A stretch of DNA of 41,675 bases, taken from positions 1 to 41,675 of the forward strand of contig JAFVFY010000060.1 in assembly GCA_017475265.1 (NCBI GenBank), written 5' to 3'. How positions within the stretch are numbered: the stretch's first letter is position 1; every line of letters starts with the position of its first letter. The notes under the pieces are model-generated. The model made no database searches and was not told the DNA's origin. It saw only the letters and a list, made by a program, of their open reading frames with translations. The stretch is from Prevotella sp. Its GTDB lineage: Bacteria > Bacteroidota > Bacteroidia > Bacteroidales > Bacteroidaceae. The position numbers and the translations under genes are program-made. This document shows, one piece after another, positions 1 through 41,675 of the stretch.

Positions 1-114
1 ATCACCTACGCGCTGCCACGCTCCAAACAGGTCAAAAGGGCGTACCTCGGCATGGACGAGGAACAGTCGGAGCTATGCAGGCTGGCGGTGCCGGGATGGG
101 GGCAAAACACATGA
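1..114 (+). CDS. C-terminal end of an unidentified protein (cut by window edge)
   Basis: Frame 1 is open from the first base to a TGA at 112-114, giving the last 37 residues of a protein whose start lies outside the window. The tail is rich in charged residues and ends in VPGWGQNT. I do not recognise a family. The codon use (many GC-ending codons) looks like a genuine gene rather than chance. The stop is followed within about 35 bases by the 22-bp tandem repeats. No function can be assigned from this fragment. Confidence 0.5.
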   Translation: MTYALPRSKQVKRAYLGMDEEQSELCRLAVPGWGQNT

Positions 115-147
115 GTGACCCAACGCGGAAAACAGGAAAAGCACTGG

Positions 148-246
148 TTTTGTTCAACCTCCGCAGCGGTTTTGTTCAACCTCCGCAGCGGGTTTGTACT
201 ACCTCCGCAGCGGGTTTGTACTACCTCCTCGGCTAGTTTGTACTAC
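148..246. repeat. 22-bp tandem direct repeats (4.5 copies), iteron-like
   Basis: Four consecutive 22-bp units start at 148, 170, 192 and 214, followed by a half unit at 236. The first two begin TTTTGTTCAACC and the next ones GTTTGTACTACC, and all but the fourth share CCTCCGCAGCGG. The unit length is that of classical iterons or of sites read by a repeat-binding protein, but the array lies downstream of the partial gene and nothing near it is recognisably a replication gene. A reading frame at 115-315 runs across the array and is treated as an artefact of the repeats. Confidence 0.8.
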
Positions 247-434
247 AAACCCACCCTTTTTATTAAAAACCGACTAAAACGAAACAGTTTTAGGGGGCAA
301 TCAGCCCAAAGCTGAGCAGTAGCGTGAAAAACGCGAAAACGAACCCTGTCAAAACTGGCTCATACGCAATCCACCAAACACCTCATTCAAAAAATCGGAT
401 TCTCAGAGGGCTCAATGTAAACATTTTTCGTAGT
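247..434. other. Gene-free stretch, nothing recognised
   Basis: Together with the repeat array and the hairpin on either side this makes a gene-free interval of about 380 bases (115-497). I see no tRNA, no convincing open frame and no further repeats in it. Confidence 0.5.
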
Positions 435-470
435 TACGGCCAGACTTTCCAACGGGAAAATCTGGCCGTA
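435..470. terminator. Hairpin downstream of serA, probable terminator
   Basis: TACGGCCAGA at 435-444 pairs with TCTGGCCGTA at 461-470 and the stem extends inward (CTTTCC with GGGAAA). It lies 28 bp past the serA stop. There is a T-rich tract on the plus side only (CTTCTTTT), so it may also end transcription coming from the left. Confidence 0.6.
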
Positions 471-497
471 TAACTTCTTTTCAGATACAGGGGATGG

Positions 498-1415
498 TTA
501 CTTGTTCACCTGGAAGCGGGTGTCGCCGTCCTTGAAGAAGGCGTTAATCTGCTTGGCGGCGGCGATGCCGGCGTTGGCATTGGCCTCGGCGGTCTGGGCG
601 CCCATCTTCTTCGGGGTGCTGAAGTAGCGGCCCTCGAACTTGGCGAACTCGGCATTGGCATCGGGCATGATGTCGGTGACGAACTTCAGGTCCTGACGCT
701 CCTCCATGAGCTTCAGTAGCTCAGGCTCGTTGATGACCTCCTTGCGGGCGGTGTTCACGAGGATGCCACCCTTCTTCATCTTGCCGACGAGGGCAGCGTT
801 GATGCTCTGCTTCGTCTCAGGAGTGGCGGGGATGTGGAGGCTGACGACGTCGCACTGCTCGAAGAGCTCGTCCTGCGTCTTAGCGGCCTTCACGCCCGAC
901 TTCTCGATGACCTCTGCGGGGCAATAGGCATCGTAGGCCATGACGTCCATGCCGAAGCCCTTGGCGATGCGTGCCACGTTGCGGCCCACGTTACCGAAGG
1001 CCAGCAGACCCAACTTCTTGCCCATCAGCTCCGTACCGGCCTTGCCGTTATAGAACTGGCGGACGGCGAAGACGAGGAGTCCGAAGACCAGCTCGGCCAC
1101 GGCATTGGCGTTCTGGCCGGGAGTGTTCTCGGCCACCACGTTGTGAGCGGTTGCGGCGGCGAGGTCGATATTGTCGTAGCCGGCACCGGCACGGACAACA
1201 ATCTTCAACTGCTTGGCGGCGTCGAGCACCTCGGCATCGACCTTGTCCGAGCGGATAATCATCGCGTCGGCATCCTTCACAGCCTCTAACAGCTGTGCCT
1301 TCTCTGTGTATTTCTCGAGCAGCACCAGCTCATTGCCGGCTGCCTCTATCTCTTTGCGAATGCCCTCGACAGCAGCGGCTGCGAAAGGCTTCTCTGTTGC
1401 AACTAATACTTTCAT
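498..1415 (-). CDS. serA: D-3-phosphoglycerate dehydrogenase, short form without ACT domain
   Basis: Oxidises 3-phosphoglycerate to 3-phosphohydroxypyruvate with NAD, first step of serine synthesis in the cytoplasm. The protein is 305 residues: a 2-hydroxyacid dehydrogenase fold with the RAGAGYDNID segment, a Rossmann motif of the type GNVGRNVA in the middle, and VNTARKEVINE in the catalytic half. I start it at the ATG whose complement is 1413-1415 (MKVLVATEKPF). A longer frame reaching 1484 only adds residues encoded by a GC-rich intergenic repeat. There is no C-terminal ACT regulatory domain. The usual catalytic His motif (TPHxG) reads TPKKMG here, so the His is replaced, as reported for the short Entamoeba/Bacteroidetes-type enzymes. 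It lies directly downstream of serC, the next pathway step, and is probably co-transcribed with it through the repeat. Confidence 0.93.
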   Translation of the reverse strand: MKVLVATEKPFAAAAVEGIRKEIEAAGNELVLLEKYTEKAQLLEAVKDADAMIIRSDKVDAEVLDAAKQLKIVVRAGAGYDNIDLAAATAHNVVAENTPGQNANAVAELVFGLLVFAVRQFYNGKAGTELMGKKLGLLAFGNVGRNVARIAKGFGMDVMAYDAYCPAEVIEKSGVKAAKTQDELFEQCDVVSLHIPATPETKQSINAALVGKMKKGGILVNTARKEVINEPELLKLMEERQDLKFVTDIMPDANAEFAKFEGRYFSTPKKMGAQTAEANANAGIAAAKQINAFFKDGDTRFQVNK

Positions 1416-1550
1416 AAACCCACCCCCACCCCCTCCCCAGGGGAGGGGAGCTTGGTTACTTTCAGGGGGTGCCAAGCTCATCAAGTTAATATTTCCACCT
1501 CCAAGTCTATATCGACTCCCCTCCCCTGGGGAGGGGTCGGGGGTGGGTTT
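1416..1550. repeat. 135-bp GC-rich inverted-repeat element filling the serC-serA spacer
   Basis: 35-bp arms at 1416-1450 and 1516-1550 are near-perfect inverted copies, each containing its own small palindrome (CCCCTCCCCAGGGGAGGGG type). Inside, GAGCTTGG and CCAAGCTC around 1448-1479 form a second stem. The element occupies the whole spacer: it begins at the base before the serA start codon and ends at the base before the serC stop codon. When translated it gives PLPWGGxGGGF, which falsely extends the serA frame. A half copy is in gldK (3846-3891) and an element of the same design precedes gldL. Confidence 0.85.
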
Positions 1551-2618
1551 TTAATGTTTTGCCTCAAACTCTTTCATACACTGGACGAGGGCGTTGCAGC
1601 CTTCGATGGTCTGTGCGTTGTAGCAGCTGGCGCGGAAGCCGCCGACGCTGCGGTGACCCTTCACACCGACCATGCCCTTCGAGACGGCGAAGTCGAGGAA
1701 CTCCTTCTCCAGCTCCTTGTACTCGTCGGCCATGACGAAGCAGAGATTCATCAGCGAGCGGTCCTCTTCCTTGGCGGTACCGACAAAGAGCTTGTTGCGG
1801 TCAATCTCGCCGTAGACGATTTCGGCACGCTGCTTGGCCAGCTTGTCCATAGCCTCTACGCCGCCCTGAGCCTTGATCCAGCGCAGGTTCTCCAGGGCGC
1901 AGTAGATGGGCACCACGGGAGGTGTGTTGAACATCGAGCCCTTGTCCACGTGGGTGCGGTAGTCGAGCATGGTGGGAATCTCGCGGGGAGCGCGGCCCAG
2001 CTTCTCGTCCTTTAATATAATTATTGTGACACCGGCCATCGACAGGTTCTTCTGGGCACCGGCATAGATGGCATCGTACTTCGAGACATCGACGGGACGG
2101 CTCATGAAGTCTGACGACATGTCGGCAATCAGGGGCACGGGCACGTCAAGATCCTTGCGCATCTCCGTTCCGTAGATGGTGTTGTTTGTCGTGATGTGCA
2201 GGTAGTCGCAGTCAGCGGGCACCGTCCAGTCCTTGGGGATGAAGGTGTAGTTAGCATCGGCCGAGCTGGCCACCTCGACGACCTCTCCGAAGAGCTTGGC
2301 TTCCTTCATGGCCTTCTTGGCCCACACGCCGGTGTTGAGGTAGGCAGCCTTCTTGATGAGGAAATTGAAAGGAATCATGCAGAACTCCAGACTGGCACCT
2401 CCACCGAGGAAGATGACCGAGTAGCCTTCAGGCACCTGGAGCAGCTCCTTTGTCAGCGCTACGGCCTCGTCGACCACGGGCTGGAAGTCCTTTGCACGAT
2501 GGCTGATCTCCATGAGTGAGAGACCAGAGCCATTGAAGTCTAAACACTGCTGGGCGGTCTTTTCGATGACCTCGCGGGGGAGCATCGAAGGACCGGCATT
2601 GAAGTTGTACTTCTTCAT
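1551..2618 (-). CDS. serC: Phosphoserine aminotransferase
   Basis: PLP-dependent class V aminotransferase that converts 3-phosphohydroxypyruvate plus glutamate to phosphoserine (and acts in pyridoxal phosphate synthesis). The 355 residues match the family's usual length. N-terminus [13 protein letters not shown] and [10 protein letters not shown] are hallmark substrate/cofactor segments, and the PLP lysine lies in [13 protein letters not shown]. The C-terminus carries [11 protein letters not shown], which contacts substrate phosphate. It is first gene of the serC-serA unit and has its own promoter 60 bp upstream. The long antisense frames in this region are shadows. Confidence 0.96.
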
Positions 2619-2674
2619 AACAATAATTTAAAGGTTACTATGTGTTGTTTTACAAATTGTCACTTTTGAGGCCG

Positions 2675-2682
2675 CAAAATTA
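2675..2682 (-). promoter_or_regulatory. Bacteroidetes-type -7 element for serC
   Basis: On the minus strand the bases read TAATTTTG, matching TAnnTTTG, 57 bp ahead of the serC ATG. I see no clear -33 TTTG at the standard distance. Confidence 0.6.
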
Positions 2683-2835
2683 CTCTTATATTTTGAATTG
2701 GCCAAATTATTCGACATAATTTTTCTAAACGTACCTTTATTATGAACCAGATGTCAGAAATAAATAGCCAATACCGACGGAGCAATCATCATCGTCTCTA
2801 CATAATAAAATAGGAAAAAGTGCGTTATAAATAGC

Positions 2836-3774
2836 GTGTTACGGCGAAATCTAACGATATTGGCCCTGTTTTTCATCTGTGCCCTTGGCTTACGGGCGCA
2901 GTATGACCCGTCGTTCAGCCATTATTTTGCAATGGCGACGGCCTACAACCCTGCTGCAGCCGGCAAGCAGGATAAGATTAATGCCGTAATAGCCTACAAC
3001 ATGTCGATGGTGGGCTTCGAGCACAACCCCCGCACGATGTACCTCGCCGGCGACATGCCTTTCAATGCCCTCGGAGCCTATCATGGCGTTGGCCTTCAGA
3101 TGATTAATGATGACATCGGCGTGTTCTCCCACAAGCAGTTCTCGGGCCTCTACGCCCTGAAGCAGAAACTGTCCGGCGGCATACTGAGCATCGGCATACA
3201 GCCGACGATGCTTAGCGAGAGCCTCAATGGCTCGAAGGTGGAACTGGAAGAGAAAAGCGACCCCGCTTTCAGCACCAGCGACGTCACTGGCTCGGCCTTC
3301 GACCTCAGCTTTGGACTCTACTACCAACGCAAGAACTGGTACGCCGGGGCATCGGTGCAGCACCTCCTCGCACCCACCGTCGAGCTAGGTGAGAGCAACG
3401 ATCTTGCGGTGTCAAGGACGTATTATTTGACGGGTGGGTGCAATATTCGGCTAAGAAATCCGTTTCTTACAATACAACCGTCGCTCATGGGACGCTTTGA
3501 CGGAGTGGCATACCGGGTAGACATAACCTCACGAATTACATACACGTATGAAAAGAGGCTGATGTACGCCGGATTGGGTTACAGCCCCACCAACTCCTTC
3601 ACAGTATATCTGGGCGGCTCGTTCCACGGTATTATGCTGGGCTACAGCTACGAGATGTACACCTCGGCAATACCCCTCAAGAACGGAAGCCATGAGCTGT
3701 ACGTGGGATACCAGACAGACGTGAACCTGTTTAAGAAGGGACGAAACAGGCACCAGAGCGTAAGGCTACTGTGA
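2836..3774 (+). CDS. porP: PorP/SprF family type IX secretion outer-membrane protein
   Basis: 312 residues with an N-terminal signal peptide (hydrophobic core LTILALFFICALGL, cleavage near LRAQ) followed by the family hallmark QYDPSFSHYFAMATAYNPAAAG. The rest alternates as expected of an outer-membrane beta barrel. PorP/SprF proteins connect the type IX secretion core or its cargo to the outer membrane. The start codon is a GTG; an in-frame stop at 2806-2808 limits upstream extension. It directly precedes gldK in the order porP-K-L-M-N known from Porphyromonas, so membership in the secretion operon is likely. A weak -7-like TACCTTTA is at 2732-2739. Confidence 0.9.
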   Translation: MLRRNLTILALFFICALGLRAQYDPSFSHYFAMATAYNPAAAGKQDKINAVIAYNMSMVGFEHNPRTMYLAGDMPFNALGAYHGVGLQMINDDIGVFSHKQFSGLYALKQKLSGGILSIGIQPTMLSESLNGSKVELEEKSDPAFSTSDVTGSAFDLSFGLYYQRKNWYAGASVQHLLAPTVELGESNDLAVSRTYYLTGGCNIRLRNPFLTIQPSLMGRFDGVAYRVDITSRITYTYEKRLMYAGLGYSPTNSFTVYLGGSFHGIMLGYSYEMYTSAIPLKNGSHELYVGYQTDVNLFKKGRNRHQSVRLL

Positions 3775-3822
3775 GAAAAGAACGTTTTTTTCGACATAAG
3801 GACATAAGAACATATATTTATT

Positions 3823-5340
3823 ATGATGGTAAAAACAATGTTCAAATCTATATCATCTCCCCTCCACATGGGAGGGATTGGGGGCGGGTTAGTCCTGCTC
3901 CTCTTGCTCACCTCCTGCTTTGGTGGCAAGGAGACGACATCATCTGGAGGTGAACTGACGGGCTCACGCGGACGGTCGTTCACCGAACCGGCTCCCTACG
4001 GCATGGTGATGATTAAGCGTGGACACCTGAAGATGGGACTTGAGACAACTGACTCTCTGTGGGGCAAGGAGACACCCATCAGGGACATCTCCGTAGATGG
4101 CTTCTGGATGGATGACACCGAGATTACCAACTCGGAGTATCGCCAGTTCGTGAATTATGTTCGCGACAGCATCATCCGCGAGCGTCTGGCCGACCCCAAC
4201 TACGGTGGCGACGAGAGCTTCAAGATTGAGGAGGACAAGAACGGCGACCCCATTCCGCCGCGCCTGAACTGGAAAAAGTCTATCCCCCGCAAGCCCAATG
4301 AGGACGAGCTGCGCGCCCTGGAGAGCGTCTACGTGACCAATCCCGTCACGGGTGAGAAGATGCTTGACGCCAAGCAGATGAACTACCGCTATGAAATCTA
4401 CGACTACGTGACCGCAGCACAACGCAAGTATCGTGAGAACCCGGAAGAGCGTCACTTGGACACCGACCAGTGGAACAAGGAAAAGCAGGGAGGTATATAC
4501 GAAGAGAAAATATACATCTCGAAAGATACTGCCTACGTGGACGACGAGGGAAGGATTCACAATGAGACCCTGAACCGTGAGTATACCGGGCCGTGGGACT
4601 TCCTTAACACGTACATTATTAATATATTCCCTGATACTACGTGCTGGGTGAACGACTTCCCCAATGCAGAGAACGAGGTCTATATGCGTAACTATTTCTC
4701 CAACGCGGCCTACAACGACTATCCCGTGGTGGGCGTGACGTGGGAACAGGCCAACGCCTTCTGCGCCTGGCGCACGGAGTATCTGCTCAAAGGTCTTGGT
4801 CCGGCCGCACGCTTCGTACAACGCTATCGTCTGCCGACGGAGGCCGAGTGGGAATTTGCCGCACGCGGAAAGGACGGCACGGAGTTCCCCTGGGAGAATG
4901 AGGACGTGGCATCAGGCAAGGGTTGCTTCTTTGCCAACTTCAAGCCCGACGATGGTAACTATGTCAAGGACGGAAACCTCATTACCTCGAAGGTGGGCAT
5001 CTACCAGCCGAACAGCAACGGACTCTTCGACATGGCTGGCAATGTGGCAGAGTGGACATCGACCATCTTTACCGAGGCTGGCGTGGATGCCATGAACGAC
5101 CTCAACCCGCAGTTGCAATACCAGGCCGCACTTGAAGACCCCTATCGGCTGAAGAAGAAGTCGGTACGCGGTGGCTCGTGGAAAGACCCTGAGAGCTATA
5201 TCCGCTCGGCATGGCGCACGAATGAGTTCCAGAACCAACCACGCTCCTACATCGGATTCCGCTGTGTACGCTCGCTCGCCAATACCATCAGTGAGAAGGC
5301 AAAGCCGGTGAAAGCATCGACAAAGAAGGCAAAGAAGTGA
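3823..5340 (+). CDS. gldK: GldK/PorK type IX secretion lipoprotein
   Basis: 505-residue lipoprotein with lipobox LLTSC at about residues 28-32, so anchored in the outer membrane facing the periplasm where it forms the ring with GldN. The body is a formylglycine-generating-enzyme (SUMF1) type domain: GFWMDDTEITNSEYRQFV near the start, YRLPTEAEWEFAARG, LFDMAGNVAEWTS, VRGGSWKD and IGFRCVR at the end. An insertion of about 150 residues rich in Lys/Asp/Tyr splits the domain, as is usual for GldK. The start was taken at the first of two ATGs; upstream sequence is AT-rich. Unusually, the signal peptide SPLHMGGIGGG is encoded by a copy of the GC-rich repeat seen at 1504-1550. Confidence 0.94.
   Translation: MMVKTMFKSISSPLHMGGIGGGLVLLLLLTSCFGGKETTSSGGELTGSRGRSFTEPAPYGMVMIKRGHLKMGLETTDSLWGKETPIRDISVDGFWMDDTEITNSEYRQFVNYVRDSIIRERLADPNYGGDESFKIEEDKNGDPIPPRLNWKKSIPRKPNEDELRALESVYVTNPVTGEKMLDAKQMNYRYEIYDYVTAAQRKYRENPEERHLDTDQWNKEKQGGIYEEKIYISKDTAYVDDEGRIHNETLNREYTGPWDFLNTYIINIFPDTTCWVNDFPNAENEVYMRNYFSNAAYNDYPVVGVTWEQANAFCAWRTEYLLKGLGPAARFVQRYRLPTEAEWEFAARGKDGTEFPWENEDVASGKGCFFANFKPDDGNYVKDGNLITSKVGIYQPNSNGLFDMAGNVAEWTSTIFTEAGVDAMNDLNPQLQYQAALEDPYRLKKKSVRGGSWKDPESYIRSAWRTNEFQNQPRSYIGFRCVRSLANTISEKAKPVKASTKKAKK
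3846..3891. repeat. Half copy of the serA-serC repeat inside the gldK signal-peptide codons
   Basis: TCTATATC followed by CTCCCCTCC..GGGAGGG..GGGGGCGGGTT aligns almost base for base with 1504-1550. Translation in the gldK frame gives ISSPLHMGGIGGG, directly before the hydrophobic LVLLLLL core. Confidence 0.75.
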
Positions 5341-5344
5341 CATT

Positions 5345-5460
5345 AGCCCCCTAAGTTAGGGGGTTGGGGGGTCTGAACAGGCGCAGGCCCTTCCCCAAAT
5401 GATAAACTTATAGTCTGATAAACGCTTGTTCAGACCCCCATCCCCCTAACTTAGGGGGCT
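5345..5460. repeat. 116-bp inverted-repeat element between gldK and gldL
   Basis: The arms 5345-5378 and 5428-5460 are inverted copies, beginning AGCCCCCTAAGTTAGGGG and ending in GTCTGAAC toward the centre. Each arm carries a small palindrome. The element ends 6 bp before the gldL ATG, so the purine-rich AAGAAG is the only sequence left for ribosome binding. Same architecture as the serA-serC spacer element but a different sequence. Confidence 0.85.
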
Positions 5461-5466
5461 AAGAAG

Positions 5467-6441
5467 ATGACTAAATACAGCAAATTCAACGTAATCTACC
5501 GCTTGCAGAAGTGGCTCGACAGCGTCCCCGGACAGACGTTCATGAACTATGCCTATAGCTGGGGTGCCTCGATTGTGATTCTTGGTGCGCTCTTCAAGCT
5601 CACCCACCTGCCGGGAGCCAACTTCTGGCTGTTCCTGGGTATGGGCACCGAGGTGTTCGTGTTCTTCATCGCCGGCTTCGACCGTCCGTTCGACAAGACC
5701 GAGGACGGCAAGGATCTGCCCACGCACGTGAACCTCGACGACATCAACACAGAGGGTACAGAGGTGACAGAGGGCACAGAGGGTACCGAAGGTGCCGGAG
5801 TGACTATCGCTGGCGGTGGCGGCAGCGGCACCATCATCATTGGTGGTGGCGGCGCCAGCGGCGAAGGTGTCTTTGGTGGCGGCGAAGGAGTCGTCGGCGG
5901 TGGTGGAGGCATCATCGGTGGCGGCGGCTTCATCGGTGGTGGCGGATATGTCGGCGGCGGTACTGGGAGCGCGGGCGTCTCGCCCGTAGAGGGTGCCGAC
6001 GAAGCCGGCACCTACACGGAAGGCGGCACTGCTCCTGCAGGCACAGGTATTGTCGGCGGTGGTGGCTTCATTGGCGGTGTCGTGGCTCCGCAGCAGCCCG
6101 AGCTTCCGGAGATAGACCCCGAGGAGATGGAAGAGGCCACGGTCAGCTACGTGGAGCAGCTGAAGGCGCTCACCGAGACGTTGAAGAAGGTCTCTGAACA
6201 GAGCGAGCGACTCACCCGCGACAGCGAGGAGATGGAAAACCTCAACCGCACGCTCACCGGCATCTGCAAGGTCTACGAGATGCAGCTTAAGGGCGCCAGC
6301 CAGCAGATTGGCACCATCGACGAGATCAACGACCAGACACGCAAGATGGCCGAGCAAATCGCAGAGCTGAACCGCATCTACGCCCGTATGATTGAGGCCA
6401 TGACCACCAACATGCCGAAGGTTGTGAAAAGTGAAGAGTAA
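5467..6441 (+). CDS. gldL: GldL/PorL type IX secretion inner-membrane motor protein with Gly-rich insertion
   Basis: 324 residues. Residues about 24-72 hold two membrane helices (MNYAYSWGASIVILGALFKL and ANFWLFLGMGTEVFVFFIAG), including the conserved Glu in the second that belongs to the proton path of the GldL-GldM rotary motor. Residues about 215-320 are a predicted cytoplasmic coiled coil (EEMEEATVSYVEQLKALTE ... QIAELNRIYARMIEAM). Between them is a segment of about 100 residues made of GGGG, GGGGFIGG and similar units, which is longer than in well-known GldL proteins and includes residues encoded by a palindromic repeat (GSAGVSPVEGA). ATG is 26 codons from nothing ambiguous: the repeat element before it contains stops in this frame. 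Confidence 0.92.
   Translation: MTKYSKFNVIYRLQKWLDSVPGQTFMNYAYSWGASIVILGALFKLTHLPGANFWLFLGMGTEVFVFFIAGFDRPFDKTEDGKDLPTHVNLDDINTEGTEVTEGTEGTEGAGVTIAGGGGSGTIIIGGGGASGEGVFGGGEGVVGGGGGIIGGGGFIGGGGYVGGGTGSAGVSPVEGADEAGTYTEGGTAPAGTGIVGGGGFIGGVVAPQQPELPEIDPEEMEEATVSYVEQLKALTETLKKVSEQSERLTRDSEEMENLNRTLTGICKVYEMQLKGASQQIGTIDEINDQTRKMAEQIAELNRIYARMIEAMTTNMPKVVKSEE
5964..5990. repeat. Palindromic repeat copy inside gldL
   Basis: TGGGAGCGCGGGCGTCTCGC resembles a dispersed palindromic element found in many bacterial genomes, often seen as 'GRDARAP' in the opposite frame. CGGGCG at 5972-5977 pairs with CGCCCG at 5981-5986. It lies in frame in the Gly-rich part of gldL. Confidence 0.6.
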
Positions 6442-6507
6442 GAATTTGCTGCTACATTAGTAACAAATCGTAAATCGTAAATTATTAAATCGTAAATATA
6501 TAATAAG

Positions 6508-8073
6508 GTGGCAATAAAGAAAAGACCCGTATCCCCGCGCCAGAAGATGATCAACCTCATGTATGTGGTGTTGATGGCTATGCTGGCCTTGAACGTCTCG
6601 AATGAGGTGCTCAACGGCTTCGCTATCGTCGGAGAAAGCATCGGGCGTACCACGGCTAACGCAATGAATGACAACCGTGCCATCTACGAAGCCTTCGACG
6701 AGCAGATGAAAGCCAACCCGCAGAAGGTGAAGGAGTGGTACGACAAGGCACAGCTCGTGCGCCACATGAGCGACTCGCTCTACAACTTTGCCGCCGAGCT
6801 GAAGCTGGCCATAGCCCGCGAGGCCGACGGCAAGGACGGCGACCCAGACAATCTGCGCGGACAAGAAGACCTGGAGGCATCGAACCAGGTGATGCTTGCT
6901 CCCGGTCGTGGACGCGGCGAGGAACTGAAACTGGCCATCGAGAGCTATCGCGAGCGAATACTGAAGATGATTCCCGACACGGCGAAGCAGCGCATCATAG
7001 CCAGCGACCTCACCACAGATGTGCCCAAGATGGCACGTGCAGAAGGCAAGAACTGGCAGGAGATGCAGTTTGAGGCCATGCCTGCCATCGCCGCCGTCAC
7101 CATCCTCTCGAAACTGCAGGGCGACGTGCGCCACGCTGAGACGGAGGTGCTTCATACGCTCGTGCAGAACATCGACGTAAAGGACATACGTGTGAACCTC
7201 CTCGAAGCCTTCGTTATACCCAACTCGCAGACCATCGTTCAGGGAGACAAGTTCTCGGCAAAGATCGTGATGGCCGCCGTCGATACCACACAGGTGCCCG
7301 ATGTCTACATTGGTGGCAAGAAGATGGAACTCAAGGACAACACCTACGAGCTGGTATGCGGACGCACTGGCGACTTCACCCTCTCAGGATGGATAGAGAC
7401 CGTCAACGGCAACGGTGACAAGCTGCGCCGCGACTTTGAGCAGAAATACACCGTGGTGGAACCTGCCGCAACGGTATCTGCCGACCTCACCCGAATGCTC
7501 TATGCTGGATATTCAAACCCCATCAGCGTCTCGGTGCCGGGCGTGCCTTTGAATAAGGTGTCGGCAACGATGACCAACGGAACGCTCACACCGACTGGCC
7601 CCGGCAAGTACATCGCCAAGCCGTCGAAGATTGGTCAGGACGCTGTCATCACCGTCACATCGACCAACACGGGCCGCTCGCAGACCATGGGAACCTTCGC
7701 CTTCCGCGTGCGCAAACTGCCCGACCCAACTCCCTTCATCGACGTGAAAGACGAGGGCGGCAACCCCTCGCGCTTCAAGGGCGGCAACATGAACAAGGCC
7801 GGACTGCTCGGAGCAGAAGTACTCGGAGCCGCCATCGACGACGGCATCCTCGACATCGCCTTCCGTGTGCAGTCGTTCCAGACCGTGTTCTTCGACAACA
7901 TGGGTAATGCGAAGCCCATCAACAGCGACGGTCCCCGCTTCTCAGCAGCACAGAAAGACCAGTTCCGCAAGCTCTCGCGCGGTCGCCGCTTCTACATCTC
8001 CAGCGTTGTGGCCATCGGCCCCGATGGCATAGAGCGCACCCTGACCAGCGTCATGGAAATCAAGGTACAGTAA
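6508..8073 (+). CDS. gldM: GldM/PorM type IX secretion motor protein
   Basis: 521 residues beginning with GTG (MAIKKRPVSPRQKMINLMYV). One membrane helix at about residues 15-32 follows a short basic cytoplasmic tail; the remainder is the elongated periplasmic arm with a helical first part (to about residue 220) and beta-sandwich domains after it. GldM dimers sit with GldL in the inner membrane and reach across the periplasm to the GldK/GldN ring. The gene follows gldL by 66 bp of AT-rich sequence in which AAATCGTAAAT is repeated three times. Length is normal for the family. Confidence 0.94.
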   Translation: MAIKKRPVSPRQKMINLMYVVLMAMLALNVSNEVLNGFAIVGESIGRTTANAMNDNRAIYEAFDEQMKANPQKVKEWYDKAQLVRHMSDSLYNFAAELKLAIAREADGKDGDPDNLRGQEDLEASNQVMLAPGRGRGEELKLAIESYRERILKMIPDTAKQRIIASDLTTDVPKMARAEGKNWQEMQFEAMPAIAAVTILSKLQGDVRHAETEVLHTLVQNIDVKDIRVNLLEAFVIPNSQTIVQGDKFSAKIVMAAVDTTQVPDVYIGGKKMELKDNTYELVCGRTGDFTLSGWIETVNGNGDKLRRDFEQKYTVVEPAATVSADLTRMLYAGYSNPISVSVPGVPLNKVSATMTNGTLTPTGPGKYIAKPSKIGQDAVITVTSTNTGRSQTMGTFAFRVRKLPDPTPFIDVKDEGGNPSRFKGGNMNKAGLLGAEVLGAAIDDGILDIAFRVQSFQTVFFDNMGNAKPINSDGPRFSAAQKDQFRKLSRGRRFYISSVVAIGPDGIERTLTSVMEIKVQ

Positions 8074-8111
8074 GCGGGCACAGCCCTAAATAAAGCGGGC
8101 ACAGCCCTAAA
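8072..8111. repeat. Tandem duplication downstream of gldM
   Basis: The 19-bp string AAGCGGGCACAGCCCTAAA occurs at 8072-8090 and again at 8093-8111, a 21-bp period starting at the gldM stop codon. Possibly a small intergenic repeat or translation-coupling spacer; no function is evident. Confidence 0.75.
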
Positions 8112-8146
8112 GAATAAATAACAAATAATAAAGACCGATAGAAAAG

Positions 8147-9259
8147 ATGAATAATAAAATGTATGACAGGAACAATAATGGGTGGATAACTCTGATGGGT
8201 TTATTCGTTTTTATTTGTTCTTTATTATTTAGCCCCGCAGGGGCGCTTGCCCAGCCCAAGAAGAGCCGTGTGCAGCAGCAACAGCAGCAGGCACAACAGA
8301 AGCAGCAGCAGGGCAACACATCGCAGGGCGGCATGACACAGCGCATGCAGTTGCTTTATCCCACGGCAGTCGATATGCCCGAGGAGGTGGTATGGCGTCG
8401 TGACATCTACCGCGAGCTGGACCTCAACGAGGAGGAGAACGCAGGACTTTACGACCCCGTGGAGCCGCAGGGCAAGCGTCTGAACCTCTTCACCTATGTG
8501 TTCAAGCTGGCGCTCAACGGCTACATACCCGTCTATGAGTACAACCTCGACGGCAATGAGGTGCTTGAAGAGACGGCAAAGGTCGATATGAAAACCATCC
8601 TCGACAACTACCACATTTTCTACGAAGAGAACGGTGGCAAGGTGAAGGTGGACAACAGCGACATTCCCTCTGCCGAGGTGAAGATGTACTACCTGAAGGA
8701 GTGTGCCTACTTCGACCAGGCCAACTCGTCGTTCCACATCAAACCCATCGCCTTTTGCCCCGTGATGCTCCGTGAGGATGACTTTGGCGGCGAGGCTGCC
8801 AAGTACCCGCTCTTCTGGGTGAAATACTCCGAGGTGGAGCCGTTCCTCAGCCGTCAGACGGTGAAAACCAGCGACTATAACGATGCTGCCCAGATGACCA
8901 TGGATGACTATTTCACCCGCAACAAGTACAAGGGAAAGATTTACAAGACCGCCAACCGTCTGGGCAAGACGCTGGCGCAGATTGCCGGCAACGACTCCAC
9001 GAAATACTCCGACGAGCAGAAACGCATAGAAGCCGAGTTGGAGGCTTTCCGCAAGAACATCTTCGGCGACAAGGAGAAACAGGACTCCATCGACAGCCTT
9101 GCCAACCTCGACCCGAAGCAGCTGAAGGCCAGCAAGAAAAGCTCAGGTCGCCAGCCTAGGACAAAGACGGAGAAGGTGAAGAACCGCCGCCCGTCGTCAG
9201 GAGGCTCCTCCGGTGGCTCAGGAGCTGCCAGGGTCTCTGTAAGACGTGAGCGTCACTAA
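8147..9259 (+). CDS. gldN: GldN/PorN type IX secretion periplasmic ring protein
   Basis: 370 residues. Signal peptide at residues about 11-36 (WITLMGLFVFICSLLFSPAGALAQ), then a Gln-rich stretch (QQQQQQAQQKQQQG), then the conserved GldN body with VWRRDIYRELDLNEEENAGLYDP and AEVKMYYLKECAYF. GldN forms the periplasmic ring with lipoprotein GldK. The C-terminal 60 residues are basic and Ser/Gly-rich and look disordered. It is the last gene of the porP-gldKLMN set; the next gene (GH43) starts 36 bp downstream and could be read through. Confidence 0.93.
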   Translation: MNNKMYDRNNNGWITLMGLFVFICSLLFSPAGALAQPKKSRVQQQQQQAQQKQQQGNTSQGGMTQRMQLLYPTAVDMPEEVVWRRDIYRELDLNEEENAGLYDPVEPQGKRLNLFTYVFKLALNGYIPVYEYNLDGNEVLEETAKVDMKTILDNYHIFYEENGGKVKVDNSDIPSAEVKMYYLKECAYFDQANSSFHIKPIAFCPVMLREDDFGGEAAKYPLFWVKYSEVEPFLSRQTVKTSDYNDAAQMTMDDYFTRNKYKGKIYKTANRLGKTLAQIAGNDSTKYSDEQKRIEAELEAFRKNIFGDKEKQDSIDSLANLDPKQLKASKKSSGRQPRTKTEKVKNRRPSSGGSSGGSGAARVSVRRERH

Positions 9260-9295
9260 CCCCACCCTCAGACACACTACTAACTTTAAATCACA

Positions 9296-11113
9296 ATGAA
9301 ACATACGCTAAATCTTAAAGGCTGTCTGTGTATGGCAGCCTTTTTGCCGTTAATGGCCACGGCACAATACCGTTCAGAAGTATGGTGCCCCGATAATGGC
9401 GACGGCACCTACACCAATCCCGTGATTAATGCCGACTATAGCGACCCCGACGTGTGCGTAGGAGGCCCCAGCGGTGAGGACTACTACATGACGGCCTCCT
9501 CGTTTCAGTGCACCCCCGGTCTGCCCATCCTCCATTCCCGCGACCTGGTGAACTGGGAGATTGTCGGTTATGCGCTGAAGGAACTCTACACGGGCTTCCC
9601 CGAACTCATCAAGCACTTCAGCACCCCGCAGCATGGCAACGGCGTGTGGGCTCCCTCCATACGCTACCACGACGGCGAGTATTACATTTATTGGGGCGAC
9701 CCAGACTTTGGCGTGTTCATGGTGAAGACCCGTGGCGGCGACCCTGCCGGAGAGTGGGAGGCTCCCGTCTGTGTTATTGAGGGCAAGGGATATATCGACA
9801 CCTGCCCATTGTGGGATGACGATGGACGTTGCTATCTGGTGAACGGCTGGGCAAATAGCCGTGCCAAGTTCGCCAGCGTGCTCACCGTACGTGAGCTAAG
9901 TGCTGACGGTACAAAGGCCATCGGCCAGCCCGTCATCGTGTTCGACGGCAACGGCACGGAAAACCGTACCTGCGAGGGGCCGAAGTTCTACAAGCGCGAC
10001 GGCTGGTATTGGATTATGTGTCCTGCTGGTGGTGTGCCCACAGGCTTCCAGTTGGCCATGCGCAGCAAGAGTCCTTACGGCCCCTACGAGCACAAGATAG
10101 TCCTCGCACAGGGCAAAACCAACATCAACGGCCCACACCAGGGGGGATGGGTACATACAAAGTTCGGCGAGGACTGGTTCCTGCATTTCCAGGACAAGGA
10201 AGCCTACGGCCGTGTCGTGCATCTGCAGCCCGTCGACTGGTCTTCCGGCTGGCCTATCATGGGTAAGAAGGGCGAGCCGGTCACTACGTACAATAAACCA
10301 ATAACCAATAACCAATATCCAATAACCAATAACCAATATCCAATAACCAATAACCAATATCCAATAACCAATAACCAATATCCAATAACCAATAACCAAT
10401 ATCCAATAACCAATCCGGTAGAGAGTGACGAGTTCAATTATGTTGGAGGGGATTTGCAATCTGTTGGAGGGGATTTGCAATCCCCGACCATTGGTAAACA
10501 GTGGCAGTGGCAAGCTAACTATGACGAGAAGTTCGGCGTACCCACGGCCTTCGGCACCTTCCGCATCTACACCCATAAATTGGAGGAGGGCTGGAAGAAC
10601 CTTTGGCTAGTACCCAACATGCTCTTGCAAAAAACTCCCGCTGACCGCTTCACTGTAACAACAAAGTTTCGTTTCACCTCAAAGGCCGACGGACAGTTTG
10701 GTGGCCTCATCATGATGGGTCTCGACTACTCGGCACTCGTAGTAAAGCGTGTCACTCCTCCTTCGGGGGAGACGGCGGGGGCGTTCCAGCTGATTCAGAT
10801 GACATGTAAGGCCGCCGACAAGGGCAAGCCCCAAACCGAGACCGTGCTTGCCACGCTGAAGCCCACGGCAGAAGACAAGACCGACTACAAACCTGGCATC
10901 CACGAGGATATCTTCCTGCGCTTCACCGTTGATGACTCCAAGCTCCACTTCTCCTATAGCCTTGACGGCAAGAAGTTCCAGCCTTGTGGCGAGGAGTTCC
11001 GTATGCGCGAGGGCAAATGGATAGGTGCCAAGTTCGGCTTCGTCAGTGCAGAAACCAACCCCTCCGCCGACCGTGGATGGGTGGAAGCCGACTGGATACG
11101 CGTGACAAAATAG
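9296..11113 (+). CDS. GH43-family beta-xylosidase/arabinofuranosidase, secreted, with repeat linker
   Basis: 605 residues. Signal peptide to about residue 23 (CLCMAAFLPLMATAQ). Residues about 38-335 form the five-bladed GH43 catalytic domain: YSDPDV holds the general base Asp50, IDTCPLWDDDG the pKa-modulating Asp, and CEGPKFYKRDGWYW the acid Glu. Residues about 405-605 are the C-terminal beta-sandwich typical of GH43 xylosidases. Between the domains lies a linker made of five-plus copies of PITNNQY and then a doubled GGDLQS, both from 21-bp DNA tandem repeats. It would release xylose or arabinose from hemicellulose oligosaccharides. It lies just after gldN but has no functional tie to it. Confidence 0.9.
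   Translation: MKHTLNLKGCLCMAAFLPLMATAQYRSEVWCPDNGDGTYTNPVINADYSDPDVCVGGPSGEDYYMTASSFQCTPGLPILHSRDLVNWEIVGYALKELYTGFPELIKHFSTPQHGNGVWAPSIRYHDGEYYIYWGDPDFGVFMVKTRGGDPAGEWEAPVCVIEGKGYIDTCPLWDDDGRCYLVNGWANSRAKFASVLTVRELSADGTKAIGQPVIVFDGNGTENRTCEGPKFYKRDGWYWIMCPAGGVPTGFQLAMRSKSPYGPYEHKIVLAQGKTNINGPHQGGWVHTKFGEDWFLHFQDKEAYGRVVHLQPVDWSSGWPIMGKKGEPVTTYNKPITNNQYPITNNQYPITNNQYPITNNQYPITNNQYPITNPVESDEFNYVGGDLQSVGGDLQSPTIGKQWQWQANYDEKFGVPTAFGTFRIYTHKLEEGWKNLWLVPNMLLQKTPADRFTVTTKFRFTSKADGQFGGLIMMGLDYSALVVKRVTPPSGETAGAFQLIQMTCKAADKGKPQTETVLATLKPTAEDKTDYKPGIHEDIFLRFTVDDSKLHFSYSLDGKKFQPCGEEFRMREGKWIGAKFGFVSAETNPSADRGWVEADWIRVTK
10298..10414. repeat. 21-bp tandem repeat inside the GH43 gene
   Basis: Five full 21-bp units (CCAATAACCAATAACCAATA-T) begin at 10298, 10319, 10340, 10361 and 10382, with a partial sixth to 10414. 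Because the unit is a multiple of three the frame is kept and each unit adds PITNNQY. Confidence 0.95.
10441..10482. repeat. Second 21-bp tandem duplication in the GH43 linker
   Basis: TGTTGGAGGGGATTTGCAAT-C at 10441-10461 is repeated exactly at 10462-10482. The following CCCCGAC makes a small stem with the GGGG of the unit. Confidence 0.9.
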
Positions 11114-11161
11114 TTCAGCAAAAGCTATGGGTAGCAACAACCTGTATTATAAATATTTAAA

Positions 11162-11189
11162 ATAGGGCTCGCTTTTCGGCGAGCCCTAT
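11162..11189. terminator. Bidirectional terminator hairpin
   Basis: ATAGGGCTCGC (11162-11172) pairs perfectly with GCGAGCCCTAT (11179-11189) over a TTTTCG loop. It lies between the GH43 gene and the convergent lipoprotein gene and can serve both. Confidence 0.8.
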
Positions 11190-11215
11190 GTGACTATTAT
11201 AAAAATCTGATGTAA

Positions 11216-13189
11216 TTATTTCCACCAGAAATCATCCTGGAATTCACCCTTTACATAGTTGGTGAATTTCTTGTTCTCGTTGGCAATATTCTTTCTCTCA
11301 ATAACTGGTTTGAACGTATCGTCTACCAATATCTTACAGGCGGCTTCGCCTGTATTGGCTTTGAGCTCCATCCATATACCCTCCTTTAAGACCTCAATTT
11401 TGATATTCTTAATCTTTTCAGGAGTTTCGAACTCGCCATCAATTTCAAAGGTAACTGCTTCTACATTAGGACCTAAACCAGTGTTATACATCTGATATTC
11501 GCCCTTTTCGTTGGGAGTGGTTTCTCCAAACAGACCGTGAACCTCTACGCCCATGACTCTCAGCGGAAGCACGCCGCCTGCACAGATCAGCTTCAGTGTG
11601 GTCTTGCCACCTTCTACCTTCACTACGTCAAAGACGACATCGTTAAAGTCGAAGTCACTGGCCTGTGAAGCCGACAAATCCTCTGCAATCACGCGATAGA
11701 GCGGGTTGCCGCCAATGAATCCTGGGCTACATGGCGTCTCAGGAATGGTGATGTTGGGCTTACCAGACTTGAAGCCTGCTGCATAGATATTATTAGCTAT
11801 GCTGAAACCGTCTTTTTCATAAATAAACGGCTGGGGAACGTAAGTGCCGCTGCCATCGCTGTCCTTTCCCTGAGCGAAATGTGTCTCTGCAGAAACATAC
11901 AAGTTGCCGCCGTATGTCACAGCACCATGACTCTTTATACTTTCAAGATATGGGTCTCTGGCAATAGTCTTGGCCTGGAACACAGCATATTCACCTGTAG
12001 CAGGGTCAAAGATTCCAAATCCTTTCTCATCGCCACGTCCTGACTCAAGAATAGCTGTTTCCTCAACTACGAATACAGCTCCCGGACCCATCTCGATTAC
12101 AAACGGCCCCGACACGGCACCGGTATTTGCCCTTCCTCCATCAAAATACTTAGTCAACACACCGCCGCCGCTATCAATCTTGAATGCTCCTTGTTCTGAT
12201 GAAATGTTCATTGCAAAATCATTTTCCACTTCAAGGAAACAATTGTTGATGACGTTCCAGCTTCCGCCTACGTAAGCATAGTCATGAGTCAACCAATGTC
12301 CGTTGTTTACCCAGCCCGAGTTGTTGGAGTTGATTTCAGTAGTATCAGAAACGTACCACTCGTCAAAGTTCTGGACAGCACCAGCATTCACTACAACAGC
12401 TGCAGAATTAATGATGCCACTGTTGACGATTCTGCTATCGTTGCTTTCAACATTCACACTACTTGCCTCCAGTGTACCGACATTGTAGAGGAAGCTGGTC
12501 GAGTTAACTTCAAATTTAGAACACGTAATTGTACCATGGTTGTAGACACGGGCACCGGAATTGGCTACTAAACCTTTATCGCCATTTTCTATTAGCTGGG
12601 CACCTGGAGCGATGTAAATATCAAATATGGCATCGGTAGTAACAATGTTGTCGAACGTAACAGTGGCGCCTTCTAATAGATAGAGGTCTATATTCTTGCC
12701 TAAATAGAACGAAACACCGGTGAAATCGTAGGTCCCTGCCTTGATGTAAAGTTTTCCGTGCTCTTCAGCGGTGCCGCCAGTAATCTTAATAGGCTGCACT
12801 TTGTCGATATAGACCACTCCACCATCATTGATTTCCTCTGGGTGCCAATATTGGGTACCTTTGGATATCAAATATTCTTCATAAGAAGGAATAGTCGTGA
12901 GATCAGGAGTAAATTCGCTGGCATCACAATCTTCAGGGAAAGTAATAGTAGGCTCTAAGTTTCCTCTGTAGGAAGCGTATGTGCCCACAGCACGGGTAAT
13001 GGCACGCGTATTGGTATTCTTGCTGCTGAAGCCCCAGTCAACATTAGAGCCAACCTTACCAAAGGCATTCTCAAAAGCAACAGCATACTTTGCGTTTACG
13101 ACCTCTACAACTTTCTCCTCACTGTAAGAAAAGTCATCATTACTGCATGATGAAAGTACCATAGCACCCACCATGGAGGTTGCAATCAA
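11216..13189 (-). CDS. Surface lipoprotein with LruC-like C-terminus; start disrupted by a frameshift
   Basis: The open frame encodes 657 residues beginning (on a TTG) IATSMVGAMVLSSCSND, i.e. the second half of a lipoprotein signal peptide with lipobox LSSC. After a short linker comes a long region of short beta-strand repeats with many Asn/Ser/Val (about residues 120-420), as in parallel beta-helix proteins, and a C-terminal domain with DFDFNDVVFDV, the calcium-binding-like motif seen in LruC/DUF4842 proteins. The natural ATG at 13216-13218 (MNKK...) is in another frame and meets a stop after ten codons; one more A in the A6 run would join it to this frame. Either sequencing error, phase variation or a broken gene. 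Function unknown; probably surface-exposed adhesin-like. Confidence 0.7.
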   Translation of the reverse strand: MIATSMVGAMVLSSCSNDDFSYSEEKVVEVVNAKYAVAFENAFGKVGSNVDWGFSSKNTNTRAITRAVGTYASYRGNLEPTITFPEDCDASEFTPDLTTIPSYEEYLISKGTQYWHPEEINDGGVVYIDKVQPIKITGGTAEEHGKLYIKAGTYDFTGVSFYLGKNIDLYLLEGATVTFDNIVTTDAIFDIYIAPGAQLIENGDKGLVANSGARVYNHGTITCSKFEVNSTSFLYNVGTLEASSVNVESNDSRIVNSGIINSAAVVVNAGAVQNFDEWYVSDTTEINSNNSGWVNNGHWLTHDYAYVGGSWNVINNCFLEVENDFAMNISSEQGAFKIDSGGGVLTKYFDGGRANTGAVSGPFVIEMGPGAVFVVEETAILESGRGDEKGFGIFDPATGEYAVFQAKTIARDPYLESIKSHGAVTYGGNLYVSAETHFAQGKDSDGSGTYVPQPFIYEKDGFSIANNIYAAGFKSGKPNITIPETPCSPGFIGGNPLYRVIAEDLSASQASDFDFNDVVFDVVKVEGGKTTLKLICAGGVLPLRVMGVEVHGLFGETTPNEKGEYQMYNTGLGPNVEAVTFEIDGEFETPEKIKNIKIEVLKEGIWMELKANTGEAACKILVDDTFKPVIERKNIANENKKFTNYVKGEFQDDFWWK

Positions 13190-13206
13190 TACAACACTGA
13201 AATAGC

Positions 13207-13212
13207 TTTTTT
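13207..13212 (-). other. Homopolymer (A6 on the coding strand) frameshift site
   Basis: The ATG at 13216-13218 is followed on the minus strand by AAT and six A. With seven A the reading would be MNKKSYFSVVLIATSMVGAM, a complete signal peptide running into the downstream frame. With six A it ends at a TGA after ten codons. Confidence 0.75.
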
Positions 13213-13279
13213 ATTCATAATAGTTTACGGTTTGAATTAATAAATGTATAATAAATCCATCGTCAAGTTGAATTCAATG

Positions 13280-13287
13280 CAAAGTTA
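13280..13287 (-). promoter_or_regulatory. -7 element for the lipoprotein gene
   Basis: Minus-strand TAACTTTG followed by C, 62 bp upstream of the ATG at 13218; matches TAnnTTTG. Confidence 0.6.
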
Positions 13288-13399
13288 CGGCAAAAATAAT
13301 AAGTGATGAAAATAATTTGGTTAAAAAAAACAAAAGTCCGGGGCGATGTTGATAAAGTTAAAAAGAACTAAATCATGAACTGGATGGCAGAAAAAGTCG

Positions 13400-13407
13400 T
13401 ATTTTTG
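13400..13407 (+). promoter_or_regulatory. -7 element for the outer-membrane protein gene
   Basis: TATTTTTG followed by C, 23 bp upstream of the ATG at 13431; matches TAnnTTTG. The 5' leader would be very short. Confidence 0.6.
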
Positions 13408-13430
13408 CAAAAGCTCACAAAACCAACCGT

Positions 13431-15041
13431 ATGCATCGGCAGATTCTTGTATTGATAATTCTTTTGCTCTCGTCTGTCTCCATGTTCGCAGAAGAAAGTC
13501 TGCCAATCATAGAGATCAAGGCAGACAGGACGATGATTTACCCCCAGCGGATGGAGCTGATGGGGGAAGAGTCGTTGATGGATGTCCTGCAGATGGTGCC
13601 CGAGCTGATGATTGGTGGTTATGAGGATGTCCTGTCCAGCTATAACCTCCGCATCGACAACTGTCCGATGAATGGTGACACGAGGTTGATTCTTAGCCAG
13701 ATGAAAGCCAAGGACATTGCTAAGATTCAGGTTTGTGACAATACGGGTGTTGCGAAGGGAACCATTGGAATGGGCAGGGTACTGGATATTAACATGAAGA
13801 TGCCCGATGCGCTGAAAGGTTTCGTGGAAGGACAGGGAGACTTTGGAAAGGACGTTGCAGGTATTGGATCCGTGAATGCGTTATACGGCAGCGGGAGTAC
13901 CGACCTCTATGCCAATGCCTCTTATCGTCATCAGGATGGGAATGAGGAGTATCTGACGCTTCATGCGACGAACCGCTTTGATGACAGAAACAGGCTGTTG
14001 ACCTATTTCACCCAGCAATATCTTGACCGCCCTTCTGGCATGTCGCGGAAGGTCATGGGCAGGGCGCGATACTTCCACACCTTCAATGACCTGGGTACAG
14101 AACTGCTCATCGTGGGCGGTTATCAGTATAACAGTGATCAGGTGTTCTCCAACAAGCTGCCATTGTATATCGCTGAGCTGAATACGCCTTTGTTTTCCGA
14201 GCGGCTGTCTATGATGCTGGGTGTTGAGGGCGATTTCCTCATGACCAGACAAAAGGATGCGGACAGGAGTTGGGATGTATTCAACAATGACGTTTATCTG
14301 CAGTTCACCTATTCCCTGCCTAAGTGGAAGTTGACTGTTGGTAATCGCGTGATGTTCTATAACTATAACCTGATGGATGCTGCAACCACTCAAAAACATT
14401 CTGACACCCGCAACAATGCGAATGCCTGCGTCATCTTTGTGCCCAACAACCAGAATCAGATTCAGCTGGGCTATTACCGCAAATACTATAATCCTTCCTA
14501 TTTAGTTCTCTTTATGGATGCCAATACGCTTTTTGATGAAGAATGGGCGAGGGCCAAGGGGCTGTTAAAGGAATGGGGTATCAATCAAGTGAAGCTGGCA
14601 TACGCCATCGTAGGGGCAGGCCCTGTGCCAGCCCGCCATAAGTTGACTGTGCAGACGGAGGCGAGTTATTATAACGTCGAAGATGGCGAGAATTTTACTG
14701 AACTGGGTGCATCGGTGTATTGGAAAACGAAGGGGTTGAGTCTAGCGGGTGGATCAAATCTGTATACAGCTAAGAGTGGAACATACGCTTCGTTCCGGTT
14801 TGCCCCGACGGCTTATCTTCCTCATGCCTGGCAGATAGGCTTGCAGGTGGTATATTACACCAGAAATACACCGATACGTGAGGTAAATGGCACTCCTGCG
14901 TATGGATGTCTGTCTGTGAATAAGCAATTAGGCAGGAGATGGAATATGGGCATTGACTGGCATGATATGTTTGACGCATTCTGTAGTGATGTAGTAATAA
15001 ACAGACATGCCGCCAATATAAAGTTGCAGTATAGATTCTAA
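13431..15041 (+). CDS. Outer-membrane beta-barrel protein with TonB-receptor-plug-like N-terminus
   Basis: 536 residues. Signal peptide to about residue 20 (ILVLIILLLSSVSMFAEE). Residues about 30-125 resemble a TonB-dependent-receptor plug (DVLQMVPELMIGGYEDVLSSYNLRIDN, then IAKIQVCDNTGVAKG), and residues about 130-536 alternate like a barrel and end in aromatic LQYRF, the usual outer-membrane insertion signal. No N-terminal carboxypeptidase-like or TonB-box segment is seen and it is shorter than classic receptors (700-1000). It lies 13 bp upstream of gltS on the same strand, suggesting a shared transcript and perhaps joint transport of an acidic substrate; the substrate is unknown. Confidence 0.65.
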   Translation: MHRQILVLIILLLSSVSMFAEESLPIIEIKADRTMIYPQRMELMGEESLMDVLQMVPELMIGGYEDVLSSYNLRIDNCPMNGDTRLILSQMKAKDIAKIQVCDNTGVAKGTIGMGRVLDINMKMPDALKGFVEGQGDFGKDVAGIGSVNALYGSGSTDLYANASYRHQDGNEEYLTLHATNRFDDRNRLLTYFTQQYLDRPSGMSRKVMGRARYFHTFNDLGTELLIVGGYQYNSDQVFSNKLPLYIAELNTPLFSERLSMMLGVEGDFLMTRQKDADRSWDVFNNDVYLQFTYSLPKWKLTVGNRVMFYNYNLMDAATTQKHSDTRNNANACVIFVPNNQNQIQLGYYRKYYNPSYLVLFMDANTLFDEEWARAKGLLKEWGINQVKLAYAIVGAGPVPARHKLTVQTEASYYNVEDGENFTELGASVYWKTKGLSLAGGSNLYTAKSGTYASFRFAPTAYLPHAWQIGLQVVYYTRNTPIREVNGTPAYGCLSVNKQLGRRWNMGIDWHDMFDAFCSDVVINRHAANIKLQYRF

Positions 15042-15054
15042 CGATAACAAGAAA

Positions 15055-16329
15055 ATGAGTATGACAAATATTGAACTGGATATGATACAAACAGCCGGCG
15101 TCGGTGCCTTAGCCCTCATCGTCGGCATGGTCTTAACACGCAAGGTTGCTTTCCTGCAGAAATTCTGTGTGCCGTCGCCGGTAAGCGGGGGTATCATCTT
15201 TTCATTGCTTACCCTGGCACTATATGGCTGGTTCAATGTTGAGGTGGCGTTCGATGGCACCTTGAAGGACGTCTTTATGCTGGCGTTCTTTACCAGTGTC
15301 GGTTTCCAAAGCGACCTGAAAGTCATCAAACAAGGTGGCCGGCTCCTGGTGATCATGCTTGCCCTGCTGGTTGCGATTATTGCCTTGCAGAACTTGATGC
15401 CCTTGGGAATTTCCCGGCTCATGGGTGTCAATCCATTGATTGGCATGGCTGCAGGGAGTATATCCATGACAGGCGGACATGGCACGGCAGGAGGATTTGC
15501 GACCGTTCTTGAAGGGATGGGACTAAACGGCGCAGGAACAATAGGCATGGCTGCGGCCACCTTTGGCCTTATTGCCGGTTCTATGATAGGCGGCCCGATG
15601 GCAGAGCGGATTATCCGCAAGAGACTGACGCACGAGCAGATGCAGCCACAGGATGAAGAGATTGACCCTGCAATGGCCGGTATCGAGAGCGACGAGGCTT
15701 CACCAACGGGTCGTGCAAAGCGTGTCAGCACCAACGAGCAGGAGTTCCAACAGTATGCGAAGGCCTCCTATTGCATTCTCCTGGTCATGGGTGCCGGCAC
15801 CTTGATGAGCTGGCTGCTGGCAAAGACGGGCATCACGTTCCCCACCTATTTCGGAGCCCTCATCCTGGCAGCCATCGTTCGTAACACCATGGGATTCATC
15901 AGCTACAAGGACGAAGGCAAATGGGAGAAAGCCGAAAAGTTGCTTGACATGGAGCGGATAATCAGCGTGGGCAACATCTGTCTGTCTTTGTTCCTCGGCA
16001 TGGCCATGATCTCCCTCAAGCTTTGGGAACTGCAGAGCCTGGCCCTTCCATTGATCGTCGTCTTGGTGTCTCAGGTGCTGATGATGGCCCTTTTTGTGCA
16101 ATTTGTTGCATTCCCGCTGTTAGGTCGCGATTATGATGCCGCCGTGCTGTGTGCAGGTATGTGCGGCTTCGGCCTTGGCGCTACCCCCAATGCCATGGCC
16201 AACATGAGTGCCGTATGCTATAAATACCGCTATACGGTCAAGCCCTTCCTCATCGTTCCGATCATCGGCGCGATGTTCGCTGATTTGATCAATACAGGAA
16301 TAATCACTCTCTTCCTGAATATCCTGTAA
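15055..16329 (+). CDS. gltS: GltS-type sodium:glutamate symporter
   Basis: 424-residue inner-membrane carrier with about 10-12 membrane segments in two inverted halves, each with a Gly/Ser-rich re-entrant loop (SMTGGHGTAGGFATV in the first, CGFGLGATPNAMANM in the second), the hallmarks of the ESS/GltS family. N-terminal LTRKVAFLQKFCVPSPVSGGI is also typical. A cytoplasmic loop at about residues 195-230 is charged. It would import glutamate with sodium. The last 26 bp overlap the end of the convergent phosphatase gene. Confidence 0.92.
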   Translation: MSMTNIELDMIQTAGVGALALIVGMVLTRKVAFLQKFCVPSPVSGGIIFSLLTLALYGWFNVEVAFDGTLKDVFMLAFFTSVGFQSDLKVIKQGGRLLVIMLALLVAIIALQNLMPLGISRLMGVNPLIGMAAGSISMTGGHGTAGGFATVLEGMGLNGAGTIGMAAATFGLIAGSMIGGPMAERIIRKRLTHEQMQPQDEEIDPAMAGIESDEASPTGRAKRVSTNEQEFQQYAKASYCILLVMGAGTLMSWLLAKTGITFPTYFGALILAAIVRNTMGFISYKDEGKWEKAEKLLDMERIISVGNICLSLFLGMAMISLKLWELQSLALPLIVVLVSQVLMMALFVQFVAFPLLGRDYDAAVLCAGMCGFGLGATPNAMANMSAVCYKYRYTVKPFLIVPIIGAMFADLINTGIITLFLNIL

Positions 16330-17752
16330 GTCGTGTTTTTATCTTCAATGTGCTTCCTTGTATGTAAAGTCCTTTGCCCGGTGCAGGCAGTCGACGCCCT
16401 TGCAAGTCATAGACAGCTTCTGCCTCGTTGTTGACAGTGGCTGCGGGGTCCTGGGCATGGATGGTGCTGATGCCGGTAGGCGCGTCCTCGATGGCATCAT
16501 ATTCCTCCATTGCCTCTGCAAAGCGGGCGTCAAGGTCGCTGAGGCGGTAGAGGCCATCGCTGTTGGCGGTAAGTCCTTCCACGGTGACAGGCTTCACCAT
16601 CGGGGCCACGTCGTGCGAGAGTATTGTCCGCCCTTGCAACTGGTCGACAGCCTGATAGACCAGATTCACAGCCACGTATTCCTCCGTACCGTCGCTCCAT
16701 TTCTCAAACACGAGTTTTGAGCCGATGGGCGTGCGCGGCTCCAGTGCACCCTCAGTCTCGGGGAATTGTAGTCCGAGTGCTGCGGCGATGCTCGCCAGAT
16801 TGGAGTCGTGGCCACAAAGGAACATGAACTTGCGATCCTGCCGCTGCAACTCTTCACGGATGCGGCTCACCAATGGATAAGCGAGGTTGACGGCGGCACG
16901 GTGCGTGGTGAAGAGCAGTCCGTCGTACACCACTTTGACGGCACCGATGGCACGCCACTGTTCCGTAGTCAGTTCATGGCCGAAGGGTGCGAAGCTCTCC
17001 GACTCGTAGCATTGCAGCACCAGCGCGTCGGCCACAATGTAGGCCATCGTGTAGCCGCCCGTAATCTTTGGCTCGCTGCCCTTCTCTAATATGAACTGTG
17101 AGTCGTCGTACCAGAAGTGGGTGGTATCGTTCTTTGCAGCCGGGGAGTGCGCCATGTCGAGCACCTCTTCCATCAGCGTCAGCGTCGGCTGCTGGGCTAC
17201 CATCCACGCCTTGGGGCCGCCGTTCAGGGTTTCCATCTCGGCAATCACCTCCTGGCGGTAAGTGTCGTTCATCTTCGTGAACTGAGCGGTGAATACGGGG
17301 TCCATCTTGTCCTCCTCATATTTATGGGTAATCTCCACGTTGGCAAAAGGCAGGAACCCGGCGGAGAAATACTTGGCCGTGGCGAAGGTGCGCTGGCGCG
17401 AGTTGGCGTAGAACAGCACCTCGTCGCCCTGCGGACGGTAGTTGTCGGGAAGCAGCCCTTCGTCGACTACCCATTTACGGAAGAACTGGCCCATCTCCGT
17501 CTCAAGCACGCCGCCACGCAGTGACAGCTGACTGCTGGGCGACGTCCATGCAAACCATTTGTAGGGGGTCACACGCTGGTAGACCGCACCTCCCGATGAC
17601 AGCGGTGAGCGGATGTTGTGGCGGCTCATCACCACCACCTCCTTCAGTTCATACTTCGCCCGGAAATCGTCCGAGCGTTTCGTCTGGGCCTGTGCGTTTA
17701 TGCAGCTCGTTGTCAGGATGGCTGCAAGCATCCATTGAATCTGTTTTGTCAT
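16304..17752 (-). CDS. Histidine acid phosphatase (phytase/glucose-1-phosphatase-like), secreted
   Basis: 482 residues. Signal peptide to about residue 22 (MLAAILTTSCINAQAQ). MSRHNIRSPL at about residues 42-51 is the RHGxRxP catalytic motif with Asn in place of Gly; FLCGHDSNL near residue 315 is the C-terminal HD motif. It would hydrolyse phosphate monoesters such as inositol phosphates or sugar phosphates outside the inner membrane. The last 70 residues contain VYDLQGRRLPAPGKGLYI, the C-terminal domain pattern of many Prevotella secreted proteins, possibly a type IX sorting signal. Substrate not determinable from sequence. Confidence 0.88.
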   Translation of the reverse strand: MTKQIQWMLAAILTTSCINAQAQTKRSDDFRAKYELKEVVVMSRHNIRSPLSSGGAVYQRVTPYKWFAWTSPSSQLSLRGGVLETEMGQFFRKWVVDEGLLPDNYRPQGDEVLFYANSRQRTFATAKYFSAGFLPFANVEITHKYEEDKMDPVFTAQFTKMNDTYRQEVIAEMETLNGGPKAWMVAQQPTLTLMEEVLDMAHSPAAKNDTTHFWYDDSQFILEKGSEPKITGGYTMAYIVADALVLQCYESESFAPFGHELTTEQWRAIGAVKVVYDGLLFTTHRAAVNLAYPLVSRIREELQRQDRKFMFLCGHDSNLASIAAALGLQFPETEGALEPRTPIGSKLVFEKWSDGTEEYVAVNLVYQAVDQLQGRTILSHDVAPMVKPVTVEGLTANSDGLYRLSDLDARFAEAMEEYDAIEDAPTGISTIHAQDPAATVNNEAEAVYDLQGRRLPAPGKGLYIQGSTLKIKTRLTGYSGRE

Positions 17753-17797
17753 ATCATTGTAGTTTTATTCGTTAACATTTCTGTTTTTTTGCTGGTA

Positions 17798-17805
17798 CAA
17801 AATTA
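17798..17805 (-). promoter_or_regulatory. -7 element for the phosphatase gene
   Basis: Minus-strand TAATTTTG, 46 bp upstream of the ATG; matches TAnnTTTG. Confidence 0.55.
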
Positions 17806-17895
17806 GGGGAATTGTTTGAATCTTCCAAATATGAGCTGGCTGCATTAACTTTTCTTATATGACAGCAAATCTTTGTGTTTTTTAGACTCATGCAT

Positions 17896-18900
17896 CTACC
17901 GCAGTTCCCAATGTCCACCTTTGTCTGGACCGACACGACGAATGACGCCGTCAGTCTGAAGAGCACTTGTGATTTTTGCGATAGCACGTCTCGTAACGCC
18001 TATCTTTTCTGCCATTTCCGATGTCGTTACGTTCGGGTTCTCTTGAATTAACTCTATTATTTTCTGTGAACTTTTCTGTGAACTTTTCTGTGAACTTTTC
18101 TGTGAATCCTTTATGCCATCTTTTGTGTCATCTTTTATGCCATTAGCTGTTGCTGGTACAGGCAGCACCAATTCAACCTCATCTACTTCAATTTTATTCT
18201 TCAACTCTGGCTCACCCCAGTCGGTCTCTTTCCATGCTGCAATGATTTTGGGGAAGCCAGAACCGATGTTCTCTCCAAAGCCCACCATGCGAAGCATATT
18301 CTGGATGCGAGGGTTGCGAGCCTTGGAGTTGCCTCCTTCATAGATTTGCTCTATAGGCAGTCTCAGCAATCCAGGATTGCGGAAGCAGAGACGGTCATCA
18401 TGTTTCTCAATCCGTAAGATGCCAGCATCCATCATCAAGCCAGCCATCGACAGACCCTCTTTTCCTTCCTCTCTATTGACGATATAGCCTCCGAGATTCC
18501 TGAGAAACGTCTTGTCATCCACCTCGTTCCACACATGGTCATTGTTCCATACCCGGAATAATGTACGATAACGATGCAGCGTGTCAAGGTCGATGTCATC
18601 CATGTTGTAATGCTCAATCAGGATGCCATCATTGCCATCCTCGAAAGAATCACGAATCATGGCTCTCACCTGCCGCTCTGTGCAATGGTAATCACCTTCA
18701 TGGTTACGCCTATACGTACCTTTATATACATTTCCATTCAGATAGATTGGTTTCATGCGGAAGTCAGCCATTGGCACATGGATACAAACGACCTTCTTAC
18801 CATCCATATCCACTACTTCAACATCCTTCTCGGTAAGGATATTTTTATTCACCTTATCGACTTCCGTGAGAATATGGATGCAGAGAAAGCCTACTTGCAA
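17896..18900 (-). pseudogene. ATP-binding AlbA/Schlafen-type transcriptional regulator, N-terminus missing
   Basis: 334 residues that align with the C-terminal two thirds of the common Bacteroidales 'ATP-binding protein' family: ILTEKDVEVVDMDGKKVVCIHVP is the end of the AlbA_2 domain, then YKGTYRRNHEGDYHCTERQVRAMIRDS, then the ATPase-like module with NPRIQNMLRMVGFGENIGSGFP, and a C-terminal winged helix (TTSEMAEKIGVTRRAIAKIT). The first roughly 120 residues, including the nucleic-acid-binding AlbA core, are absent; sequence beyond 18858 no longer matches. The linker before the winged helix holds four QKSS units from a 12-bp tandem repeat. The remnant may still be translated, but is best treated as a truncated gene. 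Confidence 0.7.
18061..18105. repeat. 12-bp tandem repeat (QKSS codons)
   Basis: CTTTTCTGTGAA repeated nearly four times; encodes SQKSSQKSSQKSSQK on the minus strand in the regulator's linker. Unit length keeps frame. Confidence 0.9.
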
Positions 18901-18948
18901 GGACGTTTTGATGCCATCCCATATATTGACGAATCAATGAAAGTTTAA

Positions 18949-19241
18949 TGCTGTATAGTGTTGAAAAGTTGAAAGAATTGATAATATGACCGAATTTGGT
19001 CTGGATTATGATCAGTTTGCATTAGTAACGAATGCTCCTTTTCTGCGAAATGACCAAAGGAAAAGAAAAAAAGGCAGACTACCGCAAAGATGATGCGGTA
19101 ATCTGTTCGTGCGGACAACAAAGAGATAGCACAGGTAACGTTAAATGAAGGCTGCCATGATATTTAATGGTTAAACATGGTCCAGTAGTAAGCTGACGCC
19201 TTGGTGCGTTCAGCAAACAGATGTGTCCAGTTGGTTACACA
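18949..19241. other. Gene-poor interval with one hairpin
   Basis: Only very short frames are present (for example a 38-codon plus-strand frame from the ATG at about 18987 and a 32-codon one from about 19050), none with a recognisable product. CAGACTACCGCA (19075-19086) pairs with TGCGGTAATCTG (19094-19105) with one G-T pair. The interval looks like decayed DNA between the truncated regulator and the dnaK neighbourhood. Confidence 0.5.
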
Positions 19242-19553
19242 TTATTCACGACTCGGTGTCCAATCCCACGGCAACTCGCCATAGGTAATTTGAACGCCTG
19301 AACCATAGAATTCATGCCATACTTCCCTAATGTCAGGTTTTTCTTCAGCATCAGCGGTTGAAAACCTGGATTTTATGTAAGCCAGCAACCACTCTCTTTG
19401 GTTGTCGATAGACCTCACAACCAGGCTGTCCTTAAAGCTGTAGCCAAATACATATCTGTGTTCAAGAAAGCCCACGAAATTATTGCTGTCCTGAAGTAAA
19501 CTGCCATTCTTGAAAATAAGGTCAAGGGCTTGTTCAACTTTTGTTTTTTCCAT
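19242..19553 (-). CDS. Hypothetical protein, 103 residues
   Basis: Small soluble protein with no signal peptide or membrane segment, acidic N-terminus (MEKTKVEQALDLIFKNGSLLQDS) and an aromatic C-terminus (VQITYGELPWDWTPSRE). I do not recognise a family. A real gene is likely because the frame has even codon use and a clean ATG, but it is the kind of small protein often found alone. It lies downstream of dnaK on the same strand, behind dnaK's terminator. Confidence 0.55.
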   Translation of the reverse strand: MEKTKVEQALDLIFKNGSLLQDSNNFVGFLEHRYVFGYSFKDSLVVRSIDNQREWLLAYIKSRFSTADAEEKPDIREVWHEFYGSGVQITYGELPWDWTPSRE

Positions 19554-19576
19554 ATTGGAATATAAATATGAAGAAA

Positions 19577-19610
19577 AAAGAGTGCAAACAAAGCTCTGTT
19601 CGCACTCTTT
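19577..19610 (-). terminator. dnaK terminator
   Basis: AAAGAGTGC (19577-19585) pairs with GCACTCTTT (19602-19610); on the minus strand the stem is followed by a T-rich run (CTTTTTTCTTC). It lies 13 bp after the dnaK stop. Confidence 0.85.
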
Positions 19611-19622
19611 ATTACACTTCTT

Positions 19623-21551
19623 TTACTTCACCTCCTCGAAGTCTGCGTCCTGAACATCGTCGTTGGGGTTGGATTGGGCCTGCTGACCGCCCTGGAAGCC
19701 TTGGCCACCGGCTTGCTGACCACCGAAGCCTGCGCCGCCGGGCTGCTGGGCACCGGCCTGCTGGTACATCTTCTGAGAGGCGGCCTGCATCACCTGGTTG
19801 AGGTTGTTGATGGCGGTGTCGATGGCAGCGATGTCGCCAGACTTGTGGGCGTCCTTCAGCTGCTGGACGGCCTGCTCGACGTTGGCCTTGTCGGCACCGA
19901 GCTTGTCGCCGTTCTCTTGGAGGAAGGTCTCGGTCTGGAAGATCATCGAGTCGGCCTGATTCATCTTGTCGATGCGCTCGCGCTCCTTCTTGTCAGCCTC
20001 TGCGAACTGCTCGGCCTCAGCCTTCATGCGGTTGATCTCATCCTGCGAGAGACCAGAGGAAGCCTCGATGCGGATGGCCTGTTCCTTGCCGGTGGCTTTG
20101 TCCTTGGCGCTGACCTTCACGATACCGTTGGCGTCGATGTCGAAGGTGACCTCAATCTGAGGAATACCGCGGCGTGCGGGAGCAATTCCGGTGAGGTTGA
20201 ACTGGCCGAGAGACTTGTTCTGCGATGCCATGGGGCGCTCGCCCTGCAGCACGTGGATGGTCACTTCCGTCTGGTTGTCGGCAGCGGTCGAGAATACCTG
20301 GCTCTGCTTGCACGGGATGGTGGTGTTGGCATCGATGAGCTTTGTCATCACACCGCCGAGGGTCTCGATACCGAGGGTCAGCGGGGTCACGTCGAGCAGT
20401 ACGATGTCCTGGCCGGTCTCCTGGTTGAGGATGGCACCCTGGATGGCTGCGCCTACGGCCACCACCTCGTCGGGGTTCACGCCCTTTGAAGGCTCCTTGC
20501 CGAAGTAGTTCTTAACGAGGGTCTGCACGGCGGGGATACGGCTGGAGCCGCCCACGAGGATGACCTCGTTGATGTCGTTCACGCTGATACCGGCATCGCG
20601 GACTGCATTCTGGCAGGGCACCAGACAAGCTTGGATGAGGTTGTGAGCCAGCTGCTCGAACTTTGCACGGGTGAGGGTCTTCACCAAGTGCTTGGGCACT
20701 CCGCCCACAGGCATGATATACGGGAGGTTAATCTCCGTCGAGGTCGTAGACGACAACTCAATCTTGGCCTTCTCGGCAGCCTCCTTCAGACGCTGCATGG
20801 CCATCGGGTCAGCCTTCAGGTCGGCACCCTCGTCATTACGGAACTCCTGCACGAGCCAGTCGATGATGACCTGGTCGAAGTCGTCGCCGCCGAGGTGGGT
20901 GTCACCATTGGTCGAGAGCACCTCGAACACGCCGCCGCCAAAGTCGAGGATAGAGATATCGAAGGTACCGCCACCAAGGTCGAAGACGGCAATCTTCATG
21001 TCCTTGTTCGTCTTGTCGATACCGTATGCCAGAGCGGCAGCCGTCGGCTCGTTGACGATACGCTTTACATTAAGGCCTGCAATCTGTCCGGCCTCCTTCG
21101 TGGCCTGACGCTGCGAGTCAGAGAAGTATGCCGGCACGGTGATGACGGCGTCGGTCACTTCCTGTCCGAGGTAGTCCTCGGCAGTCTTCTTCATCTTCTG
21201 CAGAATCATGGCGCTGATTTCCTGCGGGGTGTACTTGCGGCCGTCGATGTCGACGCGCGGGTAGCCACCCTCGTTCACTACCGTAAACGGTACACGGGCA
21301 ATCTCTTTCTCAGTCTGCTGCCAAGTCTCGCCCATGAAGCGCTTGATGCTGTACACGGTCTTCTTCGGGTTGGTGATAGCCTGACGCTTGGCGGGGTCGC
21401 CAATCTTGCGCTCGCCACCCTCGACGAATCCCACTACGGAAGGCGTGGTACGCTTGCCTTCGCTGTTTGCAATCACAACAGGCTCGTTGCCTTCGAACAC
21501 GGCTACGCAGCTGTTGGTTGTACCTAAGTCAATTCCAATAATCTTTCCCAT
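19623..21551 (-). CDS. dnaK: Chaperone DnaK (Hsp70)
   Basis: 642-residue ATP-driven chaperone working with DnaJ and GrpE in the cytoplasm. The nucleotide-binding domain opens with [20 protein letters not shown] and contains [40 protein letters not shown] and [13 protein letters not shown]. The interdomain linker VVLLDV region ([20 protein letters not shown]) is intact, followed by the substrate-binding domain and a Gly/Gln-rich tail ending [11 protein letters not shown]. Length is standard. Neither grpE nor dnaJ is adjacent, as is usual in Bacteroidetes. No CIRCE element is seen upstream; a sigma-type -7 is at 21653-21660. Confidence 0.98.
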
Positions 21552-21652
21552 AATATTTGTACTGTTTTAATTGTTAATAATCTTGTTGCTGTTTGCGGAC
21601 AAATATCGGAATCTGTCCCTACAATGCACATAAATTATAGCAAAGCGTGTGC

Positions 21653-21660
21653 CAAAAGTA
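21653..21660 (-). promoter_or_regulatory. -7 element for dnaK
   Basis: Minus-strand TACTTTTG, 102 bp upstream of the dnaK ATG; matches TAnnTTTG. Confidence 0.5.
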
Positions 21661-21696
21661 TAAAAAAGTGAAAGAAACGCAGAAATGTCACGACAT

Positions 21697-21730
21697 TTTG
21701 TCACTGTTAATAAAATTTTTCTTATCTTTG
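21697..21730 (+). promoter_or_regulatory. Bacteroidetes promoter (-33 TTTG, -7 TATCTTTG)
   Basis: TTTG at 21697-21700 and TATCTTTG at 21723-21730, 22 bp apart, followed by GCAGCGAAATTACG, the usual sequence just past such promoters. It places the transcript start inside the long frame that begins at 21647 and so supports the later ATG at 21761. Confidence 0.8.
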
Positions 21731-21760
21731 CAGCGAAATTACGACAAACCAAAATCATTT

Positions 21761-23116
21761 ATGACACAGAGACATTTACTGCTTGCAGCTTTTTTCGCAC
21801 TTAGCATGACTAGTTATGGTCAGCAACAGTTGAGCGAGAACGAGAGAAAATACCTAGTTTACACCGTGCAGCCGGGTCAGAAACCAATTGTTGCCAAGTC
21901 TGCCAGTGAGGACGGGCTTAGTGAGGAACAGACAGAGGAAGAGGTAGACTCTTTGAGTATTTGGTTCCCCTTCCGCAGCCTTTGTGACTGGCAACCTGGC
22001 ATGCGTTTCATGGTCATGCCCGACAAGAAGGATTTGGTAATCAAATCTTTTGCCGACGCTGCCACTGGGCGCATGGTTAGCAGTCAGACGCTGATGCACA
22101 AAGTGCTGGTTTACGAAGGCCATGACGATGCTAACGGTGGCCTACACGAGCACGTGAACTTCGTCTGCGAGGAGACGGGCGCCCGCTATTACTTTGAAGT
22201 TCCCACTGCCTCCTTCGATGACTACTGCTACACGAAGTTCGGTATACCTACACTTGCTTATCTCGGTGAGGTGGACATGGCCCGTGAGAAGTTTGTTGGC
22301 AAGAAACTCATCACCGTTGCCGACCGTTACTACATCGACGACCCCAAGACCGCTGACGGATGGATGGAGATACGCGATGTGAAACGCGACACTGAGGTCG
22401 AGGTGGTAGCCGTGGGAGTGGGCACCCGCAGCTTCCCTGTTAAAATTATTGTACGCGAGGAAGGCAAGAATGGTCGTCAGTTCTTCCAGAATGTTGCCAT
22501 CAGCAAGACCAACAGTGGCCTGCGCGACGATGAGTTTGAGATTAGCAACATGATTTTCCACAAGTTTGACGCTTCGTTTAAGATAGCTGATGACAATATG
22601 ACAGAGCATCCTCTTTACCAGAAGTATTTTGGCAAGGAGGTGTACACTTTGCAAGAGACTTTCGTTAAGAACGATAAAGGCAACAATGTTAAGCTGCCCC
22701 GTCTGACGTTGCTCACGATGAAGAAGATACGCTCGCAGAGCGGTTCGGAGTATGCCAAAGTGACACTCTACGACGAAGTGACGGGTGAAACCTATACCAG
22801 GGATGTGCTCTTCGTTAACAAGAACCGCATTGGCGTGGACGACGGCCAGCGCGATATGTACGTTGATAATATCTTTGCATTAGGCAACCCCCATAAGATG
22901 AAGGGTGTACGTCAGGAGAACTGGAAGGACCTGAAGGAAGGAACAGTACGCAAAGGGTTCACCAGCGATGAGGTTCGCGTAGCCCTTGGCAATCCCACGA
23001 GTACGGGCAAGTCTGGCGTAAATACCGTGTGGTTCTATCGCGGTGCTGATGCCAAGTATGCTAGAAAGGTTGTCTTCAACGGCAAAACCATGAAGGTTAT
23101 TTCCGTTGTGAAGTAA
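21761..23116 (+). CDS. Secreted protein of unknown function with BamE/SmpA-like C-terminus
   Basis: 451 residues from the ATG at 21761 (MTQRHLLLAAFFALSMTSYG, a signal peptide cleaved near residue 20). A frame open from 21647 would add 38 residues, but the promoter at 21697-21730 lies inside that part. The body (DGLSEEQTEEEVDSLSIWFPF, EVDMAREKFVGKKLITVADRYY) has no family I recognise. The final 55 residues (RKGFTSDEVRVALGNP...NTVWFY...KTMKVISVV) have the helix-helix-strand pattern of BamE/SmpA-type modules. Periplasmic or outer-membrane associated. It is followed by a strong terminator, so it is probably transcribed alone. Confidence 0.75.
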   Translation: MTQRHLLLAAFFALSMTSYGQQQLSENERKYLVYTVQPGQKPIVAKSASEDGLSEEQTEEEVDSLSIWFPFRSLCDWQPGMRFMVMPDKKDLVIKSFADAATGRMVSSQTLMHKVLVYEGHDDANGGLHEHVNFVCEETGARYYFEVPTASFDDYCYTKFGIPTLAYLGEVDMAREKFVGKKLITVADRYYIDDPKTADGWMEIRDVKRDTEVEVVAVGVGTRSFPVKIIVREEGKNGRQFFQNVAISKTNSGLRDDEFEISNMIFHKFDASFKIADDNMTEHPLYQKYFGKEVYTLQETFVKNDKGNNVKLPRLTLLTMKKIRSQSGSEYAKVTLYDEVTGETYTRDVLFVNKNRIGVDDGQRDMYVDNIFALGNPHKMKGVRQENWKDLKEGTVRKGFTSDEVRVALGNPTSTGKSGVNTVWFYRGADAKYARKVVFNGKTMKVISVVK

Positions 23117-23150
23117 AGGATTTGGCGGGTTTTGTGGCCCGCCCTCCTTT
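23115..23150 (+). terminator. Terminator after the BamE-like gene
   Basis: AAAGGA (23115-23120) pairs with TCCTTT (23145-23150) and GGCGGG (23124-23129) with CCCGCC (23138-23143), T-rich 3' side; begins at the stop codon. Confidence 0.85.
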
Positions 23151-23205
23151 TATGATGACGACAACAGGTAGCAACACTTAGCTAAACATTAATATTTTAA
23201 ACCTT

Positions 23206-25398
23206 ATGATTATTCCTTCAGCTTTCTGGCTAGTGCCTGTCGCATCGGTGGTGGCACTGGCCATGGCGTGGATGTTCTTCCGCTCGATGATGGGCGCCGA
23301 CGAAGGTACACCACGCATGAGAGAGATTGCAGGACATGTGCGCCACGGTGCCATGGCCTATCTCAAGCAACAGTACAAGGTGGTCGCCATCGTCTTCGTG
23401 GTGCTCGCCGTCATCTTCGCCTTCATGGCCTACGTGCTTCACTGGCAGAACCCGTGGGTGCCCTTTGCCTTCCTGACGGGCGGTTTCTTCAGCGGCCTGG
23501 CCGGCTTCTTCGGCATGAAGACTGCCACATACGCCTCGGCCCGCACGGCCAATGCCGCACGGCAGAGCATGGACGGCGGACTGAAGATTGCGTTCCGCTC
23601 GGGTGCCGTGATGGGACTCACCGTCGTGGGTCTCGGACTCTTGGACATCGCCATCTGGTTCCTCGTGCTCAACCACTTCTATCAGGGCGACAGCATGGCG
23701 CTCATCACCATCACCACCACGATGCTGACCTTCGGCATGGGTGCCTCGACGCAGGCGTTGTTTGCCCGTGTGGGCGGCGGCATCTACACGAAAGCCGCCG
23801 ACGTGGGTGCTGACATCGTGGGTAAGGTGGAGGCAGACATTCCTGAAGACGACCCGCGCAATCCCGCCACCATCGCCGACAACGTGGGCGATAACGTGGG
23901 TGACGTGGCCGGCATGGGTGCAGACCTCTATGAGTCGTATTGCGGTTCTATCCTCTCGACTGCCGCACTTGGTGCCACCGCTTTCGCGCTTGTGCCTGAA
24001 ATGCAGTTGAAGGCTGTCATCGCCCCGATGCTGATAGCTGCCGTAGGCGTGTTCCTCAGCATCTTTGGTATCTACCTCGTCCGCACGAAGGAAGGTGCTA
24101 CGATGAAGGACCTGCTGCGCTCGCTCTCCTTGGGCACCAACGTTAGTGCCGTGCTCATCGCTGCTGCCACCTTCGGCATTCTGTATCTGTTGCAGATAGA
24201 CGGCTGGCTAGGTCTGTCGTTCTCTGTCATTACAGGTCTCTGCGCCGGTGTCATCATCGGTCAGGCCACGGAGTATTATACCTCTCACTCATACAAACCC
24301 ACGCAGAAGATTTCGGAGGCTGGTCTCACTGGCTCTGCCACCGTTATTATTAAAGGTATAGGCACGGGCATGATTTCGACGTGCATCCCTGTGGTGACCA
24401 TCGGCGTGGCCATCCTGCTCAGCTATCTCTTCGCCAACGGCTTCAACATGGAGATGACGGCCGAGGCCCTGTCGAAGGGTCTTTATGGCATAGGTATCGC
24501 CGCCGTGGGTATGCTCTCCACATTGGGCATCACGCTGGCCACCGACGCCTACGGCCCCATCGCCGACAATGCCGGCGGCAACGCCGAGATGTGCGAACTG
24601 GGTGAGGAAGTGCGCCATCGTACCGACGCCCTCGACGCCCTGGGCAATACCACCGCCGCAACGGGCAAGGGCTTTGCCATCGGTTCTGCCGCCCTTACCG
24701 CTCTTGCTCTGCTGGCCTCCTATATAGAAGAGGTGAAGATTGCTATGGAGCGCACAGGTGCCACACTCACCAACCTGAAGGGCGAGGTCATCAACGCCGC
24801 TCAGGCCACCATCCCTGACTTTATGAACTACTTCCAGGTGACGCTGATGAATCCGAAGGTGCTCGTGGGTGCCTTCATCGGAGGCATGGCAGCCTTCCTG
24901 TTCTGTGGTCTCACGATGGAGGCTGTGGGACGCGCCGCTCAGAAGATGGTGGAGGAGGTGCGCCGTCAGTTCCGTGAGATCAAGGGCATACTCGAAGGAA
25001 CAGGAACGCCCGACTATGGCTCTTGCGTGGAGATTTCCACCCGTGCTGCCCAGCATGAGATGATATTCCCGTCGCTCCTTGCCATCGCCATACCCATCGT
25101 TGTAGGTTGCGTGCTAGGCGTGGCTGGCGTGCTTGGCTTGCTGGTAGGAGGACTGACCTGTGGCTTCACCCTGGCCGTCTTCATGGCCAATGCCGGTGGC
25201 GCCTGGGACAACGCGAAGAAGATGGTCGAGGAAGGTAACTTCGGCGGCAAAGGTTCGTTTGCACACAAGGCTACCATCGTCGGCGACACCGTGGGCGACC
25301 CCTTCAAGGACACCAGTGGCCCGTCGCTCAACATCCTTATCAAGCTCATGTCGATGGTCAGTATCGTTATGGCCGGCTTGACCGTCGCCTTCTCATAG
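23206..25398 (+). CDS. hppA: Membrane-bound ion-pumping pyrophosphatase, potassium-dependent type
   Basis: 730 residues with about 16 membrane helices. Couples hydrolysis of pyrophosphate to export of protons and/or sodium across the inner membrane. Signature segments: GGGIYTKAADVGADIVGKVE (pyrophosphate binding), DDPRNPATIADNVGDNVGD, TDAYGPIADNAGGNAEM, and GDTVGDPFKDTSGPSLNI near the end. GNTTAATGKGFAIGSAAL has Ala at the position that is Lys in potassium-independent enzymes, which points to the potassium-dependent clade; whether it moves sodium, protons or both cannot be told with certainty. Starts with ATG after an AT-rich leader; followed by a strong terminator. Confidence 0.96.
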   Translation: MIIPSAFWLVPVASVVALAMAWMFFRSMMGADEGTPRMREIAGHVRHGAMAYLKQQYKVVAIVFVVLAVIFAFMAYVLHWQNPWVPFAFLTGGFFSGLAGFFGMKTATYASARTANAARQSMDGGLKIAFRSGAVMGLTVVGLGLLDIAIWFLVLNHFYQGDSMALITITTTMLTFGMGASTQALFARVGGGIYTKAADVGADIVGKVEADIPEDDPRNPATIADNVGDNVGDVAGMGADLYESYCGSILSTAALGATAFALVPEMQLKAVIAPMLIAAVGVFLSIFGIYLVRTKEGATMKDLLRSLSLGTNVSAVLIAAATFGILYLLQIDGWLGLSFSVITGLCAGVIIGQATEYYTSHSYKPTQKISEAGLTGSATVIIKGIGTGMISTCIPVVTIGVAILLSYLFANGFNMEMTAEALSKGLYGIGIAAVGMLSTLGITLATDAYGPIADNAGGNAEMCELGEEVRHRTDALDALGNTTAATGKGFAIGSAALTALALLASYIEEVKIAMERTGATLTNLKGEVINAAQATIPDFMNYFQVTLMNPKVLVGAFIGGMAAFLFCGLTMEAVGRAAQKMVEEVRRQFREIKGILEGTGTPDYGSCVEISTRAAQHEMIFPSLLAIAIPIVVGCVLGVAGVLGLLVGGLTCGFTLAVFMANAGGAWDNAKKMVEEGNFGGKGSFAHKATIVGDTVGDPFKDTSGPSLNILIKLMSMVSIVMAGLTVAFS

Positions 25399-25422
25399 GA
25401 ACCTCGGTTATACGCATATACG

Positions 25423-25458
25423 AAGGGGCCGCTCTCCGAAGATGGAGAACGGCCCCTT
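25423..25458. terminator. Bidirectional terminator
   Basis: AAGGGGCCG(C)TCTCC at 25423-25437 pairs with GGAGAACGGCCCCTT at 25444-25458. It lies between the convergent hppA and His/Gly-rich genes, with T-rich flanks on the plus side. Confidence 0.85.
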
Positions 25459-25476
25459 TCCGTTATTATTGACGCT

Positions 25477-26556
25477 TTATCTGCGTGAGCTTCCGTTTCT
25501 GCCGCCGTGGCTACCACCACTGCTACGGGTTGGGCCTCCGCCACTGTGGCCTCCACTAACGCTGTGGCTTGAGCTGCGACCTCCGCTGAAGCTGCCACTT
25601 GAGCTGTGACTACTGCTTGGGGTGTGGCTGCCGCCATAGCTGCGATTGGGAGTAGAATTGCTACCGCCATAGCTGCGGTTGGGAGTAGAATTGCTACCGC
25701 CATAGCTGCGGTTGGGAGTAGAGCTGCTGCCAGAGCTGTGTCTAGGACTGGTGCTGCCACCTATACTGCTGCTGGTGCTGGGGCGGCTGCTGTTCTCATG
25801 GCTGCTGCCGAAATTGCGGCCGGAATTAGGACGGTTTCCCATACTTTCGCGGTTACCACCGTTTGGGCGGCTGCCCATGCCCTCATGTGAGCCGCTGTGA
25901 TGTCCGTTTGCATTGCCAGGACCGTGCATATTGGGTTCGCCATGACGTCCTCCGTTAGTGACGCGTCCGGAATGACCACCAGCTGTGATGCGTGTAGAAC
26001 TGTTTCCGTGTGTCCTTCCTCTGTAGTCGCCTCGGTCCCAACCGGTGCGCATGCCTACGTGGTGGTGACGCTCCACATGACCCGGACGGAAGTGGTCACG
26101 GCGGTGCTCGTAGAAACTGTGTCCGCCATTCATGCGCCAGCTGTGTCCGCCACGGTAGGAGGCATAGAAGTGAGGCGTGCCAAAGTAGAAGTAGTCGCGG
26201 CGGGGATAGCGGGCATAGACGCCGAAGTGCCAGTAGCCAGCTTCCCAATAGAGCGGACGGAAGAAATAGGAGGCGGCGCAGAAGGCATCCCACTGCCAAC
26301 TGTAGAGGATGTAGTGCAGGTCCTGATTGCGGCGCTCCCACCAGATGCCGGCTACGTCGTCATAGCTCGTGATGCTCATCAGGTAGTCAAGGTTAATCTC
26401 GTATGCAGCCTCGTATTGTGCATCGGAGAGATTCAGCTCGTATGCCATCTTGTCGGTGAGGAACAGGGCCTCTCTGCGAGCCTGCTCATAGGTCATGGCG
26501 TTGGTGTTCAGTGCCAGCGTCAGCATGGTCATCAGGGCGAAAATCATCTTTTTCAT
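25477..26556 (-). CDS. Secreted His/Gly/Ser-rich repeat protein, function unknown
   Basis: 359 residues with signal peptide (MKKMIFALMTMLTLALNTNAM). Residues about 20-125 form a compact helical, aromatic part (YEQARREALFLTDKMAYELNLSDAQYEAAYEINLDYL, then WQWDAFCAASYFFRPLYW). From about 130 the chain is low complexity: histidines and arginines first, then Gly/Ser/Asn with three SNSTPNRSYGG units from a 33-bp DNA repeat, ending basic. The N-terminal part recalls DUF families of short secreted Bacteroidetes proteins with a Spy-like helix, but I cannot name it. His-rich segment may bind metal. A real gene: signal peptide, own upstream region, terminator. Confidence 0.75.
   Translation of the reverse strand: MKKMIFALMTMLTLALNTNAMTYEQARREALFLTDKMAYELNLSDAQYEAAYEINLDYLMSITSYDDVAGIWWERRNQDLHYILYSWQWDAFCAASYFFRPLYWEAGYWHFGVYARYPRRDYFYFGTPHFYASYRGGHSWRMNGGHSFYEHRRDHFRPGHVERHHHVGMRTGWDRGDYRGRTHGNSSTRITAGGHSGRVTNGGRHGEPNMHGPGNANGHHSGSHEGMGSRPNGGNRESMGNRPNSGRNFGSSHENSSRPSTSSSIGGSTSPRHSSGSSSTPNRSYGGSNSTPNRSYGGSNSTPNRSYGGSHTPSSSHSSSGSFSGGRSSSHSVSGGHSGGGPTRSSGGSHGGRNGSSRR
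25628..25726. repeat. 33-bp tandem repeat in the His/Gly-rich gene
   Basis: Units start at 25628, 25661 and 25694 (the core includes CCGCCATAGCTGCG); the first differs by two bases and the third diverges at its end. Each encodes SNSTPNRSYGG on the minus strand. Confidence 0.9.
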
Positions 26557-26810
26557 AGTCGTATTGTTTTAGAGGGTTAATATTATTTACTATTTGACAA
26601 TTTACTATTTGACAATTTACTATTTACTATTTGACTATTTGCTATTTGATATTTTTCACGATGCAAAGGAACGACTTTTCTCTCACACGCCAAAAGGTTT
26701 TTCCCTAAACAGTGTGGGGAAAATCCCTATACGCCATGTGTGCGTAATTATTCCTATTGACTTTTTGCACTTTTAACGTCATCATCGTATGTCAATTCAG
26801 AAAAATGTCG
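26557..26810. repeat. AT-rich intergenic region with TTTACTATTTGAC repeats
   Basis: Between the divergent genes, 26585-26655 consists of repeated CAATTTACTATTTGA-type units (period about 15-16, degenerate). The rest is AT-rich with no gene. Short intergenic repeats of this kind are common in Bacteroidales; no function evident. Confidence 0.7.
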
Positions 26811-26818
26811 TATATTTG
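26811..26818 (+). promoter_or_regulatory. -7 element for the GH43-CBM6 gene
   Basis: TATATTTG followed by CAGCGAAATTC, 38 bp before the ATG; matches TAnnTTTG and resembles the promoter at 21723-21730. Confidence 0.7.
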
Positions 26819-26856
26819 CAGCGAAATTCACAAACAATAAGTAACTGTTACTAATT

Positions 26857-28599
26857 ATGCACAAAAATCTACTCATGACAGCTGTCTTTATGGCAGCTTG
26901 CATTCAGGTGAATGCACAGTCATTGGCCACCGATTATAAGGGTTCGGCCAACAACAATCCTATCAGTGCCAACATCTTCTGTGCCGATCCCACGGCTCTG
27001 GAGTACAACGGACGTGTGTATGTCTACGGCTCGAACGACCACCAGCAGTTCATTGCGAATGGCAAGAAGGGCGAAAACAACTATGGTTCCATCAAGTCGA
27101 TCGTGGTATTCTCTTCCGATGACATGGTGAACTGGACCTTCCACGGAACCATCGACGTGGCTAAGCTCTGCTCCTCATGGGTGACGAGTCCTTGGTATCA
27201 GGGCTTTGGCGTCTCGTGGGCACCATCGGTCACCTGGCGCACCACGGAGGAAGGTGTTGACGAGTTCTTCCTCTACTTCTGCAACAGCAGCCACGGCGTT
27301 GGCGTGCTGAAAGCCAATTCGCCTATCGGCCCTTGGAAGTCGCCTAACAACAAGTTGATGATTCATTACGATACTCCGGGCGCAAATCCGGCAAATACTA
27401 ATGCCAATTTTGACCCAGGTGTAGTCATCGACGATAACGGCGTTGGCTGGATTTCTTTCGGCGGCCTTGGCCCCAGTGTCATTATGCCCAATGCTGCCCG
27501 TATAGCGAAACTGAAGCCCTCGATGACCGAACTCGATGGAGCGGCTGTCAAGATTTATGCACCCTACCACTTCGAGGCCAACGAACTGAACGTCATCGGC
27601 GGAAAATTCGTTTATACCTATTGCTCTAACTGGGCAAGTCGCAACGATGCCGAATGGAACGCCTATAAGTCAGAGCATGGCATCAACGTTCCTAAACCCA
27701 ATACCTGCACCATGTGCTATATGGTTTCCGACAATCCTATGGATCCCGACTCCTGGGTGTACAAAGGTGTCTACGGACCTCATCCCGGCATGGGAACGAA
27801 CAACAACCACTCCCACTTGCAGAAATTCCAGGGAGAGTACTATCATTTCTACCACGGAGCTCCCTTGATGGAGAGTTGGAGAAGTGCCGGCGTTATCGAA
27901 CAGAATTGCGGCATCTTCCGTTCCATCTGTGTGAACAAGGCAACGGTGAACGAGGCAACGCAGAATATTCCCGCAGTCACGACGAACCTCCAGGGCGTTG
28001 AACCCGTCAAGAGCCTGAACCCCTACGAACTGCAGCAGGCCGAGACCATGGCCAGCTGTGGCGGTGTGGAGTATGAGGACTACACCAACATCAAAAAGAA
28101 TACCAGAATCAGCAAATTGGGTAATGACGCTTCTGAGAATATGCAGGTGAACATGAGGGCTGGCTCATGGATTAACGTACGCAACGTAGACTTTGGTACG
28201 ACTGGCGCCAGCAAGTTCATGCTACGTGCCAAGGGAACAGGTACTGTGGATTTGCGTTTCGGCAGGGCAGGACGTCCAATAGCCACCTTGGAATTCTCGT
28301 CAACGGACATGGAAGACCACACCATCGAACTCAATGCCACCAAGTTCCATGGAGTTAAGAACAACTTCAACATCAGCTTCTCCGCTGCTGAAGATGTCTA
28401 CGTGGATGCTTGGCAGTTTGCAGAGTTAGTGCCTGATGGCATTGAGGAAATAGAAGCTGGTAAAATCGCAAACAGCACATCCGCTAATTGCTATGACCTT
28501 TCCGGTCGTAAACTGTCAGGCTCCCACCAAAATCGCGGCATTGTCATCGAGCAGTTTGTCGATGAGAATGGTGTGAAGCACAATCGCTTGAAGTACTAA
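26857..28599 (+). CDS. GH43-CBM6 arabinoxylan arabinofuranohydrolase-like enzyme, secreted
   Basis: 580 residues. Signal peptide to about residue 21 (FMAACIQVNAQ). Residues about 35-350 are a GH43 five-bladed propeller: FCADPTALEYNGRVYVYG holds the base Asp44, FDPGVVIDDNGVGWISFGG the modulator, and HFEANELNV the acid Glu. Residues about 390-535 form a CBM6-type beta-sandwich (YELQQAETMASCGGVEYED, then VYVDAWQFAEL), which binds xylan or similar chains. The end (CYDLSGRKLSG...GIVIEQF) matches the C-terminal pattern of other secreted proteins of these bacteria and may be a sorting signal. First gene of a unit with the GH51 enzyme 40 bp downstream. Confidence 0.9.
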   Translation: MHKNLLMTAVFMAACIQVNAQSLATDYKGSANNNPISANIFCADPTALEYNGRVYVYGSNDHQQFIANGKKGENNYGSIKSIVVFSSDDMVNWTFHGTIDVAKLCSSWVTSPWYQGFGVSWAPSVTWRTTEEGVDEFFLYFCNSSHGVGVLKANSPIGPWKSPNNKLMIHYDTPGANPANTNANFDPGVVIDDNGVGWISFGGLGPSVIMPNAARIAKLKPSMTELDGAAVKIYAPYHFEANELNVIGGKFVYTYCSNWASRNDAEWNAYKSEHGINVPKPNTCTMCYMVSDNPMDPDSWVYKGVYGPHPGMGTNNNHSHLQKFQGEYYHFYHGAPLMESWRSAGVIEQNCGIFRSICVNKATVNEATQNIPAVTTNLQGVEPVKSLNPYELQQAETMASCGGVEYEDYTNIKKNTRISKLGNDASENMQVNMRAGSWINVRNVDFGTTGASKFMLRAKGTGTVDLRFGRAGRPIATLEFSSTDMEDHTIELNATKFHGVKNNFNISFSAAEDVYVDAWQFAELVPDGIEEIEAGKIANSTSANCYDLSGRKLSGSHQNRGIVIEQFVDENGVKHNRLKY

Positions 28600-28639
28600 A
28601 TAAATATGCCCCGGCGAACCAATAAAATCCTAAAACAAT

Positions 28640-30232
28640 ATGAAAAAGACCATTTTGATTTCGACTGTCGCGCTGGCTTTCACCGTGAGTGCCTCGGCAG
28701 CAGATAACATCAAGGCAACGGTTCACGCCGACCAGGCGGGAGCCAAGATTAACCGTGAGATTTACGGACAGTTCTCCGAGCATCTCGGCACCTGCATCTA
28801 TGGCGGTCTCTGGGTGGGTGAGGACTCCAAGATTCCCAACATCAAGGGCTACCGTAAGGATGTGTTCGACGCCCTGAAGGCGCTGAAGGTGCCCGTGCTG
28901 CGCTGGCCAGGCGGATGCTTCGCCGACGACTACCACTGGATGGACGGCATAGGTCCGAAGGACAAGCGGCCGTCGTTGCGCAACAACAACTGGGGTGGCA
29001 CCATCGAGGATAACTCCTTCGGCACGCACGAGTTCCTGAACCTTTGCGAGATGCTCGACTGCGAACCCTACATCAGCGGTAACGTGGGCAGCGGCACCGT
29101 CAAGGAGATGGCCCAGTGGGTGGAGTACATGACCAGCGACGGTGATACTCCTATGGCTCGTCTGCGCCGTGCAAATGGCCGCGAGAAAGCCTGGCATGTG
29201 AAGTACTTCGGCATCGGCAACGAGGCATGGGGCTGCGGTGGCAACATGACGCCGGAATACTACAGCGACGAGTTCCGCAAGTTCAACACCTACCTGCGCG
29301 ACTATACGGGCAACAAGCTCTACCGCATCGGTAGTGGCGCTTCTGACTATGACTACAAGTGGACGGAGGTGCTCATGGACAAGATTGGCGACCGCATGCA
29401 GGGTGTCTCCCTACATTATTATACTTGTTCGGGTTGGGACGGCTCGAAAGGCTCGGCCACGAAGTTCAGCACCGACCAGTACTATTGGGCACTAGGCAAG
29501 TGCCTTGAGATTGAGGAGGTCATCAAGCGTCACAAGGCCATTATGGACGAGAAAGACCCGAAGGGAAAGGTGGGCTTGCTCGTCGATGAGTGGGGCACAT
29601 GGTGGGACGAGGAACCGGGCACCGTCAGCGGTCATCTCTACCAGCAGAACGCCCTGCGCGACGCTTTCGTGGCATCGCTCTCGCTCAACGTGTTCCACAA
29701 GTACACCGACCGTGTCAAAATGGCAAACATCGCCCAGATTGTGAACGTGCTGCAGTCGATGATCCTCACCGACCAGGAGGGCACAGGACACATGGTGCTC
29801 ACGCCCACCTATCACGTATTCAAGATGTACACGCCGTTCCAGGAGGCCACCTACCTGCCTGTTGACCTGCCCACGGAGACCATCCAGGTGAGCAAGGCCT
29901 ACTTCAAGGAGAAGGAGGGCGCCAAGGATGCTGGCTACCGTCCTTGCCCCATGCTCTCAGCGTCAGCTGCCAAGACCACGGACGGCAGCCTCGTGCTGGC
30001 CATCACCAATGTGAGCCTCGACAAGGCGCAAACCATCGACTTCCAGCTCGACGGCTATCAGGCAAAGACCGTCAGCGGAGAGATCCTCACCTCGCAGAAG
30101 GTCGATGACTACAACGACTTCCAGCACCCGGAGGTCGTTTCGCCCAAGCCCTTCAACGATGCCAAGATAAAGAACAATACCGTCACCCTTCAGGTACCCG
30201 CAAAATCCATCGTTGTATTGAACATCAAATAA
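28640..30232 (+). CDS. abfA: GH51 alpha-L-arabinofuranosidase, secreted
   Basis: 530 residues with signal peptide ([16 protein letters not shown]). GH51 (beta/alpha)8 barrel with C-terminal beta domain: [18 protein letters not shown] near the start, [15 protein letters not shown], acid/base Glu195 in [11 protein letters not shown] and nucleophile Glu317 in [10 protein letters not shown]. Removes terminal arabinofuranose from arabinan or arabinoxylan oligosaccharides. Many GH51 enzymes are intracellular, but this one has a clear export signal and is likely periplasmic. It follows the GH43-CBM6 gene closely and probably takes over its products; the thioesterase gene starts 12 bp downstream and is probably in the same transcript. 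Confidence 0.95.
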
Positions 30233-30244
30233 TCCCAACGACCA

Positions 30245-30646
30245 ATGGACATACGGGAATTGCTGAACAGGAATGACCGTTTCGCGGCCAATGCGGGTTG
30301 CAGGATTACGGAGGTGGACGAGCAGCACGCTGTGGCTGAGATGACTGTGACGGCAGAGCACCTGAACGGTGGTAATGTCTGTCAGGGAGGAGCCTTGTTC
30401 ACGCTGGCCGACTTGGCCATTGCCGCCTTGATGAACAATAACGGACAGCTCACCTTCGGCATTAGCAACAGCATCATGTATGTGTCGAGTGCGAGAGAGG
30501 GTGACCAGCTACGTGCAGAGGCCTGCCACGTAGCCAATCACCCTAAGGTTCCTTCTGTAGAGGTGCGAGTCACCAACCAGGAAGGACGGCTCATCTGTCA
30601 TGTCACAGGCATAGGCTACCGCAAAGCTGTTACCCTTTCTCCATAA
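30245..30646 (+). CDS. PaaI-type hotdog-fold thioesterase
   Basis: 133 residues, single hotdog domain with the PaaI signature HLNGGNVCQGGALFTLADLAIAAL, where the helix carries the conserved Asp. Hydrolyses acyl- or aryl-CoA thioesters in the cytoplasm; exact substrate unknown. Its product has no visible relation to arabinan use, and the 12-bp gap after the GH51 gene suggests only shared transcription. Confidence 0.88.
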   Translation: MDIRELLNRNDRFAANAGCRITEVDEQHAVAEMTVTAEHLNGGNVCQGGALFTLADLAIAALMNNNGQLTFGISNSIMYVSSAREGDQLRAEACHVANHPKVPSVEVRVTNQEGRLICHVTGIGYRKAVTLSP

Positions 30647-30662
30647 CTATACCTCACTAAAT

Positions 30663-30716
30663 CACTAAATCTCTCAAAAACCCCTTTTTACAAAGGCGTT
30701 TTTGAGAGATTTAGTG
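30663..30716. terminator. Perfect 18-bp inverted repeat, probable terminator
   Basis: CACTAAATCTCTCAAAAA (30663-30680) is the exact reverse complement of TTTTTGAGAGATTTAGTG (30699-30716), with an 18-base loop. It starts 17 bp after the thioesterase stop. The right arm begins with T5 but no T-run follows, so it could also be processed or block entry from the right. Confidence 0.7.
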
Positions 30717-30789
30717 TGTCACGCCGCACTTTTAACAGGCAACGTTCATCGGTATAGTCATGTTTGTAGCCAACAAAGGTTTTCTGTCA
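30717..30789. other. Short gene-free segment
   Basis: No frame, repeat or promoter recognised between the hairpin and the fold-back element. Confidence 0.5.
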
Positions 30790-31228
30790 TTTTTCTCACA
30801 GATTTTTTTTGATTTCTCTATACATTCCTACATTTTTCGTGTAACCATCATATATACAGAATGTTAGACAATGTATAGACCATACACAAAATGGAGCGAC
30901 TATACATGGACTGTAGAAGGACTTTTTCAACCAACATAACGTAGGAAAGCAGTAACAATAACCGACCTTTGTTTCAGTTTCCACCGTGGAAACTGTTTGT
31001 TTCTCCCGTAGAAACAAATTGTTTCCACGGGAGAAACAAAGTGAAACAAACTGATTATCCGATACTTAAATACGTTATTGCGGTCATTATCCTACGTCTT
31101 TTCTCAATGAATGTATAGAGCTCATCAATTATGTAGGGTCTATACATTAGCTAAAACATTTATACTTAGACTATTACATTAAAAATGTAGGAATGTATAG
31201 TGTTTTTAAAAACTTTTCGTGAGAAAAA
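30790..31228. repeat. 439-bp fold-back element with 48-bp terminal inverted repeats (MITE-like)
   Basis: The 48-bp ends 30790-30837 and 31181-31228 are inverted copies: ten outer bases (TTTTTCTCAC) and twenty inner bases (CTATACATTCCTACATTTTT) match exactly, with a variable 18-bp stretch between of identical length. Weaker inverted similarity continues inward (AATGTATAGACC on the left, GGTCTATACATT on the right). The middle holds the phased palindromes at 30976-31037. No protein-coding frame is credible and there is no evident target-site duplication. It resembles a non-autonomous element or a conserved cis-acting module. Confidence 0.8.
30976..31037. repeat. Three 17-bp palindromes spaced 22 bp apart
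   Basis: GTTTCCACCGTGGAAAC (30977), GTTTCTCCCGTAGAAAC (30999) and GTTTCCACGGGAGAAAC (31021) each start exactly 22 bp after the previous one; a fourth GAAAC half-site follows at 31043. The first is a perfect dyad with 9-bp arms when A and T outside are counted; the second and third also pair with each other over 11 bp (GTTTCTCCCGT with ACGGGAGAAAC). Two-turn phasing is what a row of dimeric DNA-binding proteins would require. Confidence 0.85.
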
Positions 31229-31254
31229 TTGTACACATACCGCTTAATTTCATT

Positions 31255-31329
31255 ATGAAACTCCCGCACATAGATGAAGTCGGTCAGGGCGAAGTCGGTA
31301 TGATCAAAAAGGTGGTGGAAGGCATGTAA
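31255..31329 (+). other. 24-codon frame, possible gene remnant
   Basis: From ATG at 31255 reads MKLPHIDEVGQGEVGMIKKV then three more codon pairs to a TAA. It begins just outside the fold-back element. Too short and without a promoter to call a gene; it could be the tail of a deleted one. Confidence 0.25.
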
Positions 31330-31450
31330 TCACAAAGGGCTCGGGATGATAAAGCAAAAAAAATGCTTGTTTAGGTGGGATTACAAGCCTCAAACGGTTT
31401 AATATTTCTTAAATCACACCTTAATATATAAAAGTAAGAGATTTATTTCG

Positions 31451-31458
31451 TAACTTTG
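31451..31458 (+). promoter_or_regulatory. -7 element of the defence operon
   Basis: TAACTTTG followed by CAAG, preceded by AT-rich sequence. No clear -33. It is the only good TAnnTTTG match in the 400 bp before the helicase gene and would give a leader of about 340 nt. Confidence 0.65.
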
Positions 31459-31459
31459 C

Positions 31460-31804
31460 AAGTGCATTGTGGCAATTGCTCGGTTCGATGAGACGTCTGC
31501 CTGAGCAAGAACCTATCTCCGGAGGGAGTGAAGGCTGCGATGCAGGACATCGTGGGTCGAAAAAGACATTGTATCTGATTCGGAAGTGATTCGCAAGTTC
31601 GAAAGTCCCTACCAATGACAATCGACAAAAGCCAAATGAATCGCAAACGGAAAGGGTACGCCTGTATGGGCGTATCCGTTTGTGCATATTTCATTTGGCA
31701 AGGTAACTGTGGTAGGGACGCCTGAACTTCGGAGTATGAACGGCGGGTGCGCTTTCTTTATGCCCTACGGTGCGTACTATAAATATTGATTAGTCCCTAC
31801 CACA
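31460..31804 (+). promoter_or_regulatory. Long structured leader with two alternative pairings before the helicase start
   Basis: Nested stems: GTCCCTACCA (31605-31614) with TGGTAGGGAC (31710-31719); GCCAAATGAA (31631-31640) with TTCATTTGGC (31690-31699); CAAACGGA (31644-31651) with TCCGTTTG (31675-31682); TACGCC (31657-31662) with GGCGTA (31669-31674). The strand TGTGGTAGGGAC (31708-31719) is also an exact 12-base complement of GTCCCTACCACA (31793-31804), which ends at the base before the helicase ATG. The two foldings exclude each other. Two small frames lie inside: 31488-31589 (33 codons) and 31615-31725 (36 codons), the latter beginning right after the first GTCCCTACCA. Confidence 0.6.
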
Positions 31805-34800
31805 ATGACCAATCAAACACTTAAAATAGAGGTGGGCAGTATTGTGTCTGGCCTCACGCCCGCTGAATCGGTGGAGATTACCAAGATTCAGACATTGGGC
31901 TCAAAGTATTCGCTCTCTTACACAGGAGTGAATACCCATCGTGCTGGCTCTAAAATTGTGACAACAGAGCAGATAGAAGCCTTAGAAGTGCTGACTACTG
32001 ATGGTGAGTTTAACTTCAAAGGCGACCCTCAGCGTTTTGTGCTCTATGCAGAAGCAGAACGCATCAAATCTGCCTATCAGTTTGACCCGCTCTTTGCCAT
32101 TAACTGTAGTGTCGTTGACCCTTTGCCTCATCAGGTGGAGGCCGTCTATAAGTTTCTGTTGCCACAACCCAAGATTCGTTTCTTGCTTGCAGATGATACA
32201 GGTGCAGGTAAAACCATCATGACAGGCCTTCTTCTGAAGGAACTGATGCTTCGCCATTATGTGGAGCGAATATTGATTGTCACGCCTGGAGGTCTGACGA
32301 AACAATGGCAGGAGGATGAGATGGGCGTGAAGTTCAATATCCCCTTCAAACTGGTGAATCGAAGTGTATTCTCTTCTGAGCCTACAGTCTTCCAGAATAG
32401 TGACCGCGTGGTAGCCAGTATCGATTTCATCTGTCGAGATGACATCTTGAATGTTTTGTCGAAGACCAGTTGGGATATGGTCATCTTTGATGAGGCCCAT
32501 AAACTGTCTGCTTACGAATATGGCGAGAAAATCTATAAATCGAAACGCTATGAGGCTGCCCATATCTTGGCACAGCAATGTGAGCATATTCTTTTACTGA
32601 CAGCCACACCACATCGTGGACGTAAGGATACTTTCAAGCGACTTCTTCAATTACTCGATGAAGATATCTTCGCCACAGCAGATCTGGCTACAGAACGTGT
32701 ACGCGAATTGAGCGAAACAGGTTCCAACAAATTCTTCATCCGTCGCTTGAAGGAGGATATGAAGGATTGGGATGGGAATCCGCTCTACAAGAAACGTTTT
32801 ACCAAGACTGTCAGTTACAATCTGACGCCAGATGAGAAGCGTCTTTATGATGCTGTGACCAAATATCTGACTAAGCGTAAGGAAGAGGCTGCGGAAACCA
32901 AGAATATTCATGTATCTTTGGCCCTTCAGGTGATGCAGCGCAGATTGGTGAGCAGTATCTACGCCATACGTAACACCTTACAGAAACGATGGATAGCTCT
33001 GCAAGGTCTTACAGACGAATTAGAGCGCAATCCGTCTTTGTGGAAGCAAAAAGTCAAGTTAGAGGATTTTGATGATATCAACATTGATGACCTCGATGAC
33101 TTGGAGGATGACGAGCGCGAGGCATTAGACAACATCCTCTCTGACCCCAAGAAGCTAAAACTCTTTACCACTTCAAAGAGTCCTAGCGAGATTAAGGCAG
33201 AGACCCTAGAGGTGAAGGAACTCTACCTGATGGCTGATTCTCTGTATAATCAGCAACAGGAAGAGCAGAAATATAAGGAGCTCAAACATCTGCTCACCTC
33301 TGAAGGTGTGATAGATGGTAAGAAACTTGTTATCTTCACAGAGCATAAGGATACATTATTATATCTTCAGGAGCGACTTCAAAACAATGGCTATACGGTG
33401 GCCACAATTCATGGCGGCATGTCTGTGGATGAGCGTCGCCAGTCTCAATGCCAGTTTATGCTGCCTGATACTCAGATTCTGATTTGTACAGATGCAGCAG
33501 GCGAAGGTATTAACCTTCAGTTCTGTCGCTTGCTCATCAACTGGGATATTCCTTGGAATCCGAATCGCTTGGAGCAACGCATGGGTCGTATTCACCGTTA
33601 TGGCCAAAAGGATGATGTAATAGTCTTCAATATGGTGGCAGACAATACGCGAGAAGGCCAGGTGTTGAAGAAACTGCTTACGAAACTCGACATCATCCGT
33701 GAGCAGCTTGGTGACGATCGTGTTTACGATGTCATCCAAGATGTGCTGAAAGGTGTGTCTCTTGACTGTATCATCGAATCAGTCCTGAATGGGCACGAGA
33801 GCGACCTTGATGCTTTTATTGATAAAACGCCAACGGAATTGGGTGGTCTTTTCTCAAAGAGTATTGAAGAACAAAGTAAGGCAATGGCTCATTCTACAGT
33901 TGACTATAAAGAAGCCCGCTTGTTGAAAGAGGATAGTGATGAGCGTCGCCTCCAGCCTATTTATATCCGGCTGTTCTTCGAGAGAGCCTTTAAATACTTT
34001 GGCGGGCAGTATCGCAAACTGTCAGATGGCATCTATCAGATAGATGTGATTCCTGATGTAATCGTTAAACGACTCAAGGAGAAATACAATATCTACGCTG
34101 AGAATCTGACCAATCTCTATTTCTTCTTCGATAAGCAATTGTTCTTGGAATATCAGGCCTCAACTGCAGCATATGGACGTGCGCATTACATCAATCCTGG
34201 CAACGCCTTATTCGACAGTTTGGTGGATGTTGTGAGTGACCTGTTCCACGATGAAATGCTGAAGGGTACAGTCTTGGTCTCTCCAGAAGACCAGCATCCC
34301 TATTTTGCTTACTTCGTGAAGAATCAGATACAGGATAATACCACCAATCAAGATGGTGAGCCCAATGTTGCAAACGAACTGTTGTCACTTGTTTGTGAGA
34401 AAGATGGAGAATTCCGTCAAACATCACCAGCCAAATTGTTAGACCTCTGTCCTCCTGCAACATTTGCCAAGGAGATTACCCCTCCGGACGTTGTCAATGA
34501 AGACGAAGTAGTACAATGGGCATTCGAGCATATCACAGAGCCTCTTTTCGAGCAAACACAGCAAACAGTAGAGGAAGATAATGCCAGACGCAAAGAATAC
34601 TTGCAGTCTGCTTTCCAACAGATTATCCTTGATATTCAGGGAGAAATTAACGAACTGCAAGGCAAAGTCTTCATGGCTGAAGATGAAAAGGCTCAACAAA
34701 AACTTGAGGCTAAAGAGAGACGCTTGGAAGAGTTAAAACAGCGAAAGGTAGAGAGATTGCAAGAACTTGAAGAAGGCAATGAACTCTCAGCTATTGCGCC

Positions 34801-35248
34801 TGAGGTTTTAGGCTGTGCCTATGTTGTTCCACTCAATCAGGTAGAATACAAGCATAACTATGGCATGAGCCGCGATGACGAAGTGGAGGCCATTGCGATG
34901 CAGACTGCTATGGACTATGAAACAGCAAATGGTCGCACACCTGAAGATGTATCAAAAGACAACGTAGGCTACGACCTGAAGAGTATCGATGCTGAGGGCC
35001 AGAAACGTTATATCGAAGTGAAAGGTCGCTCAGGCACAGATGGCGTGATGCTCTCTGAAAACGAGATGAACCGCCTGGCGCAACTTGGCACTAAAGCCTG
35101 GCTATACATCGTCACTAATTGTAAATCAAATCCGCAACTTAATATTATCAATGATCCTGCCAACAGAATGAACTTTGAGCAAAAGACCAAAGGCATTCAG
35201 TTCTATCTCCCTTTGGAGGAATGGCAGCATAATACAAACGAATTATGA
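31805..35248 (+). CDS. SNF2-type helicase with C-terminal DUF3883 nuclease-like domain (Hma-type defence system helicase)
   Basis: 1147 residues. The N-terminus (KIEVGSIVSGLTPAESVEI) is a small beta domain common to this helicase family. Helicase core one: Walker A DDTGAGKT at about 131-138, DEAH at 229-232, LLLTATPHRG after it. Core two: KKLVIFTEHKDTL, TDAAGEGINLQ and the arginine-finger motif QRMGRIHRYGQ near residue 600. A coiled coil (about 920-990) leads to a C-terminal DUF3883 domain whose GYDLKSI and RYIEVKGRS supply a D...ExK arrangement as in PD-(D/E)xK nucleases. No signal peptide; cytoplasmic. It overlaps the methylase gene by ATGA, so translation is coupled. Expected to move along or remodel invading DNA, possibly cutting it. 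No Shine-Dalgarno precedes the ATG. Confidence 0.9.
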   Translation: MTNQTLKIEVGSIVSGLTPAESVEITKIQTLGSKYSLSYTGVNTHRAGSKIVTTEQIEALEVLTTDGEFNFKGDPQRFVLYAEAERIKSAYQFDPLFAINCSVVDPLPHQVEAVYKFLLPQPKIRFLLADDTGAGKTIMTGLLLKELMLRHYVERILIVTPGGLTKQWQEDEMGVKFNIPFKLVNRSVFSSEPTVFQNSDRVVASIDFICRDDILNVLSKTSWDMVIFDEAHKLSAYEYGEKIYKSKRYEAAHILAQQCEHILLLTATPHRGRKDTFKRLLQLLDEDIFATADLATERVRELSETGSNKFFIRRLKEDMKDWDGNPLYKKRFTKTVSYNLTPDEKRLYDAVTKYLTKRKEEAAETKNIHVSLALQVMQRRLVSSIYAIRNTLQKRWIALQGLTDELERNPSLWKQKVKLEDFDDINIDDLDDLEDDEREALDNILSDPKKLKLFTTSKSPSEIKAETLEVKELYLMADSLYNQQQEEQKYKELKHLLTSEGVIDGKKLVIFTEHKDTLLYLQERLQNNGYTVATIHGGMSVDERRQSQCQFMLPDTQILICTDAAGEGINLQFCRLLINWDIPWNPNRLEQRMGRIHRYGQKDDVIVFNMVADNTREGQVLKKLLTKLDIIREQLGDDRVYDVIQDVLKGVSLDCIIESVLNGHESDLDAFIDKTPTELGGLFSKSIEEQSKAMAHSTVDYKEARLLKEDSDERRLQPIYIRLFFERAFKYFGGQYRKLSDGIYQIDVIPDVIVKRLKEKYNIYAENLTNLYFFFDKQLFLEYQASTAAYGRAHYINPGNALFDSLVDVVSDLFHDEMLKGTVLVSPEDQHPYFAYFVKNQIQDNTTNQDGEPNVANELLSLVCEKDGEFRQTSPAKLLDLCPPATFAKEITPPDVVNEDEVVQWAFEHITEPLFEQTQQTVEEDNARRKEYLQSAFQQIILDIQGEINELQGKVFMAEDEKAQQKLEAKERRLEELKQRKVERLQELEEGNELSAIAPEVLGCAYVVPLNQVEYKHNYGMSRDDEVEAIAMQTAMDYETANGRTPEDVSKDNVGYDLKSIDAEGQKRYIEVKGRSGTDGVMLSENEMNRLAQLGTKAWLYIVTNCKSNPQLNIINDPANRMNFEQKTKGIQFYLPLEEWQHNTNEL

Positions 35249-38200
35249 AAGCAAAGAAACTCATAGAGGTGGCTCTGCCCATCAAAGAAATATCAGCAGA
35301 AAGTGTACGCGACAAGAGTATCCGTCACGGACATATCAGTACCCTGCATCTGTGGTGGGCACGTAGGCCATTGCCTGTATGTCGTGCTATTGTTTTTGCA
35401 AGTTTAGTGCCAGACCCACTGGATGATAATTGCCCAGAGGCTTTTAAGTATGCAGTAGAGTATCTTCTAAATACTGGTCTTGGCAAATTGCATTACAAAC
35501 CATACAAAGACATTCCTTATACCAGCATTGTTGACGAGATGGAGGATAACCATCGCAACCGTTTGATGATGTTTATAGGCAAGTTTTCTGATACGTGCCA
35601 GACAAATATGATTGCGGGTAAATCGACACCTCCCAAAGAACAGTTGGATGACTGGTCACTCATCAAATGGGAAAACAAGAACAACCCAAAGATACTTCGT
35701 TTGGCAAGAGAATTGATTTTTGTGGCTTATCAGAGCGACAAAAGACCTGATGCCACATGGGAAGAACTACATGCAGAGTTTGATAGGCTTTATGATGCCA
35801 TCCCTAAAGCAGAGAAGAATCTTTATGAATTGAAAGACCGTCATATTGAGACGGAGAAAGTAAAGCAACTCGAAGCTGAATTACAGGCTGCCATTGATGC
35901 TTTCCAAAATGAAATGCCATCAGTTTTTGACCCGTTCGCTGGGGGAGGTGCAATACCTTTGGAGGCAGCCCGTTTAGGTTGTCGTAGTTATGGTAACGAT
36001 ATCAACCCTGTTGCTCATATTATTGAGCGTGGTTCTGCTGAGTTCCCACAGAAATATGGTAAACCTATCGTATATAGTAAGGAAGAGTTTGAAAAACTTT
36101 ATGGGGAAGAAGGTCATAAAATGGCGCAGGAAGATGGGCGAAATATTTCATTTGATGGAGAATGCTATCATATCCCTAATCGTTTGGCTTTCGATGTAGA
36201 GTTCTATGCTAAAAAGATACTTTCAATTACAGAGAAAGAAATTGGCAATTTGTATCATTCAACAACAGAGAAGACCCCTCTTGTATATTATTGGGTAAGA
36301 ACAGCTAAATGTTCTAATCCAAGTTGTCGAGCAGATATCCCAATGCTTAAGCAATTCTATATCTCCAAAAGAAGAACGGCAAGACCCAAAGATTGGTATT
36401 ATCTGTCACCAATAATAGAAAAGAATAATATAGATTTTGAAATTAAAAGAGGTAACTGTTCAGAAGATGGATGGAATAATCGTGGAAATCTTACATGTCC
36501 TTGTTGTGGTAACATAACAAACATTTCTGAAATTAAAAAGCAGTTTTGTTCAGCTCCAATCAAAGAACGTTTAATCGCTATTATTGAAGATGGGAACGAA
36601 AGGACATATAGAACTCCTAATCAAAGAGATATTGATCTAGTTGAGAAATTAAAAAGAGTCGACACAATCCCTTCAGAAAAATTAGAAGTAGGAAATATCC
36701 GTAATTTTAATACGCCTGGCTGGGGGATTGATTCTTTTGATGGTTTATTCTCAAAACGGCAGAGTATATTTCTAGCAAAATTCAAAGAAAAGATTGAAGA
36801 AATATGCTCTGAAATTCATCTTGATGTTAAGTACGTTTCTGTTATTAAAACTTATCTTGCATTATGGTTTGATAAAGTACTTTGTAGAAATACATCATTT
36901 GGAGTCTGGCACAAATTACAAGAAACTGTTGAACACCCCTTTGGCAGACAAGCAATCCCTATGGTGTTTGATTATCCGGAAATGAATCCATTTTCCAATT
37001 TATCAGGAGCTTGTATTGGTCAGTTGAATTCTGTTGTGTCATTTATTGAGAACGAAAATTCTTTCCCATCCGTATTTAACAATATTATGAGTGGTGATAG
37101 AAGTCAATTTGAAAAGAAGACAATTACAGCTGTCATAACTGATCCACCATATTATGACGCAATCGCATATGCAGATTTGGCTGACTTTTTCTACGTATGG
37201 TTGAAAGCAATTATATATAAAGAGTATGAATTAGTTTTTTCCACACCAAAGACTCCAAAGCAAGACGAATGCACAGCTTTGAAACATCATCATGGAAATA
37301 GTGATGATGAAGCAAAAAAGCATTTTGAGACAATGCTGACAGCAATATTCGATGCAATAGAACTTCAAACATCCGATGTCGTAAGCATAATGTTTGCTCA
37401 TCAAAGTACTGAAGCGTGGACTACATTATGTAACTCAATATTAGATGCAAGAATGAATATCACAGGTAGTTGGCCTATGGATACTGAAGTAAGTATAGCT
37501 CTTAAGGCACAAATGTCTACTCTCGAATCTTCTGTAACTGTCGCATGTCGCCCATCTGAGCGTAAAGGCTTTGCAGACTTTGATGAAGTAAAGCATGATA
37601 TTCGACAATTGGTGAAGGCAGAAGTAGAAAAACTTTATGGCCTTGGTTTCCGAGGTGCGGATTTGCTAACGGCTTGCTTTGGTCAGGCTGTGAGCGTATT
37701 TGGACATTATAAACTAGTTGAGACAGCAGAGGGTGAACCTGTTAGTGTTGGACAATTATTGGAGTTCGCTCGCGAGAGTGCAGCACAGGCTTTGCTTGAA
37801 GGTGTACCAGGAGAACCACAAACCAAATTCTATTGTGGATGGCTCCAGATGAACGGTATGTCGGAATGTGATTTCGACGATGTGAACAAATATACTCGCG
37901 TAGGTGTAAATGTGGAGATTCGCAGCTTGCAAAGCGATAAGCTGTTGATTACGGAAGGCAGTAAGCAACACTTGGCAACAGCAGAAGAACATGTTGGCAG
38001 TAATCAGAGTTGGGGCACACAACCAACAGACTATATGATAAGTCAAGTACACCGTATGATGTTGGCTTATCGTGGTGGAAATCAGGTCTTACTGCTTAAA
38101 CTAGTGCGAGAGCTTTGCCCACAAAGCGATGCTCCACAATGGCGAGTATTGGATTTCCTTGGTGGTCATCTTCCTGAAGACAGTCAAGATTATAAAGATG

Positions 38201-38292
38201 TAAAGGGCATTCTTGCGAGTGCAGAAATGCTTCGTCAGAAGTGTAAAGATACAGCAGTTCCTAAGGTTGGTACATTTGAATTTGAAGATTAA
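35245..38292 (+). CDS. DUF1156 DNA methyltransferase (Hma-type defence system methylase)
   Basis: 1015 residues. N-terminal DUF1156 signature: LIEVALPIKEISAESVRDKS and GHISTLHLWWARRPLPVCRA. SAM-binding motif I is DPFAGGGAIPLEA (Asp229 onward) and catalytic motif IV is DPPYYD (Asp633 onward), the DPPY form of adenine-N6 or cytosine-N4 methylases. Between them a four-Cys zinc ribbon (Cys356, Cys361, Cys418, Cys421). Probably modifies host DNA so that the helicase/nuclease spares it, as in restriction or DISARM-like systems; target unknown. Starts inside the helicase stop codon. The central third (about 36100-37500) is visibly more AT-rich than either end, suggesting exchange of the specificity region. 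Confidence 0.92.
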   Translation: MKAKKLIEVALPIKEISAESVRDKSIRHGHISTLHLWWARRPLPVCRAIVFASLVPDPLDDNCPEAFKYAVEYLLNTGLGKLHYKPYKDIPYTSIVDEMEDNHRNRLMMFIGKFSDTCQTNMIAGKSTPPKEQLDDWSLIKWENKNNPKILRLARELIFVAYQSDKRPDATWEELHAEFDRLYDAIPKAEKNLYELKDRHIETEKVKQLEAELQAAIDAFQNEMPSVFDPFAGGGAIPLEAARLGCRSYGNDINPVAHIIERGSAEFPQKYGKPIVYSKEEFEKLYGEEGHKMAQEDGRNISFDGECYHIPNRLAFDVEFYAKKILSITEKEIGNLYHSTTEKTPLVYYWVRTAKCSNPSCRADIPMLKQFYISKRRTARPKDWYYLSPIIEKNNIDFEIKRGNCSEDGWNNRGNLTCPCCGNITNISEIKKQFCSAPIKERLIAIIEDGNERTYRTPNQRDIDLVEKLKRVDTIPSEKLEVGNIRNFNTPGWGIDSFDGLFSKRQSIFLAKFKEKIEEICSEIHLDVKYVSVIKTYLALWFDKVLCRNTSFGVWHKLQETVEHPFGRQAIPMVFDYPEMNPFSNLSGACIGQLNSVVSFIENENSFPSVFNNIMSGDRSQFEKKTITAVITDPPYYDAIAYADLADFFYVWLKAIIYKEYELVFSTPKTPKQDECTALKHHHGNSDDEAKKHFETMLTAIFDAIELQTSDVVSIMFAHQSTEAWTTLCNSILDARMNITGSWPMDTEVSIALKAQMSTLESSVTVACRPSERKGFADFDEVKHDIRQLVKAEVEKLYGLGFRGADLLTACFGQAVSVFGHYKLVETAEGEPVSVGQLLEFARESAAQALLEGVPGEPQTKFYCGWLQMNGMSECDFDDVNKYTRVGVNVEIRSLQSDKLLITEGSKQHLATAEEHVGSNQSWGTQPTDYMISQVHRMMLAYRGGNQVLLLKLVRELCPQSDAPQWRVLDFLGGHLPEDSQDYKDVKGILASAEMLRQKCKDTAVPKVGTFEFED

Positions 38293-38304
38293 AACCTATA
38301 GACT

Positions 38305-41094
38305 ATGGATAAAGTAATGATGAATAATGGGAATTCGCTTCCTGCATGGTATAATGTAGTCGCTCCCCAAAACGATATTCGAAATGGGGTTCTCGACGAG
38401 AGCATCTTTGCTGCTAATATAGAGGAAGTAGCTACAGGAACAGCACCTGTGGTGTATCAAGATATTAGGTTTTTCTTTGAATGTACATACGTGACGGATG
38501 GAATCAAGGAGTTGATACGTCGCGTAGTACAGGCACTAAATGGCAAGGAAAGCCAAAATAGGGTTATTTCCCTACAGACAGGATTTGGTGGTGGTAAGAC
38601 CCACTCGCTGATATCGCTCTATCATGTAGTGAAAGATAGTCCTGTATTCAGGGATTTAGGAGTGGCACAAACCATCTTGGAGCCTGAGGATATGCCACAA
38701 TTCAATAATGCGAAAGTGGCGGTGTTCACTCAGAATACTGTCAACGTTGTTGATGGCCATCAGGTAGCGGACGGCATTATTACCCATACACTTTGGGGCG
38801 AATTGGCGTGGCAATTAGGTGGTCGCGAGGCATACGAAATAGTGCGTAACGATGATACACAGATGATTGCTCCCAATGCTCAGAAGTTCAAGACAATTCT
38901 CGAGAAAGCAAGTCCCGCTTTGATACTGATAGACGAGTTGGCTGATTACTGCAACAAAGCAAGTGGCAAGATAGTAGGCAGTGGAACCTTATTTACCCAA
39001 ACAAATAGTTTCATACAAGCCCTAACCGAAGTGGTATCTTCTGTACCCAGAACTGTGCTGATATGTACACTTCCTGCCAGCGCAAGAGAAGTGGCATCGA
39101 GCGAAATTGGCCAGGAGATTCTTTCTTCATTGGAGACTCGTGTGATTCGTGTTGGTAGTAGTGTAAAGCCTGTTGATGATGAAGAAATCTATGAGGTGGT
39201 TCGTCGACGGCTCTTTGATTGTATCACCAATCAGGATGTTATCGAACAGGTAGCAAGGAAATATAAGGATATGTACCATAATCGCCGTGATGCTTTGCCT
39301 AATGAAGCTGACCGTGTGGCATACGTGGAGCGTATCAAGAAAGCTTACCCATTCCATCCGGAATTGATAGACTTGTTCCGTGTTCGCTGGGGAAGTGATT
39401 CAAGATTCCAGCGCACAAGAGGTGTCTTGCGTCTATTGGCAAGTATCGTAAAGGATTTGTGGCAACGAAAGAGTTCACTCGTGGGTACACAAGCCTTAAT
39501 CCAGACAAGCGATGTGCTGTTGGATAATCTGCCAACTTTGCAAAGTCAGATTACAAGTCTGATGGGTGCCCAATGGGATTCCGTGATGCACGCGGATGTA
39601 ATCGGAACAATTAGCAATGCTTACAAGATTGACGAAAAGAATGTAGGAAGCAATATTGGAGATTATCACTTGGCCACAGCTGTAACGACAACGGTGTTGA
39701 TGGCTTCCATTGGTTCTTCTTCTCAAAAAGGATTATCATTGAAGCAGCTGAAACTTTGTTTGCTGAAACCAGATGCATTCCAGCATAATGACATTGACTC
39801 TGCTGTATTTCAGTTGGAGAATGTGGTTCACTATATGTATCGCAGTAGCATAGGTGGTGAGCAGAGCTATTGGTTCCAGTCTAAGCCAAACATCAACATC
39901 CTGATTAATCAGGCTAAGGGTGATGTGAAGGACGATGAGATAAACGCCGAGGTTTTGCAGATGATTAAACAATCTGTAATGACTATTTCAAAAGTGAAGG
40001 TACTGGTAGATCCTACTGGAGATGTACCTGAACAGAAGCAATTGACCTTTGTTGTTATGCATCCAAAGTATACCGTTGCTGCTGGTGGAAATGTAAGCCG
40101 TACAGCAGAACTTGCTATCAAGCAGATGGCACAGATGAAAGGATCTTCTCAACGTGTATATCGCAACACAATGCTTTATCTCTTATGTTCAGAAGCTGGT
40201 AAGGCTGCACTCAGTATGAAGTTGAGGGAATACTTGGCATGTGATAAGATTATCAAGGAATATGGTGGACAGCTTGATCCTGAGCAGAGAAAGGATGTGG
40301 CAGACAGAAAGAAATTAAGCGCAGATGCTGCAAAAGAGCAATTGATACACGCCTATAATACGGTGGTAAAATGCGTTCGTGATGATTTGCAGACACAGGA
40401 AATTGTATCCTTTGCCTCAGATTTTGCATCACAGATAACTGTCAATACGCTACAAGAACTACATGAAAATGGTTGGGTACTTCGTCGTATCGGTCTGAAT
40501 GTCATCAATCGCAATGGATTGATGCCAACAGTAGAAAAGCCTGTAAAGGTGAATGATGTCTATGAGGCTTTCCTGCGTTTTGATGACAAACCCATGATTC
40601 TGAATGTTGAGACTATCACGGATACGGTAAACAGATATTGCGAAGAGGGTATGTGGAATGTAGGTACTGGGGCAGGGGAGCCTTATTCTCGTATCTACCA
40701 TAACGAAAGGGTTACATTCCTGAATCCACAGGAGGATGGCTATTGGCTGTTGGATCCATCTGTTATGCCCAAACCTGCTGGGGGAGGTGGTCCTACACCA
40801 GTTCCTCCGACACCTGGTCCTTCTCCTACGTCATCACCAGAGCCGGGGGCAGAACCGACGCCTACCACTAAGACCTATAAGAAGTTGACGATTAGTGGTA
40901 GTGTGCCTATTGAGAACTATAGCCAATTGTTCTCCAGTTTTGTGAATACGCTGAAGAATAACCATCTGAAAATAGAGGTGAAATTTACGGCCAGCAATAG
41001 TTCTGCCAATCCTCTTACTGACAATTCACCAATCGTTAAGAGTGTGAAGGAATCAGCCTCACAGTTAGGCTTGGAATTAGAAGTTGAAGAATAG
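38305..41094 (+). CDS. DUF499 P-loop ATPase (Hma-type defence system ATPase)
   Basis: 929 residues. N-terminal segment, then Walker A GFGGGKTH (Gly93-His100) and Walker B ALILIDELADYC (Asp210-Glu211) of the DUF499 AAA-like family; TRGVLRLLASIVKDLWQ and YRNTMLYLLC are further family segments. The C-terminal part holds a Pro/Thr/Ser linker (about residues 823-857: GGGGPTPVPPTPGPSPTSSP) followed by a ~70-residue terminal domain (YKKLTISGSVPIENYSQLFS). DUF499 proteins are regularly next to DUF1156 methylases and such helicases in predicted anti-phage loci; their molecular role is unsettled. The gene starts 12 bp after the methylase stop and ends 129 bp before a terminator, closing the operon. Confidence 0.92.
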   Translation: MDKVMMNNGNSLPAWYNVVAPQNDIRNGVLDESIFAANIEEVATGTAPVVYQDIRFFFECTYVTDGIKELIRRVVQALNGKESQNRVISLQTGFGGGKTHSLISLYHVVKDSPVFRDLGVAQTILEPEDMPQFNNAKVAVFTQNTVNVVDGHQVADGIITHTLWGELAWQLGGREAYEIVRNDDTQMIAPNAQKFKTILEKASPALILIDELADYCNKASGKIVGSGTLFTQTNSFIQALTEVVSSVPRTVLICTLPASAREVASSEIGQEILSSLETRVIRVGSSVKPVDDEEIYEVVRRRLFDCITNQDVIEQVARKYKDMYHNRRDALPNEADRVAYVERIKKAYPFHPELIDLFRVRWGSDSRFQRTRGVLRLLASIVKDLWQRKSSLVGTQALIQTSDVLLDNLPTLQSQITSLMGAQWDSVMHADVIGTISNAYKIDEKNVGSNIGDYHLATAVTTTVLMASIGSSSQKGLSLKQLKLCLLKPDAFQHNDIDSAVFQLENVVHYMYRSSIGGEQSYWFQSKPNINILINQAKGDVKDDEINAEVLQMIKQSVMTISKVKVLVDPTGDVPEQKQLTFVVMHPKYTVAAGGNVSRTAELAIKQMAQMKGSSQRVYRNTMLYLLCSEAGKAALSMKLREYLACDKIIKEYGGQLDPEQRKDVADRKKLSADAAKEQLIHAYNTVVKCVRDDLQTQEIVSFASDFASQITVNTLQELHENGWVLRRIGLNVINRNGLMPTVEKPVKVNDVYEAFLRFDDKPMILNVETITDTVNRYCEEGMWNVGTGAGEPYSRIYHNERVTFLNPQEDGYWLLDPSVMPKPAGGGGPTPVPPTPGPSPTSSPEPGAEPTPTTKTYKKLTISGSVPIENYSQLFSSFVNTLKNNHLKIEVKFTASNSSANPLTDNSPIVKSVKESASQLGLELEVEE

Positions 41095-41223
41095 ATGACT
41101 GTCCGTTTGGGCTGATGGCGGAAATGAGACGATATGCTTATGCGACTTCTTCCTGTCACTGTCCACTTGTAAGTATTCCTTACATGTTGACTCTTTTCCA
41201 GTCCTACTTCATTGTAAGTGCTG

Positions 41224-41260
41224 AGTGGTATTCGCATCTTTTGCGACTACCACTTCTTTT
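41224..41260 (+). terminator. Intrinsic terminator of the defence operon
   Basis: AGTGGTA (41224-41230) pairs with TACCACT (41248-41254), with CGCA/TGCG continuing the stem, followed by TCTTTTTC. The 129 bp between the DUF499 stop and this hairpin hold no gene. Confidence 0.85.
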
Positions 41261-41675
41261 TCATAATATTTCTCTTGCTATCCAGGCGCACGCCTCTGCA
41301 TCGGCGAGGGCGTGGTGGTGACGCTCCAGGTTGTAGCCGCAGGCGGCGGCGACGGTGTGAAGCTGGTGGTTGAGCAGATGGGGAAGGCGATAGCGGGAGG
41401 CGATTAAGGTACAATGGAACTCGTAGTCGGGGTAGTCCATCTGGTAGCAACGGAAGACGGCCTTCAGGCAGCTCTCGTCGAAGGATTTGTTGTGGGCCAC
41501 GAGGGGCAGGCCTTCGATGAGCGGTTCTATCTGTGCCCATACTTTGGGGAATACGGGGGCTTCCTCGGTGTCCTCATGGGTGAGACCATGCACCTGACTG
41601 CACCAGTAGTTATAGTAGTTCGGCTCAGGCTGGATGAGGGAGTAGAAGGAATCGACAATCTCGCCGTTACGCACG
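41261..41675 (-). CDS. DEDDh 3'-5' exonuclease (DnaQ/RNase T-like), N-terminus outside window
   Basis: The 137 visible residues include HGLTHEDTEEAP (substrate-binding loop), LVAHNKSFDESCLKAVF (Exo II, with the catalytic Asp) and HHALADAEACAWIA (Exo III, HxxxxD), so a DEDDh exonuclease of the DNA polymerase III epsilon/RNase T superfamily. The Exo I motif (DxE) would be in the missing part. The first codon in the window is GTG for Val in the middle of the chain, not a start. Convergent to the defence operon and belonging to the flanking chromosome; not evidently part of the defence module. Confidence 0.88.
   Translation of the reverse strand, partial: VRNGEIVDSFYSLIQPEPNYYNYWCSQVHGLTHEDTEEAPVFPKVWAQIEPLIEGLPLVAHNKSFDESCLKAVFRCYQMDYPDYEFHCTLIASRYRLPHLLNHQLHTVAAACGYNLERHHHALADAEACAWIAREIL

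Follow-up and report, generated by a model that had tools for sequence, protein, structure and literature searches.

A conserved structured leader RNA lies just 5′ of an Hma operon and of many other DNA-modification and defence operons in Prevotella

The locus studied here belongs to a Prevotella sp. (GenBank assembly GCA_017475265.1, contig JAFVFY010000060.1), of which the whole stretch analysed, 41,675 nucleotides, is referred to as the window. It holds three intact and tightly coupled open reading frames, with hmaA and hmaB overlapping by 4 bp and hmaB and hmaC separated by 12 bp, preceded by a leader RNA (Table 1), and chance is ruled out for the operon because of the lengths of its reading frames and the profile scores. 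An earlier note, made from the sequence alone, had guessed the domains, and these guesses were borne out by Pfam with NOV_C (PF13020), DUF1156 and DUF499; HmaA additionally matched SNF2/ResIII and Helicase_C, and HmaB had a sub-threshold N6_N4_Mtase match beside DUF1156. The assignment to the Hma type also proved correct, the best PADLOC models being HmaA (697 bits, 1.3e-209), HmaB (406 bits, 7.6e-122) and HmaC (487 bits, 2.4e-146) for the three proteins. Judged by these profiles the locus is an Hma operon, a known type of predicted phage defence.

Table 1. Features of the Hma locus and its leader, in positions of the window.
Feature	Positions	Strand	Description and basis
-7 promoter element (predicted, Bacteroidales-type)	31451..31458	+	TAACTTTG; transcript start expected near 31464; sequence
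Structured 5′ leader RNA of hmaA	31465..31804	+	~340 nt; fold z, covariance-model matches, covariation
Variable 5′ domain	31464..31543	+	possible pairing between GCATTGTGGC (31464-31473) and GCTGCGATGC (within 31533-31543); by eye
P0, closing helix	31571..31759	+	GTATC (31571-31575) with GGTGC inside GGGTGCGCTTTCTTT (31745-31759)
A1, 5′ strand of helix P2	31605..31614	+	GTCCCTACCA, then ATGAC; sequence repeat
P3 and apical hairpin	31631..31699	+	P3 is GCCAAATGAA/TTCATTTGGC; compensatory P3 changes in L186, L187, L188
Conserved apical hairpin	31654-31677	+	GGGTACGCC-TGTATG-GGCGTATCC; sequence
A′, 3′ strand of P2	31710..31719	+	TGGTAGGGAC; complements both A1 and A2
A2 and start codon	31793..31807	+	GTCCCTACCA-CA-ATG; A2 is 10 nt, 2 nt before the hmaA ATG
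hmaA	31805..35248	+	1147 aa; SNF2-type helicase, C-terminal NOV_C domain at residues 1027-1115; ORF, Pfam, PADLOC
hmaB	35245..38292	+	1015 aa; DUF1156 DNA methyltransferase, DPPY motif; motif by eye
hmaC	38305..41094	+	929 aa; DUF499 ATPase without N-terminal HEPN; proline-rich linker and C-terminal domain

The operon had also been described as lower in GC than its flanks and as bounded by its own promoter and terminator. With 0.34-0.46 per kb over the operon (32-41 kb) and 0.43-0.60 to its left, the first statement holds against most of the 1-kb segments on the left and fails against some. A plausible -7 element is present, but it lies ~350 nt 5′ of the ATG, behind the leader RNA, and the terminator found no counterpart, no terminator-like site being listed for the + strand between 41095 and 41675. 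Relatives of hmaB (E<=1e-20) occur in 5 of 398 Prevotella genomes, the window's own included and one being a fragment. The thioesterase and exonuclease genes that border the operon, which together with two glycosidase genes made up the four flanking genes tested, are not adjacent in any of the eight relatives compared. The operon is thus accessory, with flanks that are not neighbours in relatives, and is therefore no housekeeping operon; an empty insertion site was found in none of these eight, where the thioesterase gene stands without a nearby exonuclease gene. These results support the interpretation of the earlier note as right, yet limited to the already known part of the locus. The note had overlooked both the structured leader (31465-31804) and the lack of a HEPN domain in HmaC. 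The HmaC of the window starts ~180 residues later than in three relatives and lacks the whole domain; a Swt1-like HEPN (HEPN_Swt1) scores above the Pfam cut-off in HmaC of loci L067 and L125, and reaches 26.5 against a 27.5-bit cut-off in that of L124, which has a 3-residue deletion at its RNxxxH motif.

The leader folds with -130 kcal/mol and a z of -5.5, with 0 of 100 shuffles being as good (31465-31830). Eleven aligned leaders have a common anatomy, consisting of a variable 5′ domain that ends in ACATCGTGGG or similar, P0, P1, an internal loop, a locus-specific P2, P3, the apical hairpin and a tail reading GGGTGCGCTTTCTTT or similar, where P0-P3 are helix names coined in this analysis. The assignment of TAACTTTG follows the Bacteroidales -7 consensus, and most of the eleven show a context resembling TTTGCA-N-N-TGCATTGTGG. 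P0 was defined by RNAalifold on 28 Dam leaders and by pair counts in 80 other leaders, across which the helix giving this evidence (helix 3) was 99.0% paired. At the 3′ end, TTGATT (31786-31791) and AATCAA (31811-31816) flank A2 and the ATG and could, by eye, pair with each other. A conserved leader peptide was considered and rejected, as the 36-codon reading frame at 31615 stops early in L185 (by eye).

When the 398 Prevotella genomes were scanned at the DNA level with the window leader, matches were found in 15 genomes, all of them short except the window's own, with several of the short ones sitting in leaders of methylases, helicases and another hmaA (genome G276). A covariance model, R1, was made from nine leaders including that of the window, seeded by leader similarity and apical-hairpin type and not by the downstream gene. 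Of 16 places, this seeding left out L024, where no leader was seen, and L017-L022, having leaders of type C with another apical hairpin, mostly before non-defence genes, so that R1 tilts toward the defence types (L019 and L021 are nonetheless among the eleven aligned). The window leader, itself a seed, scores 83 bits with R1. Matches at E<=0.01 were obtained in 88 of the 398 genomes, and at E<=1e-5 there were 89 sites in Prevotella, the window included, where copy numbers are lower bounds since eight candidates per genome were scored.

Three of these sites (L076, L134 and L142) had too little downstream DNA, and in all 86 readable ones a gene lies downstream in sense orientation. Restriction-modification (R-M) or defence genes of about ten kinds follow 84 of the 86, while the remaining two precede the same unclassified gene, having no Pfam, NCBIfam or PADLOC match. 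The first genes were Dam-type D12 methylases (28), MmeI-like methylases (23), DUF4007/SspB (11), Type III Mod (10), SNF2-type helicases (6), BrxP (3), a IIG enzyme (1) and a C5 methylase (1; L082, beginning 229 nt beyond the leader), with L090, a Dam-type leader followed by a DpnII nuclease remnant and methylase, counted apart from the 28. The six SNF2-type genes were two hmaA, one DrmD-like and three HKD-SNF2, of which the truncated L077 and L079 were recognised by eye. Family names were taken from representatives, most other genes being placed by BLASTP and a few fragments by eye.

Beyond E<=1e-5, R1 lists 27 weaker rows, one of which only repeats an already counted site on its other strand. 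Among the 26 examined, R-M genes lie behind nine (L153-L159, L164, L166) and not behind the other 17 (L152, L160-L163, L165, L167-L177). Some of these 17 belong to the distant leader types C and D and stand before genes for secretion products or efflux, and the wider superfamily is therefore not defence-specific. Envelope genes also stand behind close members, namely a flippase followed by two glycosyltransferases at L163 and a GT25 gene at L161, and the matches at L181 and L182, with E above 0.01, appear to be spurious.

A second model, R2, had 16 Dam leaders as its sole input, and in a scan of the family, with 12 candidates scored per genome, it gave matches in 17 of 201 genomes, spread over 6 of 30 genera, the window's own leader not being among the sites reported. 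The 18 sense sites comprised 12 before defence genes (L255, L258, L259 and L262 called by eye only), four before EptA (L264 and L267 by Pfam, L265 and L268 by their start), one before LpxL (L261) and one before an unclassified secreted protein (L257); L253 is a site already counted in Prevotella. The EptA and LpxL sites are further cases of close members serving envelope genes. An order-wide scan with R1 matched 2 of 295 genomes, being the window's own and one weak match among the other 294. In a census of 40 genomes with a third model, R3, 12 genomes matched at E<=0.01. At E<=1e-14, 10 genomes carried 1-3 sense sites each, 13 altogether, and all stood before defence genes (13/13), R3 having been trained on nine of those 13. 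Four weaker R3 sense sites (L304, L305, L311 and L313) precede secreted, unclassified or no readable genes. The R3 matches before secreted-type genes point the same way as types C and D. In Prevotella the leader superfamily may thus have a more general use, of which defence genes take a heavy share. That the leaders form an RNA family, and one tied to defence operons, is well supported.

To assess the structure we aligned 80 non-Dam leaders, chosen as matching at E<=1e-6, to the Dam-only model R2. Paired cells amounted to 93.9%, against 70.7 when shuffled and 38-54 with slid partners, two-sided changes were seen in 52 of 56 pairs and covariation was 0.628 against 0.202, values that all lean upward because the alignment was fitted to the model structure. 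R2 finds non-Dam leaders with E-values down to 8e-22 and, though built without the window, matches its leader directly (45.6 bits, E 6.5e-7). P3 takes the forms GCCAAATGAA/TTCATTTGGC, GTACAGTGAA/TTCACTGTAC, GCAAGATGAA/TTCATCTTGC and GTCAGATGAA/TTCATCTGAC among the hmaA leaders. All 89 leaders had z < -3 (20 shuffles each), and 88 of the 89 folded better on the sense than on the antisense strand. The data thus support that the leader is a conserved structure under sense-strand selection, found just 5′ of the opening gene in many different operons for DNA modification and defence, in Prevotella and some sister genera.

How the leader relates to Hma itself was examined at 67 named loci with an HmaA match (that of L251 only 26% identical) together with L124 and L126, a few of which had short upstream sequence. 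R1 (E<=1) found a sense-strand leader 5′ of L185, L186, L187 (Xylanibacter ruminicola D31d), L188 and L244 (G276), all Prevotellaceae; the leader of L244 is of type B and the other four are of type A, the subtype that, like the window leader, carries A2 beside the start codon. The hmaA of L203 (G338) had no leader by R1 or R3, with a promoter-like TTTGCA shortly before its ATG. Its DNA identity to the hmaA of the window is 85.6%, that of L186 being 82.0% and of L187 77.0%. Because so close an hmaA does without it, the leader RNA would be dispensable for the Hma system, and on sequence grounds it is a swappable add-on and not part of Hma.

A further feature is the word around the start site. 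In the window, GTCCCTACCA occurs twice, as A1 and as A2, with the complement of both, TGGTAGGGAC, as A′. Of the 89 leaders, 88 extend 75 nt or more past the model, and among these we found an A2 of at least 8 nt, identical to A1, complementary to A′ and ending within 5 nt of an ATG, in 34, including that of hmaA; dinucleotide-shuffled downstream sequence gave 0.13 on average and never more than 2 (100 rounds). These 34 carry 13 strings that make about eight words (GTCCCTACCA, GCTCCTACCA, GTCCTACCA, GTTCTACCCC, GTCCCTTCCA, TCCGACCA, CGACCAAA and AGTCGACCAA), with TCCGACCA occurring in 14 and GCTCCTACCA in 7 of the leaders, and each word is identical in its three places, with A′ following A between loci. 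With a looser triple of at least 7 nt (47 leaders), stems across the start codon were longer than in shuffles, averaging 7.48 against 6.33, with a maximum of 6.73 among 200.

Folded in silico, the window leader has a minimum free energy of -143.6 with A1:A′ formed and A2 mostly open. Blocking A1 gave a 10-bp A′:A2 helix at -138.7, a cost of 4.9 kcal/mol, and blocking both A1 and A2 gave -124.0, a cost of 19.6 kcal/mol. A1:A′ was present in the minimum-energy fold of 32 of the 34 A2 leaders, and with A1 blocked A′:A2 formed in 21 of the 34, but in 0 of the 7 GCTCCTACCA leaders. By the same 8-nt test A2 is absent from 54 of the 88 leaders, all Dam and type B leaders among them, and the A2 switch can therefore not be the common mechanism as stated. 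In 23 of the 28 Dam leaders 17-19 nt separate the model end from the ATG, and a hairpin beside the start codon was also seen in Dam leaders, by eye only.

A common leader before different defence operons suggests one shared way of control. For the Hma operon we incline, at a little above even confidence, to the reading that it is under a member of this leader-RNA family acting as a cis translation switch; such control would be the best inference for the A2 subtype only, where the mechanism is moderately supported. During transcription, the decoy arm A1 would tie up the antisense arm A′ within a long hairpin, so that A2 and the AUG stay open; if A1 were withdrawn, through P0/P1 rearrangement, a bound factor or cleavage, A′ would pair with A2 and the start site would be closed. 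The amount of methylase or helicase would be adjusted in this way, perhaps at establishment or phage attack, and leaders without A2 would need another outlet, perhaps the start-codon hairpin in the Dam leaders.

Processive antitermination or attenuation, for which the EAR, put and UpxY-type leaders are the comparators and in which a hairpin-modified RNA polymerase would read through long operons, seems unlikely, though it is the most probable of the alternatives. It would account for the leaders without A2, the leader lies at the 5′ end of the predicted transcript, and some targets do head long operons, such as Hma (9.3 kb), the flippase with its two glycosyltransferases, and the SspB genes followed by an ATPase-like gene of >1000 codons (L150 and L158; by eye). 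One terminator-like match even falls inside the leader, in the apical hairpin region (31663-31686), but none in its tail, and the 10 such matches over 30600-41675 are near the shuffled mean of 7.9 (sd 2.7). The closeness of A2 to the ATG and the model-end spacing of the Dam leaders point to translation instead.

Somewhat less probable again is a protein-binding operator, where a host RNA-binding protein or the encoded enzyme would bind the start region with A1 as a decoy. In its favour, several leaders have an A1 that repeats A2 together with some of the ATG context behind it (by eye), and the apical hairpin and the P0 3′ strand are conserved in sequence, as expected of a binding site; yet A varies by locus with A′ tracking it, a better fit to RNA pairing than to one protein, and with about ten kinds of first gene autoregulation by the product is unlikely. 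We consider it improbable that processing of the leader yields a small RNA acting in trans, with its A′ arm closing the start sites of other transcripts that share A2, as the same A2 word at many loci and the folding of A′:A2 in a 3′ fragment starting after A1 might suggest, since the 1-3 strong copies per positive genome in the 40-genome census leave few targets in trans. Hardly credible is a DNA element (a MITE or a recombination or methylation site) with an incidental RNA fold: it is dispersed, differs between hmaA alleles and is near-palindromic, such that the models score the other strand too, more weakly, but the sense orientation at 86 readable sites, the strand preference in folding and the two-sided changes described above argue against it, as do the lack of a plasmid match to the window leader by BLAST and the absence from viral contigs of two exact patterns taken from other leaders. 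Four further candidates were rejected: an invertible promoter, as the arms form one near-palindromic hairpin in which inversion would change little; a retron, with no reverse transcriptase among the genes typed beside leaders; a known self-splicing intron, with no Rfam match; and T-box-like tRNA pairing, as the CCA with which A frequently terminates is missing from the end of GTTCTACCCC.

Going beyond cis translation control at single loci, we tentatively propose, at clearly less than even confidence, that Prevotella and relatives could have a barrier regulon with one RNA family as its common control point. This family would act before most modification and restriction classes and, in sister genera, before the LPS genes EptA and LpxL, with an own A1/A′/A2 word at each locus avoiding cross-talk and the common core of apical hairpin and P0 sensing one signal of phage attack or translational stress. 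The LPS targets fit the theme of barriers to phage. How many costly and potentially self-damaging defence systems are dosed is an open question on which the leader bears, and to our knowledge the known answers are mostly protein regulators tied to one system. With a single leader architecture before about ten kinds of defence gene, common RNA control would become directly testable. The leader can moreover serve as a marker for new defence genes, the unclassified gene behind two leaders being a case in point, and is of relevance to work in which these systems are expressed or Prevotella is transformed.

Leader RNAs that regulate in cis are well known in general, but none in Rfam 15 matches this one: neither the window leader nor those of a further 24 locus entries (L014 among them being the window's own) had a credible match, none appearing at E<=1, and the best score in the window, at E 0.17, came from miRNA models outside the leader. 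A survey of 224 motifs reportedly includes a D12-methyl RNA motif, by its name tied to D12-class DNA methylases, as are the Dam leaders here. If present in Rfam 15, this motif did not match the Dam-leader loci L086, L089, L092 and L120, and a literature search for it gave no result. The 3161 candidate structured RNAs of human microbiomes (PMC8040213) could include this leader as an unnamed Prevotella candidate, the words 'restriction', 'methyltransferase' and 'methylase' being absent from the main text of that paper, tables aside. In the titles and abstract beginnings of the open-licence literature searched, no such defence leader was described. Control of R-M systems by C proteins, as far as covered in the passages used of PMC6237814, addresses a similar problem, namely balanced expression of methylase and nuclease, but the C protein is a protein regulator of one system whereas the leader is an RNA common to different systems.

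The Hma system was named in PMC8565338, and has, in the parts of that paper drawn upon, the same three proteins in the same order as the window operon; HmaB is there a predicted m5C methylase, whereas the window protein has a DPPY motif (by eye) and similarity to N6_N4_Mtase, and the window HmaC differs in being without the HEPN domain. The earlier note had called the locus a minimal version of DISARM or BREX. Its premise stood, in that DISARM drmB (DUF1998) and drmC (PLD) are absent among the matches listed for the operon proteins (for HmaA the best 25 of 67) and from the four flanking genes, that PglZ of BREX is likewise absent among the matches listed (for HmaA again the best 25 of 67), and that BrxC was not found as a core gene, HmaC matching it only weakly (4.9e-5). 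The wording did not, as passages of PMC12839542, which also cites a study of HmaA, place the tripartite Hma in a Type-1 BREX-related group, with homology to the ATPase, methylase and helicase of Type-3 BREX. That group is described there as a DUF499 ATPase, a DUF1156 N6-methylase and a helicase without further core genes, which is what the window operon contains. The HEPN fusion to the ATPase, absent from the window HmaC, is optional for this RNase in the same source (1370/2446 taxa), and membership stands for that reason, an ATPase form without HEPN like that of the window being known in the group. The window operon differs in having a leader RNA, of which the passages of PMC12839542 make no mention; the Hma operon itself is already known, and the new part is the leader-RNA family before defence operons.

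Upstream of genes for envelope-modifying proteins, we found copies of the structured 5' leader RNA at several of the fetched relative loci (L-numbers), as compiled in the table below, and inspection by eye revealed that several of the proteins encoded at these loci carry a short N-terminal extension, the coding sequence of which adjoins the leader. More distant leader types were seen ahead of genes that were secreted, lipoprotein, efflux or unclassified with regard to their products, with type C relatives, having another apical hairpin, at L017, L019, L021, L167 and L174, and type D relatives at L160, L165, L169, L170, L304, L311 and L313.

Within part only of the A2 class, i.e. leaders with a copy of the hairpin arm beside the start codon (A2), a short reading frame was also noted by eye (L015, L016, L080 and L163), extending from A2 as far as, or almost as far as, the beginning of the methylase gene or of the gene that follows, an arrangement that suggests translational coupling.

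The two-gene unit of L083, the first gene of which is the same as that in L085, is judged by its position to be a candidate new defence system. The unit had neither Pfam nor NCBIfam matches, and a PADLOC search with its first gene gave none at 1e-5.

Features at the window and relative loci.
Feature	Locus	Coordinates	Remark
EptA gene	L264, L265, L267, L268		downstream of leader RNA
LpxL gene	L261		downstream of leader RNA
Flippase gene	L163		downstream of leader RNA
GT25 gene	L161		downstream of leader RNA
Two-gene unit	L083	838-3686	products of 392 and 555 aa; preceded by good leader RNA
GH43 and alpha-L-arabinofuranosidase genes	window	26857-30232	left of operon
Imperfect 56-nt inverted repeat	window	30789-31229	79%; upstream of operon promoter
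hmaC	window	38305-41094	
hmaB-hmaC pair, then 1071-aa gene, then DEAD-box helicase gene	L125 (genome G071)	3308-13526	

In the window, the inverted repeat encloses ATGTATAG repeats together with three 22-nt GTTTC units, a structure that looks like an old mobile element. The neighbouring glycosidase genes have a role in hemicellulose use, with no tie to defence.

Searching a plasmid collection, we found relatives of the methylase HmaB, at less than 60% identity, in 64 plasmid records from Thermus, Rhodococcus, cyanobacteria and other hosts, and the methylase family is therefore plasmid-borne elsewhere. Compared with L067, L124 and L125, the ATPase HmaC of the window lacks the N-terminal HEPN_Swt1 domain; L124 has kept that domain, but with three residues deleted at the RNxxxH motif. 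The 1071-aa gene of G071 was without a Pfam match, and the hmaB-hmaC layout of that genome differs from that of the window.
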